From positions 2,790,001 to 2,854,000 of the forward strand of contig NZ_MVDG02000001.1 in the NCBI RefSeq assembly GCF_002008315.2: a DNA stretch of 64,000 bases. The letters are read 5' to 3'. The position numbers and the translations under genes are program-made. The notes beneath the pieces are model-generated. The model saw only the letters and a list, made by a program, of their open reading frames with translations. It searched no databases and was not told the origin of the DNA. This DNA is from Arthrobacter sp. KBS0703 (lineage in GTDB: Bacteria; Actinomycetota; Actinomycetes; Actinomycetales; Micrococcaceae). Positions 1 through 64,000 of the stretch are shown piece after piece (position 1 is the stretch's first letter; the number at the start of each line of letters is the position of its first letter).

Positions 1-444
1 CTGGCGCCAAACATCAACTCGTACAAGCGCTTCGTCGAGGGCAGCTTCGCACCGACCGCCATCGCGTGGGGCCTGGACAACCGCAGTTGTGCACTGCGCA
101 TCGTGGGGCGCGGCGCCGGCCTCCGCGTGGAAAACCGGGTGGGCGGCGGTGACGTCAACCCGTATCTGGCCGCGGCAGCACTGATTGCGGCAGCCATTCA
201 CGGCATCGAGAACGAGTTGCCCCTGGAGCCCGTCATGGCCGGGAACGCCTACGAGTCCACTGCCGACCGGATCCCGACGACGCTTCGTGACTCGCGCTCA
301 CTGCTGGTCACCAGCGAAATCGCCCGCAAGTCCTTCGGCGACGAAGTGGTGGACCACTATGTGCACGCGGCCGACGTCGAGCTCAAGGCATTCGACAGTG
401 CAGTCACAGATTGGGAGCACAAGCGTGGCTTTGAACGTCTCTGA
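1..444 (+). CDS. Glutamine-synthetase-like enzyme, C-terminal part (5' end outside window)
   Basis: The frame is open from the first base; 147 residues are visible and end in a TGA at 442-444. The fragment carries glutamine synthetase C-terminal hallmarks: the NSYKRF segment, an ATP-site run of the form ENRVGGGDVNPYLAAAA, and a closing helix with WEHKRGFERL. GS-fold enzymes ligate an amine to the gamma-carboxyl of glutamate using ATP. The immediate downstream partners are a PuuD-type hydrolase, an aldehyde dehydrogenase and an SDR, so a gamma-glutamylpolyamine/amine synthetase (PuuA/GlnA3-like) is more likely than housekeeping GlnA; that is inference from context, because the N-terminal half is missing. 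The stop overlaps the downstream start by 20 bases. Confidence 0.85.
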   Translation: MAPNINSYKRFVEGSFAPTAIAWGLDNRSCALRIVGRGAGLRVENRVGGGDVNPYLAAAALIAAAIHGIENELPLEPVMAGNAYESTADRIPTTLRDSRSLLVTSEIARKSFGDEVVDHYVHAADVELKAFDSAVTDWEHKRGFERL

Positions 445-1189
445 TTCCTACCGGCCGAGAATCGGCCTCACCACCTACTACCAAGAGGCCGCCTGGGGAG
501 TCTGGAAGGCCGATGCGGCCATCCTGCCCGGAACCTATGTACAGGCAGTGGTCGCTGCCGGCGGCACGCCGGTTCTGCTGCCGCCGGTAGGCACAGACTC
601 CACAATCGTTGACCTCCTGGACGGGCTCATCATCGCGGGGGGAACCGACGTCGGCCCGGAGCAGTACGGCGCGGAGCCTCATGAACTGACCCGCTCCCAA
701 CCGGCGAGGGACACCCATGACATCGCCCTGACCAGGGCGGCGCTGGCCACAGGGCTTCCGCTGTTTTCCATCTGCCGCGGCGCCCAAATCCTCAACGTGG
801 CCCTGGGAGGATCCCTGATCCAACACGTCCCTGACGTCAATCCGGGCGCAGCCCGGTACCAGCCGGCGCCCGGAGTGTTTGGCAACGTCGAGTTCACCAC
901 CGCGCCCGGCAGCATCAGCGAAAGCCTGCTCGGGCCACGGGCCAGCGCCCCCTGCTACCACCACCAGGCCATGGACCGGATCGCGGATGGACTGTCTGTG
1001 ACGGCGGCGTCGCAGGACGGAACCGTACAGGCCCTCGAGACGACAGCCGGGGGATGGGTGCTGGGAGTGCAGTACCACCCCGAACAGAACCCGGACGACC
1101 TGCGGCTTTTCAGGGGATTTGTTGAAGCAGCCCGCAACTACCGCCAAGTACGAACGGAGAACCTAGTCGATGTCCACCAGCACGTTTGA
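425..1189 (+). CDS. puuD: Gamma-glutamyl-gamma-aminobutyrate hydrolase family (class I glutamine amidotransferase)
   Basis: A 254-aa class I glutamine amidotransferase-like hydrolase that cleaves the gamma-glutamyl bond of gamma-glutamyl-GABA-type intermediates in the cytoplasm. The nucleophile is Cys117 in SICRGAQILN; His218 and Glu220 in QYHPEQNP complete the triad, and the family's AGGTDVGPEQYG segment is at 71-82. The reading frame is open further upstream, but the GTG at 425 is chosen because a GGGAG box lies 7 bases before it and homology begins just after it. It overlaps the synthetase by 20 bases and the downstream dehydrogenase also by 20, so the three are translationally coupled. 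Length is normal for PuuD (about 250 aa). The family assignment is firm; the exact substrate is inferred. Confidence 0.9.
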   Translation: MALNVSDSYRPRIGLTTYYQEAAWGVWKADAAILPGTYVQAVVAAGGTPVLLPPVGTDSTIVDLLDGLIIAGGTDVGPEQYGAEPHELTRSQPARDTHDIALTRAALATGLPLFSICRGAQILNVALGGSLIQHVPDVNPGAARYQPAPGVFGNVEFTTAPGSISESLLGPRASAPCYHHQAMDRIADGLSVTAASQDGTVQALETTAGGWVLGVQYHPEQNPDDLRLFRGFVEAARNYRQVRTENLVDVHQHV

Positions 1190-2537
1190 CGTCCTGAACC
1201 CGGCCACGGAAGAGATCATTGAAACGGTCCCGCTCGCCACACTGGAAGAAACGGACCGCGCCATCGAAAAGGCCGCCGTGACCTTTGAAACGTGGCGCAA
1301 CGTCTCACCCGCCGACCGGGCACTGCTGCTGCGCCGCTTCGCCGCTGCAGTGGATGCCGACCTTGAGAACCTCGCCCAACTCGAAGTGATCAACGCCGGC
1401 CACACCATCGGAAACGCCCGGTGGGAGGCAGGAAACGTCCGGGATGTCCTCGCGTACTATTCCGGCGCACCCGAACGCCACACGGGCCAGCAGATACCTG
1501 TTGCCGGAGGCGTCAATGTCACCTTCAACGAACCCTTGGGTGTTGTGGGAGTTATCGTCCCGTGGAACTTCCCGATGCCCATTGCCGCGTGGGGATTTGC
1601 TCCGGCGCTTGCAGCGGGCAACACCGTCGTCCTCAAGCCTGCCGAGCTGACGCCGTTGACCGCCCTGCGCCTCGGGCAGCTGGCGCGGGAAGCCGGACTG
1701 CCCGACGGCGTGCTCCAGATCATTCCCGGCAAGGGATCCGTCGTCGGTGAGCGCTTCGTCGCACACCCGGCTGTGCGCAAGGTGGTTTTCACCGGTTCAA
1801 CGGGCGTCGGCAAGCGGATCATGGCCGGCTGCGCTGAGCAGGTTAAGCCGGTGACGCTGGAGCTGGGCGGCAAGAGCGCGAACATCATCTTTGCTGACGC
1901 AGATCTGGAGGCGGCCGCAGCGGCAGCCCCTGGCGGGGCCTTTGATAATGCCGGCCAGGACTGCTGCTCCCGGTCCCGCATCCTGGTTCAGCACGATGTG
2001 TACGAACGGTTCCTCGAACTGCTTGAACCTGCCGTCAAAGCGCTGAAAGTCGGGGACCCCCGCGACGAGGACGTGTTCATGGGGCCGCTGATTTCCGCCG
2101 CGCAGCACCGCGCCGTGGCAGGCTTCGTGCCTGATGGCGCGCCCGTCGCATTCCGCGGATCGGCGCCCGAAGGCAAGGGGTTCTGGTTCCCGCCCACCGT
2201 CCTGACTCCGTCCCGCGAGGACCGGGTGATGCAAGAGGAGATCTTTGGCCCGGTCGTGGCAGTAGTCCCCTTCAAGGACGAAGCGGACGCGCTCCACCTG
2301 GCCAACGACACCATCTACGGATTGTCGGGCTCCATCTGGACCCGGGACATCGGACGCGCACTGCGGGTTGCCCGCGGACTGGAATCCGGAAACCTGTCCG
2401 TCAACTCGCATTCATCCGTCAGGTACTCCACGCCGTTTGGCGGATTCAAGCAGTCAGGCCTGGGCCGTGAGCTGGGACCTGACGCCCTCAACGCCTTCAC
2501 CGAAACCAAGAACGTTTTCATCTCCACCACCGCCTGA
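1170..2537 (+). CDS. NAD(P)-dependent aldehyde dehydrogenase
   Basis: A 455-aa member of the ALDH superfamily that oxidises an aldehyde to an acid. The cofactor fold carries PWNFP (131-135) and FTGSTGVGK (207-215); the general base is Glu231 in LELGGKS and the nucleophile is Cys265 in GQDCCS, directly followed by a second Cys. The C-terminus has the EEIFGPV and PFGGFKQSGLGRE signatures. In this operon it probably acts on gamma-glutamyl-gamma-aminobutyraldehyde or a related amino-aldehyde (PuuC role), between the synthetase and PuuD; sequence alone does not fix the substrate. At 455 aa it is slightly short compared with about 480-500 for many ALDHs. The start ATG lies inside the end of puuD. 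Confidence 0.92.
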   Translation: MSTSTFDVLNPATEEIIETVPLATLEETDRAIEKAAVTFETWRNVSPADRALLLRRFAAAVDADLENLAQLEVINAGHTIGNARWEAGNVRDVLAYYSGAPERHTGQQIPVAGGVNVTFNEPLGVVGVIVPWNFPMPIAAWGFAPALAAGNTVVLKPAELTPLTALRLGQLAREAGLPDGVLQIIPGKGSVVGERFVAHPAVRKVVFTGSTGVGKRIMAGCAEQVKPVTLELGGKSANIIFADADLEAAAAAAPGGAFDNAGQDCCSRSRILVQHDVYERFLELLEPAVKALKVGDPRDEDVFMGPLISAAQHRAVAGFVPDGAPVAFRGSAPEGKGFWFPPTVLTPSREDRVMQEEIFGPVVAVVPFKDEADALHLANDTIYGLSGSIWTRDIGRALRVARGLESGNLSVNSHSSVRYSTPFGGFKQSGLGRELGPDALNAFTETKNVFISTTA

Positions 2538-2559
2538 ACACAAGACGAGGAAAAGCAAA

Positions 2560-3339
2560 ATGATTGAAGTCATCTCCAACCGACTCAAAGGCCGCAGCGC
2601 AGTCATCACCGGCGGCGCAAGCGGAATCGGACTAGCCACCGCACGTCGGTTCGCATCCGAGGGGGCGCACGTTGTGATCGCCGATCTCGATCCGACCGCC
2701 GGGCAGCGTGCCGCCGAAGAAATCGACGGCCTCTTCGTCAAAGTGGACGTCACCAGCGAGGAAGAGGTCAAGAACCTCTACGCCGTGACCAACGAAACCT
2801 ACGGCAGCGTGGACATCTCGTTCAACAATGCCGGCATCTCTCCGGCGGACGACGCCTCCATCATCGACACGGGCATCGACGCCTGGCGGAGGGTGCAGGA
2901 AGTGAACCTCACGTCCGTGTTCTACTGCTGCAAGTACGCCCTGCCGTACATGCAGGCGCAGGGCAAAGGGTCCATCATCAACACGGCATCCTTTGTCGCG
3001 GTAATGGGCGCAGCCACGTCCCAGATCTCGTACAGCGCCTCCAAGGGCGGCGTCCTGTCGATGAGCCGTGAACTCGGGGTCCAGTTCGCCCGCGAGGGCA
3101 TCCGGGTAAACGCCCTGTGCCCCGGCCCCGTCAACACGCCCCTGCTGAAAGAGCTTTTTGCCAAGGACCCCGAGAAGGCCGCCCGCCGGCTGGTCCATGT
3201 TCCCCTCGGCAGGTTCGCCGAACCTGAAGAGCTGGCCGCTGCCGTGGCCTTCCTTGCCAGCGATGATGCGTCATTCATCACCGCCTCCACCTTCCTCGTC
3301 GATGGCGGCATTGCCGGAGCCTACGTGACCCCCGAGTAG
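2560..3339 (+). CDS. SDR family oxidoreductase (3-oxoacyl-ACP-reductase-like)
   Basis: A 259-aa classical short-chain dehydrogenase. The Rossmann motif TGGASGIG is at 17-24, the NNAG motif at 89-92, and the catalytic set is Ser144, Tyr158 and Lys162 (YSASK). The C-terminus has the usual substrate loop and a GG-containing end. The frame runs further upstream into the dehydrogenase gene, but the ATG at 2560 is used because GACGAGG lies just before it and conservation starts there. It is the last gene of the amine-degradation operon, 22 bases after the aldehyde dehydrogenase stop. Its substrate, an alcohol or ketone in the pathway, cannot be read from the sequence. Confidence 0.9.
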   Translation: MIEVISNRLKGRSAVITGGASGIGLATARRFASEGAHVVIADLDPTAGQRAAEEIDGLFVKVDVTSEEEVKNLYAVTNETYGSVDISFNNAGISPADDASIIDTGIDAWRRVQEVNLTSVFYCCKYALPYMQAQGKGSIINTASFVAVMGAATSQISYSASKGGVLSMSRELGVQFAREGIRVNALCPGPVNTPLLKELFAKDPEKAARRLVHVPLGRFAEPEELAAAVAFLASDDASFITASTFLVDGGIAGAYVTPE

Positions 3340-3352
3340 GCGGCGAGTTCAC

Positions 3353-3383
3353 GCTGAGGGCCACGCTGGGCGTGGCCCTCAGC
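3353..3383 (+). terminator. Rho-independent-type hairpin ending the puuD operon
   Basis: A perfect 13-bp GC-rich stem (3353-3365 with 3371-3383) with a CTGGG loop, starting 14 bases after the SDR stop and followed by GCTTTAA. Position and symmetry fit a transcription terminator; the T-run is short, as is usual in this group. Confidence 0.8.
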
Positions 3384-3429
3384 GCTTTAATGGCGCACCG
3401 GTGCCGCGGTCAGGCGACCGCCGCACCCA

Positions 3430-3826
3430 CGGCAGCGGGCGCCGGGCTGCTCCGGGTAGTCCAGGTTCTGTCTCTTATACACATCTAGATGTGTATAAGA
3501 GACGGCTGGCCGCGGCCCGGCCCAAAAGTGGCGCCGACGGCGACACGCACCGCCGGGGCGACGGCGGCTTTGAAGCCGCCCACCGCGAGCGCCGCGGCGA
3601 GGGGGTCGTGCATGGCGGAGCAGGCCCGGCCGAAGATGCCCTCGCCCTCGTAGAACCGGAAGTAGTGGCCGAGCATCTCCCCCAGCGCCTGCGGAACCGG
3701 GTGGCCGGCGGCCAGCAGCTCCTGCCGGTGGCTTTCCTTCAGCACGTTGGACATGGTCACGTCCAGCGGCACCAGGGTGATGTTCCAGTCGCCGGCGAGG
3801 ACATCCGCGGCGGCCTCGGGGTCGTT
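3430..3826 (-). pseudogene. Broken duplicate of the nucleoside hydrolase gene
   Basis: On the minus strand this encodes a near copy of the middle and C-terminal part of the intact nucleoside hydrolase at 16361-17371, from the NDPEAAADV region to the GPxRGQ region. The nucleotide match runs against 16473-16849 with scattered substitutions. There is a 6-base in-frame duplication (FYEGEGIFG against FYEGIFG) and a 38-bp foreign palindrome where about 20-25 native bases are missing. Both ends stop abruptly: at 3826 the match is lost inside a codon run, and the C-terminal part of the protein is absent. It cannot make a working hydrolase. Either it is a genuine gene remnant or, given the adapter inside it, a mis-assembled fragment. 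Confidence 0.75.
3468..3505. other. Nextera/Tn5 mosaic-end junction adapter (sequencing artefact)
   Basis: The 19-base mosaic end CTGTCTCTTATACACATCT is followed directly by its reverse complement (one base changed near the end), giving the 38-bp Nextera mate-pair junction adapter. Read in frame it gives the peptide SYTHLDVYKR, a known adapter-derived contaminant of protein databases. This is not native sequence. It marks the join of two library fragments and makes the surrounding assembly suspect. Confidence 0.95.
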
Positions 3827-4094
3827 CCTTCGGGAGCGCCAGCCCGCGGATCCGGGTTCGGCCCGCCCGGTGTCTGTGTCGAGCCCGGCGCCGACTGCTG
3901 GCTCTGGGAATCGGCCCTGATCCGCGACGGCGGGGCCATCGGCCACCTGCAGGAGAACTTCTCCGCCGGGCCGGTCAGCTTCGGTAGGCGGCCTGACCAT
4001 CCGCTTGGACACTTACCGCTGCCATTCTCAGACAATTTTGGAGGCTAGCCGCGGACGGGTCAGAAACGGTCGTCATTGACCTGGGGGGAAGAGC
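3827..4094. other. Unassigned stretch right of the adapter-containing remnant
   Basis: No complete gene is visible. A plus-strand frame encodes a short stretch around 3890-3985 (containing DCWLWESALIRDGG) that looks protein-like but has no start of its own and ends at a stop near 4048; I do not recognise the family. It may be the tail of a gene cut by the same mis-join that brought in the nucleoside-hydrolase fragment. Confidence 0.3.
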
Positions 4095-4123
4095 GAAGCC
4101 GGGTGCTATTCTCACCCGGCTTC
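4095..4123 (-). terminator. Hairpin downstream of the sulfur-cluster MFS gene
   Basis: A perfect 11-bp stem (4095-4105 with 4113-4123) and a 7-base loop lie 53 bases beyond the stop of the minus-strand MFS gene. It is probably the end of the sulfur-cluster transcript. Confidence 0.65.
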
Positions 4124-4176
4124 CCTCCTTCTGGTCTTGTGGATTTGATCGCTTCATGGCGGTCTTCTTTGATCGC

Positions 4177-5472
4177 CTACGCGTGGTCGTTGTCGCGCAT
4201 GCGGACGGCTACAACGACGCCGGATACTGCGGTGAGCGCGGCGATGGCGGCGATGGCGGTGGGAATGCCGTAGAGGTCGGCGAGGATGCCGGAGAGGAGC
4301 GCACCGACTGCAAAGCCGCCGTCGCGCCACAATCTATATACGCCCACGGATCGCGCCCGCCAGGCAGGGTGGGCTACGTCGCCGATGGCAGCCAGCAGGG
4401 TTGGGTAGACCATGGCCGTACCGAGTCCCAGGACGATGGCGGCTCCGAGCCATGGGCCGAAGCTGTGGGCTGAGGCGGTGATTCCCAAACCCGCGGCCTG
4501 GACGATCATGCCGGTTGTGATGAACCATTTTCGGCCCCACCGGTCGGACGCGGCGCCGGTAACCAGTTGGGCGGCGCCCCAGGCTGCGGGGTAGGCGGCG
4601 GCAAGGATGCCGATCTGGCCTAGGTTCAGCCCGGCGCTGGCGAACAGGACGGGGAAGAGGCCCCAGGCCAGGCCGTCGTTGAGGTTGTTGACGAGGCCGG
4701 CTTGGCTTGCTGCTGAGAGGGACCGGTCCTTGAAGCTGGTGAGGGTAAACACCTGGCCGGTCGTGAGTCCAGCATGGGCGTCGCTGTGGGCCTCTACGTG
4801 CTGGGTGGCCTCGGTCTGGGCGTGATGGTGGGTTTCCCTGACGGCAAGGACTGTCAGTCCAAGGCCCAGGGCGATGTAGGCGGCTCCGAGCAGGAAGGGG
4901 GCAGGGCGGAGGCCGTAGGTGGCGGCCAGGTAGCCGGTAACCAGTGCGGTCACGGCGACGCCCAGGTAGCCGGCCGCCTCGTTGAAGCCCATGGCCAGGC
5001 CGCGCCGCTTCGGGCCCACGAGATCCATTTTCATGATGACCGCGGTGGACCAGGTGAGGCCCTGACTGATGCCGAGCAGCACGTTGGCCGCCACGATCCA
5101 GGCCCAGGATGGGCCAAGGATGAGCATAAGCGGAACCGGTACAGCGGCCAGCCAGCCAGCGACGAGAACAGGTTTGCGGCCATACCTGTCGGAAAGCGTT
5201 CCGGCGAAGTAGTTCATCGCGGCCTTGGACAGGCCGAACGCCAAGATGTACGTCAGCGCGCCTGTGTACAGGTCGAGGTGGAATGTTTGTGAGGCGAGCA
5301 GGGGCAGGACGGTGCGTTCCTGGCCAAGGGTGCCGCCGACCAGTGCGTTGACGGTGACCAGCAGCATGAACTGGGCCAGGTTCTGCCGCAGGCCCAGCGC
5401 GAGCCCGGCTGAACCGGAGGCGTTGGGAAATGTTTTGCCCGGCATTGGTTGTTCCGTCCTGGTCCGTGACAT
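4177..5472 (-). CDS. MFS transporter of the sulfur-stress cluster
   Basis: A 431-aa major facilitator with about 12 hydrophobic segments. The A-loop motif between TM2 and TM3 reads GTLSDRYGRKPVL, and its counterpart in the second half reads GAASDRWGRKWF. A His-rich central cytoplasmic loop (HHHAQTEATQHVEAHSDAHAG, around residues 216-236) separates the two halves and could bind metal or sense charge. The substrate is unknown; as the last gene of a persulfide/rhodanese cluster, export or import of a sulfur compound is a guess. The first ATG at 5472 has no clear ribosome site, and an in-frame ATG at 5445 preceded by AGGACGGA may be the true start, shortening the protein by 9 residues. Confidence 0.85.
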   Translation of the reverse strand: MSRTRTEQPMPGKTFPNASGSAGLALGLRQNLAQFMLLVTVNALVGGTLGQERTVLPLLASQTFHLDLYTGALTYILAFGLSKAAMNYFAGTLSDRYGRKPVLVAGWLAAVPVPLMLILGPSWAWIVAANVLLGISQGLTWSTAVIMKMDLVGPKRRGLAMGFNEAAGYLGVAVTALVTGYLAATYGLRPAPFLLGAAYIALGLGLTVLAVRETHHHAQTEATQHVEAHSDAHAGLTTGQVFTLTSFKDRSLSAASQAGLVNNLNDGLAWGLFPVLFASAGLNLGQIGILAAAYPAAWGAAQLVTGAASDRWGRKWFITTGMIVQAAGLGITASAHSFGPWLGAAIVLGLGTAMVYPTLLAAIGDVAHPAWRARSVGVYRLWRDGGFAVGALLSGILADLYGIPTAIAAIAALTAVSGVVVAVRMRDNDHA

Positions 5473-5515
5473 GAAGGTGGCCCGGGTGCGTTGGGGGAAC
5501 GCGCCCGGGCCGGGA

Positions 5516-5545
5516 GCCCGGGCAGGAGGGGGGTCCTGCCCGGGC
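5516..5545. terminator. GC hairpin between MFS and dioxygenase genes
   Basis: A perfect 12-bp stem (5516-5527 with 5534-5545) around six G residues, in the 94-base gap between the dioxygenase-rhodanese gene and the MFS gene. There is no T-run on the coding (minus) strand, so it may weaken read-through or protect an mRNA end rather than fully terminate. Confidence 0.4.
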
Positions 5546-5566
5546 GGTTTTGGGGTGGTTGGGCCT

Positions 5567-6967
5567 TTAGGCTGCGGGGACGCTGTTGTGCCAGGTGCTC
5601 CACGCGGCGTAGCTGCCGTCTAGTTCGACGACGTCGTACCCGGCCCGGCGCAGGGCACTGGCGGCCACGGAGTTCCGGACACCGGACTGGCAGTACGTCA
5701 CGATGGTTCCCTCGCCCGGGAGCTTGTCCAGGTGCCACATCACGCGGCCCCCGCTGAGCTGGTACGAACCCGGGATGTTGCCGGCGATGTGCTCGCTGCG
5801 GTTGCGCACGTCCAGAACCATGGCCGCGTCGAAGCCCTTGAGTTCCTCGGGCTGGATCAGCTTGGGGGTGAAGGTGGGCAGCCCCTCGATGCTGGTGACG
5901 TAACCGGCGACGTTGTCGATGCCGACCCGGACCAGGTGGTCCCACATGTCCTGGGCAGCCTCCTGGTCCTTGGCCAGGAGGACCAGCGGGTTCTTGTCCG
6001 TCTCGGGGTTCACTACCCAGGCACCGTAGCTGGCCACGGACTTCCCGGCCGGAACGTTCAGCGAACGGACTACCGTGCCTTCGTGGACTTCGGAATTGGG
6101 GCGGGTGTCGATGAAGGTCAGGGTGTCCTCGGCCAGGCCTGCGGCGACCATGCCGGTCGCCAGTTCGGCCAGCGGGGTGCGTTCGCCCATGACGGCCGGG
6201 CCGACGCGGTTTTCGCGCTTCATCCGGCCGAAGTAGGCGTGCGCGTCAGGCTGTCCATCGAGGAGCTCGTCGATGAAACCCTGCTCGTCGTTGGCGGCCA
6301 AGTAAGGTCCCCACCAGGAGTAGAGCCGCTCGTAGCCCACAGTCGACGACGGGATAGCACCCAGTGCCTTGCCGCAGGCGCTGCCGGCGCCGTGAGCGGG
6401 GTGGACCTGGACATAATCGGGAAGGGTGAGGAACTTGTCCCGCAGGCTGGCGAAGAGCTGCTTGGCGCCTTCAAAGCGGGTGTCCACGCCGCCCGCTGCC
6501 TCGTCCAGCAGGTCGGGCCGGCCTAAGTCGCCGGAGAAGACAAAGTCACCGGAGAGCAGGTAGCCGGGCTGGTCGCTGAACGCGCCGTCAGTGACCAGGA
6601 AGGACAGGTGCTCCGGCGTGTGTCCGGGGGTGTGGACAGCCTGGATGCTGATGTTGCCGACGGTGATCTTGTCACCGTCGTAGAGGCGTTCGCCGTCGAA
6701 TTCGTACTGCCACTCCGGTCCGCCCTCGCCGGAAACGTAGATCTTCGCGCCGGTCGCTGCGGCCAGTTCGCGGGTGCCGGAAAGGTAGTCGGCGTGGATG
6801 TGGGTCTCGGTGACGGCCACGACCTTCATGCCGTTCTTCTCGGCAAGCTCCTGGTAGACCGCGATGTCGCGGCGGCCGTCGACAACAACGGCGGTGCCGT
6901 TGGCCTGGCAGCCGATCAGGTAGCTGGCCTGGGCAAGGTCTTCATCGTAAATGCGCTCGATAAGCAT
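5567..6967 (-). CDS. MBL-fold persulfide dioxygenase fused to two rhodanese domains
   Basis: A 466-aa fusion. Residues 1-250 form an ETHE1/Blh-like metallo-beta-lactamase fold, with THIHADY at 55-61, HTPGH at 112-116 and SGDxxFxGDLGRPDL at 139-153. These ligate the iron of persulfide dioxygenases, which oxidise glutathione- or other low-molecular-weight persulfide to sulfite. Residues about 275-360 form a rhodanese-like domain without a catalytic Cys, and about 370-466 a rhodanese with active Cys426 in CQSGVRNS. Such fusions (CstB type) turn persulfide into sulfite and thiosulfate. A CstR-type operator lies 45-60 bases upstream (7012-7027), implying its own induction by reactive sulfur. Domain calls are firm; the exact products are inferred from the family. 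Confidence 0.92.
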   Translation of the reverse strand: MLIERIYDEDLAQASYLIGCQANGTAVVVDGRRDIAVYQELAEKNGMKVVAVTETHIHADYLSGTRELAAATGAKIYVSGEGGPEWQYEFDGERLYDGDKITVGNISIQAVHTPGHTPEHLSFLVTDGAFSDQPGYLLSGDFVFSGDLGRPDLLDEAAGGVDTRFEGAKQLFASLRDKFLTLPDYVQVHPAHGAGSACGKALGAIPSSTVGYERLYSWWGPYLAANDEQGFIDELLDGQPDAHAYFGRMKRENRVGPAVMGERTPLAELATGMVAAGLAEDTLTFIDTRPNSEVHEGTVVRSLNVPAGKSVASYGAWVVNPETDKNPLVLLAKDQEAAQDMWDHLVRVGIDNVAGYVTSIEGLPTFTPKLIQPEELKGFDAAMVLDVRNRSEHIAGNIPGSYQLSGGRVMWHLDKLPGEGTIVTYCQSGVRNSVAASALRRAGYDVVELDGSYAAWSTWHNSVPAA

Positions 6968-7011
6968 CTGGTGCTCTCCTTCATGAAGGGGGTCTCTGAT
7001 AACAAGTTTAG

Positions 7012-7027
7012 ATACCCCGGGGGGTAT
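7012..7027 (-). promoter_or_regulatory. CstR/CsoR-type operator of the dioxygenase gene
   Basis: The 16-base near-perfect palindrome ATACCCCGGGGGGTAT matches the C-tract/G-tract operators bound by CsoR-family repressors and resembles the three copies before the repressor gene at 9622-9679. It lies 45 bases upstream of the dioxygenase start, where it could occlude a promoter. Confidence 0.75.
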
Positions 7028-7078
7028 AACGCAAGGGGACTGCCGCCAAGGTCATTTGGGCGCGGCGGCCGGGGCCGG

Positions 7079-7441
7079 TCAGGCGTGCTGGTGGCCGGCC
7101 TCGGCGCGGAGTTTGTCCGGGTCCAGGTTTTTCACGGCCTGGATGACTTCCTCCAGGCCCGTGGCGTTCAGGGCGCCGGGCTGGGAGAAGACCAGGGTCT
7201 TGTCCTTGAAGGCCATCAGGGTGGGGATGGACGTGATGTTCGCTGCGGCAGCGAGGGCCTGCTCGGCTTCGGTATCCACCTTGGCGAAGGTAATGTCCGG
7301 GTGGCGCTCTGCTGCGGCGCCGTAAGTGGGGGCGAACATGCGGCAGGGCCCGCACCAGGCTGCCCAGAAGTCGACAAAGACGATGTGGTTGTCCTCCAGG
7401 GTCTGGGCGAAGGATTGGCCGGTGATGTCGATGGTTGCCAT
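7079..7441 (-). CDS. Thioredoxin
   Basis: A 120-aa single-domain thioredoxin with the redox motif WCGPC at 29-33 (Cys30, Cys33) and the cis-proline region SIPTLMAF. It would reduce disulfides and persulfides in the cytoplasm and could regenerate the rhodaneses encoded beside it. The reading frame runs on upstream, but the ATG at 7441 is preceded by AAAGGA at proper distance and gives the standard length. It ends in GHQHA, a slightly His-rich tail. It lies between two rhodanese genes and the dioxygenase, inside the sulfur cluster. Confidence 0.93.
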   Translation of the reverse strand: MATIDITGQSFAQTLEDNHIVFVDFWAAWCGPCRMFAPTYGAAAERHPDITFAKVDTEAEQALAAAANITSIPTLMAFKDKTLVFSQPGALNATGLEEVIQAVKNLDPDKLRAEAGHQHA

Positions 7442-7491
7442 GATCTGTCGTGTCCTTTCGGGCGGGTTGTGTGGTTGCCCTGCGGCGGGGG

Positions 7492-7788
7492 CTAGGTGGT
7501 GGGGAGTCCGGCGCGGGTCCAGGCGGTCATGCCGCCGGCCATGGTGTCCGCTTTGTAGCCGGCGCCGTTGAGGGCATCGGCGACGGCGGCGCTGCGGTTG
7601 CCGCTGCGGCATACGGCGATCACGGGGATGGCAGGGTCCAGCTCGCCCAGGCGCGCCTGCAGCTGGCCCATCGGGATGTGCAGGGCGCCGGGGATCATGC
7701 CCTCCGCGACTTCGAAGTCCTCTCGGACGTCGAGGATCCGGGCGGTGGAGCGGCGCTGTTCGGCTTCGGTGATGGTGATTTCAGCCAT
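7492..7788 (-). CDS. Single-domain rhodanese (sulfurtransferase)
   Basis: A 98-aa rhodanese domain with the active-site loop CRSGNRS (Cys60), the LDVRED segment at 19-24 and the GGMTAW closing motif. It transfers sulfane sulfur via a cysteine persulfide. The start ATG has GGAGAA in front. It is one of four rhodanese-bearing proteins in 4.5 kb, and its active loop differs from the others (CASGVRS, CQSGVRA and CQSGVRN), which suggests different acceptors. Confidence 0.93.
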   Translation of the reverse strand: MAEITITEAEQRRSTARILDVREDFEVAEGMIPGALHIPMGQLQARLGELDPAIPVIAVCRSGNRSAAVADALNGAGYKADTMAGGMTAWTRAGLPTT

Positions 7789-7853
7789 GATGGTTCTCCT
7801 TCGAAGTGGTTTTCGGCTGGTGGGGAGGTCCTTGTCCAGGTGTGGGTGCTTGC

Positions 7854-8195
7854 TCAGCGGACGGGTTCGCCGGCTTGGCGCCAGGCGGTCATGCCGCCGC
7901 GCACCGAGTAGGCGTCGTAACCCTTGGCGGCCAGGAACCGGGCTGCTGAGGCGGAGCGTACGCCGGAGGCGCAGACGGCGATCACCGGGCGGGTTCTCTG
8001 GATGCCGGCGGTGCTTGTCTGCAGCCGATCAAGTGGGACGTGCGTGGCCTGCGGCGCGCGGCCGGTCCGCCATTCCTGGGCTGACCTGACGTCGATGAGC
8101 GTGGCCCCGGAACCCAGGAGTTCCATGGCCTGCGCCACGGAGATGGTCTTGTAGGGCTTGCTGAAGGCCTTCTTGAGGGAATCGATCAGTCCCAT
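7854..8195 (-). CDS. Single-domain rhodanese with short N-terminal extension
   Basis: A 113-aa protein with an amphipathic N-terminus (GLIDSLKKAFSKPYK) and a rhodanese domain with Cys75 in CASGVRS and a GGMTAW end. The frame is open upstream, but the ATG at 8195 with GAGGAG before it is clearly the start. It follows the TauE/SafE exporter gene by 22 bases on the same strand. Its role is sulfane-sulfur transfer, probably passing sulfur between persulfide carriers and the dioxygenase module. Confidence 0.92.
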   Translation of the reverse strand: MGLIDSLKKAFSKPYKTISVAQAMELLGSGATLIDVRSAQEWRTGRAPQATHVPLDRLQTSTAGIQRTRPVIAVCASGVRSASAARFLAAKGYDAYSVRGGMTAWRQAGEPVR

Positions 8196-8217
8196 GGTGT
8201 TCTCCTCTGTGGATGGG

Positions 8218-9974
<1,757 letters not shown>

Positions 9975-10007
9975 CCAGACCCCCGTTTCAGCCCCCAAAG
10001 GAGAACC

Positions 10008-10415
10008 ATGACGTACACGCTCAGCACGACCATCGATCTTCCATGGGACGAAGCCGTGAAGCGCACCCGGGAGGCCTTGGCAGCCCAGGGATTCGGGATC
10101 CTCACCGAAATCGACGTCCGGTCCACGTTCGAAGCCAAACTGGGTGTCGAAGCCGCTGACGCGGTTGGTGACTACGTCATCCTCGGTGCCTGCAACCCCG
10201 CCCTGGCCAGCCGCGCCCTTGCCGCTGAACCCGAGATTGGAGCACTCCTGCCCTGTAACGTCGTCGTACGCCGCGGCCAGAATGCAGGAGTCACCACCAT
10301 CGAAGCCATCGACCCACAGACCATGGTCCAGCTCAGCGCTGCTCCTGCCGTCAAGGAAATCGCCGACGACGCCGGTACCCGCCTCCGGAACACCCTCGCA
10401 GCACTAAACAGCTGA
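10008..10415 (+). CDS. DUF302 domain protein
   Basis: A 135-aa cytoplasmic protein filled by one DUF302 domain, with the usual opening TTIDLPWDEAVKRTREAL and the core ADAVGDYVILGACNPALASRAL, which contains a single Cys. Its biochemical function is unknown, but the family often sits in sulfur-stress and CsoR/CstR-regulated loci. A strong AAAGGAGAA ribosome site precedes the ATG, 33 bases behind cstR, so it is cotranscribed with the sensor. Confidence 0.88.
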   Translation: MTYTLSTTIDLPWDEAVKRTREALAAQGFGILTEIDVRSTFEAKLGVEAADAVGDYVILGACNPALASRALAAEPEIGALLPCNVVVRRGQNAGVTTIEAIDPQTMVQLSAAPAVKEIADDAGTRLRNTLAALNS

Positions 10416-10426
10416 CACGGACAACC

Positions 10427-10813
10427 ATGACCGCCAACGAGGGCTCACCCATGTCATCACCAGGACCGAATGATCCGGGCCTGCTCCTCCATGCAGCCGG
10501 TCCGCTTGATGCGGAATCACTGGCCGGCGTGCTGCGCAGTTCAGCCAATGCCCGAGCGGCACTTAAGCACGGCCCGGCGATCGAAGTGGTCGTTCAAGGC
10601 GCAGGTGTCCGACTGCTCACCAGACACTCGCCGATCAAAGAGGCGATCACCAATATCCGGCAACTCGGCGTAGAAATTCTCGCGTGTGCAAACAGCCTGC
10701 GCTCAGCAGGACTGGAAACAGCTGACCTTGCCGTTCGCATCGGCACTGTTCCAGCAGCAGTGGCGCACCTGACGAAACGCCAGTGGCAAGGCTGGGCCTA
10801 CGTCAGGCCCTGA
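10427..10813 (+). CDS. DsrE-like sulfur-relay protein
   Basis: A 128-aa protein resembling the DsrE/DsrF-like fold. It has a central strand-rich segment (AIEVVVQGAGVRLLT), then an acceptor-type cysteine, Cys87, in GVEILACANSLRS, which matches the C-x-N-S/T-hydrophobic pattern of DsrE-like proteins. Such proteins carry persulfide sulfur. It begins 11 bases after the DUF302 stop, so the transcript is cstR-DUF302-dsrE-like. The first ATG has no clear ribosome site, and an in-frame ATG at 10451 could be used instead. The fold assignment is by motif only. Confidence 0.7.
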   Translation: MTANEGSPMSSPGPNDPGLLLHAAGPLDAESLAGVLRSSANARAALKHGPAIEVVVQGAGVRLLTRHSPIKEAITNIRQLGVEILACANSLRSAGLETADLAVRIGTVPAAVAHLTKRQWQGWAYVRP

Positions 10814-10862
10814 GCACCATCCCACCCACCTGCGCCCGGAGACACCACATGCGCGCGCGTCA

Positions 10863-11700
10863 ATGCCGGTATTGTCGCTGCTAGACAGAACGGGACGCGC
10901 TTTGGCAGGCCAGCCTCCGATCCGATTGTTATCGCAGACAAGCTGTCAGCGCCGGACCCAAGGGCGAAGGGGCGTACGGCCGAAGACGCGGCTCGCCTGG
11001 TGGGCTGGAGCCGGGCAACGTTGTACCGACATCAGCACGCTCTTGCCGCCCGAGAGAGTACCCGTACTTAGTGCTGGTGACATCCTCATCATGGGATTGA
11101 ACGGGAAACCGGACCGGCCTTGGCTGACCACTGTTACGGACGATCATTCCAGGGCAATCTGCGGCTACATGGTCTTTACCGGTGCTCCCTCAGCCCTCAA
11201 CACCGCACTCTCACTGCGGCAGGCCGTCTGGCGGAAGAGTGATCCCGCCTGGGCGATGTGCGGCATTCCCGACATCCTGCACGTGGACCACGGCTCTGAC
11301 TCCACCAGCACCCACCTCGAACGCACGCGCTTCTTCGGCACCGTCAACACCGATTTTTTAGCCTCGCTCCCCGGCCACCTCGGCCCCGGGAGCCGCAAAC
11401 CACAACCCTCCCTCGACCTTCCCCGGCTAGACCAAGCCATTGGCACATTCATTGCCACCTACAACGAAAGACCCCACCAGGAACTCGGGCATTCTCCTCG
11501 GGACGCCTGGGTCTCCGACGGCTGGCTTCCCCGGATGCCCAACAGCCTCGAACTGCTCGACGGCCTACTGCTCACCGTGCCCAAACACCGCACGGTGCAA
11601 CGCGACGGCATCCACTTCCAAGGCCAGCGCTACCTCGCCCCGTTCGTCGGACACACCTTAACGATCCGCTATGACTCCCGCGACATCTCCGAAATCCGCC
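10863..11700 (+). mobile_element. Remnant of an integrase-core (Mu-type) transposase
   Basis: The frame encodes pieces of a DDE transposase with a Mu-type C-terminal domain: GLNGKPDRPWLTTVTDDHSRAICGY, then LHVDHGSD, then YNERPHQELG, QRDGIHFQGQRYL and IRYDSRDISEIR. The N-terminal helix-turn-helix part is scrambled. LERT runs directly into RFFGTVNT, so the segment that should carry the catalytic Glu is missing, and it cannot transpose. At about 11700 the frame passes into a different transposase family. Confidence 0.75.
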
Positions 11701-11921
11701 AGGTGATCTGTTCGACCAACGCGATCGAATCCCTCAACGCCCGCTACCGGCGCGCGGTGAGGGCACGGGGCCATTTCCCGAACGATGCCGCGGCGCTGAA
11801 ATGCCTCTACCTCGTGACCCGGTCCCTTGACCCCACAGGGCAGGGCCGGGCACGAGGGGCCACGAGGTGGAAACCGGCTTTGAACGCGTTCGCGATCGCA
11901 TTCGAGAGCAGAATCAACTAA
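11701..11921 (+). mobile_element. IS256/Mutator transposase, C-terminal remnant fused in frame
   Basis: This encodes the last 74 residues of an IS256-family transposase: VICSTNAIESLNARYRRAV, RGHFPNDAAALKCLYL, and an end resembling RWKPALNAFAIAFESRI. It is joined without a frame break to the Mu-type remnant upstream. The catalytic core is absent. Just beyond the stop (about 11936-11965), TTTTCTGACAGACCC resembles the terminal inverted-repeat end of such elements. Confidence 0.75.
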
Positions 11922-11975
11922 CCACAAGCCAGGCCAGACCCACCGTTTTCTGACAGACCCGCCCGCGCAGCATGG

Positions 11976-13538
11976 TTACTGGGTGCCGCCCCTCGGTTCG
12001 TCCTCGAGGTCCTTAGGTGCCGTGAGATCCATCTCGAGCAGCGGCACCACTTTGGACTTGGTGATGAAGCGGTGGGCCAGCCATAGAACGATGAAGACTG
12101 GCAACCCGATGTAGGAGGAAAGCACCTCCATGGTCCGTCCGGCAAGCACAGCCTCGTAGTTCTGTCCCGCGATGACCAGTATCAGCAGGGCGAACGCCAG
12201 CAGTGGGCCAATGGGGAACAGCGATGCTTTGTATGGCAGGTCGCTGACCTTGTTTCCCTGGGCCAGGAAGCCGCGCCTGAAACGGTAGTGGGAAACCGCG
12301 ATTCCCGCCCAGACGATGAAGCCGCATAGGCCTGACATGTTCAGCAGCCAGGAGTAGGCTGCACCCTGACCGACGATCGCGGAGAGGAACCCGAAGAGTC
12401 CCACGGCCGCGGTCGCCATCAACGCCGGGATCGGCACACCACGCCCATTGGTTCGGCCGAAGATCTTCGGGGCCATGCCGTCATGGGCCATGGCGTAGAG
12501 CATCCGGGTGGAGGCATACAGTCCGGAGTTGCCCGCGGACAGGATGGCGGTCAGGATCACGGCGTTCATCAAGGCCGCCGCGAAGGCGATTCCGGCGCGC
12601 GAGAAGACCAGGGTAAACGGCGACGCCGCAATATCGGACTCGCCGGAGGCCAGCAGGCTCGGATCGCTGAACGGGATCAGGCAGCCGATGATAAAGATGG
12701 CACCAATGTAGAAAAGCATGATGCGCCAGAAGACAGCGCGGATAGCCTTCGGCACTTCGCGACGCGGGTTCTTGGCTTCGCCTGCGGCGACTCCCACGAG
12801 CTCGGTGCCCTGGAAGGAGAACCCGGCAACCATGAAGACCGAGATGATCGAGACCCAACCCCCGTGGAACACGTCATCGCGGTTTTCCCAGTTGCTCAGT
12901 CCCGGAGAGTTATCCCCGAGGATGCCGAAAATCATCAGCACGCCGGCGATCAGGAAGAGCACCACTGCGCTGACCTTGATCAGGGAGAGCCAGAACTCCG
13001 ATTCACCAAAGGACTTCGCCGAGAGGGCATTGAGCCCGGTCAACACCAGCAGGAAGATCCCGGCCCACACCCACCCTGGGACCCCCGGGCACCAGAAGTC
13101 CATGATGATTCCGGCCGCGACCAGCTCGGCGGCCACTGTGATGGCCCAGTTGAACCAATAGTTCCAGCCGATCGCGAACCCAAAGGACGGGGAGACGAAA
13201 CGGGTGGCAAAGGACTGGAAAGAACCGGCGACCGGAATCTTGGCCGCCATCTCGCCCAGTGACTGCATCAACAGGAATACCATCAGCCCGACCAGCGCGT
13301 AGGCGAGCAACGCACCGCCGGGACCCGCCTGGGAAATGGTGCTGCCCGAGGCCACGAACAGCCCGGTACCGATAGCACCGCCGATAGCGATCATCTGCAG
13401 GTGGCGGCTGCTTAGCCCGCGCTTGAGTTCGTTGCCGGTTTCGCCGGAAGCGCGATCTGCCCCTATCGCAATAGAGGACCCCTGTTGTGCTGTTTCATCG
13501 GGTTTGATGTCTACGGCAGTTCCGCTCATTGGTGTCAT
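11976..13538 (-). CDS. lysP: LysP-type amino-acid permease (APC superfamily)
   Basis: A 520-aa APC-family permease with about 12 TM segments and long hydrophilic ends. The consensus IGGAIGTGLFVASGSTISQAGPGGALLAY begins around residue 52, and FSFQGTELVGVAAGE, LSAGNSGLYASTRMLY and ISHYRFRRG all follow the E. coli lysine permease LysP closely along the length. It imports a cationic amino acid, most likely lysine, by proton symport. The N-terminal tail of about 40 residues is longer than in LysP; a second ATG at 13529 is possible. It stands alone and faces the transposase remnants, with a long leader region upstream. Confidence 0.82.
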   Translation of the reverse strand: MTPMSGTAVDIKPDETAQQGSSIAIGADRASGETGNELKRGLSSRHLQMIAIGGAIGTGLFVASGSTISQAGPGGALLAYALVGLMVFLLMQSLGEMAAKIPVAGSFQSFATRFVSPSFGFAIGWNYWFNWAITVAAELVAAGIIMDFWCPGVPGWVWAGIFLLVLTGLNALSAKSFGESEFWLSLIKVSAVVLFLIAGVLMIFGILGDNSPGLSNWENRDDVFHGGWVSIISVFMVAGFSFQGTELVGVAAGEAKNPRREVPKAIRAVFWRIMLFYIGAIFIIGCLIPFSDPSLLASGESDIAASPFTLVFSRAGIAFAAALMNAVILTAILSAGNSGLYASTRMLYAMAHDGMAPKIFGRTNGRGVPIPALMATAAVGLFGFLSAIVGQGAAYSWLLNMSGLCGFIVWAGIAVSHYRFRRGFLAQGNKVSDLPYKASLFPIGPLLAFALLILVIAGQNYEAVLAGRTMEVLSSYIGLPVFIVLWLAHRFITKSKVVPLLEMDLTAPKDLEDEPRGGTQ

Positions 13539-14108
13539 GCAACACCGCCAAGGGAGCTAAGAATCAGTCCTGAACCGGAGCAAAGAGCGGTTTCAGGGGT
13601 GGTGCCGGGAGCAATAGCCCGATCACTTATTTGCGTGTGGGAGCCAGGTCCCATGGTGCCTCCGAAAAGGTAGCTGCGGTGGATTAACGCCTTCCGGAGC
13701 CCCGGTCCGGGAAGGATGGTGATCAAGCTAACACACGTGAAGGGAGCGACCTTTGGCGTGGCGAATGTTGCACGCCCCACGGGTCAAGTCCTTACGCATG
13801 GGCATGGGTTACTCGATTTGAGCCTAAGGGTTGCTGATTTGCCCACGCTTGGCGAGTAAGCAGCTCTGATGATCTGCTATAGCGGCCGGCCGGCGTTCGG
13901 CGAATGACGCCAGGCGTGCCCGCGGGCCGATTAGTGCGGCCGTTTCTGGGATGCCCTAAAGACACCCCGACCTTAAGGCCCAGCGAAGGCATAGCAGCGA
14001 AGAGACAGCCACCAGCAAAAGCATTCCTAATGCATGAGCGAATAACCCTTCACGGATGCTTACGCACTGCTAGCTTCTTAAGGAATCCCCTCAACGGAAG
14101 GAACGAGC
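13539..14108. other. 570-base divergent intergenic region
   Basis: This lies between the lysP-like gene and the DUF6421 gene and must contain both promoters. I see no credible ORF, no tRNA and no riboswitch fold I can name; several short GC inverted repeats lie between about 13600 and 13720. The AAGGA ribosome site of the DUF6421 gene is at its right end (about 14098-14102). Confidence 0.4.
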
Positions 14109-15512
14109 ATGTCTGTAATCGCAATCCCGGAAGTGACAACCACCCGGGCAGAAGACCTCAAGGCGCTCCCGGCATGGCAGGCTCTGAAGGCAGCCGTCAT
14201 CGGACTGCAGCAGGTTCAAGTGCAGGACGGTTCCGTTCCGGAACCCGCTGACCATGGCCAGGCCCGCCAGAATGTCGGCATCATTACTGACTCAATCAAC
14301 GATCTGCGCCCCCACCTCCCCCACGACTCGGACTACTTTGAACTGCTCGCGCAGGACTTCCAGCGGTGGGCGTCCGAGGGCTTCGTCGTGCCGGATTTCC
14401 TCGACTCATTGGTAGCCTTCCACCCCGAGCAGTGGCGCATCGATGGGCTGCCGCACCTGGTGGTGTTCCCCATGTACACGCAGAACGGCAGCACCAACCG
14501 CTACTTCGAGGCCGTCCTCATCGAGGTCATCTGGCCTTCTTTCGTCGCTGAACTGGAGGCAGGAAACTACTCCAACAAGCTGTTCGTCCCCATCAGCTTC
14601 GTCGATTTCACGCCGGGCTATGACACGAACTCCGCAGTTCTCTTCCCCGAGAGCGTCGCGGTCCGGAGCACCCTCTCCTTCACCTGGGGAGGCATTTTCG
14701 CGGACCGCGAAGCTGCCCGGTTCCGTCGCGTCCTAAAAGCTGCTGCCGGCATCACTTCCCTGGACCTGCCGGCTGACGCCGCGGAATTCATCGATGACCA
14801 GCACCTCACGGAGAAGACCTTCGTGATGTGGGACCTGATCCATGACCGGACCCACATGCGCGGTGACCTGCCCTTTGATCCGTTCATGATCAAGCAGCGG
14901 ATGCCGTATTTCCTGTACTCCCTGGAGGAGCTCCGCTGTGACCTGACCGCCTTCCGCGAATCAGTCCTCATCGAGCGGGACGAAACGGCGTCCGAGGACG
15001 CCCGCAAGCACGCCAAGCTGGTCCAGTACGCCGTGATCTTCGACCGCATTTTCCGCTTCGCGATTACCGGGAACCGGGTCCGTAACTACGACGCCGTGGG
15101 CGGCCAGTTGCTGTTCGCCTGGATGCACCAGCACCGGGTCCTGCACTGGACCGATGGGAAGTTGAGCATCGACTGGAAGGACGTCGCCGGCGTGGTGGTC
15201 GAACTGGGTCTCCGCATCGAGGAACTCTACTGGCGTTCAATCGACCGGCCGAAGACCGCACACTGGCTGGCTGCCTACGAGCTCGTCTCGGAAACCCTCA
15301 CCCCCCACCCGGCCTCCGTGTGGGCCAAGGGACCGGAGGCCCTTCCGCTCGAAGGCCCTCCCCGGGGTCTGACGGACCAGATCCTTGATGACGAATTCCC
15401 CCTGTCGATGTTCTACGAAGCACTGGAGAAGAAGATGTCCGCGGTCATTGAATCAACTGCCGGGATCACCGGTCAGAGCCCTGCGAAGACTGAGGGCGAG
15501 GTAGGCGCATGA
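14109..15512 (+). CDS. DUF6421 family protein
   Basis: A 467-aa soluble protein of an actinobacterial conserved family of unknown function. A charged signature around residues 242-262 (DLIHDRTHMRGDLPFDPFM) has two His and several Asp residues that could bind a metal. Other conserved-looking blocks are LVVFPMYTQNGSTNR and GGIFADREAARFRRV. Family members are usually found, as here, directly before an SDR gene, and the two overlap by four bases (ATGA), so the proteins probably work as a pair. AAGGAACG precedes the ATG. I can give no reaction. Confidence 0.8.
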   Translation: MSVIAIPEVTTTRAEDLKALPAWQALKAAVIGLQQVQVQDGSVPEPADHGQARQNVGIITDSINDLRPHLPHDSDYFELLAQDFQRWASEGFVVPDFLDSLVAFHPEQWRIDGLPHLVVFPMYTQNGSTNRYFEAVLIEVIWPSFVAELEAGNYSNKLFVPISFVDFTPGYDTNSAVLFPESVAVRSTLSFTWGGIFADREAARFRRVLKAAAGITSLDLPADAAEFIDDQHLTEKTFVMWDLIHDRTHMRGDLPFDPFMIKQRMPYFLYSLEELRCDLTAFRESVLIERDETASEDARKHAKLVQYAVIFDRIFRFAITGNRVRNYDAVGGQLLFAWMHQHRVLHWTDGKLSIDWKDVAGVVVELGLRIEELYWRSIDRPKTAHWLAAYELVSETLTPHPASVWAKGPEALPLEGPPRGLTDQILDDEFPLSMFYEALEKKMSAVIESTAGITGQSPAKTEGEVGA

Positions 15513-16267
15513 GCCAGGACCTCTCTGGGCGTACGGTCGTCGTCGCCGGTTCGACAAGCGCAGCCGGCGTCGCGGTAGTCCGCACCCTCTCGCAAGCAGG
15601 GGCACGCGTGGCCGCCGTGGACATTCTTGAGGACCGGGTGCAGGAACTCTCGGCAGCGTACGGCAACGTCACGGGCTATGTCTGCAACCTCGCGGACCTG
15701 CAGGCCGTTGAGGACTTGGCGACGTCGGTCCGGAACGATCTGGGTCCCGTGGACGGCCTTATCCACCTTGTAGGAGGGTGGCGAGGCGGTACCGGCATCA
15801 AAGGCCAGACGGATGGAGACTGGGACTTCCTCCACACCAGCGTCCTCACCACCCTGAGGAACACCAGCCGCGCGTTTTACGATGACTTGGCTGCCTCCCC
15901 TGTGGGTCGCCTGGCCATCGTTTCCGCACAGTCCGCTTCCTCGCCCACAGCGGACGGCGCCGCCTATGCCGCCGTCAAGTCCGCCGCCGAGGCATGGACG
16001 CTGGCCGTGGCCGACGGATTCCGGCACCTGCAGGGAGGAAACGAAAGCCCCCTCTCCGCTCAGCACTCGGCCGCCCTGGTCTTCGTCGTCAAGGCTCTGG
16101 TCGATGACCGGATGCGCGCAGCCCAGCCGGAACGGAAATTTCCGGGCTTCACGGATGTCAGTGTCCTTGCCGACGCTGTACAGCGGATCTTCGGCCTGGA
16201 TGCGGAACAGATCAACGGGCAGCGCCTGCCCCTCACGGCCGGCCACCTCGTGGGCGCACCGGCATAA
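15509..16267 (+). CDS. SDR family oxidoreductase paired with DUF6421
   Basis: A 252-aa short-chain dehydrogenase. The nucleotide loop is atypical, AGSTSAAGVAVVR at 13-25 in place of TGxxxGIG. It keeps an NAG-equivalent LVGGWRGG, Ser in VSAQSASS and the YAAVK catalytic pair. It has a long variable insert before the C-terminus. The start overlaps the DUF6421 stop, and the gene ends at a strong bidirectional hairpin. Cofactor binding is likely; the substrate is unknown. Confidence 0.85.
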   Translation: MSQDLSGRTVVVAGSTSAAGVAVVRTLSQAGARVAAVDILEDRVQELSAAYGNVTGYVCNLADLQAVEDLATSVRNDLGPVDGLIHLVGGWRGGTGIKGQTDGDWDFLHTSVLTTLRNTSRAFYDDLAASPVGRLAIVSAQSASSPTADGAAYAAVKSAAEAWTLAVADGFRHLQGGNESPLSAQHSAALVFVVKALVDDRMRAAQPERKFPGFTDVSVLADAVQRIFGLDAEQINGQRLPLTAGHLVGAPA

Positions 16268-16288
16268 GCGTCAGCGTTGGTACCAAAG

Positions 16289-16320
16289 CAGGCGCCCCGC
16301 ACGTACTGGCGGGGCGCCTG
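16289..16320. terminator. Bidirectional hairpin terminator
   Basis: A perfect 12-bp stem (16289-16300 with 16309-16320) with an 8-base loop between the convergent SDR and nucleoside hydrolase genes. It is placed to end both transcripts. Confidence 0.8.
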
Positions 16321-16360
16321 CACGACCAGGCATGCCGGGGCTTCGCCTCGGACAACATGC

Positions 16361-17371
16361 TCAGGCCGGTGACGTGACCGCGGAGGCGAGCGCCGCCGTC
16401 GTACTTTCAGGAACAGACAGCAGCGTTTCCACCAAGTGCGGCGCGAAGTCGCCGTCGAGCGCCAGCACCACCCGGCAGCGGGCGCCGGGCTGCTCCGGGT
16501 AGTCCAGGTAGAGTCCGCGCAGGTCGCAGACGGTCTGACCACGGCTTGGCCCAAAAGTGGTGTCGACGGCGACACGCACCACCGGGGCGACGGCGGCTTT
16601 GACGCCGCCCACCGCGAGCGCCGCCGCGAGGGGGTCGTGCATGGCCGAGCAGGCCCGGCCGAAGATGCCCTCGTAGAACCGGAAGTAGTAGCCGAGCATC
16701 TCCCCCAGGGCCTGCGGAACCGGGTGGCCGGCGGCCAGCAGCTCCTGCCGGTGGCTTTCCTCCAGCACGTTGGACATGGTCACGTCCAGCGGCACCAGGG
16801 TGATGTTCCAGTCGGCGGCGAGGACGTCCGCGGCGGCCTCGGGGTCGTTGGCGATGTTGGCCTCCGCCACCGCGGTGATGTTTCCGGGGGCCAGCGCCGC
16901 GCCGCCCATGATGGTGATCTCCTGCACGAGCCGGGGAAGCTCCGGATCCAGCCGCAGCGCGTCCGCAATGTTGGTGAGCGGGCCGATGGCGAGGATCCGC
17001 AGCGTGCCGGGGTGCTCGTGGGCGAGCCGCACGAGCATCTCCGCCGCGGTCTCGGACGCGAGCTCAACAGAGGCCGCCTCGAGCGAAACCTCGCCGATGC
17101 CGTTGGCGCCGTGGACGTGCGGCGCCCCGCCGTGGAACGTGCCGGTCTGCGGGTCGTGGGCTCCGAGCGCGACGGGGATGTGCGCGTGCCCGGCGAGCTG
17201 GAGCAGGTCCAGGGTGTTCCGGGCGCCGACGGCGGCACTGACGTTGCCGCTGACGGTGCCGATCCCCCGCACGTCCGCCTGCGGGGAGGCGAGCAGGTAG
17301 GCCAGGGCGAGGGCGTCGTCGATCCCGGTGTCGCAGTCAAGGTAGAACGGGTTGCTGGTGGGCGTGGTCAT
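16361..17371 (-). CDS. Inosine/uridine-preferring nucleoside hydrolase
   Basis: A 336-aa member of the IunH/RihA-C family, which hydrolyses ribonucleosides to base and ribose in the cytoplasm. The calcium-binding cluster DCDTGIDDALAL is at 12-23 and the GPLTNIADAL signature is present, as is the late MHDPLAAALAV with its His-Asp pair. It is 42 bases downstream of an MFS permease gene on the same strand and opposite a ribokinase-type kinase, so the locus imports a nucleoside, splits it and phosphorylates the ribose. A damaged partial copy lies at 3430-3826. Confidence 0.93.
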   Translation of the reverse strand: MTTPTSNPFYLDCDTGIDDALALAYLLASPQADVRGIGTVSGNVSAAVGARNTLDLLQLAGHAHIPVALGAHDPQTGTFHGGAPHVHGANGIGEVSLEAASVELASETAAEMLVRLAHEHPGTLRILAIGPLTNIADALRLDPELPRLVQEITIMGGAALAPGNITAVAEANIANDPEAAADVLAADWNITLVPLDVTMSNVLEESHRQELLAAGHPVPQALGEMLGYYFRFYEGIFGRACSAMHDPLAAALAVGGVKAAVAPVVRVAVDTTFGPSRGQTVCDLRGLYLDYPEQPGARCRVVLALDGDFAPHLVETLLSVPESTTAALASAVTSPA

Positions 17372-17413
17372 TGCGGTGGTTCTCGTTTCGTTGGTGCTGG
17401 GTGGGGTGGGACG

Positions 17414-18850
17414 TCAGAGGGATTCGCCCTTGGGGGCGGCGACGAAGAGGCTGACGATGAAGGCCGCCGCGGTGATGGCAACGGAGATCCAGAGCGCGGT
17501 GGCGTAGCCGGCGGAGGTGGCCTGGGCGGCGAACGGTGCCACGAGCACGACGCCGAGGCTCGCGCCGATGCCGAAGGAGGCTCCGTTGATGCCGGGCAGG
17601 GCGGCCGGGGCTTCCTTGGGCGAGAGCAGGACGGAGAGCCCGTTGATGGCGGTGAGGAAGAAGCCGTTGTAGAAGATTCCGAGCGATGCGACGGCGATCA
17701 TCACCGCCACCTGGTTGTCGGAGAACGTGGCCGCGGCGACGGCGCAGGCCAGGCTCAGCCCGGTTCCCGCCCGGAGGGTCTTGATCCAGCCGCGGCGGTC
17801 GGCGAGCCAGCCGGCGAGCGGTGCGGCGAAGACGCCGATGAGCGCGGCCGGGGTCAGGAACAGCAGGGCGGACACGGACGCGCTGAACCCGAAGCCGTGG
17901 TGGATGTCCTGGCTGAGCAGCACCACCGTGAAGTTGATGACGGCGAAGATGCCGGCCAGGGTCAGGACGGTGGTGGCGATGACGGGCCAGACCCGGCGGG
18001 AGCGCAGGTGGTGTACGGCGATGAGCGGGTGGCTGCGCTTCTTCTCGATCATCCAGAAGGCGGCGAAGGACGCGACAGTGCCGGCCAGCAGGGCCAGGGT
18101 GCTGGGCGCTGTCCAGCCGGCGGCCGATCCGCCGGAGACAAAGTAGGTGATGAAGACGAGGAACACCGAGAGCGAGCCCGCTCCCCACCAGTCCATGGCG
18201 CCGCGGACGCCCCGCGGCCGTCCCTTCGGGACGATCTTGAGAATGCAGCCGGCGGCGACGGCGGTCAGCACCAGCACGACGACGAAGATGGACCGGAATC
18301 CGAGGGTTTCGGCCATGAGGCCGCCGACGTAGCCGTCGACGCCACCGATCCCGCCGTTGATGGCGGCGATGATGCCCACGGAGGTGCCGAACAGGCGGGC
18401 GTGCAGGTTCTCGCTGAGGACGATGTAGGCGAGGGCGAAGACGGCGCTGGACACGCCCTGGAGGAACCTGCCGGCGACGAGCAGGGGCAGCGTCGGGGCG
18501 GCGATGCACAGAAGGGTTCCGGCGCCCATGATGCCGAGGACCAGCAGCAGCGCGGCGCGGCGGCCGATGAAGTCGCTCCACCGTCCGATCACCGGGCCTG
18601 CGATGGCTCCGGCGAGGAAGAACATGGACTGCACGGGGGCGGCGCTGTCGGCGCCCAGGCCGAAGGAGGCCGCGATCTGCGGCAGCGCCGGGGTGACCAT
18701 GCTGGCGTTGAGCTGGAAGGACAGCACGCCGAGCAGCAGCGTGGAGATCAGCAGGGCGGCGCGGCGGCCGGCGAACTGTGGCTGGTCTGCGTTTGTTTCG
18801 TTGCCGACGGCGGCTGGCGGCGAGGTAGTGACCGGGGTTGGGCTGTTCAC
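17414..18850 (-). CDS. MFS transporter, probable nucleoside or sugar permease
   Basis: A 478-aa major facilitator of the larger, drug:H+-antiporter-like type. Motif A reads GRWSDFIGRRAALL and the family's Pro/Gly helices follow; hydrophobic segments suggest 12-14 TMs. The first 28 residues are hydrophilic. It is the promoter-proximal gene of the permease-nucleoside hydrolase pair and is divergent from the ribokinase-type gene. Uptake of a nucleoside is the simplest reading from context; the protein family by itself does not show the substrate. Confidence 0.85.
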   Translation of the reverse strand: MNSPTPVTTSPPAAVGNETNADQPQFAGRRAALLISTLLLGVLSFQLNASMVTPALPQIAASFGLGADSAAPVQSMFFLAGAIAGPVIGRWSDFIGRRAALLLVLGIMGAGTLLCIAAPTLPLLVAGRFLQGVSSAVFALAYIVLSENLHARLFGTSVGIIAAINGGIGGVDGYVGGLMAETLGFRSIFVVVLVLTAVAAGCILKIVPKGRPRGVRGAMDWWGAGSLSVFLVFITYFVSGGSAAGWTAPSTLALLAGTVASFAAFWMIEKKRSHPLIAVHHLRSRRVWPVIATTVLTLAGIFAVINFTVVLLSQDIHHGFGFSASVSALLFLTPAALIGVFAAPLAGWLADRRGWIKTLRAGTGLSLACAVAAATFSDNQVAVMIAVASLGIFYNGFFLTAINGLSVLLSPKEAPAALPGINGASFGIGASLGVVLVAPFAAQATSAGYATALWISVAITAAAFIVSLFVAAPKGESL

Positions 18851-18904
18851 ATCAAACTCCTTTGTTCTGCAGGCGGGGTCCTGCCGTTGGGATGTGAGTT
18901 GTTA

Positions 18905-18937
18905 TACAACCATGTATGACGAACAAGTACAACCATG
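18905..18937. promoter_or_regulatory. Direct-repeat operator candidate in the salvage locus
   Basis: The 10-base element TACAACCATG occurs at 18905-18914 and 18928-18937, starts 23 bases apart, in the 140-base gap between the divergent MFS and kinase genes; the first copy overlaps the palindrome GTTGTTATACAAC. The position suits a repressor that controls both directions. No regulator gene is adjacent. Confidence 0.45.
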
Positions 18938-18990
18938 GCGTACACTATTTCCTAATCCAGCCGCCCTGGCTTCACCCGATAGGACTTCCC

Positions 18991-19863
18991 ATGAGCACTC
19001 GACTTCCTGCCGTCACCGTCGTCGGCAGCATCAACCTCGACATCATCGCCACCACGGACCGGCTGCCCACCGCCGGCGAGACCATCGGCGGCGGGGTTCT
19101 GCAGCAGCAGCCCGGCGGCAAGGGTGCCAACCAGGCTGTCGCCGCGGCGCGGCTGGTCGGAAGCGCGAGGATGATCGGCGCGGTGGGCGACGACGCCCAA
19201 GGCCGCCTGATGCTTGAGTCTCTGGCTGCTGCCGGCGTGGACACGTCTGACGTGTCAGTGCTCGACGGCGACGCGACCGGCACCGCACTGATCGTGGTGG
19301 ACCGCGACGGCGAGAACCAGATCGTGGTGTGCCCGGGAGCGAACGCGGGGTTCTCCCTGGAGGGCGTGGAGTTCTCTGCCGAGGAGACGGTGCTGTGCCA
19401 GCTCGAGGTCGGCCTGCCCGTGGTGCTGGAAGCGGCCCGGCGGTCGTCCGGATTCTTCGTGCTGAATGCTGCCCCGGCGATAGACCTGCCGGGGGAGCTG
19501 CTGGAGCGCTGCGACCTGGTGATCGTCAACGAGACCGAGTACGAGCTGATCCCGGCGCTGGCCGAGGCCAAGCTCGTTTCGGTGACGTACGGGAAGGACG
19601 GCTCGGCGATGTTTGAGCACGGGCGACGGGTGGCTGAGGCGCCGGCGTCGGCAGCGACGGTGGCGAACACGATCGGGGCGGGCGATGCATTTTGCGCGGC
19701 CCTGGTTCTGGCGCTCCGGGCCGGACTTTCCTACGCTCGGGCGCTGGCGGTGGCTAACGCGGTGGGGGCGGACGCCGTGAGCGATCCCTCTTCCCAGCCG
19801 GCGCTGGCTCCGCTGGAGGAATACATTTCCCGAGTGGCTGGCGTCGGGGTTAATCCGCGGTGA
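18991..19863 (+). CDS. rbsK: Ribokinase (PfkB family)
   Basis: A 290-aa PfkB-family sugar kinase. Signature 1 is PGGKGANQAVAAARL from residue 41; signature 2, NTIGAGDAFCAALV, lies around 224-237, with the catalytic Asp at about 230. The N-terminal GSINLDII strand and the TAGETI sugar-lid region match ribokinase. The ATG at 18991 is used; earlier in-frame codons read into the operator region. Together with the divergent hydrolase it would convert nucleoside-derived ribose to ribose-5-phosphate. It is slightly short against about 300-310 aa for ribokinases. Confidence 0.88.
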   Translation: MSTRLPAVTVVGSINLDIIATTDRLPTAGETIGGGVLQQQPGGKGANQAVAAARLVGSARMIGAVGDDAQGRLMLESLAAAGVDTSDVSVLDGDATGTALIVVDRDGENQIVVCPGANAGFSLEGVEFSAEETVLCQLEVGLPVVLEAARRSSGFFVLNAAPAIDLPGELLERCDLVIVNETEYELIPALAEAKLVSVTYGKDGSAMFEHGRRVAEAPASAATVANTIGAGDAFCAALVLALRAGLSYARALAVANAVGADAVSDPSSQPALAPLEEYISRVAGVGVNPR

Positions 19864-20594
19864 ATCTGGTTTTCAGGCCGGCAACGCCCGCCGATTATTC
19901 AGAGGTCCGGCGAATCACCCATGAGGCGTATCTCCACGCCGGGCATTTCACGGCTGACCACCCGTACATGAGCGTGCTTGAGAACGTGGAGCACCGGGGG
20001 GAGCATGCCGAGGTGTGGGTGGCCGAAGCCTCCGGCACGGTGGTCGCGGCCGTGACGCTGACGTTCGCGGGCCAGCCGTACAGCGAGGTCGCGGTGGAAA
20101 ATGAGCTCGAATTCCGGATGCTCGCGGTTGATCCTGCCGTTCAAGGCGGCGGCGTTGGGCGTGCCGTTGTCCGGCGGGTCATCGAACACGCGGAGTCGTT
20201 TCCGAATATCAGGGCGATCAGCATTACGAGCGCGACGTTCATGGAACGGGCGCATGCTCTTTACGAATCCCTGGGCTTCCGGAGGGTCCCGGCCCGCGAT
20301 TGGTACGTGCCGGGTGAGGATGTGCTGCTGGGGGTGTTCCGGTTGGAGTTGGCGGTGGTCGATCTTGTCGAAAGCGCCCGACTCGGCCGGTGGTTGATCC
20401 GCCGAACCCCAAAGAGCAGGGGCATTGCCCGCAACAACGGCGGCGCCAAGGCCCTGGGCGCGCACCAGGAGGCGTCACAGCGGCAGCATACTCTCGGGCT
20501 CATGCGGCGAGGACGGAGCGCTGCCGGCGTCTACCCCGCAAATTCAAAGTCGACGGTAATTTCGGAATCAACACTTTCGATGAGTCCGGAGTAG
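19860..20594 (+). CDS. GNAT N-acetyltransferase with unusual C-terminal tail
   Basis: A 244-codon frame whose first 165 residues form a GNAT domain: RPATPADYSEVRRI at the start, the acetyl-CoA loop LAVDPAVQGGGVGRAVV around 86-102, and YESLGFRRV near 140. It starts at a GTG overlapping the kinase stop (GTGA), so it is the second gene of that operon. After about residue 165 the sequence becomes Arg/Gln-rich, unlike any GNAT end, and runs 64 bases into the convergent DUF4230 gene; the original stop may have been lost. The acyl acceptor is unknown. Confidence 0.75.
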   Translation: MNLVFRPATPADYSEVRRITHEAYLHAGHFTADHPYMSVLENVEHRGEHAEVWVAEASGTVVAAVTLTFAGQPYSEVAVENELEFRMLAVDPAVQGGGVGRAVVRRVIEHAESFPNIRAISITSATFMERAHALYESLGFRRVPARDWYVPGEDVLLGVFRLELAVVDLVESARLGRWLIRRTPKSRGIARNNGGAKALGAHQEASQRQHTLGLMRRGRSAAGVYPANSKSTVISESTLSMSPE

Positions 20595-21178
20595 AAAACC
20601 TTGGCCTGCTCCTTCAGCGCTACTTCGTTCTGGGAGATGTATTTCTGCTTGTTCTCGTCACTGAGGATGTTGTTGACCATGCGAGTTTCAACTGCTGGCG
20701 TTGCCAGCCAGCCAAGCGCGTTGTTGCTCTCTAGGGGGTCCTCGAACGTGGGCTTGTCGAAGCCGATGCCAATGAATTGAGGAATGGTCAACCGAAAGGA
20801 CTTTGGACCGGTGGGTTCGATCTTTACCTGTGACCCATCGATGCCTAATTTTGCGTCGAACTGATACTGGATCAGGGTCGTTTTCTCGCTCGCGGGTATG
20901 GCCACACCGAGAACCTCTCCATTGCTTTCGTGCCTCGAGATACCCTCCATGTGAAGGCTGAGCAGGGCGACCTCTTGCAAGCGCGTAACAGACTGAACCA
21001 CCTGCGAATCACGTTCGTGCGAGCTGCTGGTGAATAGCGATCTGAGTGCGAGCGCGTTGAGTCCGCCGGTTGCAAATGCGACGCCCGTTCCTGCAACAAC
21101 TAGCACGACGACCAACAGGACAAGCCAAAGCAGAACGCGGACTTTGAAAAAATTCATTATTGCTTTCAAAAACTTCAT
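20531..21178 (-). CDS. Membrane-anchored DUF4230 protein
   Basis: A 215-aa protein with a basic start and one strong N-terminal TM helix (about residues 14-37, LLWLVLLVVVLVVAGTGVAFA); the rest is a soluble DUF4230 domain on the far side of the membrane. The family's function is unknown. The ATG at 21178 is chosen because GGAG precedes it and the TM helix follows directly; the frame is open for another 46 codons with no domain. The gene lies downstream of the lipase-like gene on the same strand at the left edge of the defence island. Its 3' end overlaps the GNAT tail. Confidence 0.8.
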   Translation of the reverse strand: MKFLKAIMNFFKVRVLLWLVLLVVVLVVAGTGVAFATGGLNALALRSLFTSSSHERDSQVVQSVTRLQEVALLSLHMEGISRHESNGEVLGVAIPASEKTTLIQYQFDAKLGIDGSQVKIEPTGPKSFRLTIPQFIGIGFDKPTFEDPLESNNALGWLATPAVETRMVNNILSDENKQKYISQNEVALKEQAKVFYSGLIESVDSEITVDFEFAG

Positions 21179-21372
21179 GATCGTTGAGACTCCATTTTTG
21201 TTCGTCCTCGAGACCCTCTCGGAATTCCACAGTATGGAACGGCCGCAGCGGATCGCCGAGTCAGGTTTCCTCAGACCATATACAAGAGCAAGAACTGGCC
21301 GATTATGACGCGCCACCCGCCCTGGGCATAAGGCTGCGAGCCGCGCGTTCCCAACCTCGGTGAATAGTACGC

Positions 21373-23226
21373 CTAGCTGAGTGGTGAGGGCTGGCGCGCA
21401 GCAGTGTCCTGGCGCTCCGCCAGGTCCTCTGCATCTTCCGCTAGATCTTCAACCAGCTTCGGCTCAAGGCCGTTCTCGGACAAGTACTTCATTGCCCTTC
21501 CAATTGTCTCAAGCTTCTTCTTCAGCTCTTTCAGTGCCTGAGCGGACTCATCGGAGAACTCGTCCAGCCGCTCATATTCGCGGCGGACTGTTATCTCATT
21601 TGAAGTTAGGATGCTCCACAACGTGTAGTCCGGTTCAAGGTTTTGCCGCTGGCGGAGTATTGCGGCCGCCAAGCGGCGCTGAATCACTGCTTCGACGGTT
21701 TCGGCTGAAGTGCCGGGGCTGGCAAGGCTAAAGGCGATGCCACCACCACCCGCACCCACCAGTGTTCCCGCAGTTAGAAGTCCACCAATCATCCCTCCAG
21801 GACCGAATCCGGCCAGGGCACTCGTGATGACTGCGGCCCCGACTACCCCAGGTGCCGCAGCCAGGGCCAGGCCGCCGGTAGCAACGACTAGTGCAACGGC
21901 ACCCGCGCCGAGTGCTCCCCATTTCTTCCAATCAATTACGAGCGCTCCACTGAGCACATCTTGGGCCTCTTTGGCAGCCTCAAAAACGTGAGTACCGTAC
22001 TGGCTACCCAACCCCATCTCCGAGGTAAGCTCCCGCATTGCGCCGAGCCATTTACCGCGGTCTACATTGATATCAAACGGCCTGATCACATTTTCGGATG
22101 CCAGAACTGTCAGCAGCGTTACCGCGTCCTCTTTAGTGAGATGACGGCTGGGCAGGGGCTCAGGGACGTTCGCATTCGAGTCTGATGCGTCGAAGGCCAG
22201 CCTTGCAACTTGAGAGGGCAGCGGCCTCCCCGCTTCCTTATTCCTTTGACGAATTTCATCGACGACGGTGGCCTGCACTTGCCGCAACGCTCCAGCAAAT
22301 CGAATACCCTGTTCGCCGTCAAGCCGTTCCTTGAGCAGATGGGCATAACGCAGTGCCACCAAGGCAGTCAGTTCAGACGCATCCAGTGGAATATCGAGAC
22401 CTCGCTCCGCGAGGACGATTTCCTTGGACTTGGATCCGAAGAGCCCAAACCCCACGGCTTCGGCGACGGCATCGTGTGAAAGGTACGTTTCGGCGTCGTG
22501 TACGTGGTGGTTAAATCCAGTTCCAATTCGGAAGTCAAGCATCCAGTTGTACACCGACGACAGGCCTCTGTGGGCCGCTACTGGGTCCAGCACGTTCCAG
22601 AAATTTGCCCACCAAGCCAAGTTGGTGGGTGGCTCCTGCATATTTTCGCGCAGTTTGTCGACATCGAATCTGCCGCTCGCCAGTGGGCTGCCGATGGTGA
22701 CCAAGCCGACCACCACGAGCTCTTTGGGTAACCGCTGAATTAGGTCTGCAGCAATTACTGACCCTAGGCTATGACCAACAATTACTATCCGGCCGGCTGC
22801 GGGCAGTTTGCTAAGGATGAGCCGCAGAACCTGTGCTCTGACGTCAGCGTCACCGAGGTACTTTCGGACTTGCGCGAAACCGGGAAGGTTCGCCGCCCCG
22901 TTAACCACTAGTTCGGCGCCACCCCAGCCGGTTCCGTGGTCATGTCTTCCTAACCGAAACTCCAGCGCAGCTGTGCGTCGCTCAAAATCCCGGCGATTCT
23001 GGCGGACCTTATCCCTCGCAGGCTGCTTCACGTTGATCTTCGGAAGAGGGAAGGATTCATCACAGTCCCTGAGTGCGTGGGCATACCTGGGTGCAAGTAT
23101 GCGTTCAGGGTTTATGCCCGGATACCCCAGGCGCGATAACGCCGCCTCAAGGCCAGTCAGCCAGGCACGGTCTCTGTTTCCGTCTCCGACGCCGTGCAGA
23201 AAGAGCAGTGTGGGTTCTTGGGACAT
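21373..23226 (-). CDS. Alpha/beta-hydrolase (lipase-like) with glycine-rich membrane segment
   Basis: A 617-aa protein. Residues 1-250 are a serine hydrolase: LLFLHGVGDGNRDRAW at the oxyanion strand, the nucleophile elbow GHSLGS near residue 150, and a probable His in the GFNHHVHDAETYLSHDAV stretch. A helical linker follows. Around 440-500 a long Ala/Gly/Val run with repeated small-residue hydrophobic blocks could insert into membrane, and the last 90 residues are charged coiled coil. The ATG at 23226 has GGAG before it; an upstream codon adds 9 residues. It follows the giant HEPN-helicase gene by 126 bases. A membrane-attacking lipase effector is plausible but unproven. Confidence 0.75.
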   Translation of the reverse strand: MSQEPTLLFLHGVGDGNRDRAWLTGLEAALSRLGYPGINPERILAPRYAHALRDCDESFPLPKINVKQPARDKVRQNRRDFERRTAALEFRLGRHDHGTGWGGAELVVNGAANLPGFAQVRKYLGDADVRAQVLRLILSKLPAAGRIVIVGHSLGSVIAADLIQRLPKELVVVGLVTIGSPLASGRFDVDKLRENMQEPPTNLAWWANFWNVLDPVAAHRGLSSVYNWMLDFRIGTGFNHHVHDAETYLSHDAVAEAVGFGLFGSKSKEIVLAERGLDIPLDASELTALVALRYAHLLKERLDGEQGIRFAGALRQVQATVVDEIRQRNKEAGRPLPSQVARLAFDASDSNANVPEPLPSRHLTKEDAVTLLTVLASENVIRPFDINVDRGKWLGAMRELTSEMGLGSQYGTHVFEAAKEAQDVLSGALVIDWKKWGALGAGAVALVVATGGLALAAAPGVVGAAVITSALAGFGPGGMIGGLLTAGTLVGAGGGGIAFSLASPGTSAETVEAVIQRRLAAAILRQRQNLEPDYTLWSILTSNEITVRREYERLDEFSDESAQALKELKKKLETIGRAMKYLSENGLEPKLVEDLAEDAEDLAERQDTAARQPSPLS

Positions 23227-23352
23227 GGGAACTCCGATCAAAATTTGAATCAATGTGTTTAGGGTGCGAGCGCCAGCTAGCTAACGGCATCTGCAGGCCC
23301 GCTTGCTATGCCTTCTGGGAAAAATCAATGATTGCCTAAATGCCTTATTCGC

Positions 23353-26300
23353 CTAGCTAGCCAGCTGCACGAATGCACCTCGAAGCTCAAGCCTCTTCGT
23401 GTCGACGCCATACTGCAGTCCTTCGTTCAGGCGGGCTGTCACACCTGCCGTCAAACGCTTGCCACCGAAAGTCCTGATGGTTTCTCGGTGGAGCTCGTCC
23501 ACTGCGATGCCACCGGAGAGCCGCACGATGTCGACCATCGCGTTCCGAATTTCGACAACGCTGATGTGCTCAGGCTTCCTCGTGATGTCAGCGCTGTTCG
23601 GGCGGAACTGCTCCCACATCTCCCGGTCAACCGAGGCGTCCCAGCTAAAACCGTCGGCGTCGCAGTAGTGGAGTGATTCGTCCAAAGCATCGAGTACGGA
23701 ATTTGCCCTTTGCGAGTTCACCTTGTTGAGTTCAAAAGCAGCGCAGACGAGCTTGGCCAGCCGCTCCTGGTGGATAGGTCCTTCTGCTGCGATCACATCT
23801 TGGATAGCTTCGCGTACGGCTGTTACGGAGCGGCGGGAGCGAAGCGTGTCCAGTACTTCAAGGCCGCCGAAGCGCCGGACAGTCCAAGGCTCGTAGCTGG
23901 ACTGGGCGTATGCGGTAACAAGCGTGGCTGGCCTAGGGTTCGCTTGAGAGGCCTCCAGGAGGGTTCCCGGGCCAAGAGGCGAAGTGTCCTTGCCGGCGAC
24001 CAGAACGAACTCCTGCTCAGGTGCGGCCGCCTCTGCCGCCCGTCGTCCGGAGCGCGTCACCGCGGGAGTTCCGCCAGTCAACGCATCCTGAGGTTCTGAA
24101 GCAGGAGCTGCCGCCTCGTACGCTTCCTCCAGAGCAGCTTCAAGCTTGTCCAGCACGGCGTCCCGGTCGGCCAGCCAGGCCGGCAGCCAGACCCGCTGCA
24201 CTGAGGGCCAGCGCATCATGCGGGTAAGAACATCCCCGGGAAGCCCGTCCCGGTCGCCCGCCGTCCGGCGGGCAGCCCACGCGGGGCTGTCCAGAAGGAC
24301 GGCCATCAACGGGCGGTTGGGGTTGTCGGGAACGGCAACGCTGATATCAACTTTGAAGTCGGACAGCCCCACGTCTGTTGCAACGACAAAGCCGCGGTCC
24401 CGCAGTGCGTCGGCAATCTCTTCCCGGTGCAGGTCGATACTGGCAGCGCGGCGCCCATCGTAAGGCAGAGCAGCGGTCCCCTGCTCGGCAAGATCAAGGT
24501 AGGACCGCAAATGTTTAATGCCAACGGAACTGGTTTCCTCGGAGCGCAGATCGGCCGGGTTGAAGCTGGAGAAGACAATAACTTGCCGGCGTGCACGGGT
24601 GACAGCAACGTTGAGGCGCCGTTCCCCACCAGACCGGTTCAAGGGACCAAAGTTCAGCGGCAGGTATCCCTTGTCATTCTTGCTGAACCCCGTCGAGAAC
24701 AGGATGACGTCCCGCTCATCACCCTGCACGTTCTCAAGGTTCTTGACGAAGAGCCCCTCTGAATCCTCGTCCAGGGCACCGACGATACGCGGATCCTCGG
24801 TGTCGCGCAGCAGCCCTTCGATCAGGGCACGTTGCTGCAGGTTGAACGTCACCACACCAACGGAGGGAGTCCCCGCCGGATCAGCATCAAACCTATGGCG
24901 AATCTCGGCCACCACTGCCGCGGCCTCCACGGGATTGGTACGAAGGACCTTGGACGGTCCCGAGCGGTTGAACTGGCCGACAACACGGACAAAGTTCACC
25001 CCGTGCCCGCGGACACCCGCATTCGCAGCGCCGTGGGACGGGCCCGGGAACGAGGAAAGCTTGCTGTCGTAGTACTGCTGGTTACTGAAAGCAATCAGCG
25101 ATTCGTCCTGGCTCCGGTAGTGCCAGGACAGCCACTGCCGCGGCACCCGCGCTTCCACGCACTCGGAAAGGATCGACTCCATATCCTCCACCACTGAGAT
25201 CTCGGCGTCACCGTCGGTGCCGGAGTCAGAGGAAATCTCCGCAAACGACGTGGGCGGCATCTGTTTGCTGTCACCCACCACCACTACGGAGGCACCGCGG
25301 CCCATGGCACCCACTGCGTCGGCTACCCGGATCTGTGAGGCTTCATCGAACACCACGATGTCGAACAGACCGGCCTTGGCAGGGAAGAACCGCGCCACCG
25401 AATCCGGGCTGACCAGTGTGCAAGGCATGATCCCCGTGATGAGGTCGGCGTAGTGTTCCATCAGTTTGCGGACGGACATGCCACCCCGCTGCCTGGTCAG
25501 TTGCCGTTGCAGCTCGCCCATGCGCCCGGAGGTCGACGACGACGAAACCGTCCGGGAGTGCAGGACCTCGGCGGCGAGGTTCGTTTTGAGCAGCTCGCGT
25601 ACCGTTTCCGCTCGGCTGGTGAACCGCTCGATGGTGCGCTCGTGCACGATGGTGTCAAAGTCGCTCAACCCGGTAGCGATGCGCCGTTCGGCCAGCGACC
25701 CTTCAGCCAAGCCGCGTTCAAAGGCTGCTGCTGCGTCATCTGCTTCCAGCTCGCCGTCGAGGATGGCAATACGGGCGTCCACCAGTCCCGCGGTACGCAG
25801 CGGTTCGACATGACGAATCAGCTCAAGCCACCGCGTCAGCGGTACCGACCCCGCCGCGTCCAGTCGCCGCGGCACGGACGTTTCCCACCATTGGGCCAGG
25901 AAACCTCGCTCACTGGTCCACGCACGCAGGTCATCGCTACCCACACCTTGGATTTTAAGGAATTCTTCCCAGGCATGAGAAAGCTCCCGGAGCCAGCCGA
26001 TAACGTTCTGGTGGACGTCGGGCGCATCCTTCAGGAACGTGCGGAGCTCGGTCTGAAAGCTCACCGCGTCAGGCTCCGGAGACGGCTGCACCGCCTGCGC
26101 GGCCCAGCGAAGCCAGGAAATACGGTGCCTCAGGTCAGCCTGTGCGTCCGGCTTCAGCGGGTTCCATTGCTGATCCGCAGGAAGCCCAGGCAAAGAGCCC
26201 CGCGTTGCCCGCAGGCCGGAGACCTCGTGCTGGACGGCCACCAGTTTCTCCAGCAGCGGCACAAGCTCCTTGTGGCGGATTTCAGCTCCGGATACAAGCA

Positions 26301-29300
26301 CGGGAGACAGTTCGGCGGCCACTGCCAGCAGCCGCTTCTTGCGTCCCCAGAACCCGGATGCTGCGGCCTGCTGCGCACGGCCGAGGATTTCCGGCAGCGG
26401 AAGATCCATAGCCCCCGGCGCTACGTGCTCAAGGCCTGGATGCTGAACGGACGCAAAGGCCGTCACCAGCTTCTCCAGTTGTTCAGCGTTGACAGACCAG
26501 TCGCCGGAGCGGACCACATCCAGTGTTCCCAACGGGACGTTCCGGTCCTGCAGCAGAGTAGCGAGAGTTACGACGTCGGCCGGCGTTTGCGCTGCGTCCA
26601 GAACCGGCGGTAGTCCAGGCGTTGGCCGCAAGGCGTTCAGCGCCTCATTAAGGCGACGTCCCGCAGCCAGCAGCTGCTGTTCCTGCTGGTCGCCACCGGC
26701 AACAGAGACGAACCGCCATGGGTGGTCAGGCCCAGGACGGACGGGGTCGGTGAATTCAGGAAGTTCCCGGAACACCTGTCGAATCGAGCTCAGGGTGGAG
26801 TCATTCAGGGACGCTGTCAGTTCCGGGCTAAGAGGAACTGTAGCGTGGTCAGGTTCATAGGTCAGAGCCTTGGTCCGCGCGCTGTAGAGGGACAGCTGCG
26901 CGCCATTCTCCTCATGGACGTTGTTGGCGTACCGGACCAGTCCGCGGCGGGCTGAGGCAAGATCGGTGGAGGCAGTCTCGAGCTGCTGCTTGTTCGCAGA
27001 CAGGCGGAGCTCCAGGGCATGTTTGATCTGTGCCCGAACCACCGCAGGCTTGCTGCCCTTGTCGTGCAGGTCAAGGGAGAACGGTCCCATCCCGACGTCG
27101 TCGAGCCGCCTCTGGACAACATCCAGTGCTGCCCGCTTCTCCGCGACGAACAAGACCCTTTTGCCGTCAGCAATGGCGCGGGTCAGGAGGTTGGTGATGG
27201 TCTGTGACTTCCCGGTGCCCGGAGGGCCTTCCAGGACGAACGTCTGGCCGGCGACTGCTGACGCGACTGCCTCCAGCTGCGACGAGTCCGCTGGTATTGG
27301 ACATTGCGCCGCAAGGGCGTCCAGGTCGACGTCGGGTGTGACGGGAACATTGTCTGAATACAGTTCCGTGGGGGTGCTGATGAGGTGTTTGACCAGGCTG
27401 TTGGCGGTGAATTCCTTCCAGTTCTCGTCAAGGTCCTTCCACAGGCGGAATTTGGCGAACTGCAACATGGACAGGTCCACGGTGTTTTCCACGCGGAAAG
27501 CCAGGCCCTTGGCCGAAACGGCGGCCCGCACAGCAGCGAACGCGGCGTCCAGATCGATTCCGGATCCATCTTCCTCCGGCTCCGCGAGGCCCGGAATGCG
27601 CAGGTCATGGGACTGCGCCAGCTTCTCGAGGAGGCAATAGTTCGGCGTGGACTGGCCGGTCTCATCGAGTGTGACGCGGTACAGACCGTTTTTCCCTGCA
27701 GAAGTCAGCTTCACCGGGACCAGAACCAGCGGGGACCGAAGCGCCCGGCCGTCCAGCTCCCACATCAGGCTGCCAATGGCCAGGTAGAGGTTGTTAGCTC
27801 CGGTTTCCTCCAGCTGGGTCTTCGCCTTGTAGGCGAGACCGCGCATCTTGGCGCTGTAGCCGTCTTCGCTGACCTCGGCGAACACGGCCTTTTTGGAGCT
27901 GAGCAGGTCGGCGAGTTCGTCCTGGGGAAGGTCCCGGCCGAAGCGGATGCCTCGCTCCTGGTGGATGGCACTGATTTGGTTGGAAGGTATCAGGCTGACG
28001 GACGTGCCCTTGCTGATGAGGTCCTCGAAGGCACCCATCCATGCGGTTGGCACTGCGAGCGGGAACCGGGCGGTTTCAGTGAAGTTGATGAGCCTGTTCC
28101 GCAGGCTCAGGTCCAGCAAGGCGTTCTTCCACTGGAGCACCCGGGGTGGAACATCGGATGCGGTCCGGGAGGCTCCCCCGCTCGAGGGTGCCTTCTGGGG
28201 CAGAGCCGGCGCAGTCCTGGTTTCCGGAACGTAGTTGACCACGATGTGGGTTCCGGCGTCAGACGTGGTGCGGGCAGGCAGCGGGTAAATGCCGTCAAGG
28301 CGGGCGCGCCGGACATCAGTCACCGCGTTGATCTCGTCATTGCCGCTTTCCACATAACGGTTCAGCGGGCTGCTGCGGAGTGCGGCCGCCGAGATCGGCT
28401 GGCTGCCGGTGAGGAGCGTGGTTTCCACAAGGCTGATGAAGCCCCGCTGGACAAGGCTGACCAGCTCTGGCACGTCGTCGGACGCCGCAGTGCTGAGGCT
28501 GCCTTCTTCCCGCCAGTAGCCGAGGAAGGCGTGGCCCTCCACCAGCCAGAGCAGAGGCCTGATGCCGCAGAATTCCAAAGCGGCGGCCAGGACCAGCGTG
28601 GTGTCCAGGCACGTGCCCAAACGGTCGTCAAGGACCTGCGCCGGTGTCCGTACCTGCTGGCCTTCCAGTCCCCAGCTGGCGGGTGGCATGCTGTAGCGGA
28701 TGTCACGGGCGCTCATCGCCTGGGCGATGGCGAACACGATCTGATCAACCCGGTCCCCGTCTTCCAGGTACCCGTCGAAGCTGCCGCTGCCCGTTGTTTG
28801 CACGAGGATGTCGGCGGCCTCGGACATGAGCTTGGCAATGCTGGGATGGTGCGGTTGCACATACGCGGCCAGGAACTCGTAGGAGACGAGTCCCCGTCCG
28901 GCGATCCACAACTGGGCGGGCAGGAGCGTCAGGTCCGCTTCTGCGCGGCCCAGCTCCGCCACGGCGGCATCGGCGCCCGCCGAATGGACGGTCACCAGCA
29001 CCTTTCCCATCTGGCGGTCAGCCAGTTCATACATGGTGGTGGCCTGAACCGGGACGTTGAGGTCATCGAGCGTGATGGTTTGGCCTGCGGCAAGGTCCAC
29101 ATACTGCTGGAAGTCGCCGGAGATCCGGCCTGTCTGCGCGGAGGCCTCCACCTGGACCACTGCACCACGGATTTCCGCGCCATTGTTGGTGATCTTGACC
29201 TGCCTGACGAAGCGGAAGCCGTTGTGCGCCATCGCGTAGCTCAGTGAATCTGCAGTGATCACCTCAACCACAACGTGGGCAGCGGATATAGCCGGTCCAT

Positions 29301-29829
29301 GGACCGCGGGCTCACCCGGAAAGCTTTCCTCCGGGTGGTCGGTCTGCGCGACGGCGGCCGGCAGAGCCTGCTGGTCTTCTTCCGTTTGTTCCTTCGGAGA
29401 GGCCCGGTTTTGATACTCGGTGAGAAGCGCAACCAACTCGCTCTGAGTTTGGTCCATCCCGAGCACTTTGGCCAGCCGGCCTGCGGTGTCCAGGGCACGG
29501 AAGGTATCGGCGTCGTCGAAGGTCTCATTGTGGGCCCAGCGGTTCCGTGCCTGGCGCAGCTCGGACGTGTGGCTGCGTGCGTCATGCGGGAGGTTGAAGG
29601 GGTAGCCAAGTGAGCCCATGGATTCAGTCATGATGCGCAGCTGCAGGCTGAGATCCGTGGGTGCGTAGGACTGCGCAGCGCGGCCAGCGTTCTCGTCCTT
29701 GTGCTGGATGATCTTGGTCCATGCCACGCCGGGGGCTACCTCAGCGAGCACTGCTGCGATGTAGGGCTCAAGGCCAACCGCCAAGGCCTCAAGGGCCCGG
29801 CCCACATACTCGCGGTTGGACAGACTCAT
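23353..29829 (-). CDS. HEPN-DUF4011-SF1 helicase-Vsr-like defence protein
   Basis: A 2158-aa multidomain protein. The N-terminus (1-140) is a Swt1-like HEPN domain with an intact RNxxxH motif at Arg95-His100. A transglutaminase-like domain with CLDTT (about 406) and GHAFLGYW lies around 385-440. A DUF4011-type region precedes Walker A GPPGTGKSQ (near 870); Walker B DEAS is near 1495, and HYRSQDE and VAVTRARRQ complete an SF1 helicase. A Vsr/MTES-type nuclease region spans about 1790-1890 and a DUF3320-like domain lies near the end. This resembles the DUF4011-helicase-Vsr (Hhe-type) antiphage proteins, here with added HEPN and transglutaminase parts. A TTG directly precedes the ATG at 29829. 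Confidence 0.85.
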   Translation of the reverse strand: MSLSNREYVGRALEALAVGLEPYIAAVLAEVAPGVAWTKIIQHKDENAGRAAQSYAPTDLSLQLRIMTESMGSLGYPFNLPHDARSHTSELRQARNRWAHNETFDDADTFRALDTAGRLAKVLGMDQTQSELVALLTEYQNRASPKEQTEEDQQALPAAVAQTDHPEESFPGEPAVHGPAISAAHVVVEVITADSLSYAMAHNGFRFVRQVKITNNGAEIRGAVVQVEASAQTGRISGDFQQYVDLAAGQTITLDDLNVPVQATTMYELADRQMGKVLVTVHSAGADAAVAELGRAEADLTLLPAQLWIAGRGLVSYEFLAAYVQPHHPSIAKLMSEAADILVQTTGSGSFDGYLEDGDRVDQIVFAIAQAMSARDIRYSMPPASWGLEGQQVRTPAQVLDDRLGTCLDTTLVLAAALEFCGIRPLLWLVEGHAFLGYWREEGSLSTAASDDVPELVSLVQRGFISLVETTLLTGSQPISAAALRSSPLNRYVESGNDEINAVTDVRRARLDGIYPLPARTTSDAGTHIVVNYVPETRTAPALPQKAPSSGGASRTASDVPPRVLQWKNALLDLSLRNRLINFTETARFPLAVPTAWMGAFEDLISKGTSVSLIPSNQISAIHQERGIRFGRDLPQDELADLLSSKKAVFAEVSEDGYSAKMRGLAYKAKTQLEETGANNLYLAIGSLMWELDGRALRSPLVLVPVKLTSAGKNGLYRVTLDETGQSTPNYCLLEKLAQSHDLRIPGLAEPEEDGSGIDLDAAFAAVRAAVSAKGLAFRVENTVDLSMLQFAKFRLWKDLDENWKEFTANSLVKHLISTPTELYSDNVPVTPDVDLDALAAQCPIPADSSQLEAVASAVAGQTFVLEGPPGTGKSQTITNLLTRAIADGKRVLFVAEKRAALDVVQRRLDDVGMGPFSLDLHDKGSKPAVVRAQIKHALELRLSANKQQLETASTDLASARRGLVRYANNVHEENGAQLSLYSARTKALTYEPDHATVPLSPELTASLNDSTLSSIRQVFRELPEFTDPVRPGPDHPWRFVSVAGGDQQEQQLLAAGRRLNEALNALRPTPGLPPVLDAAQTPADVVTLATLLQDRNVPLGTLDVVRSGDWSVNAEQLEKLVTAFASVQHPGLEHVAPGAMDLPLPEILGRAQQAAASGFWGRKKRLLAVAAELSPVLVSGAEIRHKELVPLLEKLVAVQHEVSGLRATRGSLPGLPADQQWNPLKPDAQADLRHRISWLRWAAQAVQPSPEPDAVSFQTELRTFLKDAPDVHQNVIGWLRELSHAWEEFLKIQGVGSDDLRAWTSERGFLAQWWETSVPRRLDAAGSVPLTRWLELIRHVEPLRTAGLVDARIAILDGELEADDAAAAFERGLAEGSLAERRIATGLSDFDTIVHERTIERFTSRAETVRELLKTNLAAEVLHSRTVSSSSTSGRMGELQRQLTRQRGGMSVRKLMEHYADLITGIMPCTLVSPDSVARFFPAKAGLFDIVVFDEASQIRVADAVGAMGRGASVVVVGDSKQMPPTSFAEISSDSGTDGDAEISVVEDMESILSECVEARVPRQWLSWHYRSQDESLIAFSNQQYYDSKLSSFPGPSHGAANAGVRGHGVNFVRVVGQFNRSGPSKVLRTNPVEAAAVVAEIRHRFDADPAGTPSVGVVTFNLQQRALIEGLLRDTEDPRIVGALDEDSEGLFVKNLENVQGDERDVILFSTGFSKNDKGYLPLNFGPLNRSGGERRLNVAVTRARRQVIVFSSFNPADLRSEETSSVGIKHLRSYLDLAEQGTAALPYDGRRAASIDLHREEIADALRDRGFVVATDVGLSDFKVDISVAVPDNPNRPLMAVLLDSPAWAARRTAGDRDGLPGDVLTRMMRWPSVQRVWLPAWLADRDAVLDKLEAALEEAYEAAAPASEPQDALTGGTPAVTRSGRRAAEAAAPEQEFVLVAGKDTSPLGPGTLLEASQANPRPATLVTAYAQSSYEPWTVRRFGGLEVLDTLRSRRSVTAVREAIQDVIAAEGPIHQERLAKLVCAAFELNKVNSQRANSVLDALDESLHYCDADGFSWDASVDREMWEQFRPNSADITRKPEHISVVEIRNAMVDIVRLSGGIAVDELHRETIRTFGGKRLTAGVTARLNEGLQYGVDTKRLELRGAFVQLAS

Positions 29830-30120
29830 CAAATTCCCCCATCTACGGCACCGGCATCAGTACCGTCATTCACTCGATGCAACCAATCATGGCATCCGGC
29901 ACTGACAATCCTGCGTGTCTGTTGGTTCTGGCGCCGCTCAGCGGTCCGGAAAACCGGTAAGTTACGGCCCGGACCAATTGAACCCGTCGTTTGCGGCCCT
30001 TTCGGCCCTCCCGACGCTACGGAAACGGAGAAAGAGCAGTCCGGCCGACACAGCGAGCTATGACCGCGGACGCCGCCGTTCCGCAGGGCCGGTGGGGCTG
30101 CGACCAAGTGGACTTCCGGC

Positions 30121-30810
30121 TTACCGTGCGATCCGCCCTTGAAGTTCTTCGTCGATCCTACGATTGCGCGCGCTGATGAAAGCGTTGCTGAGCCGTAGAT
30201 ACCCGAGGTATTCGTCACGGCCCTTCGGAACAGCTGGTGTGCTGAAGTCGGCAAACGGGTGGAAGAACCGGATTGTCCGGCCGTCATCCTCCACAAGGTC
30301 TTCCAGTAAAAAGAATCTGACGTACCCGGCGAAATCCCCGAACAGTGCGAAGAAGTCCGCATATCTGAGCAGGACCGCTGAGAGGGGGCTCTGCTCACCA
30401 AGATAGTGGCGGCGGATGCATTCCAGGGTCAGATCGAAGCGATCGGCGATCCTGGGATGGAGTCCGCGTGCACCATTAATCGTCGGCTTTCGGCCGATCC
30501 TGTTGCCTGGAAACACGAGCGCGCTTCCGGGGGTGTAGCCGAGGTACTCGGGTAGGTCGCCTTCCGGTATGTCTCGGATGACGTTACGAGCCTTCTTTCG
30601 CAGCCTGGTGGTGATCGTGTCGCTGGCGAGGAAGAAAACACCTGACAAGGATCGGTGCACGAGGTACCTGCGGGGTTCCATAGCCAGGTGGAAGTGCTGG
30701 CCGCTGGGCAACTCCTTGCTCCACAACAGCTGGTGGTACTTCCGCAGGGCGGGGCTGAAGGAGTCGGGGTCCTTGCCTGCCGGAGTATCTGAGTGGAAGT
30801 CGAAGGTCAT
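30121..30810 (-). CDS. DUF6994-like protein
   Basis: A 229-aa soluble protein. The opening MTFDFHSDTPAGKDPDSFSP and the LWSKELPSG block resemble a widespread uncharacterised family I know as DUF6994; the central RKPTINGARGLHPRIADRFDLTLECIRRHY is also well formed. I see no catalytic motif. It stands alone on the minus strand between the HEPN-helicase gene and a small membrane protein, with short gene-free flanks (29830-30120 shows nothing). Coding character is clear; function is unknown. Confidence 0.7.
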   Translation of the reverse strand: MTFDFHSDTPAGKDPDSFSPALRKYHQLLWSKELPSGQHFHLAMEPRRYLVHRSLSGVFFLASDTITTRLRKKARNVIRDIPEGDLPEYLGYTPGSALVFPGNRIGRKPTINGARGLHPRIADRFDLTLECIRRHYLGEQSPLSAVLLRYADFFALFGDFAGYVRFFLLEDLVEDDGRTIRFFHPFADFSTPAVPKGRDEYLGYLRLSNAFISARNRRIDEELQGRIAR

Positions 30811-31354
30811 CAGTGTCCCTCAAGTTCGATGCGGATTCCACGGCTGTGACTTTCACCAGGCTGAGCGCGCGGAGGTTGCTCCGCGTGCCTGATGGTCAGT
30901 TCAGTTGGCGCTATGAGAGCAAGCGACGGCAATAACCTTTTGTACTTCACTGTTGGAGACCCCCAAATCGTGCATGGTGCGCGTAGTGCGTGAATCGTCT
31001 CACGTGAACCCACTGGCAAAACCGGTCTTGATCCAATGCTTCCGTGTTCCTGCGCCAATGCTGAGAAGTAATCGCTGAGTCCTTGTAGACCTTGGGCTGG
31101 TCGCCCGGCCAAGGGCAGACGTGGAATGACGACGGCGGTATTCGCCTCCCGCCGTCGTCTTTCCAGACGCCACCCCACCAGAACTTACGGGTGCCCCAGA
31201 ACCTTCACCGCCATGTCCTTTAAGTGATGAGGGTGTCGAAGCCCTGCTCCATTGGTCTTCCAGCTGGATCCGGCCCGTGATGCGCGTCCACCGGGATCTT
31301 CTCGCTCAGCCCTCCCCCGCCGCCGGCCAGGTCACCGCGTCGACGGCTCCGTGG
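30811..31354. other. 544-base gap without a supported gene
   Basis: A minus-strand frame of 122 codons (30810-31178) has no ribosome site, no domain and Arg-rich composition typical of chance frames in GC-rich DNA. I see no RNA gene or strong terminator. It may hold the promoter of the DUF6994-like gene at its left end. Confidence 0.35.
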
Positions 31355-32074
31355 TCAGGGCACTCCCGCTGCTGCTTCAGCCGCCGCCAAGGCCTGGGAA
31401 AACCTGTCCACCGCGAGCTTGTACTCGCCCGGGGCACCAGCGGTTCTCTCAAGGTCGGCGGCGCGCATGGCCCTGAGCATGGCTGACGTGGTCGGAAGGG
31501 AAGTATCTGACATCGCGGGAAAGTCGAACTGCAGCTGCGGGTCCACCTCGTAGGTGAGCCAGCGCCGCTTCAGCAGATCGTGGCGGTCCGCGGTCCTTCC
31601 GTATTCCTTCAGCTCCGCCATGGAAAAATCAGCCAGCAACACGGCGTCCACGCCTGCGGCCTGGGACTCTGTTCGGACTGCCTCCCGCTGGCGGCCCAGG
31701 GCCTCTTCGGTCCCCAAAGCCAATGGTGTCACGCCCTTTTGGGCGAACTCTGCGTTGAATTGGTAGGCCCGGATCTGCGCCGGGGTCATGAAGTCAAGCT
31801 CGGCCGGGGATTTCTTGGCGAAATCCCTGACGCCATATGGGCTCGCAACACTGCTGCGGGGAACCGGGTAGAAGTACTTGCCGCCGAAAAACCCTGCCAC
31901 CGTTGCAATCCAGAAAACAAGATCGGGAGCATCGATCGACACTGCCCCCACCGCTGCGCCCACCGTGCATGCCGCGTGGCCGGTCGTGAAGAGAATTTTG
32001 GTCCGGCCGAGCCGGTGTACACGGCGGGGACGGTCCAGTTGCTTCTCATGGATTTTCTTAGCCCCAAAGCCCAA
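31355..32074 (-). CDS. Uncharacterised protein with two TM segments
   Basis: A 239-aa protein. After a basic N-terminus (about 25 residues rich in Lys, Arg and His), two hydrophobic segments follow (about 28-48, FTTGHAACTVGAAVGAVSI, and 53-66, VFWIATVAGFFGG). The remaining 170 residues are a soluble, mostly helical domain containing the DFMTPAQIRAYQFNAEFA block and an Ala-rich end. I do not recognise the family. Codon use and composition look genuine. It sits beside a decayed regulator gene at the edge of the island. Confidence 0.6.
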   Translation of the reverse strand: MGFGAKKIHEKQLDRPRRVHRLGRTKILFTTGHAACTVGAAVGAVSIDAPDLVFWIATVAGFFGGKYFYPVPRSSVASPYGVRDFAKKSPAELDFMTPAQIRAYQFNAEFAQKGVTPLALGTEEALGRQREAVRTESQAAGVDAVLLADFSMAELKEYGRTADRHDLLKRRWLTYEVDPQLQFDFPAMSDTSLPTTSAMLRAMRAADLERTAGAPGEYKLAVDRFSQALAAAEAAAGVP

Positions 32075-32232
32075 TCACTGGCGTTGCCCACCAGTCACGC
32101 TCCTCAGTAATTCCGGACGGCGCCTCCACCGTCACCTCGGACACCGGTGACGTGCTGCTGTGCGGCCCGCCGCGGTCAACCTGAACACCGGTGTAGGACT
32201 TGACCGTGTACGGTCCCCCCTCGCCAACACTA

Positions 32233-33445
32233 CCTCCGCGGGCTGCCCCGACGGGCTTGAGTCCAGATCCAGGACGAGGCGTGCCCTGCGCCGCGCCCAC
32301 GAACTGGTCATTTCCGGTGTCACGGGCCCGGAGATCCCCACCGGTCTGGCGGATTCGTGGCGCCGCTCCATGGCCTGGGCATCAGCCCGGATCAGCACAG
32401 CCCGCGGCACCTGCACGACGTCGCCGACGTCCTGGAGCAGCGGCGGGAGCACCGGCCGCAGCAGGTCATGCCGGCGCTCCACGACCTGGTGGCCGACGAT
32501 TCCACTTCCGGTCGGCACCTGCTGGTGCTGACCGACGCCCGCGGCGAGATCCTGTGGCGGGTGGGCAGCCCGGACGGATGCGGCGGGCGGACCGGCTGGA
32601 GTTCGCCGAAGGGGCGGACTGGTCCGAGGCCGGCATCGGCACCAACGCCATCAGCGAGGCGCTGGTCACCGGCCGGCCGGTGAAGCTGTTCTCCGCCGGG
32701 CACCTGGTCCGCACTCACCACGAGTGGGCCTGTACGGCGGCGCCCATCACGGACCCGGCCACGGGCCGGCTGCTGGGCGTGCTCGATGTTTCCGGGCCGC
32801 TGGACACCATCAGCGCGGACACGCCGCGGATGGTGCGGTGCGCGGTCGGGGTGGCGGAGTCACTGCTGGGAACGTCCGACGGCGACAGCCTCCTTGGGTG
32901 CTTCGTCTTCTGTTCATGCGTCCCGGCATGGTGTGCGCGACCCTGGTGTTGCGGTGTCGTCGCTGGAGTTGCTGGGCGACAGGCCTGCCGCGGTGTTTGG
33001 CTGACGGGAGCGGGGTACCGCTGACGCTGCGCCGGGCGGAGATCCTGGCGCTGCCGGATTCGCGGTCGCAGGGGTGGTCCGCGGAGGAGTTGGCCTACGA
33101 GCTGCACGGCGACGCGGGCACGCCGCACGGAGATTTTCCGGGTGCGGTCGATGCTCGTTGATGCGGTGGAATCGAACCCGTACTGGCTGGCTGCCGGACC
33201 GGCCGTACGTTCGGATTCGGGGGCGGCTGCTGCGGGACTGGCGGGTGGCCGATGCCCTGGAGGCGTATACCGCTCCCCTGCTCAGCCGATCCGGTGTTCT
33301 GCCGGTGCAGCTGCTGCGGGACCAGCTGGATCTGTCCGTCGGGGCGGCTGTGCGGGCCAGTGGGGACGCCGGGCTGCTGGTTCGATGCCTGTCCACGGAC
33401 ATGGGGGCTGGGGACTTTCAGGCCGTGGACGTGTTTGGAAGACGA
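32233..33445 (+). pseudogene. Decayed GAF-domain transcriptional regulator
   Basis: Pieces of one protein appear in order but in changing frames. They are ALRRAHELVISG..LADSWRRS near 32280, HLHDVADVLEQRREH..RHLLVLTDARGEILWRVG at 32395-32570, then LEFAEGADWSEAGIGTNAISEALVTGRPVKLFSAGH..GRLLGVLDVSGPLDT at 32590-32810. LTLRRAEILAL and SAEELAYELHGDAGTP lie at 33020-33125, and RVADALEAYTAPLLSRSG..LLRDQLDLSVGAAVRASGDAGLLVR at 33240-33400. This is the layout of an actinobacterial GAF-domain activator related to AcoR-type regulators. About five frameshifts make it non-functional, unless some are sequencing errors. Confidence 0.8.
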
Positions 33446-33585
33446 CGCAAGAGAGATACGTAAGGTCCGAACATCGAGGCACTGAATCCATGGGTGTCAG
33501 GCAGACGATCGCTGACCCGAACAGTCATGGCAAAATTCGACCCAGCGCGTCCGAGGTGCTTGGGAAGAGGCAGAAGCCTGTTGAC

Positions 33586-35820
33586 TTATTCGTCGTCGAC
33601 TTCGTCTGCGCTCTCCGCGGCGACCAGTTCGGCCTCGATCTGCTCTGAGTCTTGGACATCCTCGCCGACCTCGTTTCCTCCGTCATCTTCGCCAAGACTG
33701 GCGCGGTATTCGTTGCGAACCTCCCAGAGCGACTTCCCAGACCCTTGGATCTTCCAAAATCGCCAACCATTGATGCCGCCCCGATACAGGTCGGCCGAGT
33801 TGGCAGCCACCCCCGCCGCGGACGGCGTGTCATAACCGACATCGCCGACGAACACGCGCCCGTCGAGCCCGACTGCGGCGGTCGCACCGTTCAGGACAGC
33901 GGGACGAGCGACGAGCACGGTTCCCGGCTGAATGAGCCCCTCCGAGACAAGCAGAGCAAGGTCGACTTCCCCGGGAGCTTCAGGCTGCGCCGGCTGCGTT
34001 GCGAGTCCGATGTGTCCTGCTGGGGCAGGCCAAACCTTTAGGACCGACGCCGCGAGCGTGGCCGTACGCGCAGTGATCATCGTCTCGTCCCAATTGGTTG
34101 GGGCGGACTGAATGACATCGTTCGTGAGGAGCACGTCGTTGATGTTCTGAAAATGCTCTACCTTCGTCGCCCATGACCCGTTTGAAACCTTCGAATTCAG
34201 TTTCTGCGTCACCAAGGTGAGATTGCCGAGTTCGTGCAGAGTGCGGTCACGTGACGCCGCCTTCATTTCGGCTTCGTCAGGCGACCATATAGCTGGCCAG
34301 TTTGCCCGCCACTTCTGAGGGAGGAAGTGCTCGACCGTGCCGACCCCACGCGCGATCGGCCCCATACTGAGTGCATTCCAATCAGGGTAACCACGGCGGT
34401 AGTCTTCGAGCGCTTCAAGGATCATTCGAAGTCGAGCCCGGAGATACTTGTTGTATGCGGGCGCGCCCTTCAGCGCCGAGGTGACCTCTGCGTCGTCCGG
34501 CCAGTACCCGACGGGCGTCTTGTTCGAAGCGAGGTAGGACTGGACTTCAATGGCCAGACGATCGTGCGGCTGCTTGCTGAGGTGGACGATGAGGTCGACC
34601 ATGAATCGGTTTGTGCCCTGCGAGGGCGCTTTCACGATCGCGCGGCGGACGAACCAGCTTTCGAGGCGCTTGAGGATCTGGGTCTTGTCTTCTTCCGGAA
34701 CATCGGACTGCGGCTCCTCATCGAGCCAAATCAGCAGCGGTCGCACGACCTCGGAATCGAGAGTGCCGACGCGGTAACTGAACCATTGCGCCCTCGTCAA
34801 CGGACCGTTCACCGCCTGCGCCCCCTCGATCACGAACCGATATCTATCGGCCGCCGTCCTGATCTCCGGTAGCAAACTGGACAGGTCGGGCCGCTTGTCA
34901 GTCACGTAGCCCTTGAACTGCGTGAATAGCTCTCGGATCGGGAAGTCTTCGAGCAGTCGGGCGCGCAGCCAGTGCCAGAGGAACCAGGACGCGCGCGGGT
35001 GAGAGATGCGTCCGGCCGTGACCTGCGTGACCCACCACGGAGTCTCAAGTTCAGCCCAGTTACTGAGGTACGCGACTTCGACTTCCGCTTCGGTGCCGGC
35101 ATGATTCTGGAAGATAAAGTTCTTGATGAGGTCAGCGGCGCTCAGCGGCTCGCCCCGTGCATTCAGCGTCTCAAAGATCGCCTGCGCATCCTCTGTCGCG
35201 TCGAGCCGAATGCTCACGATCTCGAGCTGACCGGACACGGCATCAACGAGCAACTTTGCGCTGATCTCCAACTCGTCCGCTTTGTCGAGCCACGCGCCGA
35301 TGGAATCGCTGAAGTACTGATGCGCCTCTGCGAGCCGCGATGGCACGACGCTCGAGTAGTCAACTGGAGCAGGGGCGCTCATGACCGATTTGAATCCCAC
35401 CCGGTCGAGATTCGTCGGCCAGACCTTGTAGCAGTCCTCAGGCTTCTTGAGGAAGGCGGCCGGATTGACGATGAGCGGCTCGACCTGTGCCGCGAGCATC
35501 GTCAGACCGCGGTCGTCAAGCTGCGAGTGAAGTGAGTCGAGGAGGATCTGGAGCGTCGTGAGTCGCTGCTGACCATCGATGACACTCCACTCCTGCATGG
35601 TGCCAAGCGTGGAAGGCAGCTGCTGTACGACGAAAGCGCCGAGGAAGTGCGTAGCGGCCGGGTTCTTCGTCGCCAGAACATCAACGAGCCGCGCTATGTC
35701 CTCCCACAGGGGCTGCCATTGCCGCTCCTTGGACCAGACATAAGGGCGCTGGAAAAGAGGCACCACCAGTCTCGAGGGCTGATAGAAGACCTCCCGTGGA
35801 TTGACCTTCTCGGGCTTCAT
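33586..35820 (-). CDS. GmrSD-type (DUF262/DUF1524) restriction protein with C-terminal RAMA-like domain
   Basis: A 744-aa fusion. The DUF262 (GmrS-like, ParB/Srx fold NTPase) part shows VPLFQRPYVW at 20-29 and WSVIDGQQRLTTLQ at 78-91. The DUF1524 (GmrD-like, HNH) part around 490-590 has TVEHFLPQKW and LGNLTLVTQKLNSKVSN. Residues about 640-725 (GLIQPGTVL..GYDTPSAAG..NGWRFWKI) look like a RAMA domain, a module found with restriction and methylation enzymes and thought to recognise modified DNA. GmrSD enzymes cut modified, for example glucosylated, phage DNA. The last 30 residues are highly acidic. Confidence 0.82.
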   Translation of the reverse strand: MKPEKVNPREVFYQPSRLVVPLFQRPYVWSKERQWQPLWEDIARLVDVLATKNPAATHFLGAFVVQQLPSTLGTMQEWSVIDGQQRLTTLQILLDSLHSQLDDRGLTMLAAQVEPLIVNPAAFLKKPEDCYKVWPTNLDRVGFKSVMSAPAPVDYSSVVPSRLAEAHQYFSDSIGAWLDKADELEISAKLLVDAVSGQLEIVSIRLDATEDAQAIFETLNARGEPLSAADLIKNFIFQNHAGTEAEVEVAYLSNWAELETPWWVTQVTAGRISHPRASWFLWHWLRARLLEDFPIRELFTQFKGYVTDKRPDLSSLLPEIRTAADRYRFVIEGAQAVNGPLTRAQWFSYRVGTLDSEVVRPLLIWLDEEPQSDVPEEDKTQILKRLESWFVRRAIVKAPSQGTNRFMVDLIVHLSKQPHDRLAIEVQSYLASNKTPVGYWPDDAEVTSALKGAPAYNKYLRARLRMILEALEDYRRGYPDWNALSMGPIARGVGTVEHFLPQKWRANWPAIWSPDEAEMKAASRDRTLHELGNLTLVTQKLNSKVSNGSWATKVEHFQNINDVLLTNDVIQSAPTNWDETMITARTATLAASVLKVWPAPAGHIGLATQPAQPEAPGEVDLALLVSEGLIQPGTVLVARPAVLNGATAAVGLDGRVFVGDVGYDTPSAAGVAANSADLYRGGINGWRFWKIQGSGKSLWEVRNEYRASLGEDDGGNEVGEDVQDSEQIEAELVAAESADEVDDE

Positions 35821-36509
35821 GCCTTGTTCTCATTCGTCGCCATAACTGCATATTCCTAGCTGGGTGAATCAATTGTCATTCGCCGTCATAGGCTCCCCGC
35901 AAGGGATGGCCCGAGACAAGCCCAAAGCTGAACCTACACAGCGCAGCCGCCGTTCAGGATTACCAAGGGTCTCGACGCGCCGCGCCAATCCTCAATTGAC
36001 GTTGGGGTTCGTCGCATGCACGTAGCTCTAGTGCAACGAAGACTTCTGCAATCAACGTCACCCTGATCAGGCCCCTATGCGGGCTGTTTTCGGGTCCATC
36101 AGAGGGCCTTAGTGGCCCAAAGAGCAACAAAGCGAGCTGTGACCACTCAGACTGGTCGCTGTGCGTTTAATAGGGGATCCCCCTTGCGGGCTGTTCCAAG
36201 CGACAAATAGCGCCGTGAAAAGCCGCCATGCACCTGCTGAAAAGCACAACCGTGACCAATATGCACCGCTATCCTGCTTGTTGCTCAGGTTCGCCCTCAG
36301 AAAGGGGCTATAGACAATAGTTCGTATAGGGTGTCGCAGCACCTCGCCCACCGTCACTCTCGGTGACGAGTCTCCATCCAGGTTTGTCCCAAAGACAATC
36401 ATTACCGTGATTTACGTCACCGTCGGGCCGCCGAGAACTGCGCATGATCGGCTGGGATAACGGGGATGCTGCCACGCCGGCGACCTGTCGACCGATAAGA
36501 TCGTGTCCC
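35821..36509. other. About 690-base divergent intergenic region
   Basis: This lies between the GmrSD-like gene and the C5 methyltransferase gene and is less G/C-biased than its surroundings. It has an imperfect long-range inverted repeat (TGACGTTG at 35997-36004, CAACGTCA at 36053-36060, with inner pairing near 36009 and 36032) and a small hairpin at 36104-36118. No supported ORF lies inside; the methyltransferase frame is open from 36444. Confidence 0.4.
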
Positions 36510-37700
36510 ATGACCTTCGTGCAATTGGACCCACCTTCTTCTGACGCTCACATGGTGGATCTCTTCGCCGGTCCTGGTGGACTGGATGTCGCTGCACGCT
36601 GGCTGGGATTGTCCGTGGCCGGTATCGAGTGGGACGAGAATGCCTGCGAAACCAGGCGGGCCGCCGGGCTTGGAACCGTGCAAGGTGACGTACGGGACCA
36701 CGGTCCGGCCGAGTTTCCCCAGGCGAGGATCCTCGCCGGGGGCCCTCCATGTCAGACGTACACCGTGGCCGGGGCAGGTGCTGGGCGTAAGGCACTGGAC
36801 CAGGTCCTTTCCTTCATTGCGCGCATGGCCGATGGGGACGACGTCACAACCGAGCTAACGACGTTGGATGACGAACGAACCGGGCTGGTGCTGCAGCCGC
36901 TGCGATGGGCATTGGAGGCCCATGAGGCGGGAAACGCATACGAGGTGATCGTATTAGAGCAGGTGCCAGCGGTTCTGCCCGTGTGGGAGGCCATGGCGAG
37001 GGCCCTGGAACCACTGGGTTATGAGACCGTGACTGGCATACTCCACGCAGAAGAGTACGGGGTTCCGCAGACCCGCCGCCGCGCGATCCTCATCGCGAAC
37101 CGGTACGGCACGCCCGTACTTCCTGCCCCAACGCATCAGCGGTTCAGGAGAAATGAGGTCAAAGCTTCTATGGACCGACCTGCGTTGCTGCCCTGCCAAA
37201 GCATCGGCGAGACCTTGGACCGGGTAGAGCCCTTTGTGATGATCTCCAATTATGGAACTGGTGGTGATCCGAAGGCCCGCGGTCGGCGCACTTCGAAGGA
37301 ACCGGCTTTCACGGTTACCGGGAAAGTGTCCCGGAACCGCTTGTTCTCCAACGTGGATGAACTCGATCGCCTCAAAGTTTCTGAAGCGGGCCGGCTCCAG
37401 ACGTTCCCCGCTGATTACCCGTGGTCGGGCAAGGACGTCTCGCAACAGATTGGCAACGCCATTCCACCGCGCCTGGCGGCTCACGTCCTAGCAGCAGCTC
37501 TCGGTCGAGAACTTGACGCGGATTTCTTCGACACGATGACAAGAAAACGGTGGACCGAGACGGCCGACGAAACCGCGCCCACACCACAAAACACCGAGGG
37601 TACCCACGACTGTCCTGTGCCCAGGACTGGACCGGGGCGGCGACGATCAGTCGACGAACCGTCCCGGAAGGCCCTCAGCCGCGTGTCGTCACAACGCTGA
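36510..37700 (+). CDS. DNA (cytosine-5) methyltransferase
   Basis: A 396-aa C5 methyltransferase. Motif I is VDLFAGPGGLD near residues 13-23; motif IV is GGPPCQTYTVAG with the catalytic Cys. Motif VI is degenerate (EQVPAVLP in place of ENV), motif VIII is YGVPQTRRRAILIA, and the late motif is QQIGNAIPPRLAAHV. The ATG at 36510 is used; an earlier in-frame ATG (36444) would add 22 unconserved residues. The target-recognition part between VIII and IX is about 110 residues, typical of one specificity. No partner endonuclease is fused. It may protect host DNA from the GmrSD-type or the DISARM-like proteins on either side (DrmMII role). Confidence 0.88.
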   Translation: MTFVQLDPPSSDAHMVDLFAGPGGLDVAARWLGLSVAGIEWDENACETRRAAGLGTVQGDVRDHGPAEFPQARILAGGPPCQTYTVAGAGAGRKALDQVLSFIARMADGDDVTTELTTLDDERTGLVLQPLRWALEAHEAGNAYEVIVLEQVPAVLPVWEAMARALEPLGYETVTGILHAEEYGVPQTRRRAILIANRYGTPVLPAPTHQRFRRNEVKASMDRPALLPCQSIGETLDRVEPFVMISNYGTGGDPKARGRRTSKEPAFTVTGKVSRNRLFSNVDELDRLKVSEAGRLQTFPADYPWSGKDVSQQIGNAIPPRLAAHVLAAALGRELDADFFDTMTRKRWTETADETAPTPQNTEGTHDCPVPRTGPGRRRSVDEPSRKALSRVSSQR

Positions 37701-38195
37701 GCGTCCCCTCGCTACAGCAGATTCTCTTCCCAGATTCCTTCATTTGTCGTGCCGCGCTCAGCCTGGATCATCGGAACCGACGGCGGTGGTGAATCACGAC
37801 ACGCCCCAGACGCGAGCGGCCTAGCCCGATATGGGGGAACCCTGGGAGGGAAGATACCCGAAGGACATGGCGTGCTTTCGAGACTGCGGGCCCGTAGTCC
37901 GCCAAGGTCTGGGCATCCTAATTTCAGCTGCGCCACGCCAAGTTGTCGCTGGACCCATTCGTTGGGATCCTTCCGGTAAATCTCCCCGGGGACCCGCGCT
38001 CCATGTTGGAAGAAATCTGGATCTACAGCAACGCGGTCCCCACAGCCCTAGTTAGTGCCATAGCCCGCCAGCTCGTGCGGCACCTCTAAGACACCTCGCT
38101 TTATAAGGAGTCTGCGCAAAAAAGTCGCATCTAGATGGTAGATATTAGCGTGAAGACTTCGGCGGGGGCCGAGAGCACTAATCTCGATTTGGGGG
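37701..38195. other. 495-base gap before the DISARM-like operon
   Basis: No supported gene is present. Two short plus-strand frames (37749-37979 and 37831-38055) lack ribosome sites and domains. The right half, including the A/T-richer TTTATAAGG at about 38100, is the likely promoter region of the 11.8-kb operon that follows. Confidence 0.4.
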
Positions 38196-41100
38196 ATGGA
38201 ACCAATGATGGTTCAGCATTCGTGGGCGGGTACGACCTCGCCTCTCGGAAGGTTCGTAGCGGCCGAAACAGAAAGCGCGCTCAACGCTTACCGGGCTCGC
38301 CCGGATCTGGTACGCGAGCACAGCAACATCGAGGCGGCTATCTCTCAGGGCGGCTACGGTCGAAAACAGCTCAACGAGCTTGTCCAGAACGCTGCTGATG
38401 CCATCAAGGAACCGGGCGGCCGCATCAGAGTCGTCCTCACAAGGGATTCACTCTATTGCGCGAACGAAGGAGATCCCTTCACCGAGGCCGGTTTCCGGAC
38501 CCTCATGCTGTCCCACTCCTCCGAGAAGCGTGACGACGAGATCGGCCGCTTCGGCCTCGGGTTCAAATCAGTCATTCAGGTGACCGAAGAGCCCATGATA
38601 TTCAGCCGAAGCGGTTCCGTTGCTTGGAGCCAGGATCAAAGCCGAAAGCTTTTGGAGGGCCTGTATCCGCGCCTGGCTACCTATCCGATTCTGCGTTTGG
38701 CTACCCCGGTGGACCCCGACGTCGAAGCCGCCAAAGACCCCGTCCTCTCGGAGCTTTTTGAATGGGCCACCACGGTGGTCAAGCTTCCCCTGAGTGGCAG
38801 CGTCTCTTGGCTTTCGGACGAAATGAAGAAGTTTCCCGAGGAGTTCCTCCTCTTCTCCGACAAGATTGGTTCCCTTGAATTTGAGGACAGAGCCCAAAGC
38901 TCATCTTGGACGTGGACGGCAACACGCGACGGCAGCCGTGTCAGCCTCTATGACGGCGCAAACAGTAGCGAATGGCTGATATTCAAAAATAGGCACGAGG
39001 TCAGCCCTCAAGCTGCGATCGAGGCCGGAAGCATCGTTGCGCGACAAAATGTTGACGTGACTTGGGCTGTCCCGTTGACGGGCAACCACCGGAGCAAGAT
39101 GGGCCGGTTCTGGAACTACTTCCCGACTCAGCACGAGACTTCGCTTCGCGGCATCGTTAACGCGGCATTCAAAATGAACGAAGACCGCCACAGCATGCTG
39201 GAGACCCTCTACAACCGGGAAATTCTCATTCGGACGCTTCCCCGTATGGTGGCAAGCGCCCTAAACGACCTCAGGACACCAGAGGATCCGGCTCTCTTTC
39301 TGGACATTCTGCCGTCGCGTGACAAGGAGTCAAGTTCGTGGGCCGACTCCGTGATCAACAAACCCATTTTTGAAATTCTGCCGTTCGCACCCTGTCTGCC
39401 GGACAGATCGGGCGTTCTCAGGCTCCCCCGTGAAATCAAAGTACAACCGGCCCTGGAAGAAGCCACTCGACTCATCGCTCTGTGGGACACCTGGGTGCCA
39501 GCGGGCCGGCTCTGGCTACACTCGTCAGCCTTGCGGCGGGAATCCCAGGTAGTACGCATATTGAAGGAAGCGAATCTCAAGCGCGCATCCATCGAGGAGT
39601 GGCTGGAAGAAGTTGTCGCAGGTGGAGATCTCCAGGATTATGAAAACGCCCTGCAGATCGCGGCGATGATCGACAAGTCCTACACCGACTACCGGCCCGC
39701 AATGCGGCGAAGCCGGATTGTGCTCATGTCAGACGGCAGTGTCCAACCGCCAATCACTTCGAGGGTCTTTCTACCCATGAAGGCTGACGACGAGTCAGCC
39801 AATGTTGTGTCCTATGAGCTCATGCATCATGGAAATGCGAATGCTTACCTTCGGGCCCTGGACCTCCAGGCACAGGATGGTCGGGGCATCGTCAATCGTG
39901 TCGCGAGCGATGTCGCCGGAGACTATCTAGATACAGAACTGGCCGGATCTCTTTGGAAATTAACCCGCTCGCTGTCCGTCCCGGAAAGTCTCTCCATACT
40001 TAATGAGAGAACAGAACCGACCAAAATTCTTGTTCGGTGCCGCGATCACAAGTGGCGCACGCTGGGTGAGGTCTGGCTGCCGGGTGGCTTGATTCCCCAA
40101 ACCAATATCGGGGATGAGCACCTTCTAGTAGACGATCAGTTCCACGGCCACGACCTCGCCCTGCTGAGAAATCTTGGCGCACGAACGTCACTTGGGGACT
40201 CGAAGATGGTCCGCGCCGGGGGCACCTACGATTTATGGAAAGGGCAAGAGGCAACCCGCTTTTCAAATGAGTCCCGGAACGGACCGGTCCGTCTTTCCGA
40301 AGCGGGAATCCGCTTTGGCCAGGCTTTGACAACAGATGGACTCCATCTGCTGGCGGATGCATCTGCAGCAACCCGTGCAAAGGTTACGCGAACAATTTTG
40401 GGCCGACCGCAGTACCCGACAAAAGTTGAGTTCAGCAGCGGCTTCAGGACCGCTGAAACAATCGACGGGCCAGACCTTTGGTGGGTAAAAAACCACGGCG
40501 CTTTTGAGACCCCTCTCGGCTTAGTAGACACCAAGCACTGCGTGGGCAAAATCGATGGGATTCCCACAGACTTTTTGCCATTTCCTGGAGAGGAGGAATC
40601 TAGGGCGTTAGGACTGCCCACCGATACACGCAAGATCCAATGGAGTTTCGTCCTTTCATTGGCAGAGCAGCGTCTGCCCATTCTCCAGTTGCATGAACTT
40701 TATGGGGCGCTTGCCGTCCTCGATGTGCGTCCACCGAAGGAGCTTCTGACTCCTCTCAGCGGAGGTCGAAACACACGCTACCTGACGTCTGATGTAGTTC
40801 TGGCTGCGGACCTCGGCTCCCGCGACTATCTGGTTGATACAGCGGACGTGCCCGTCATATACACCGGCCATCCAGATTTGGACGAAGCCCTAGCCGAGAA
40901 CTGGGGGCTCAAGCCGGTCACGGTCGAGTTCCATATCTCAGCCCGCGCCACGCCTATGGATGGGGAGGTACCCGAGAGCATAAAGTCGAAGTTTCCGTTC
41001 CTTAAGCGCGCAGCCAGTGAAGTTGCCGTCCAGACCCTCTGTGTTCCTTGCACTTCCGTGGATGAAGTGCGAACAAACAGCTTCGACTCTCGGGCGGAAG

Positions 41101-42854
41101 CCACGCCCAAAGCGTCCTGCCTCCAGGATGGTGTCCTCTACTACCGGGCCCCGCAGGGTGACCAGGCGTTGCTCACAACAATTCTCGGTGCATTCGGCAG
41201 CAAACGCGCGACCGCGCAGGTCATGCAGTCAATGCGGCAGCTCAAAAAGGACGACGAAGCCCAAGCCCGAATTGGACGAGTCAACAAGCAAAAGACGGAT
41301 GCCGGCAAGATCGCCGAACTTGTTGGTCGCGAGACCCTTCGAAAGCTGATCCCAGACGCGGTCATGAAGATGCTGGATGCTCGTGAACTTGACCTCACCG
41401 ATGAACGCCTGTTCGAGATCGTTAGCAACTTACACGGCAGCAGCCTCCTCAAAGTGCTCAAGCCTGCCCTGTCGGAAGCCGGCATTGAAACGCCTGATCA
41501 GTTCCGCGGGGGGCGCACGGCCCAAGAGTTCGTGAAAGAGCTCGGGTTCTCCCCGGCCATGGCTGGAGAGTCAATCAAGAAAAAGCCGGAACGCGAAGAG
41601 TTCGTTGGACCGGTGGGTTTGAACCCCCTTCACCGGTACCAGGAAACGACCAGCAAGAAGATCGTCGGCCTCCTTGCTGGGGATACCAAGCACCGCCGCG
41701 GGTTGGTGCAGTTGCCCACGGGTGCCGGCAAGACACGCGTAGCCGTTGAATCCGTTATCCGGGATATCAAAGCCTCTCCGAAGGAAAACCACCGCCTGGT
41801 CATCTGGATTGCCCAATCAGAAGAACTTTGCGAGCAGGCCATCGACACGTGGACGTACGTCTGGCAGGCAGCGGGAGTTCCCGGTGAGCGAATGGCGGTG
41901 AGCCGACTGTGGGGCGGGAACAACGCCATACGAGAGGAAACGAAACTCCACCTCATCGTCGCAACCATCCAGACGCTCAGCAGCATCCTGCAGACTCGAA
42001 AGTCCATGTACGAATGGATGTCTAACCCCGATCTTGTCATCATCGATGAAGCCCACGGGGCGACCGCAACGTCATACACTCCGGTTCTCTCTTGGTTCGG
42101 CCGCTCATTCAATGAAAAGTCCCGGTCGTTGCTGGGACTTTCGGCCACGCCGTACCGGGGTACAAACGAGAAAGAGACCGAGCGACTTGTAGCCCGATTC
42201 GGACGTAATCTCATCGAGCCGGATGAGTTCAGCGCGGAAAACGCCCACGAGTATCTTCAAGGTATGGGCGTTCTGGCCAAGGTCAATCATCGCGAGTTGA
42301 AGGGTATCGAGCTCAAGCTGAAGGACATGCGCTCGGCCACAGACGAGGATTCCCAAAGTGCAATGCTTGAGGCCCGGATCGACCTGCAGCACGTAGCGGA
42401 CAGCACTCAGCGCAACGAAGCGATCCTCGACCATATCAAGGCATCCGAGACGAACGGGCCGACCTTGGTATTCGCTGCTTCAGTGGAACACGCCGAAGCT
42501 CTCGCGGCGGTACTGTCCGTAGAAGGAATTCCGGCCGCCGCCATCTCTGGAAAAACGGATCTGGGCCACCGGCGTTCAATCATCGAAGACTTCCGCAATG
42601 GAAAGATCCGTGTGCTGACCAACTTCGATGTGCTTACCCAGGGTTTCGATGCACCCAAGGTCGACGCCGTATACGTTTGCCGGCCTACGTTCTCGCCGAA
42701 TAAATACATCCAAATGATCGGCCGAGGGCTCCGTGGACCGCTCAACGGCGGAAGCCAAGAGGTCCTAATAGTCAACGTCAAAGACAATTTGGACCAATAC
42801 GGCGACAAGCTTGCGTTTACCCAGCTCGACTACTTGTGGAAAGACGGTTCGTAG
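38196..42854 (+). CDS. Sacsin-like GHKL ATPase fused to DEAD/DEAH helicase
   Basis: A 1552-aa protein. The N-terminus holds a sacsin/HSP90-type ATPase: N-box QLNELVQNAADAI near 58-70, then SLYCANEGDPF and the second glycine box GRFGLGFKSV. A central part of about 900 residues is unassigned. The C-terminal 400 residues are an SF2 helicase with LPTGAGKT (near 1173), DEAH (near 1283), LSATPYRGT, LTNFDVLTQGFD and QMIGRGLRG (near 1506). An ATG at 38205, spaced better from GGGGGA, may be the true start. It is the first gene of the operon with the UvrD-like, DrmA and DrmB genes. The fusion suggests ATP-driven DNA remodelling; it does not match a standard DISARM subunit that I know. Confidence 0.85.
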   Translation: MEPMMVQHSWAGTTSPLGRFVAAETESALNAYRARPDLVREHSNIEAAISQGGYGRKQLNELVQNAADAIKEPGGRIRVVLTRDSLYCANEGDPFTEAGFRTLMLSHSSEKRDDEIGRFGLGFKSVIQVTEEPMIFSRSGSVAWSQDQSRKLLEGLYPRLATYPILRLATPVDPDVEAAKDPVLSELFEWATTVVKLPLSGSVSWLSDEMKKFPEEFLLFSDKIGSLEFEDRAQSSSWTWTATRDGSRVSLYDGANSSEWLIFKNRHEVSPQAAIEAGSIVARQNVDVTWAVPLTGNHRSKMGRFWNYFPTQHETSLRGIVNAAFKMNEDRHSMLETLYNREILIRTLPRMVASALNDLRTPEDPALFLDILPSRDKESSSWADSVINKPIFEILPFAPCLPDRSGVLRLPREIKVQPALEEATRLIALWDTWVPAGRLWLHSSALRRESQVVRILKEANLKRASIEEWLEEVVAGGDLQDYENALQIAAMIDKSYTDYRPAMRRSRIVLMSDGSVQPPITSRVFLPMKADDESANVVSYELMHHGNANAYLRALDLQAQDGRGIVNRVASDVAGDYLDTELAGSLWKLTRSLSVPESLSILNERTEPTKILVRCRDHKWRTLGEVWLPGGLIPQTNIGDEHLLVDDQFHGHDLALLRNLGARTSLGDSKMVRAGGTYDLWKGQEATRFSNESRNGPVRLSEAGIRFGQALTTDGLHLLADASAATRAKVTRTILGRPQYPTKVEFSSGFRTAETIDGPDLWWVKNHGAFETPLGLVDTKHCVGKIDGIPTDFLPFPGEEESRALGLPTDTRKIQWSFVLSLAEQRLPILQLHELYGALAVLDVRPPKELLTPLSGGRNTRYLTSDVVLAADLGSRDYLVDTADVPVIYTGHPDLDEALAENWGLKPVTVEFHISARATPMDGEVPESIKSKFPFLKRAASEVAVQTLCVPCTSVDEVRTNSFDSRAEATPKASCLQDGVLYYRAPQGDQALLTTILGAFGSKRATAQVMQSMRQLKKDDEAQARIGRVNKQKTDAGKIAELVGRETLRKLIPDAVMKMLDARELDLTDERLFEIVSNLHGSSLLKVLKPALSEAGIETPDQFRGGRTAQEFVKELGFSPAMAGESIKKKPEREEFVGPVGLNPLHRYQETTSKKIVGLLAGDTKHRRGLVQLPTGAGKTRVAVESVIRDIKASPKENHRLVIWIAQSEELCEQAIDTWTYVWQAAGVPGERMAVSRLWGGNNAIREETKLHLIVATIQTLSSILQTRKSMYEWMSNPDLVIIDEAHGATATSYTPVLSWFGRSFNEKSRSLLGLSATPYRGTNEKETERLVARFGRNLIEPDEFSAENAHEYLQGMGVLAKVNHRELKGIELKLKDMRSATDEDSQSAMLEARIDLQHVADSTQRNEAILDHIKASETNGPTLVFAASVEHAEALAAVLSVEGIPAAAISGKTDLGHRRSIIEDFRNGKIRVLTNFDVLTQGFDAPKVDAVYVCRPTFSPNKYIQMIGRGLRGPLNGGSQEVLIVNVKDNLDQYGDKLAFTQLDYLWKDGS

Positions 42855-44659
42855 TGCTCGCCGAGATTGAACTGGACGAAAGTCAGCGAGACGTTGCGGA
42901 AGCCGATCCGGATGCGCGAATGTTCGTGACGGCCGCGGCCGGGCAAGGGAAAACAGAGGTCCTTCTGGCCCGGGTAAAGACCTTGGTTGAAGATGGCTTG
43001 AATCCTGCCGATGAAATCCTTGTGCTCAGCTTTTCCCGGGCGGCTGTCGAAGCTGTCAGGAAACGGGCACGCATCCATGATCTCGATGGTCTTCAAATCC
43101 GCACTTTCGACTCCTTTGCGGCGCAGATTCTGATCGACATGGACGAAGAGACTCTGGGCGACAGCTTTGACGCCCGGATCCGAAAAGCCACGAAGTATAT
43201 AGCTGGAGACGAGACGCCCGATCGGCTCACTTATCTGCAGCACATCCTGGTCGACGAAGCTCAGGACCTCGTGGGAGACCGCGCGGAGCTAGTCTTGGCG
43301 TTGTTCTCCGTCCTCGGTGACGACTTCGGTTTCACAGTGCTCGGCGACCCATTGCAAGGCATTTACGACTTTCAATTGGAAGAATCCGAATCCAAACTCA
43401 CCTCCGCGGAGCTCATCGAGACCCTCGTCAAGGAGTTTGGCGCCGAGCAACAGACGCTGGCGAAGCACTACAGGGCGGTGACCGATCGCACGAGGGAGCT
43501 GATCTCCGTTGGCGACGAGATCCGCAACCTGGGAGCGCTCGACAACCCAACGTGCGAGGCCGCGCATAGCCTGCTCGACGACTTCCGCAGAGAAGTTTCC
43601 AGCACCTCCGTGCTGAATGAGTCTGGTGCGCTCAGTCCGAATGACGGCGACACCACCGCCCTACTGTGTTCGACCAATTACGAAGTCCTCATCGCGAGTG
43701 AACTTTTGTGGGAGAACGGGTACCCGCACCTGATCCGGCGGAAGGCACAGGACATGAGTGTGGCGCCTTGGGTTCATCAGGTGTTCAGGGACCTGGAAGA
43801 CAGGACGTATGACGCCGATGAGATAAAGTCACGCCTGCACCGGCTCTTCGGAGACGCAGCTGCCGACCGCTGGCTTGCGTTGAAGACAGCGGAGGGCAAC
43901 TTCTCAGCGTACGACTCACTAAATGTCCCCCAGCTCAGCCAACGGCTGCGCAGCAGATCGATCCCGTTGACCCTCACGGTGGCCGACGTCGCCCCGTTGA
44001 TCGTTTCGACAGTACATCGGGCCAAAGGCCTCGAGTTCACCAATGTCCTTTATCTGCAACCGGAGTTCGGATCTCCCGCCGCAGAACAGAACGCAGCGAC
44101 CTTGAAGCAGAAGTACGTAGCCCTGAGCCGGGCTCGAGAAGAGATCGTCTCCACCAAACTGCCTAAAAAGATCCTCAAGCGCGCCGACGGGTCCACTGGG
44201 CGATGGCTGGAGAAGGCTTACGGGAAATTCGGTCAATACACGGCACGGATGGAGTTCGTGAACTCCGACATTGACGACATTTCGCCCTATTTCCCGGCAG
44301 ACGGAGACGCTCAGGCGGTGCAGAACAGCCTTGTACTGGATGACCTTCTGGGAGAAGTCGTTTCCGGCCGCATTGACTCCCCACCGGAGCCCGGTGAAGT
44401 TCCCCGCTACGAGCTAACTACCAGCAACGGCCGCGTGCTTGGCCGAACCAGTCAATCTTTTGCGTACGCGCTGAAGAAGAATTTCAGCTTCAAAGGACAC
44501 CCCGGCCAAGAGTGGCCCATCGCCTTTACCGGCGCCCGGGTCACATCCATCGAGTGCGCCACCGGTCATCCGGAGGAGACCAAACTCGCAGGACTCGGTT
44601 CCTCCGGAATGTGGCTGGTACCCCGGCTTACCGGACTTATCAGCCGGATTAAGGACTAG
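42854..44659 (+). CDS. UvrD/Rep-like SF1 helicase
   Basis: A 601-aa SF1A-type helicase. The Q/GKT region is ESQRDVA..TAAAGQGKTEVLLARV (Walker A near 26-33); DEAQDL is near 133, GDPLQGIYDF follows, HRAKGLEF is near 386 and YVALSRAREEI near 420. The last 150 residues are an unassigned C-terminal domain. The start is set at GTG 42854 (TAGTG overlap with the preceding stop, GGAAAG in front); a GTG at 42836 would add 6 residues but lacks a ribosome site. It is coupled tightly in the operon between the sacsin-helicase and drmA. Compact UvrD-like partners are not part of canonical DISARM. Confidence 0.85.
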   Translation: MLAEIELDESQRDVAEADPDARMFVTAAAGQGKTEVLLARVKTLVEDGLNPADEILVLSFSRAAVEAVRKRARIHDLDGLQIRTFDSFAAQILIDMDEETLGDSFDARIRKATKYIAGDETPDRLTYLQHILVDEAQDLVGDRAELVLALFSVLGDDFGFTVLGDPLQGIYDFQLEESESKLTSAELIETLVKEFGAEQQTLAKHYRAVTDRTRELISVGDEIRNLGALDNPTCEAAHSLLDDFRREVSSTSVLNESGALSPNDGDTTALLCSTNYEVLIASELLWENGYPHLIRRKAQDMSVAPWVHQVFRDLEDRTYDADEIKSRLHRLFGDAAADRWLALKTAEGNFSAYDSLNVPQLSQRLRSRSIPLTLTVADVAPLIVSTVHRAKGLEFTNVLYLQPEFGSPAAEQNAATLKQKYVALSRAREEIVSTKLPKKILKRADGSTGRWLEKAYGKFGQYTARMEFVNSDIDDISPYFPADGDAQAVQNSLVLDDLLGEVVSGRIDSPPEPGEVPRYELTTSNGRVLGRTSQSFAYALKKNFSFKGHPGQEWPIAFTGARVTSIECATGHPEETKLAGLGSSGMWLVPRLTGLISRIKD

Positions 44660-44663
44660 GAGA

Positions 44664-47600
44664 ATGACAGTGTCGAAACTGGACAGTAAATACGCCTTCC
44701 GCCGCGAAATCGTTGATCGCCTTGTCACCGACCTCTACGGACCCGGCGCTTCCGACGAGCTCATTACGGAGCGCCCTCTTGAGCGGTATGTGACAGGAGT
44801 GCTCTGGCCTGCTGCAGATGACTCTTATGCCGAGGCCCCGGACGAGCCGGAGTCCGTAGCTGCCACTTCCGGCGAGGCCTCGGTCGACAGCCCTGTGGCG
44901 AACGCACGGCTGACCTACCCGAGCAGCGTAGGCATGACGGTCTCCGTGGACACTACACTTTCTACCGTTCTGCTCGTCTCGCCTGCTGCCGCCAGATATG
45001 CCCCAATCCCTTCTGTCCGGGACAGCGGTAGCAAGCGCCGCGACGCATATGACTGGCAGCGCTTGCCTGCAGAACTCCCCGAGGTGCAAATCGACCTGGC
45101 TTCAGCTGGGCCCCAAAGGCATCTGCTGGAGGGAGGGGCTTTGGAGCTCTACGCCTTGGTACGCATTCCCGAAGAGACTGTCGTGACCGTGACCGTGGTG
45201 CTGCGGAACACGCAGCCCAAACCTGACCCCACATCAGACAAAGACGTGGCGTGCTGGTTCCAGGCTGGCCTTTCCGTTCACACCGAGAAGCCCGCTCTTG
45301 TGGATCGTTCGAAGCTGCGCACCACGCTTCCCTCGGACCCCGACCTGGCGTCTTCCGAACTCCTCTACCGAAACCACATGGTCTTCGGCGCCGGACACGG
45401 CTGTGCGGTCGATGTGGAGGCGTCCGACGTCGATGGCCGGCTCTGTCAGCGAGTGACCACGACGTTTGTTCCCCGGCAAGATGTCCACAGGTCCATGGCT
45501 GGCGTCAGCAACGCCAACCTGTCGCTCTCATTCATGGGTTCGGCCACGCGCGAAGATGTGGTCGCGCAGCTGAACTTACTCGCGGAGGACTACGCATCGT
45601 GGATCGCTGCATCCAGTGACTCGGTGACAGCAGACGGTCAGACCCAGGTTCCGCCGCACTTGCGCGGTGTCGCTGCCGACCATATGAAGCAGGCGGGGAC
45701 GGCGCACGACCGAATCAAAGCGGGCATCCAGTTGCTGGTCAACGATGAGAGAGCCTTTGAGGCATTTCAGCTGGCGAATCAGGCCATGCACATGCAGCGT
45801 TCACGCCAGGATTGGGTCCGCAACGGCGCCAAGGGCGAGTTCGTGCTTGGCGCCCAGGCATGGCGGCCCTTCCAGATTGCATTCATCCTCATTAATTTGC
45901 CGTCGGTAACCGACGACCAGCACCCGGAACGCGACATTGCTGATCTCCTCTGGTTCCCCACAGGCGGAGGGAAGACAGAAGCCTATCTGGGGCTTGTCGC
46001 CTACCTCCTGCTGCTCCGACGGCTGAGGAACACAAGCGTCCGGGGCGTGGCCGTGATCATGCGCTATACCCTGCGGCTTCTGACGATCCAGCAATTTGAG
46101 CGTGCTGCCATGCTCATTTGTTCCCTCGAATCTGTTCGACTGGCGAATGAGGACCGGGTCGGCGGTGCACCGTTCGGCATCGGACTCTGGGTTGGCGGAG
46201 GCGCGACGCCAAACGACATCGCAACTGCACGGACAAATCTGGGAAAGCTTCGAAACAATCAGGAAGTCGTCGAGGGAAATCCGAAGCAGATCGAAGCCTG
46301 CCCTTGGTGCGGCACTCGGCTCACGGTCGACGACTATCGGATCGTGAAAGTGCCCTCCGACCGGATGCTCGTCAGCTGCTCCAACACGGCATGCGAGTTC
46401 GAGGACGGCCTACCCGTTCACATCATCGACACAGACGTCTACCGGGAACGTCCAGAACTCGTGATCGGGACGGTGGACAAATTTGCCGGTATGTCGTGGC
46501 GAGGTGAAATCGCAACCCTGTTGGGACGTATCTCTCCTGCCGATCTGGGCCCGGACCTCATCATCCAGGACGAACTGCACCTCATCTCGGGGCCTCTCGG
46601 TTCAACCGTTGGTCTCTTTGAAACAGCGGTCGACCTGGCGGCAAGCGGCATCGGACGTGAAGTTGGCTCCGCCAGTCGAAAGCCTAAAATCATTGCCTCG
46701 ACAGCAACAATCCGACGAGCCAAGGATCAGATCCGGTCCGTCTTCAACCGCGAATCCAGCCTGTTCCCGCCGCCCGGGCTAGACCCCGACGATTCCTTCT
46801 TCGCCAACAAGGCGCCCTCTGATCAGTTCGGAACACGGCAATATGTCGGCGTCCTGGCATCTGGCACGAGCCACGCCACGCTTATGGTTCGCACCTACGC
46901 ATCCTTACTTCACTCATCCAACGTCATCGAAGGGGCCGCAACCGAGGACCGCGACCCCTACTGGACGCTAGTCGGCTACTTCAATAGCCTGCGCGTGCTT
47001 GGCTCGGCATACCTGCAGGTGTACGACGACGTCAGAGCTCGCCTTAACCTTCTGGCCAAACGGGAGGGCAGGCTGGGGGCGCGTGGAATCCAGTTGAGCG
47101 AGCTCACGAGCCGCGTCGAAAACCATAAGATCCCCGAGGCTCTAAAGTCCCTGGAGAAGAGCCTGATGAGTGGCCTCACGCCTGAAGACGTGGTGCTGGC
47201 TACCAACATGATCTCAGTCGGCCTGGATGTGGATCGTCTGGGGTTGATGGCCGTCATGGGTCAGCCGCAGTCCAGCGCTGAGTACATCCAGGCGACCAGC
47301 CGGGTAGGGCGTCAGCACCCGGGCCTTGTTGTGACAATCTTCAATGCTGCGCGGACACGGGACCGGTCGCACTACGAATCGTTCAACGACTTTCACGGTG
47401 CACTTTACCGGGCGGTGGAAGCCACCAGTGCCACACCTTTCGCGGCTCGGTCGCGCGACCGAGGACTTCATGCCACTCTCGTCTCTGCGCTTCGGATGCT
47501 CGTCCCCGAGCTGCGGAGTACTGCTGGTCACGTCCGGGACGAGTCCCCAACAGTTGACGGAATCATGTCGTGGATAGGCGACCGTGTCGCGGCTGTCGAT

Positions 47601-47870
47601 ACGGAAGAAGCCCCAGCAACTCGCGAGGAGCTCGAGCGGCTGCTGAACATCTGGCGAAAGGCTGCCCTGGCGGACGCCGACCTGCCCTACGAAGGCAAGA
47701 AGAATTCGCCACGCTCTCTTCTTATCGATTCCAGCAAAGCCCTCGAAGATCCCGACTTCGTCTACAGCACGAGCAGCATCCCCTGGCCGACACCCCGAAG
47801 CATGCGCGACGTGGACGCAGAAACCGCGCTCCGGCCGGCCCCTATGAGGAAGGACGCCTCCCTTGGCTAG
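44664..47870 (+). CDS. drmA: DISARM helicase DrmA
   Basis: A 1068-aa SF2 helicase-like protein of the DrmA type. Walker A is FPTGGGKTEAYL (near 431-442). A four-Cys zinc knuckle (CPWCG..CSNTACEF) lies around 545-575, DELHLISGPLG is near 635, and SVGLDVDRLGLM and QATSRVGRQHPGL (near 850-890) are the motif V/VI equivalents. The first 300 residues are a non-helicase N-terminal domain. DrmA forms a complex with DrmB that binds DNA in DISARM anti-phage defence. AGGAG precedes the ATG, five bases after the UvrD-like stop, and the 3' end overlaps drmB. Confidence 0.9.
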   Translation: MTVSKLDSKYAFRREIVDRLVTDLYGPGASDELITERPLERYVTGVLWPAADDSYAEAPDEPESVAATSGEASVDSPVANARLTYPSSVGMTVSVDTTLSTVLLVSPAAARYAPIPSVRDSGSKRRDAYDWQRLPAELPEVQIDLASAGPQRHLLEGGALELYALVRIPEETVVTVTVVLRNTQPKPDPTSDKDVACWFQAGLSVHTEKPALVDRSKLRTTLPSDPDLASSELLYRNHMVFGAGHGCAVDVEASDVDGRLCQRVTTTFVPRQDVHRSMAGVSNANLSLSFMGSATREDVVAQLNLLAEDYASWIAASSDSVTADGQTQVPPHLRGVAADHMKQAGTAHDRIKAGIQLLVNDERAFEAFQLANQAMHMQRSRQDWVRNGAKGEFVLGAQAWRPFQIAFILINLPSVTDDQHPERDIADLLWFPTGGGKTEAYLGLVAYLLLLRRLRNTSVRGVAVIMRYTLRLLTIQQFERAAMLICSLESVRLANEDRVGGAPFGIGLWVGGGATPNDIATARTNLGKLRNNQEVVEGNPKQIEACPWCGTRLTVDDYRIVKVPSDRMLVSCSNTACEFEDGLPVHIIDTDVYRERPELVIGTVDKFAGMSWRGEIATLLGRISPADLGPDLIIQDELHLISGPLGSTVGLFETAVDLAASGIGREVGSASRKPKIIASTATIRRAKDQIRSVFNRESSLFPPPGLDPDDSFFANKAPSDQFGTRQYVGVLASGTSHATLMVRTYASLLHSSNVIEGAATEDRDPYWTLVGYFNSLRVLGSAYLQVYDDVRARLNLLAKREGRLGARGIQLSELTSRVENHKIPEALKSLEKSLMSGLTPEDVVLATNMISVGLDVDRLGLMAVMGQPQSSAEYIQATSRVGRQHPGLVVTIFNAARTRDRSHYESFNDFHGALYRAVEATSATPFAARSRDRGLHATLVSALRMLVPELRSTAGHVRDESPTVDGIMSWIGDRVAAVDTEEAPATREELERLLNIWRKAALADADLPYEGKKNSPRSLLIDSSKALEDPDFVYSTSSIPWPTPRSMRDVDAETALRPAPMRKDASLG

Positions 47871-49956
47871 AAAGACCTATGCTGCCCGACGCAGCCAGTT
47901 GATCTCCACGTTCGGAGTAGGGAGTCTATTCCCCGCCGAAAACAACAGCTTCATGATCACAAGCATTGATCAATGGGACAAGAAGCATTTGAAGCCGGTC
48001 AGTGAGCCGCGCCTGGCACGCAGCCTCGGGGTATCAGAGCTTCTGCTGCCGCCAGCCGGCACGCGCGGGAAGATCCCGGTTGTGCGCTTTCCCCAGATGC
48101 TCGTGTGCCCCAACTGCAATCGAATCGGACGGGTTCAGCAGCTGCAAGCATCGTACGAGGACCCGAAGTGCGGCTTGTGCAAGTCACTGGCGCCGCTGAC
48201 CCCCTCCCGATTCGTTGTGGCGTGCGAAGACGGACATATCGATGACTTCCCATATTCCTATTGGGTCCATGGTCACACCCCGAGCGACGACGCGGATCAT
48301 CTGCTGTCTCTCGCGTCCGAGGGCCGAACATCGTCGCTTGCCGACATGGTTGTGCGGTGCTCGTGCGGAAAGTCTCGAACGATGGCCGATGCGTTCAACT
48401 CAATTGCCTTGAAGGAAATGAAGTGCCAGGGGAACCGCCCCTGGCTCGGCTGGGGCTACAGCGAACGTGGATGCGGCAAAGCCTCAAAAACGGTTCAGCG
48501 CGGTGCCTCAAATGTCTGGTTCCCGGTGGTTCGGTCGGCAATCTCGATCCCGCCATATTCCGAATTTCTTGCCAAGGTGGTCACATCAAAAGCGTCGCAG
48601 CTCAGCCAACCGCAGGCTCTGGAGCCCGGTTCCACCTGGGTTCTAGAAGGCGTGGTCAATGAATTTGACGGCCGCTTCTCCGTCGACGAACTCCGCGCCG
48701 AGATAAAACGCCAGTTCCACGGCAGTGAGGAAGCTGAACTTTCCGAGGACCAGCTGCGGGAGCAAGAGTTCCTCGCGCTGATGAACGGCCGCCGTGACAG
48801 CCCGGACACCGATTTTGTAGCTGAGAAAGTCACCGTACCGGAGGCCCATCAACACTGGATCAAGGCGGCACGAAAGGTCACCCGGCTCAGGGAGGTCCGC
48901 GCCCTATACGGCTTTAGCCGTCTACACCCCCGGAGCGAAGACAAGCCTGACGCCAAGTTATCGCCGCTGTCACCCGACGACAACCGGCAGAATTGGCTGC
49001 CCGCAATTGAGACGCTGGGTGAGGGACTCTTTGTGGCGCTGGACCGATCACAGGTTGAGGCTTGGGCTGAAACGGACTTCGCAGCCGGCAGGGAGAAGAC
49101 TCTCCGCCTGAATGCGAAGCGCGCAGCTGAGCAGCGCGGCCAGGACCCCATTCCCGTCAGCATTGTTGAGACCCTGATCCACACCCTCTCCCACATCATC
49201 ATCGACCAGCTCTCGCTGGACGCTGGCTACCCCGCGTCTTCTATTCGGGAACGCCTCTATGTAGGTCCTGAGCAAGTCGGAGTGCTCTTGTATACGGCAT
49301 CGTCCGACTCTGCAGGCAGCCTGGGCGGCATCGCTGCACAGGCGAGCCCCAGGCGCCTTGGCCCCTCCTTGGATGAAGGACTGTTCCGCACGTCCTGGTG
49401 TTCAGCGGATCCTGTTTGCATCGAGTCTCGAGGTTCGGGAACCGATGCCCGAAACCTCGCGGCATGCCACTGCTGCGTCCTTGTGCCGGAAACAAGCTGC
49501 GAGCTGTTCAATTCCAATCTCGACCGGGGCTCCTTGTTTGGCGTCCATGGTCAGATCGGGCTTGGCTTTATGGACTGGGCGGCCCTTAACCCCGTTGCCA
49601 CTACCGGCGCCGAAAAACCAGGCAGCGTTTCGGACGTTTCCCATGACGACAACGTCCCTGTCAGCGTGCGTCAAAGCCCCTGGTTGACAGTCTTCGCCGA
49701 ATCCGGTCCCGAGCTCCAGGAACTCATTCCCGAGCTCGTCGAGGTAAATGTGGAACTTGGAGACTGGGGCGCCGATATTGGCCCCGAGAACCAGTGGCAA
49801 GTTGATCTATCCTGGGCGGCTTCGCGCGTGGCGGTACTTGTCGAACGGGATGACGAACGCGACGACTGGCTCGCGGAACAAGGTTGGACTACCTACCACA
49901 CGAACGATTTTGCACCCGCGGACCTCGCGGACAAGCTAGCCGACAAGGTCTACTAA
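47863..49956 (+). CDS. drmB: DISARM protein DrmB (DUF1998)
   Basis: A 697-aa DrmB-type protein. The start region ARRSQLISTFGVGSLFP and the Cys-rich block CPNC..CGLC (near 82-105) followed by CEDGHIDDFPYSYWVHG (near 120) are the family's hallmark. The DUF1998 part around 435-545 has LIHTLSHIIIDQLS, ERLYVG..GVLLYT and the cluster CHCCVLVPETSCELFN. It works with DrmA. The start is a TTG (47863) overlapping the drmA stop by 8 bases, with AGGAAGGA in front. The gene ends five bases before a strong hairpin. No PLD-type drmC follows, which is unusual for DISARM. Confidence 0.9.
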   Translation: MARKTYAARRSQLISTFGVGSLFPAENNSFMITSIDQWDKKHLKPVSEPRLARSLGVSELLLPPAGTRGKIPVVRFPQMLVCPNCNRIGRVQQLQASYEDPKCGLCKSLAPLTPSRFVVACEDGHIDDFPYSYWVHGHTPSDDADHLLSLASEGRTSSLADMVVRCSCGKSRTMADAFNSIALKEMKCQGNRPWLGWGYSERGCGKASKTVQRGASNVWFPVVRSAISIPPYSEFLAKVVTSKASQLSQPQALEPGSTWVLEGVVNEFDGRFSVDELRAEIKRQFHGSEEAELSEDQLREQEFLALMNGRRDSPDTDFVAEKVTVPEAHQHWIKAARKVTRLREVRALYGFSRLHPRSEDKPDAKLSPLSPDDNRQNWLPAIETLGEGLFVALDRSQVEAWAETDFAAGREKTLRLNAKRAAEQRGQDPIPVSIVETLIHTLSHIIIDQLSLDAGYPASSIRERLYVGPEQVGVLLYTASSDSAGSLGGIAAQASPRRLGPSLDEGLFRTSWCSADPVCIESRGSGTDARNLAACHCCVLVPETSCELFNSNLDRGSLFGVHGQIGLGFMDWAALNPVATTGAEKPGSVSDVSHDDNVPVSVRQSPWLTVFAESGPELQELIPELVEVNVELGDWGADIGPENQWQVDLSWAASRVAVLVERDDERDDWLAEQGWTTYHTNDFAPADLADKLADKVY

Positions 49957-49961
49957 TGCTA

Positions 49962-49993
49962 GCGTGGGGGGTCGGTCCTCCGACCCCCCACGC
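49962..49993. terminator. Perfect bidirectional terminator between convergent defence operons
   Basis: A 14-bp perfect stem (49962-49975 with 49980-49993) and TCCT loop lie in the 48-base gap between the drmB stop and the DUF3883 gene stop, followed by AAAA on the plus strand. It is placed to end both converging transcripts. Confidence 0.85.
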
Positions 49994-50004
49994 AAAACCG
50001 GGTC

Positions 50005-50994
50005 TTAGTCCAGGAAGTACTCGTAGCTCAGCGGCTTCAGGTTCTCCGGCGAAGGCCGCCAATCCGGGTAGACACTCATCGTCCCGTCGTCGCTGGTGAT
50101 GGAACCATCGAGGTGGCGCTCCCACGGGATATCAGCCACCACTACCAAGTCCGTCAGGCCATAGTCATTAGCGTGCTTAACCTCATTGCGCGTCAGGATG
50201 ACTTTCTGCACGTATCCCTGAGAGCCCTTCACTTCGATGTGACGCTCTTCGTCACCACGTATTGCCAGCAAATCGTAAGAGCGGAAGGCGCCGACGTCTT
50301 CGACACTGTAGCCAGCTGCTTCGTAGTGAACAATTGCCTGCCGGACGGCCTGCATCTCAATCGCCTTCTTCAATATAGGGTCGGCGCAGAAGCCCGCGTA
50401 GCGCTGTCTCACGCCATTTTGTCCGCTTACGGGCGGTGCGACGAGTGGCCGGTCGAACCCGCCCCAGTCGCTGTCAGGGAGCAATTCGGGCACGGCGTCG
50501 ATGACCTGGCGGGGCATCTTGAACAAATAGCCCTGATTTGGCTTTAGTCCGGCTCTCCGGTGCCGGTTGAAAGGAAAATGGATATCCTGCTTGGGCTTGG
50601 CATACTCGGCACGAAGCGAGTCAAGGATCCCAAGAATGACCCCCTCGTCCTCACGCAAGTCATCTAGTAATTGTGGACGAGGAAGAGGCTTGTAATCAGT
50701 CAGGGGAATCGTATCGGCGCTCTCCCCCAGCCAGCTGCCTGAGTCAGACCGAAGTGCACCGGCGACTCGAGAGACCCCGTAGATCCCGGGTTTCCAGCGC
50801 ATTGGGTTCTTCCTACTTACCCAGTGCAGAACTACGTCGCCGACTTTCACATCATGCATTCGGTCATGGTTGCCGGTCGGTGGAGCAATGAGTTGCGTTC
50901 CGAATTTCGCTTCAAAAGCGATTTCCATCCAGTAACGCTGCGAGGCGTCGCCGTCCCACCAACGCGCCTTGTTCCCAACCGCACTAACAGTCAT
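50005..50994 (-). CDS. EVE-like plus DUF3883 nuclease-type protein
   Basis: A 329-aa protein in two parts. Residues about 1-110 resemble an EVE/PUA-like reader domain (RYWMEIAFE, KVGDVVLHWVSRKNP, GIYGVSRVAG), a fold that binds modified bases. Residues about 215-310 are a DUF3883 domain of the PD-(D/E)XK type, with YDLLAIRGDEERHIEVKGSQG, whose Asp and Glu-x-Lys (near 253) are the expected metal-binding core. A modification-dependent nuclease is a fair inference. A GTG at 51015 would add 7 residues; the ATG at 50994 follows GGGGGAG closely. An inverted repeat, ATATTC-GT-GAATAT (51018-51031), lies just upstream. It is last in the minus-strand operon. Confidence 0.78.
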   Translation of the reverse strand: MTVSAVGNKARWWDGDASQRYWMEIAFEAKFGTQLIAPPTGNHDRMHDVKVGDVVLHWVSRKNPMRWKPGIYGVSRVAGALRSDSGSWLGESADTIPLTDYKPLPRPQLLDDLREDEGVILGILDSLRAEYAKPKQDIHFPFNRHRRAGLKPNQGYLFKMPRQVIDAVPELLPDSDWGGFDRPLVAPPVSGQNGVRQRYAGFCADPILKKAIEMQAVRQAIVHYEAAGYSVEDVGAFRSYDLLAIRGDEERHIEVKGSQGYVQKVILTRNEVKHANDYGLTDLVVVADIPWERHLDGSITSDDGTMSVYPDWRPSPENLKPLSYEYFLD

Positions 50995-51036
50995 TACTCC
51001 CCCAATAGTTGTCACTTATATTCGTGAATATTGAAA

Positions 51037-53319
51037 CTACTTTGTACCAAGCAACTCCGACGGTTTTCCGCTCCAAGACACGACCAAGCCGTCGCGGGCG
51101 CGTGTAGCCGCGACATATAGCAGCGACCGTTCACGAAGAATGGCGTCAGCCTGCTCCGCCGGCGCTAGGCCCTTGACCTGATAGGAAGCCGGCAGGGTTT
51201 GGTCCGAAATCCCGAAAAGAACCACTCTCGTGAATTCCATACCCTTCGACCGGTGCATGGTCATCACTGACGGCACGCCAGGTACCGTCGCTGCAGTAGC
51301 TGTCCTGGCTTCGAGATCGCGTTCATTCAGCCCGTTGATGACCTTGCCGACCTGGAAATTGGAGCGGACCAGGATTCCGACGGTCTCCAGCGGCACCCCT
51401 TCGTCTGTCCACCTCCGCAGATAGTCAGCAAGGTTGTCCAGTTCCTCAGCGATCGAGGCAGAGGCTATTTCCTCTGGCCGCGGCCCTACCCGCGAAGAGG
51501 TATAGCCGTTAATAGACTCCTGATCGCCTTCAATGTCCGTCACCGGAGCTCCGCTAAGAAGTCCGACGGCGTAGGCCAGGTTCTGCTGGGTGGTGCGGTA
51601 ATTGAGCGTCAACCGGCGTGACCGACCGACGATGCCAATTCCGAAGCGGGACAACGGGACCTTCTGACCGTAGATACGCTGATGCGAATCCTCTGCGATG
51701 AAAAGGTCATCCGGCCCCTGCTGGACCAGTTCCCGGAGAAACAGCCAGTGGCCGGCGTGCAAGTCCTGGCCTTCATCGATCAGCACATGGTCAGCAAGAC
51801 GTGCCCCGTTGGCCTCTGCACGCTGGCGAAGCACCAGAGCTGCAAGGTGCGCCAGCTCCACGAACGAGGCATGCATTTCGATCCGGTTGTAGTACCGGTA
51901 GGATTCCACGACCTTCCAGACTGCAAGCCGCTTCGCCCGGTTCAAGGCTGTACCCCGGCCGGCGCGGGGCACCTTCAGGTATTCGTCCTTGCCGCTGATG
52001 AAGTTGGGCAGGATCACCGTCTCGTACTCCTGCTGGAGGAATGTCGGATTGGCTAGCTCGAGCTCCAGCTGATAATCGACGTCGGCCAGGGCGGACTCCC
52101 ACTGCTGGCGTGCACCATCTGTGTCCAAGATCTTCCCTGGAGCAGAGACCTCCAGCCCGAAAAGGTTCTTCATGGCACGGCGCTGCTCCGTTTCCTGAGC
52201 ACCGCGAAACACCTTGCTGACGAGTGAATCAACGCCGGAAACATAGGTGCCGCGTGCTCCTGGCTTGGCCGCCCGCGGAAGATCGGCGTCCAGCTTCGAC
52301 AATCCGCTTTCCAGCGAGTCAGCAAGTGTCGTCGTGTAGGTCGTCAGAACAATCCGCGATGCCGGTTCAGCCGCGGCCAGCATCCGGGCGCGGTGGAGAA
52401 GGACCACCGTCTTGCCCGTTCCGGCACCACCGGAGAGACGGAAGGAGCCGTTGTAGCGGCGTTCCGAGTAGACACGTTGTTCCGGATGAAGGAACGTGCG
52501 CCAGGAATCGAAGTCTCCACCCTCGATGACCTTTTTGAGCTCGTCCGAGTTGTCGCCCACGAACGTGAATTGCATCCTCGTGGCGGGATGTTCCAGTGAC
52601 TTCCGGATCTTCTCCTCTTCTGTCGCCTGCGGATCGTCCACGTAGCGGCTCAGCGCGAGCTTGTCCTGGACTTCCTGGACGGAGGTGCCGGCAGCCAGTT
52701 CAAGGAGGGCAGTTGCCTGCCACTCGGGCGCCTCGTCCAAGACGTCCAGGAGATCTTCGTCCGAGGACGCAGCGAATGCCCGGGCCACAAGGTCCAAGCC
52801 GAGGCCAAGCTCTGAAACCAATTCAGCCAGATCCATACCGCACCCAAGAAGCGGGTTCGTCCAGGGTTCGGCCGTCTCGCCGCCCGGCGGCTCTTGAACC
52901 TCGGACTCCACTTCGGCCTCCGGCGTCCGAGCATCAGGCACAACCGGCGCAACAGGCGGAACTGGCGGGACAGATGCGCCGCCGTCGGGCGTGGACGCCC
53001 GGATGACCTCCAGGACGCCGTTGACGGAGTTCACCTGAAGCACGCTGGAACGGGCGATGTCGATTGCCTCGTCGTGCGGCCAGGCGCCGTAGTAGAAGTA
53101 GTGCGGGATGGTGTCGAAGGCGACCTTGAAGAGCACGGCCCGGTAGTTGAGGTCAATCCGGCCGGTCCGCACGCGGGGGTCCGCGGGAGTGTGCATGGGT
53201 TCGATATGGAGCCCGGGCGCGGTGTCGTCCTTCTGGAGCTTCTCGAAGAAGGAGTACACCTTGTTCTTCATGGTGCCGTCGATCTTGTCCTTTTGCTTGA
53301 TCCATGTCACCAGCGCCAT
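51037..53319 (-). CDS. UvrD-type helicase with RelE-like N-terminal domain
   Basis: A 760-aa protein. Residues about 1-110 look like a RelE/ParE-type fold (FFEKLQKDDTAPGLHIEPM, the LNYRAVLFKV strand, HYFYYGAWPHDEAIDIA), as found in mRNA interferases or their inactive relatives. A variable Pro/Glu-rich linker follows to about 165. The SF1 helicase core has GGAGTGKTVVLLHRARM (near 305), DEGQDL (near 518), LNYRTTQ, MHRSKGMEFTRVV (near 695) and YVAATRARDGL (near 738). It starts one base after the stop of the large DUF1998 helicase and is coupled to it. Confidence 0.85.
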   Translation of the reverse strand: MALVTWIKQKDKIDGTMKNKVYSFFEKLQKDDTAPGLHIEPMHTPADPRVRTGRIDLNYRAVLFKVAFDTIPHYFYYGAWPHDEAIDIARSSVLQVNSVNGVLEVIRASTPDGGASVPPVPPVAPVVPDARTPEAEVESEVQEPPGGETAEPWTNPLLGCGMDLAELVSELGLGLDLVARAFAASSDEDLLDVLDEAPEWQATALLELAAGTSVQEVQDKLALSRYVDDPQATEEEKIRKSLEHPATRMQFTFVGDNSDELKKVIEGGDFDSWRTFLHPEQRVYSERRYNGSFRLSGGAGTGKTVVLLHRARMLAAAEPASRIVLTTYTTTLADSLESGLSKLDADLPRAAKPGARGTYVSGVDSLVSKVFRGAQETEQRRAMKNLFGLEVSAPGKILDTDGARQQWESALADVDYQLELELANPTFLQQEYETVILPNFISGKDEYLKVPRAGRGTALNRAKRLAVWKVVESYRYYNRIEMHASFVELAHLAALVLRQRAEANGARLADHVLIDEGQDLHAGHWLFLRELVQQGPDDLFIAEDSHQRIYGQKVPLSRFGIGIVGRSRRLTLNYRTTQQNLAYAVGLLSGAPVTDIEGDQESINGYTSSRVGPRPEEIASASIAEELDNLADYLRRWTDEGVPLETVGILVRSNFQVGKVINGLNERDLEARTATAATVPGVPSVMTMHRSKGMEFTRVVLFGISDQTLPASYQVKGLAPAEQADAILRERSLLYVAATRARDGLVVSWSGKPSELLGTK

Positions 53320-53320
53320 A

Positions 53321-56300
53321 TCAAGCTCCCTTCACTTTCAGCAGTTCGCAAATTTCGTCAACGTCTGTTCCCACGGTGGCCCAGCCGGCGGCCTGAAGTT
53401 CAGCGCGCCCGTCGTCGCCGTCCATCACGACGGCGATCCGATAGTCCGGCCAGGCTATCGAGACCGGCAGGCCGTCCACCTCGAACCCGAGTTCGGGCAG
53501 GACAGAGATGTCCGCGTTGGCGATAGCCAGCAGGAGTGTTTTTTCGAACTCGGTTGCCTGCTCCAGCAGCTCGTTCCAGGCAGGGCTGAGGCCGTCTGAC
53601 ATCTCCAGCCGCACGGCCTCCTCCTCAACTGAACCGCCAGCGCTGACCGGAGACATCACCGATCCAATCGTCAGACCGATCGGTTTGAACGCCAGGAGGT
53701 TGGAGAGCCGCAGCCACTCGCGCCAGGACGCCTCGTGCACAGGCGAGCCGACCGCTTCTGTCCGGTCATCCAGGCACAGCCCGACGGCGATGGTGGACAG
53801 GCTCTTGGGCGACCCGGCCGCCGCGAACCCCAGGCTCCCCGAACTGTACGTCCAGGCCGAGACCGTGCCAGCGGGCAAAGATCGCGCCAGGCCTTGGGAC
53901 AGTGCCGCCGCGTGCGCGTACATCGCGTCGGCGTCGCCGGGCTCGGGCCGCTGGGCCATTAGCATGAGCGGCACCAGCTCCGAGAAGTTCGCCCAGGCCT
54001 CGGGATCAGGCCGGTTGACCCATTCCCAGAGCATTGTCATGGCGTCGCGACCCAGCATGTCCATGATCGCGGCGTTCACCGGGTAGTTGGCCATGAGCTG
54101 GGCGTTGAGCTTGGCATTGGCCCAGGAAGGCAGCGTAGCAGCGGCGTCGCGGCCAGCTTCAAACGCTTCCACGTCCTGCCACGTCACGGCCCACGGCACT
54201 GCGGCCCCGGATAGCTCCGAGCTGTGCCGGAGCTTGTCGCGTTTGGTGGCGTCGTCCGCGATTCTGTTGTGTTCCGGGGACGCGTGAAAAGTGAAGCCAT
54301 CTGTGTAGATCGCCAGCACGGGGAAGTTCGGGTCCGGCGGTCCCTTCAGCAAGAAGTCGGGGCGGGTTCCGGCGACATCCACCTGCGGGATGAGCTGCCA
54401 TTGGAACTGCTGCCCGGGGATCCGGAAGGTTATGGTGTCCGCCAGCGCACCGGGGGTCACCTTCGTGTGTGCACCCACCGCCTTCAGCCGATCCATCCAG
54501 GCCTTCCGGAAGCGCTTTTCCAGTAGCGATTCGATCGAGGTCTCGGCGTCGGGCGCCTCTTCGGTGACGGTCCAGTCGGAGAACGACGGCGGGAGGCCGC
54601 CGTCCGTGGCCGCCTCGCCGGAGCGCAGCAGCAACCCGAGCAGGCGTTCGGCGCTGGCCCGGGCCACCTTGTCCACCGTCCACGGATCGGCAAAGGGAAG
54701 CAGACAGTGATGGCACGCCAGCCGCTCCTCGAAACGGCAGCTGCAGTCCCGCACGGTCTGCCACGCGGCGTGCAGCAGTTCCCACACCCGTTCGGCGTTG
54801 GCGAACTCGGCCAGGTAGCCGGTTCCGCCAGGGACTTTGTCGTGCAGCATCAGGGCAATCCGGTCCCCGCCGTAAGCCGGATCGTTGATCCGCAGCACCC
54901 CAAGGTGGTCCGGGGCCCCACCCAGGACTTTCTGGAGACCCAGCAGCATGGCGGCCTGGAGGCTGGGGACCGAGAAGTCGTCGCCGTAGGTCACGTCTAG
55001 GGGCAGATGCAGCACCACGCCCTGGGTGTTCAGTTCACGGGCAAGCACCACTTCCTTAACGCTCTCCTGGGCTGCCTTGCGGTACTTGCACCAGAACCGG
55101 TGCTCGGTGGGCATATTCTCCTTGGCGGACTGGTCCAGCTGGCCGCAGTAGGAGCACAGACGGAACATGGGCGTCCGGACGTCGTCGCCGGCGATGGTCC
55201 GCACCCCGCCGTTGGAGGCCGTCCGCCCGGTGTTGAGCCAGCGGATGTCCACCCGGTTGAAATATTCGGCGCCGAAGTCGTAGCCCTCCACAAACCAGCG
55301 CTTCTGCAGGTGCTGCGGGTCGATGTCCGCCGCGGCGACTATCGTGAAGCGTTCCCGAACGCGGTTGTCCCGGCGGTCGTTGATCGCGGCCTCGTCACGG
55401 CGGACCTCGGCGGAGACCTTTTTCATGACCACGACGTCCATCATCTGGCCCATGTCCGCGATGGCTGAAGTGCCGCAGCGCAGACAATTCTGCACCGCCG
55501 CGGCGGCGCCGAGGTCCGTCTTGATCCAGCCGCACTGCGGGCAGACCTGCCATTTTTGGATGTGGCTTTGCTGGGGGCCCAGGTCCACGGCGTCGATCAG
55601 GATTTCCATGCCCTGCGCGTAGAACGTAGCGCCGGGCGCGAATTCGCTCAGGGCCACCGAGGCGCCTCGGTTGTACGTCACTGTGTCGGTTACGAATTCC
55701 TGTGTGTCTGCGTCCTTCCAGGACAGCCCCACGTCCAGGCTCACCGAGTCGTCCAGAAGCGTGTAGTTGGGCAGCACGCCGTAGGCCTCCAGGACCGAAA
55801 TCCAGTACTGGCCCCGGAGCTGTTTGAGCTGGTCGCGGATCATTTTGAGGGTAGCTTTGGCGGTCCGGAGGGCCTGATGCGCGTCGGAGGTTTTGTCGTC
55901 CAGACGCTCCGCCAGGGCGGCGGCCTCCTCCAGCTCGGGCAGGGCGTTGCCGATTTCCTTGCGGCGAGTGTCCAGTTCGTCGACGTCGGCCTTCCACTCC
56001 CGTGCCGCCCGGATTAGGTGACGGGCGAGGCCGCTGGGCTCGCCGTCGTCGTGCCGCGACGCCCACGCTGTCAGGCGTGCGGCACTGTCCGCGGAAATCC
56101 GCTCGCCGAACTGGTCCAGGAACTCGGTGAGATACGCGGTAGCGTTCGCCGTGGCGTCCTCGATGAGGTCGCCGATGAATGATCCGGGCGCGACGCTCCC
56201 GAGGGCCTGGATGGCGTCAACCGGGTGCGGCCGGCCCGCAACCCGGGCGAAGCGGTCTGCGACGTGGGCTACATACTGGCGTCCCAGGATTTCTTCGGCA

Positions 56301-59300
56301 TCGAGATACGTTGCGGGCGGCCGGACCTCGCCGTTGATGACGGAGAGCGGTTCGTGGAGTTTGGGCAGGTGCTCGCCTCGTCCCCGCACGAAGGCAAGAA
56401 CCAGTGAGTTGCCGGTCAGGCGGCCGGCGCGCCCTACCCGTTGCAGGTAGGAGGCCACAGACGTCGGCAGCGAGGCAAGCATCACGCAGGACAGGTCCCC
56501 GATGTCGATGCCCATCTCCAGCGTGGGGGTCGCGACCAGGACATTGGGAGCCTGCGGGTTGTCGGCGCCGGACTTGAACTGCGTTTCGTAGAGGATCCTT
56601 GTCGCGTCGTCGAGCAGCGAGGTGTGTTCCCGGGCCACGACACGCTTGCTTTCGCGTGAGGAGTACAGATCGCGGTAGAAGTTGCGTGCGTCGGCGGCGT
56701 GCCGCTGCAGGGTGCCGCTGCAGCGGACCAGGGTGCAGGGGGCCCCAACCAGCTGGTCGACGACGGTCAGGCTGCCCGGGGTGATGGCCTGGCAGACCTT
56801 GCACTGGACGGTGTGGCGTCCTGCGGCCAGGTCATCGGCGTCCGGGACGGAGAGCACGATTTTCTCCGCGTCGAGCCAGTAGACATCGGCGCCGGAGTTC
56901 GTCTTCGAGCTGCCGAGGGTTCCGTCGTCGGCGAGTGCGATGATAAGTGCCTTGGCGAGGTAGCCGCTGTCTGCGGGGGCGACGCCGAGGCAGCGGGCTG
57001 TCCAGCGTGAGTACCAGGAGGCCGAGGAGGTGACGCCGTCCAGGTTGTCGGTCGCTGCGGCGGCACTGCCGATCCGGGGGAAGGCCGGGGCTGGCCGGCC
57101 GGAGGGGAACGCGGGCATGCCTTCGCCCTTGGGTCGCCCGCCCCAGATCTGCCAGCGTTTGCCGTCGGTCGCGATGTAGCCTTTGAGCCATTCGTGGTGG
57201 ACGCCGCCCTGGAGGCGGACCCTTTCCACGGTGCCGCGGATCCACTGCAGCAGCTGCTGCTGCGTGGGCGGGGTCTCCCCGACCATGGTCTGGTGGAGGG
57301 CCGAGTCGTAGGCTTTCCGGGCCACAGAGAGCACGCGGGTGGGGTTGCCGGCGTCGGTTTCGACGGCCAGAGACCCGGTGAGTTCCAGTGTCCGGCCGGT
57401 CCGTGACTGCAGCCCGAGCTCCAAGAGGGCGTCGAACTGCAGCCTGCGTTTGGCGAAACGCCGGGCCCGCACGCGTTCCGCCGGGGAGGCCTTCGGGTCC
57501 CAGAACGGCCGGAAGCTTTGCCGGTCCACGAATTCAGGTGCGATCAGCTGGTACCGCGCCCCCGGTGTGTCCGCGCGGGCAATCGCGGCGTCCACGAGTT
57601 CCGAGAGCGTGGCTGGCTGCTCGCCGACGGCTCGCCGCAGGGCGGTGCGGAGCGTCATGGTGTGGGAACGGGACTGCACGTACCCGGCCCTGTGCGCGGC
57701 GTCCTGGACGCTGTCGGTGAAGACGAGGGCTTTCTTTTCCTCATCGTTCAGGCCCTCGGCGCCGAACAGGTTGGAGATACTCACGGAGAGCATGGTGGCG
57801 ATGGCACTGCCCATGAACGCGATGCCGTCCTTGGCCAGGCATGACGGGCAGACGTCTTTCTTGGATTGGTCGTCCGCGTCCTGGCCGGTGAGCATCAGGA
57901 CGGGAATGATCCGCCCTTCGGCAAGGTCGGCGCTGTCCGCCTTCGGCGGCATGGTGGAGAGGCCACGGTTGACGGTGTGGAGCCAGTGCAGGCCCTGCAC
58001 TTGCTCCGAGCCGTCCTGGTGGAATTCGATGATGTCCGCCTCGGCGGCGGCGGAGACGAGGGTCCGGAAGCGCGGGTTGTTCGTGACGCGTGCTTCACGG
58101 ATCTTGGAATCGTCCAGCTCCAGGTCCAGGCCGGTGGGGGCCAGGACGGCGCCCCAGCCCGAGCGGCCACAGTGCCGGCAGTAGAGTGCCGGCAGGAACA
58201 TGTCGTGGGACTGGTCCACGCCGTCGTCGGACCAGCGGAAGCGCGGTGAGGTGTCGACGGCAGCGTCCACGCGGGACATCTCGCGGATCCACAGGTGCGT
58301 TTCCACGGTCAGCTCAGAACGGCCCGCAGTCGCGCGAACATGACTTAGTAAGGCGATAAAGAGTGAAAGGTACTCTTCAGCATCGTCCAGGTTTGCTCCC
58401 CAAAGCATGGTTCGGCGGGAAAAGATGCGGTTAGAAAGGTCTCGAAGGGATACCGCCGCAGTGGCATGCTTGAGGACCTCCAGTGTCAGCGGATGACGCC
58501 GAAGGCTCAGTACCAGATTTGCCGGCGGAGTTCGAAAAAGTGTGTCGGCGATAGCGTCGGCCAGCGTCGTCTCCACCTCAACATCAATGCCGCTTTCTGG
58601 CTCAGTCCACCAACGATCGGTACCGGGCGCCTGGTAGATATGTTCTAGAGAAGGGGACAAGTCCTCTGCGATCGCATCGAGGGAATGAAGATCAGCGTCA
58701 TGTCCGCCCTGACTCCAAGCTGAACCGGACATACGCGCTTCCGTGATTACGGACTCGGGCCGGAAGACTTCGCCGAAGACGGTCTCTGCGAAGCTGAGCA
58801 TAGCTTCCGGGTCACCTTTGCTGCCCAGGGTTGCGGACGTGGCAACGGGTGTGGCCCGGCCGAGCGGCCGAGCGCGGTCTTGCTCGCTCAGCCCGTGTGG
58901 ATGATCCGTCAGGTCATCCGGCCAATAACTCTTGAGCGTCAATCCGAGCCGGCGCAGCAGCATGGCGACGTCGGTGCCCTGGGCACCGTCGTAGGTGTGA
59001 AATTCGTCGAGGACCACGTATTGCAGGCTGGTTGCCGACTTCTGCCAGAGCGGTGCGTCCGTGTGCCGGAGCAGGAGCATGTCCAGCATTTTGTAGTTGG
59101 TCAACAGAATGTCCGGCGGGTCCTGGTGGAACACATCGCGGTCGTTTATCAAACCGTCCGGTCCGACCCTGGTGCGGTTTGTGTCCTTTTGGCCCGTGTA
59201 GATGCCAGCGGTGACCCCGGAGAGCTCTGGATGAGTTGTTAGCAGCTCGGCCAAGCGTTTGGCTTGGTCGTTGGCGAGGGCGTTCATGGGGTAGAGGATG

Positions 59301-59719
59301 AGCGCCTTGATGCCTGTGATGCCGTCCCGTTTGGCGCGCAGCACATGGTCCAGGATCGGGTAGAGAAAAGCTTCCGTCTTACCGGATCCTGTGCCGGTGG
59401 TAACCAGGGTCGGCTCGGGGCGACGGTGTGCGCCTGCGACCCCCTTACTGCTGAGCCGCTGGAAAGCCTTCGCCTGGTGGCCGTAGGGTTCGAAGCCCTC
59501 GTACCAGTCGAGGCAGTCACGCCATCCAGGCTCGGCGGTTTCGAAGGGAAGCCGCAGCCGGACGTAGGCGCCTTTGAAAAGACCCTGATCCGGATCTGCC
59601 AGGAAGTCCTTGATGGCGGACTGCGCGTTCCCGTCCGTGAGCGCGAACGTGGTGGCGAGGTAGTCGGAAAGTCCGCGGCGAAGATCCCCGGCCTGGGTGG
59701 TGGGCAGAAGCTCAGACAT
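53321..59719 (-). CDS. Large DEAD/DEAH helicase with DUF1998 and Vsr-like region (DruE-like)
   Basis: A 2132-aa protein. The N-terminal SF2 core has TGTGSGKTEAFLYPIL (near 111), LYPMNALANDQ and DEFHTYDGAQG (near 240). The second RecA part has ATPTLEMGIDIGDLS (near 1065) and QRVGRAGR (near 1095). A zinc-type four-Cys group (CPQCG..CLRCG) lies near 1410 and a DUF1998 region near 1600-1680 with CSCRFEERLACHHCLLPFAD. A Vsr-like segment (RPDFLL..VLAIYTDGFTFH) is near 1790-1840. Size and domain order resemble DruE of Druantia. The start overlaps the methyltransferase stop by one base (TGATG), so stoichiometric synthesis is likely. Confidence 0.85.
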   Translation of the reverse strand: MSELLPTTQAGDLRRGLSDYLATTFALTDGNAQSAIKDFLADPDQGLFKGAYVRLRLPFETAEPGWRDCLDWYEGFEPYGHQAKAFQRLSSKGVAGAHRRPEPTLVTTGTGSGKTEAFLYPILDHVLRAKRDGITGIKALILYPMNALANDQAKRLAELLTTHPELSGVTAGIYTGQKDTNRTRVGPDGLINDRDVFHQDPPDILLTNYKMLDMLLLRHTDAPLWQKSATSLQYVVLDEFHTYDGAQGTDVAMLLRRLGLTLKSYWPDDLTDHPHGLSEQDRARPLGRATPVATSATLGSKGDPEAMLSFAETVFGEVFRPESVITEARMSGSAWSQGGHDADLHSLDAIAEDLSPSLEHIYQAPGTDRWWTEPESGIDVEVETTLADAIADTLFRTPPANLVLSLRRHPLTLEVLKHATAAVSLRDLSNRIFSRRTMLWGANLDDAEEYLSLFIALLSHVRATAGRSELTVETHLWIREMSRVDAAVDTSPRFRWSDDGVDQSHDMFLPALYCRHCGRSGWGAVLAPTGLDLELDDSKIREARVTNNPRFRTLVSAAAEADIIEFHQDGSEQVQGLHWLHTVNRGLSTMPPKADSADLAEGRIIPVLMLTGQDADDQSKKDVCPSCLAKDGIAFMGSAIATMLSVSISNLFGAEGLNDEEKKALVFTDSVQDAAHRAGYVQSRSHTMTLRTALRRAVGEQPATLSELVDAAIARADTPGARYQLIAPEFVDRQSFRPFWDPKASPAERVRARRFAKRRLQFDALLELGLQSRTGRTLELTGSLAVETDAGNPTRVLSVARKAYDSALHQTMVGETPPTQQQLLQWIRGTVERVRLQGGVHHEWLKGYIATDGKRWQIWGGRPKGEGMPAFPSGRPAPAFPRIGSAAAATDNLDGVTSSASWYSRWTARCLGVAPADSGYLAKALIIALADDGTLGSSKTNSGADVYWLDAEKIVLSVPDADDLAAGRHTVQCKVCQAITPGSLTVVDQLVGAPCTLVRCSGTLQRHAADARNFYRDLYSSRESKRVVAREHTSLLDDATRILYETQFKSGADNPQAPNVLVATPTLEMGIDIGDLSCVMLASLPTSVASYLQRVGRAGRLTGNSLVLAFVRGRGEHLPKLHEPLSVINGEVRPPATYLDAEEILGRQYVAHVADRFARVAGRPHPVDAIQALGSVAPGSFIGDLIEDATANATAYLTEFLDQFGERISADSAARLTAWASRHDDGEPSGLARHLIRAAREWKADVDELDTRRKEIGNALPELEEAAALAERLDDKTSDAHQALRTAKATLKMIRDQLKQLRGQYWISVLEAYGVLPNYTLLDDSVSLDVGLSWKDADTQEFVTDTVTYNRGASVALSEFAPGATFYAQGMEILIDAVDLGPQQSHIQKWQVCPQCGWIKTDLGAAAAVQNCLRCGTSAIADMGQMMDVVVMKKVSAEVRRDEAAINDRRDNRVRERFTIVAAADIDPQHLQKRWFVEGYDFGAEYFNRVDIRWLNTGRTASNGGVRTIAGDDVRTPMFRLCSYCGQLDQSAKENMPTEHRFWCKYRKAAQESVKEVVLARELNTQGVVLHLPLDVTYGDDFSVPSLQAAMLLGLQKVLGGAPDHLGVLRINDPAYGGDRIALMLHDKVPGGTGYLAEFANAERVWELLHAAWQTVRDCSCRFEERLACHHCLLPFADPWTVDKVARASAERLLGLLLRSGEAATDGGLPPSFSDWTVTEEAPDAETSIESLLEKRFRKAWMDRLKAVGAHTKVTPGALADTITFRIPGQQFQWQLIPQVDVAGTRPDFLLKGPPDPNFPVLAIYTDGFTFHASPEHNRIADDATKRDKLRHSSELSGAAVPWAVTWQDVEAFEAGRDAAATLPSWANAKLNAQLMANYPVNAAIMDMLGRDAMTMLWEWVNRPDPEAWANFSELVPLMLMAQRPEPGDADAMYAHAAALSQGLARSLPAGTVSAWTYSSGSLGFAAAGSPKSLSTIAVGLCLDDRTEAVGSPVHEASWREWLRLSNLLAFKPIGLTIGSVMSPVSAGGSVEEEAVRLEMSDGLSPAWNELLEQATEFEKTLLLAIANADISVLPELGFEVDGLPVSIAWPDYRIAVVMDGDDGRAELQAAGWATVGTDVDEICELLKVKGA

Positions 59720-62700
59720 CAGGACTTTTCCTCCAGCATGCTTGCGAAGTGCGCGTAAGCCTTCCGCATGTCTTCCTCGCGATCAAAGCTTCGGAAAGGG
59801 AACTCGAAGACGTACTGGATACCGCTCTGCGGGTGCGTCCAGGTTCGTTCCTCGGGAGTCAGGCTCTCGCCGACCTTACGATAAAGCCGGTTCATGTCAC
59901 CCGGAACCTTGCGGCCGTTGGCGTCGTAGAGGTCAATCTGCTCGTAGCCTCGAAGAACGGGGAACTGAGTTCGATAGATGGTGCAGAGTTCATCGACGGG
60001 CACCCCCAAAGAAAGAGCGGCGAGTACATCCAGCTCGACTTGAACTAACCGACGACTGGCTGCTTTGCGTACGACGGATTTGGCCGCCCCTGCGTTTCCT
60101 GCCTCTTCACACAATGAAGTGAAGGCTGCTGTAAGAGAGATAAGCCTAAGAAAGTTCTCCACAATGGAGTTGATAAATGGCGACTTAATTTGTATTGGGA
60201 GCCGGCCGATGTCATCACCGGAGATTTTGGAAGCACCGACGACTTTCATCAGGAAGTCAGCAATCAACGAGGACGAAAGACCAGCTACGGCCACTAGCGT
60301 TCGAGCGTCATCCGCTACAACTACGCCAGCCGCGTAGACGTTATCAACGTGCGCAGCGCCCGGGGGGATAACCGAAGGATGGAGTGTTCGGGCGCCCGTG
60401 ACGGCGGCCATCCTTCGCCAGACCATGCGGTACTGGCTCCGTTGCTGAATCGGCCGTCCGTCGGCTGACACCCATGACCCGAAACTAGAGTTATATAACG
60501 GCCCGTCGCCGACGCGTTGATAGCTGGTGCGCGGGATGAAGTTGCCCGGAAGAGCCTCGAGGTCCAGCTCCGTCCAGTCAAGGTTGTTCTTCATGGTTGG
60601 GTTGGGCTGCTTGGCAAAAGGATTCGCCACTGTGAAGTGCGGGCCTTGTAGGATGACGTCGTTCCATGAGCCCGGGACAGCAGATCCAACCTCGAAGTAT
60701 CCGTTTTTCCGGTCTGTCGTCTCGTTCCAACCGGATGAATACTGCAGCCCCAGCTCACGCACCCGTGGCGCTTTGCTCAGCCTTTCCAGTACCCGCGAGC
60801 TTGCCCGATTGACGGGGTACACCATGCGGGCCTGGACTGCAGGCGTTCCCGGCTCGTCAAGGATGTCAGCCCAGACACTCAGAACGGATTCGTCCACATT
60901 GATGATGCGTTCCAAGTGAGGGCGGGTATCCCATTTGCCGTCACCGTCTTTGAGACCCGGAACTTCCCCGGATCCGTCGTGAACCTCAGAGCGTGAAATG
61001 GTGTCCGGATGGTAGATCGAGGCCGCCATTTTGAACCGTGGAGACTCGCCACGCGCACCATAGACGTGCACACCGTAGGTCACATGGTGGTCGATTTCGA
61101 AAAGCGACAGTTCGTTGATGAACTGCCAATGTCGGCGGAGACGCCGGTAGGTTTCAGCCCTAAGGTGTGCGGCTTTCTTTTCCGTGAAATGAGATTCGGG
61201 ATGAAGTAGAGCAACAACGCCGGTCTTCGCAACGGAGGCCCACGTCCTCTCCATGAAAGACCGATAGAGGTCCGGACGAAGGCCAGCCAAGATCGGGTAG
61301 GACGCGGGCGACGTCAGAAGCTCACGAACCGCCACAATCCCGACAGCTTGTGAACACATGAACTCAACCTGAGCGAGATCCGCCTTGGCCAGGCGCTGCT
61401 TTTCGGCCTTCTGCGATTGCGTCTGCTTGTCGTTCAGCTGCCACCACGGATCAAACTCCGCATATACAGCGTTTTCGTCCCAGTCTGGCCGCACCCAAGG
61501 CGGGTTACCCACCTGTAGATCAAATCCATCGCGTCCAAAGACGGAGGCGAAATCGAGTTCCCAATGGAAGAACCCCTGGTCGGCCGCGATGCCCTCGCAC
61601 ACCTGCAGCCAGGGATGTTGCTTCTTAGCGACCTCGATGTCGGACACCAGGGCAAACTCAAGGTCCGCCCGTTCGGCGTCGTTCAGTTCGTCCCAGGTCG
61701 ACGCAGCACCAAAAGTCTGCTGCCCCGTCATCTTCGACTCTTTGCCGTGCAGGCCAAGAATCGCCTCCAGCGCTGCGAGCCATTCGTCCAGTGTCGGAGG
61801 TGTTGCCCCGCCGGTGGCGCGCTCAGTCAGGGGCCAGAACCACAGCGCGTTCCAGGCATCCATGACCCGGCGGAGACGCTGGTAGGCGCCGTTCAGGTCG
61901 TTAAGAGTTTCCTCAATCTGCTCGCGGGTGACGGCCTGAACCTTCGTGCCGGCAGCGCCAGGTTCAACAACCGAGGGCTGCTTGCCGAAGTAGTTGATGT
62001 CCCGCCGGGCCTCCGATTCGGCGACCTGGAGCCGGCGCAGAGTGAGCTTCCACAGGGATTCGACGCGGCGGCCAAGGTTCACCATGCGGTCGACCTGGGT
62101 CTTGTTGGGTTTGGACTTGCTCTTGTTGCGCCAGGCCTTGAGCTCCTGCTGGGCTTCCCCCGCCAGATCCTTGACTTCCTTGGCGTCGGCCGCCGCCCCC
62201 CAGCCGTCGGCAGGGAGCAGGAAATGGTGGATGCGGCCCACCACATTGGGATCGTCCGTCTCGGCAGTCATGGCCTCGACGAGCCCGGTCAAGGGCGCGT
62301 CCTGCGGGGCGCTCTTCAGCCACGACTTGTCATTCACTGATTGCCGTGAGTAGGTGGCCCGGCGGGCGCCGATCAGGGAGTTGCCGCGGCGCAGGCGAAG
62401 CCCGAACCAGGGGGCCTGCAGGTCCTTCACCATGGTGTCGAGCCAGAGGGAGACTTCGGCGAGTTCCACCGCCGTCGAGTTCAGGTCCACGCCGTGGACC
62501 TGATGCAGAGCGATCTGGGCCTTGACCTTCTGGAGTTCCTGCGGGTATTCGTCCGCGGGGATCCGGACGTCCAGCTCATCCTGCTTGCGCTTCAGGTACT
62601 CGTCCGCGAGCTGGCGGACAGCTTCCAAGGCGAACGCACCGGACCCCAGGGCCGGCTCGCAGACCGTAAGGTCCAGGATGTCGTCGGCCGCGGTCTTCTG

Positions 62701-64000
62701 CGCATTCTGGTCCAACAGCTCTTCGAGCGCCTGGGATACAACGAATTTCGTCAGCACCTCGGGCGTGTAATAGGAAGCGGACTGTTGGCGTTCGCGGCCG
62801 GCGAGCCGGAAAACGAAGGAACCCGCAGCGTGCAGCACGGGGCGCCGCTCCCCCGTCCGTTCGTCTTCTTCGACTACGAAGTGCTTGGCGTCAATGGACT
62901 CGGACCGGTCCACCGGGACCACCCAGGATCCCTTGTCCGGGTTCCCGTCTTTGGCCACCTCGTGCAGGGGCTCCGCGGCGATGAACCCCGTGTAGGACAT
63001 CAGCCCCTCGTAGACGGCCCCGAGCTGGTTGATGCCCAGCTCCGCGTAGGAAATGAAACCCCGGTCTTTGCCCTTGGCTTCCTTGCTGAGCAAAAGGTGC
63101 TGGAGGACTCGCTGCAGTTCGGCATTGCTGAGCTTGGTATCACTGATCAGAGAGGTTGCGGCGTCGTGGAAGAGGTCGGCCTTGAGGGGTTGGAAGGCCA
63201 GGCCTTCGTTCTCGCCGGAGGCCTCGTCGGAGGGGCTGGTCCCTGCGGGAGCGTGGCCGTTGTCCACCAGGTGAAACAGCTGCGCGAGGGATTCGTAGAT
63301 GTGGGTGCCGCGCCGGGACTCCGGGGACTGGATGTTGACCAGGGTCAGTTCCCGCAGCCGGTCCAAGCCGTAGCCCTCGTTGTATTCGCCGGCACCAACC
63401 GGAAGGACGCCCATCTCCGGGGAGGCCTCAGCGTAAAGGAGGAAGAGTATCCGGTAGAGGAACCGCAAAGACTGGCGGGCCAGGACCTGACCGTCCACGT
63501 TCTCGACGCCCAGACCTGCTGCACGGCGGCGGTCCAGGACATCGTTGGCGATGATTTCGATGGAGCGCCGGATGCCCTCGCGAAGGTCCTGGGAGACGCC
63601 CACGGTGTGTTTGACGGAGGCGTCGAGAACGCCGTCCCACCAGATGGAGCCGTCCGGCGTCGGCATGAGGGAGTCACGGCCGAAGATCGCCAGAAACCGG
63701 TCCGTCTCGGAGTTCTTCTTGGTGTCGTTGCGGTCCGCAACCAGGAGCGCATCCGCGGCCAAGTAGCGGCCCTCGGCCCAGCGTTCCTGTTCGGTCAGCA
63801 CCAGCCACCGGCCGGCCATGATAACGACAAACTTCGGGGCCTTGTCCGAAAGGTAGGCCTCAGACACGGCCTTCGCCACAGTCAGCGCCGGGGACGGCTC
63901 TTTGCCGTCCACCAGAACCCGCCCGAGCGGAAGCACCATGGACAGCACGTCTTCCAGCGCGTCCGCCGGGGCGGCCTCGATGAACAGGACCTCGGAGTTC
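59719..64000 (-). CDS. Eco57I/PglX-type adenine-specific DNA methyltransferase (5' end outside window)
   Basis: At least 1427 codons with no start in the window: the frame is still open at base 64000. The N6-adenine methyltransferase core is clear, with motif I EPALGSGAFALEAV (about 62640) and motif IV NPPWVRPDW (about 61500), separated by a long insert as in Eco57I/PglX/DrmMI-size enzymes. The C-terminal 450 residues are probably target recognition (KKAAHLRAETYRRLRRHWQF, PGNFIPRTSY). It would mark host DNA on adenine and is cotranscribed with the DUF1998 helicase, the UvrD-like helicase and the DUF3883 gene. Whether a nuclease domain exists further N-terminal cannot be seen. Confidence 0.88.
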   Translation of the reverse strand, partial: NSEVLFIEAAPADALEDVLSMVLPLGRVLVDGKEPSPALTVAKAVSEAYLSDKAPKFVVIMAGRWLVLTEQERWAEGRYLAADALLVADRNDTKKNSETDRFLAIFGRDSLMPTPDGSIWWDGVLDASVKHTVGVSQDLREGIRRSIEIIANDVLDRRRAAGLGVENVDGQVLARQSLRFLYRILFLLYAEASPEMGVLPVGAGEYNEGYGLDRLRELTLVNIQSPESRRGTHIYESLAQLFHLVDNGHAPAGTSPSDEASGENEGLAFQPLKADLFHDAATSLISDTKLSNAELQRVLQHLLLSKEAKGKDRGFISYAELGINQLGAVYEGLMSYTGFIAAEPLHEVAKDGNPDKGSWVVPVDRSESIDAKHFVVEEDERTGERRPVLHAAGSFVFRLAGRERQQSASYYTPEVLTKFVVSQALEELLDQNAQKTAADDILDLTVCEPALGSGAFALEAVRQLADEYLKRKQDELDVRIPADEYPQELQKVKAQIALHQVHGVDLNSTAVELAEVSLWLDTMVKDLQAPWFGLRLRRGNSLIGARRATYSRQSVNDKSWLKSAPQDAPLTGLVEAMTAETDDPNVVGRIHHFLLPADGWGAAADAKEVKDLAGEAQQELKAWRNKSKSKPNKTQVDRMVNLGRRVESLWKLTLRRLQVAESEARRDINYFGKQPSVVEPGAAGTKVQAVTREQIEETLNDLNGAYQRLRRVMDAWNALWFWPLTERATGGATPPTLDEWLAALEAILGLHGKESKMTGQQTFGAASTWDELNDAERADLEFALVSDIEVAKKQHPWLQVCEGIAADQGFFHWELDFASVFGRDGFDLQVGNPPWVRPDWDENAVYAEFDPWWQLNDKQTQSQKAEKQRLAKADLAQVEFMCSQAVGIVAVRELLTSPASYPILAGLRPDLYRSFMERTWASVAKTGVVALLHPESHFTEKKAAHLRAETYRRLRRHWQFINELSLFEIDHHVTYGVHVYGARGESPRFKMAASIYHPDTISRSEVHDGSGEVPGLKDGDGKWDTRPHLERIINVDESVLSVWADILDEPGTPAVQARMVYPVNRASSRVLERLSKAPRVRELGLQYSSGWNETTDRKNGYFEVGSAVPGSWNDVILQGPHFTVANPFAKQPNPTMKNNLDWTELDLEALPGNFIPRTSYQRVGDGPLYNSSFGSWVSADGRPIQQRSQYRMVWRRMAAVTGARTLHPSVIPPGAAHVDNVYAAGVVVADDARTLVAVAGLSSSLIADFLMKVVGASKISGDDIGRLPIQIKSPFINSIVENFLRLISLTAAFTSLCEEAGNAGAAKSVVRKAASRRLVQVELDVLAALSLGVPVDELCTIYRTQFPVLRGYEQIDLYDANGRKVPGDMNRLYRKVGESLTPEERTWTHPQSGIQYVFEFPFRSFDREEDMRKAYAHFASMLEEKS

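What the first reader, a model, noticed from the sequence alone, without database searches (positions are those of the whole stretch)
38196..49956. DISARM-like operon without PLD nuclease, built on a sacsin-ATPase helicase and a UvrD helicase
The genes drmA and drmB are clear by motif and are coupled to two genes that canonical DISARM lacks: a 1552-aa GHKL-ATPase/DEAD-helicase fusion and a 601-aa UvrD-like helicase. No drmC (PLD), drmD (SNF2) or drmE is visible. The four genes form one compact, overlapping unit (gaps -1, +4 and -8). This may be an undescribed DISARM subtype in which the nuclease step is supplied by another protein.
Basis: partly seen in the sequence, partly recalled or inferred. 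Interest (0 to 1): 0.85.

Follow-up and report, generated by a model that had tools for sequence, protein, structure and literature searches.

The report
Sacsin-helicase DISARM variant beside ARMADA
A soil bacterium carries a four-gene predicted antiviral system built on the known DISARM helicase pair plus two extra helicases and no recognised nuclease of its own; the set recurs across actinobacteria and often lies beside a second defence system, ARMADA, that does carry a nuclease domain.

Summary
At 38196-49956 (+) lie four abutting genes: a 1552-aa sacsin-type GHKL ATPase fused to an SF2 helicase (SacHel), a UvrD-like helicase (UvrD_A), DrmA and DrmB. DrmA and DrmB pass NCBI's curated cut-offs and match solved Serratia DrmAB. 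Of 77 SacHel loci from other genomes, 57 have SacHel just upstream of DrmAB, 41 of them with UvrD_A between. In a 119-row DrmA tree the window's clade has 59 rows; 57 carry both extra genes. The DrmC profile matched 0 of 57 and 0 of 16 SacHel-DrmAB loci, against 17 of 44 other DrmA loci. This is a widespread, apparently undescribed DISARM-family variant; canonical class 1/2 features (drmC, drmD) are not met. That ArmC supplies the missing nuclease is a testable inference, not shown: some relatives have the DrmB tail without ArmC. No phage assay was available.

The parts
36444..37700 (+). C5 cytosine methyltransferase (418 aa), 495 bp before SacHel; likely self-marking partner, exchanged between loci
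   Evidence: Pfam DNA_methylase 6.2e-31; best PADLOC model is a general type II methyltransferase (295 bits), DrmMII only 74; a C5 methyltransferase within 1 kb of the block in 49 of 73 loci
38196..42854 (+). SacHel: sacsin-type GHKL ATPase (about residues 34-357) fused to an SF2 helicase (about 1145-1513)
42854..44659 (+). UvrD_A: UvrD/Rep-like SF1 helicase (601 aa) with an unassigned C-terminal domain (about 443-601)
44664..47870 (+). DrmA, short form (1068 aa)
   Evidence: NF038325 above cut-off; PDB 7s9v_A 2.4e-170
47863..49956 (+). DrmB (697 aa) with MrfA-type Zn-binding domain
   Evidence: NF038324 above cut-off; MZB above cut-off; PDB 7s9v_B 1.9e-74
49654..49953 (+). C-terminal extension of DrmB, inactivated Vsr-like domain shared with ArmC
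   Evidence: profile finds ArmC C-terminus at 7.4e-8; profile-profile 98.1% to ArmC tail, 81.2% to Vsr
50005..51015 (-). NOV_C (DUF3883-type) protein, 336 aa, last gene of the convergent operon
   Evidence: Pfam NOV_C 32.9 bits, cut-off 22.1
51037..53319 (-). ArmD-type UvrD helicase (760 aa)
   Evidence: Pfam UvrD; 31% to the helicase at the armD place of an E. coli plasmid array, N-terminal domain 32% over 98 residues, 4.6e-11
53321..59719 (-). ArmC-type YprA helicase (2132 aa) with a putative Vsr/MTES-type nuclease around residues 1773-1828
   Evidence: DEAD, Helicase_C, MZB above cut-off, weak MTES_1575 below cut-off; motifs PDFLLK 1787 and IYTDGFTFH 1804
53360..53584 (-). C-terminal tail of ArmC, homologous to the DrmB extension
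59719..64000 (-). ArmB-type methyltransferase (1539 aa; continues to 64338 outside the window)
   Evidence: 34% to the E. coli plasmid homologue

Best explanation
This is a DISARM-family predicted anti-phage system of a distinct actinobacterial lineage ('Sac-DISARM'): SacHel, UvrD_A, DrmA and DrmB made as one unit, usually with a nearby, exchangeable C5 methyltransferase that marks self DNA. Most likely mechanism (inferred): DrmAB loads on single-stranded 5' ends of incoming or replicating phage DNA and translocates, as reported for Serratia DrmAB. SacHel, a GHKL gate of the sacsin/MutL/gyrase type joined to an SF2 motor, acts as an ATP-driven clamp and loader that licenses DrmAB. UvrD_A is a second motor that strips or unwinds the DNA. 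In this lineage no nuclease is recognised in the four genes; DNA destruction is left to a partner. In the sister lineage that is a NERD nuclease fused to a UvrD-type helicase. Here the likeliest partner is the convergent ARMADA operon, whose ArmC carries a Vsr-type nuclease domain. Shown by sequence: gene content, order, conservation, absence of drmC, linkage to ARMADA, shared domain. Inferred: every mechanistic step.
For: DrmA/DrmB identity; recurrence of the order in 41 of 77 SacHel loci with UvrD_A, 57 of 77 with SacHel next to DrmAB; one DrmA clade with 57 of 59 rows carrying both genes; UvrD_A and DrmB distances follow DrmA (rho 0.83 each), SacHel 0.55, n 56, no permutation of 300 as high; no DrmC match in SacHel-DrmAB loci (0 of 57, 0 of 16) and no HKD motif there; NERD catalytic residues kept in 21-22 of 22 aligned NERD-UvrD proteins; ARMADA linkage; shared tail.
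Against: No phage data. The UvrD_A C-terminal 160 residues and SacHel 370-1120 have no assigned fold and could hide a nuclease. The C5 methyltransferase does not co-evolve clearly with the block (rho 0.16, n 46, 2 of 300 permutations as high; 0.04, n 48). 29 of 49 SacHel-DrmAB genomes searched had no ArmC match, so ArmC cannot be the general nuclease.
Confidence: 0.55

Rival explanations
1. The four genes are self-sufficient: they block phage DNA by helicase loading and translocation alone, or leave degradation to host nucleases of the AdnAB/RecBCD type. ARMADA next door is an independent system that merely shares the defence island.
For: 29 of 49 SacHel-DrmAB genomes searched had no ArmC match; DrmAB is proposed to block replication by loading and DrmC is dispensable (PMC9142583, passages); defence genes cluster in islands anyway (other defence genes at 23353-29832 and 33586-35820).
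Against: Linkage within 20 kb in 15 of the 20 ArmC-bearing genomes among those 49, in four relative arrangements; the tail shared by DrmB and ArmC; a plasmid with both in one co-directional array.
Confidence: 0.35
2. UvrD_A or the middle of SacHel holds an unrecognised nuclease, so the system has its own nuclease after all.
For: UvrD_A replaces a NERD-UvrD fusion at the same place; its conserved C-terminal domain (443-601) has no assigned fold; no fold was tested for SacHel 370-1120 alone.
Against: No Pfam, NCBIfam or PADLOC nuclease model matched in the rows shown (lists capped at 25 for some).
Confidence: 0.15
3. It is a DNA repair or housekeeping helicase cluster, not defence.
For: The SacHel motor is closest to RadD (110 bits, far below its cut-off of 720), UvrD_A to UvrD, and the YprA family has a repair branch (PMC12458937, section 3).
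Against: Patchy presence (window's DrmA clade in 10 of 206 genomes of the genus); DrmA and DrmB pass DISARM models; GmrSD, Hhe-like and ARMADA neighbours.
Confidence: 0.03

Closest known systems
DISARM (Ofir et al. 2018, recalled; PMC9142583 passages)
   Same: DrmA and DrmB orthologues by curated models and by match to the solved complex; methyltransferase nearby
   Different: no DrmC, no DrmD or recognised DrmE in the operon; SacHel and UvrD_A added; DrmA shorter at the N-terminus
ARMADA Type II (PMC12458937)
   Same: the convergent neighbour has its gene order armA-armB-armC-armD; DrmB of the window shares the ArmC tail
   Different: the four-gene operon itself has no BrxHII-like helicase or PglX-like methyltransferase
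Mza (PADLOC MzaB/C/D)
   Same: Mza-like loci in Arthrobacter have a free-standing relative (1112 aa, about 53% identical) of SacHel's N-terminal two thirds, usually next to a C5 methyltransferase
Tiamat (TmtA)
   Same: the GHKL region 18-436 matches TmtA (164 bits)
   Different: the rest of the protein does not; SacHel has an SF2 helicase and partners
Gabija GajB / UvrD
   Different: no GajA nuclease seen next to it; own C-terminal domain
Druantia type III (DruE)
   Same: best PADLOC match of P0007 is DruE3 (277 bits)
   Different: operon order and partners are those of ARMADA

Membership tests
DISARM (canonical) | DrmA helicase | tested here: met
   NF038325 994 bits, cut-off 950; PDB 7s9v_A
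DISARM (canonical) | DrmB (DUF1998/MZB) next to DrmA | tested here: met
   NF038324 464 bits, cut-off 240; overlaps drmA by 8 bp
DISARM (canonical) | DrmMI or DrmMII methyltransferase in the operon | tested here: inconclusive
   a C5 methyltransferase lies 495 bp upstream but matches general type II models better than DrmMII (295 against 74 bits)
DISARM (canonical) | DrmC (PLD nuclease) | tested here: not met
   0 of 57 and 0 of 16 SacHel-DrmAB loci, 17 of 44 others; no PLD within 0.9 Mb
DISARM class 1 | DrmD (SNF2) in the operon | tested here: not met
   no DrmD row among those shown for the four proteins (25 rows at most each); the nearby SNF2 gene belongs to the ARMADA operon
DISARM class 1 | N-terminal EVE-like domain of DrmA (as given in PMC12458937) | tested here: not met
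   alignment to Serratia DrmA starts at residue 69 here against 216 there, leaving no room
DISARM class 2 | DrmE | tested here: inconclusive
   no DrmE row shown, but the lists for P0001 and P0002 were capped at 25
DISARM (canonical) | anti-phage activity | not testable with these tools
   none
ARMADA Type II (neighbouring operon) | order BrxHII-like helicase, PglX-like methyltransferase, YprA helicase, GajB-like helicase | tested here: met
   same order in an E. coli plasmid with 33, 34, 27 and 31% identity (that this plasmid array is ARMADA is judged from its order and products, it is not the strain tested in the paper)
ARMADA Type II (neighbouring operon) | RelE-like N-terminal domain of ArmD | tested here: inconclusive
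   no RelE found by sequence; the domain is homologous to that of the E. coli plasmid protein
ARMADA Type II (neighbouring operon) | Vsr-type nuclease at the end of ArmC | tested here: inconclusive
   MTES_1575 match below its cut-off (20.5 of 38.2 bits); motifs present
Mza | MzaB, MzaC, MzaD partners | tested here: not met
   none of these families was found at the window locus; they accompany the free-standing SacN protein
Tiamat | TmtA match over the protein's length | tested here: not met
   only residues 18-436 match in the best row (profile 10-425 of 1538)

The most novel reading that the evidence does not exclude
Sac-DISARM and ARMADA form one composite immune machine in this lineage: DrmB has taken up the inactivated Vsr-like tail of the ARMADA helicase ArmC (or the reverse) as a docking or dimerisation module, so that the nuclease-less DISARM core hands phage DNA to the ArmC nuclease. 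The two operons were joined several times, in different arrangements, because they work together.
Probability: 0.3. Interest if true: 0.82.

Novelty: new variant of a known kind. Interest (0 to 1): 0.66.

Why it matters
DISARM is widespread, yet how its DrmAB core is gated and what destroys phage DNA is unsettled, since DrmC is dispensable (PMC9142583, passages). A large natural lineage that keeps DrmAB, lacks DrmC and adds a GHKL-helicase gate and a UvrD motor makes that question directly testable by gene removal. The repeated linkage to ARMADA, another YprA-helicase system, and the shared dead-nuclease tail suggest cooperation of the kind reported for ARMADA with Druantia III in E. coli (PMC12458937). 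Tools that look for DISARM through drmC, drmD or drmE could misfile this class.

Tried and rejected
Nuclease in UvrD_A: the model matches UvrD over 1-442 only; residues 443-601 were not folded alone, so a nuclease there is neither shown nor excluded. The viral fold library was not searched. A Foldseek search of the SacHel 1-1120 model gave Hsp90 and sacsin rows; residues 370-1120 are barely tested.

C5 methyltransferase as a co-evolving partner: rho 0.16 with DrmA (n 46; 2 of 300 permutations as high), 0.04 when only adjacent genes are used (n 48), and 0.05-0.08 with SacHel or its segments (10 to 52 of 300 permutations as high). At most a weak signal.

Vsr as the missing nuclease: Vsr-family matches lie in 30 of 57 and 5 of 16 SacHel-DrmAB loci but none at the window locus; they fit mismatch repair beside C5 methyltransferases (recalled knowledge).

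DrmD reading: the SNF2 gene after drmB in mycobacteria first looked like drmD; ArmC lies further on in most of those genomes, so it opens an ARMADA operon.

Against the DrmB tail as an ArmC dock: of 14 distinct named or window genomes with the tail, 8 have ArmC and 6 (L010, L013, L016, L049, L069, L071) had no ArmC match; five of the six keep an ArmD-type helicase and L013 keeps NOV only. The ArmC tail by itself resembles Vsr only weakly (19%).

RelE by sequence: none. Promoter and terminator scans at 37500-38400 and 49700-50300 found nothing beyond chance.

Sampling limits: the SacHel set (77 loci) is the best 80 of 315 matches to two peptide patterns and is chosen by SacHel. The DrmA set (60 regions) was chosen by me from the places; unfetched places were mostly long, class-1-like DrmA, so class 1 DISARM is undersampled. 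L073 was left out of tree and distances, L156 of the distances. The first gene picker mislabelled several loci; counts come. The script ended with an error after printing all loci but L176. The tree is FastTree with local support and warns of long branches. Nine MAG records with SacHel relatives (L066, L067, L070, L077-L079, L081, L083, L084) and L036 showed no DrmAB; some are short.
Full report
What is there. Four + strand genes at 38196-49956 abut or overlap (junctions). P0001 (1552 aa) has a sacsin-type GHKL ATPase at its N-terminus and an SF2 helicase at its C-terminus; P0002 is a UvrD-like helicase; P0003 and P0004 are DrmA and DrmB by curated NCBI cut-offs and by match to the solved Serratia DrmAB. 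The helicase and GHKL motifs looked for (names recalled) are intact. Upstream is a C5 methyltransferase (36444-37700). The nearest named relatives of these proteins are in Arthrobacter and Pseudarthrobacter.

Is it more than chance? A scan of genome contigs with 18 aligned SacHel proteins gave 77 loci. After ORF and HMM annotation, 60 of the 77 hold DrmA, and 57 have SacHel less than 3.5 kb upstream in the same direction: 41 with UvrD_A between, 11 with a NERD-UvrD fusion, 5 with neither. Of the other three, L019 and L037 have SacHel in the opposite direction and L073 is frame-broken. The 17 without DrmA are 7 Mza-like loci (L020, L021, L023, L024, L027, L029, L072), L036 and 9 MAG records. 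From the other side, DrmA was sought in 394 genomes of the class (64 with a match) and I fetched 60 of the listed places: 16 have SacHel (15 with UvrD_A, 1 with NERD-UvrD). DrmC profile matches: 0 of 57 and 0 of 16 SacHel loci, 17 of 44 other DrmA loci; a PLD motif pattern was found in none of the SacHel-DrmAB loci and in 13 of the others (Fisher p 0.0026 for 0 of 16 against 17 of 44). Two loci are in both sets.

Descent. In a FastTree of 119 DrmA rows the window falls in a clade of 59 rows (local support 100): 57 SacHel+UvrD_A, and L019 and L158 with UvrD_A but no SacHel directly upstream. Of its 16 rows from the set not chosen by SacHel, 15 have both genes. A separate group of 17 rows holds SacHel+NERD-UvrD (12) and SacHel directly before DrmA (5). 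The drmC-bearing loci lie outside both. Across 56 loci UvrD_A and DrmB distances follow DrmA (rho 0.83 each), SacHel less (0.55), the C5 methyltransferase hardly (0.16, n 46). In another set of 48 loci SacHel follows DrmA at 0.74 overall and at 0.48 in residues 720-1120.

The neighbour. The convergent operon from 51037 to 67385 (-) is armA-armB-armC-armD, followed by a NOV_C gene. The same order and similar sizes occur in an E. coli plasmid with 33, 34, 27 and 31% identity, the ArmD N-terminal domain included. This fits ARMADA Type II as described in PMC12458937 (abstract, sections 3, 4 and 26 and a term search read). In 206 genomes of the genus the window's DrmA clade is in 10 and ArmC in 14; 9 have both, in each case with about 5.5 kb between the two matches; the tenth (L178, the Arthrobacter AL12 record) keeps ArmD and NOV only (Fisher p 1.3e-11; related genomes, so not independent). 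Among the 57 SacHel-DrmAB loci of the first set I gave 50 to a search; 49 genomes were held. ArmC is in 20 of the 49, in 15 of these within 20 kb of drmA (convergent, divergent, or co-directional downstream or upstream) and in 5 on another contig. For comparison, 18 of 197 genomes of the class have a match to ArmC at the same cut-off, Druantia-like proteins included. A Tsukamurella plasmid carries in one direction an annotated cytosine methyltransferase, a 464-aa protein, a UvrD helicase, DrmA, DrmB, ArmA, ArmB, ArmC (in two pieces), an ArmD-type helicase and a relative of UvrD_A (39%). ArmD-type genes also directly follow drmB in L028, L052, L163 and L167.

A shared tail. DrmB of the window's lineage is about 100 residues longer than most: 15 of the SacHel loci listed, the window and one repeat included. 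A profile of this tail, searched against 18,721 open frames, finds beyond DrmB only ArmC (7.4e-8 in the window, 5.5e-7 in L156) and then, at 0.004 and worse, mainly Vsr proteins. Profile comparison gives 98.1% to the ArmC tail and 81.2% to Vsr, whose active-site segment has no counterpart in the tail; controls with C5 methyltransferase, NOV and DrmC gave 0.14% or less; the ArmC tail against Vsr gave only 19%. The tail matches the Tsukamurella ArmC C-terminus at 1.8e-9. PMC12458937 reports inactivated Vsr domains at the end of many Type II ArmC proteins. UvrD_B (ArmD-family) matches lie in 13 of 15 loci with the tail and 6 of 59 without (related loci, and one of the six, L041, is a general UvrD match). 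Against a strict link, six genomes with the tail had no ArmC match: L010, L013, L016, L049, L069, L071.

How it probably works. Serratia DrmAB binds 5' overhang DNA and is released from autoinhibition on loading; DrmC did not co-purify and is dispensable (PMC9142583, passages). I infer that SacHel adds or replaces gating by an ATP-driven clamp with its own motor, UvrD_A adds a second motor, the methyltransferase marks self, and the nuclease comes from outside: the NERD-UvrD fusion in the sister lineage, ArmC's Vsr domain where ARMADA is adjacent, host nucleases elsewhere. None of these steps has been tested.

What is known. Searches of the open-licence library: sacsin with DISARM, drmA, drmB; with antiphage and helicase (none); with phage and defense system; DISARM with GHKL, UvrD, DUF1998; ARMADA/DISARM/Druantia/YprA since 2025; DISARM with drmB, drmE, UvrD, NERD; Tiamat/TmtA/GHKL; DISARM, Actinobacteria, subtype. 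From the listings, and the papers opened, I found no description of this operon; subscription papers are not held and most listed papers were seen as listing only. PMC12458937 speaks of 'many uncharacterized DISARM-like' classes without naming sacsin or GHKL, so its authors may hold this clade in tables that I could not read. PMC3710099 (passages) treats sacsin as an Hsp90-like and HEPN protein; PMC13118837 (passages) holds nothing relevant.

Verdict. A real, widespread, apparently undescribed variant of the DISARM family: new variant of a known kind. The link to ARMADA and the shared dead-nuclease tail are the most interesting part and are open to direct test.

Noticed in passing
window 23353-29832 (-): 2159-aa protein with HEPN_Swt1, DUF4011, AAA_11/12 helicase, MTES_1575 and DUF3320 domains (PADLOC PDC-S37 927 bits, Hhe 405 bits): another predicted defence protein in the same island.
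   Followed up: partly
window 33586-35820 (-): GmrSD-type restriction enzyme with a RAMA domain.
   Followed up: partly
window 30121-30810 (-): DUF6994 protein of unknown function.
   Followed up: no
L118, L172-L175 (similar L117, L119-L126): Another DrmAB context: DrmA-DrmB followed by a ~975-aa protein with sigma-70 domains, in L118 then an AIPR protein and a C5 methyltransferase.
   Followed up: partly
[not shown]
   Followed up: partly
L127, L129, L130, L131: A gene family of 507-690 aa open frames (no Pfam match in L127) takes SacHel's place before NERD-UvrD-DrmA-DrmB.
   Followed up: partly
L028, L052, L163, L167: ArmD-type helicase directly downstream of drmB in the same direction, with no other ARMADA gene seen in the fetched stretch.
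   Followed up: partly
L158 (G172): Member of the window's DrmA clade without SacHel; its UvrD_A lies in a 1045-aa open frame.
   Followed up: no
G016:C1:1280857-1285473: A second SacHel (30% identical) about 25 kb from the close relative of the window's one.
   Followed up: no
L184 / L183 (Tsukamurella plasmid NZ_LR134452.1): Co-directional plasmid array joining a cytosine methyltransferase, UvrD, DrmA and DrmB to ArmA-ArmD.
   Followed up: partly
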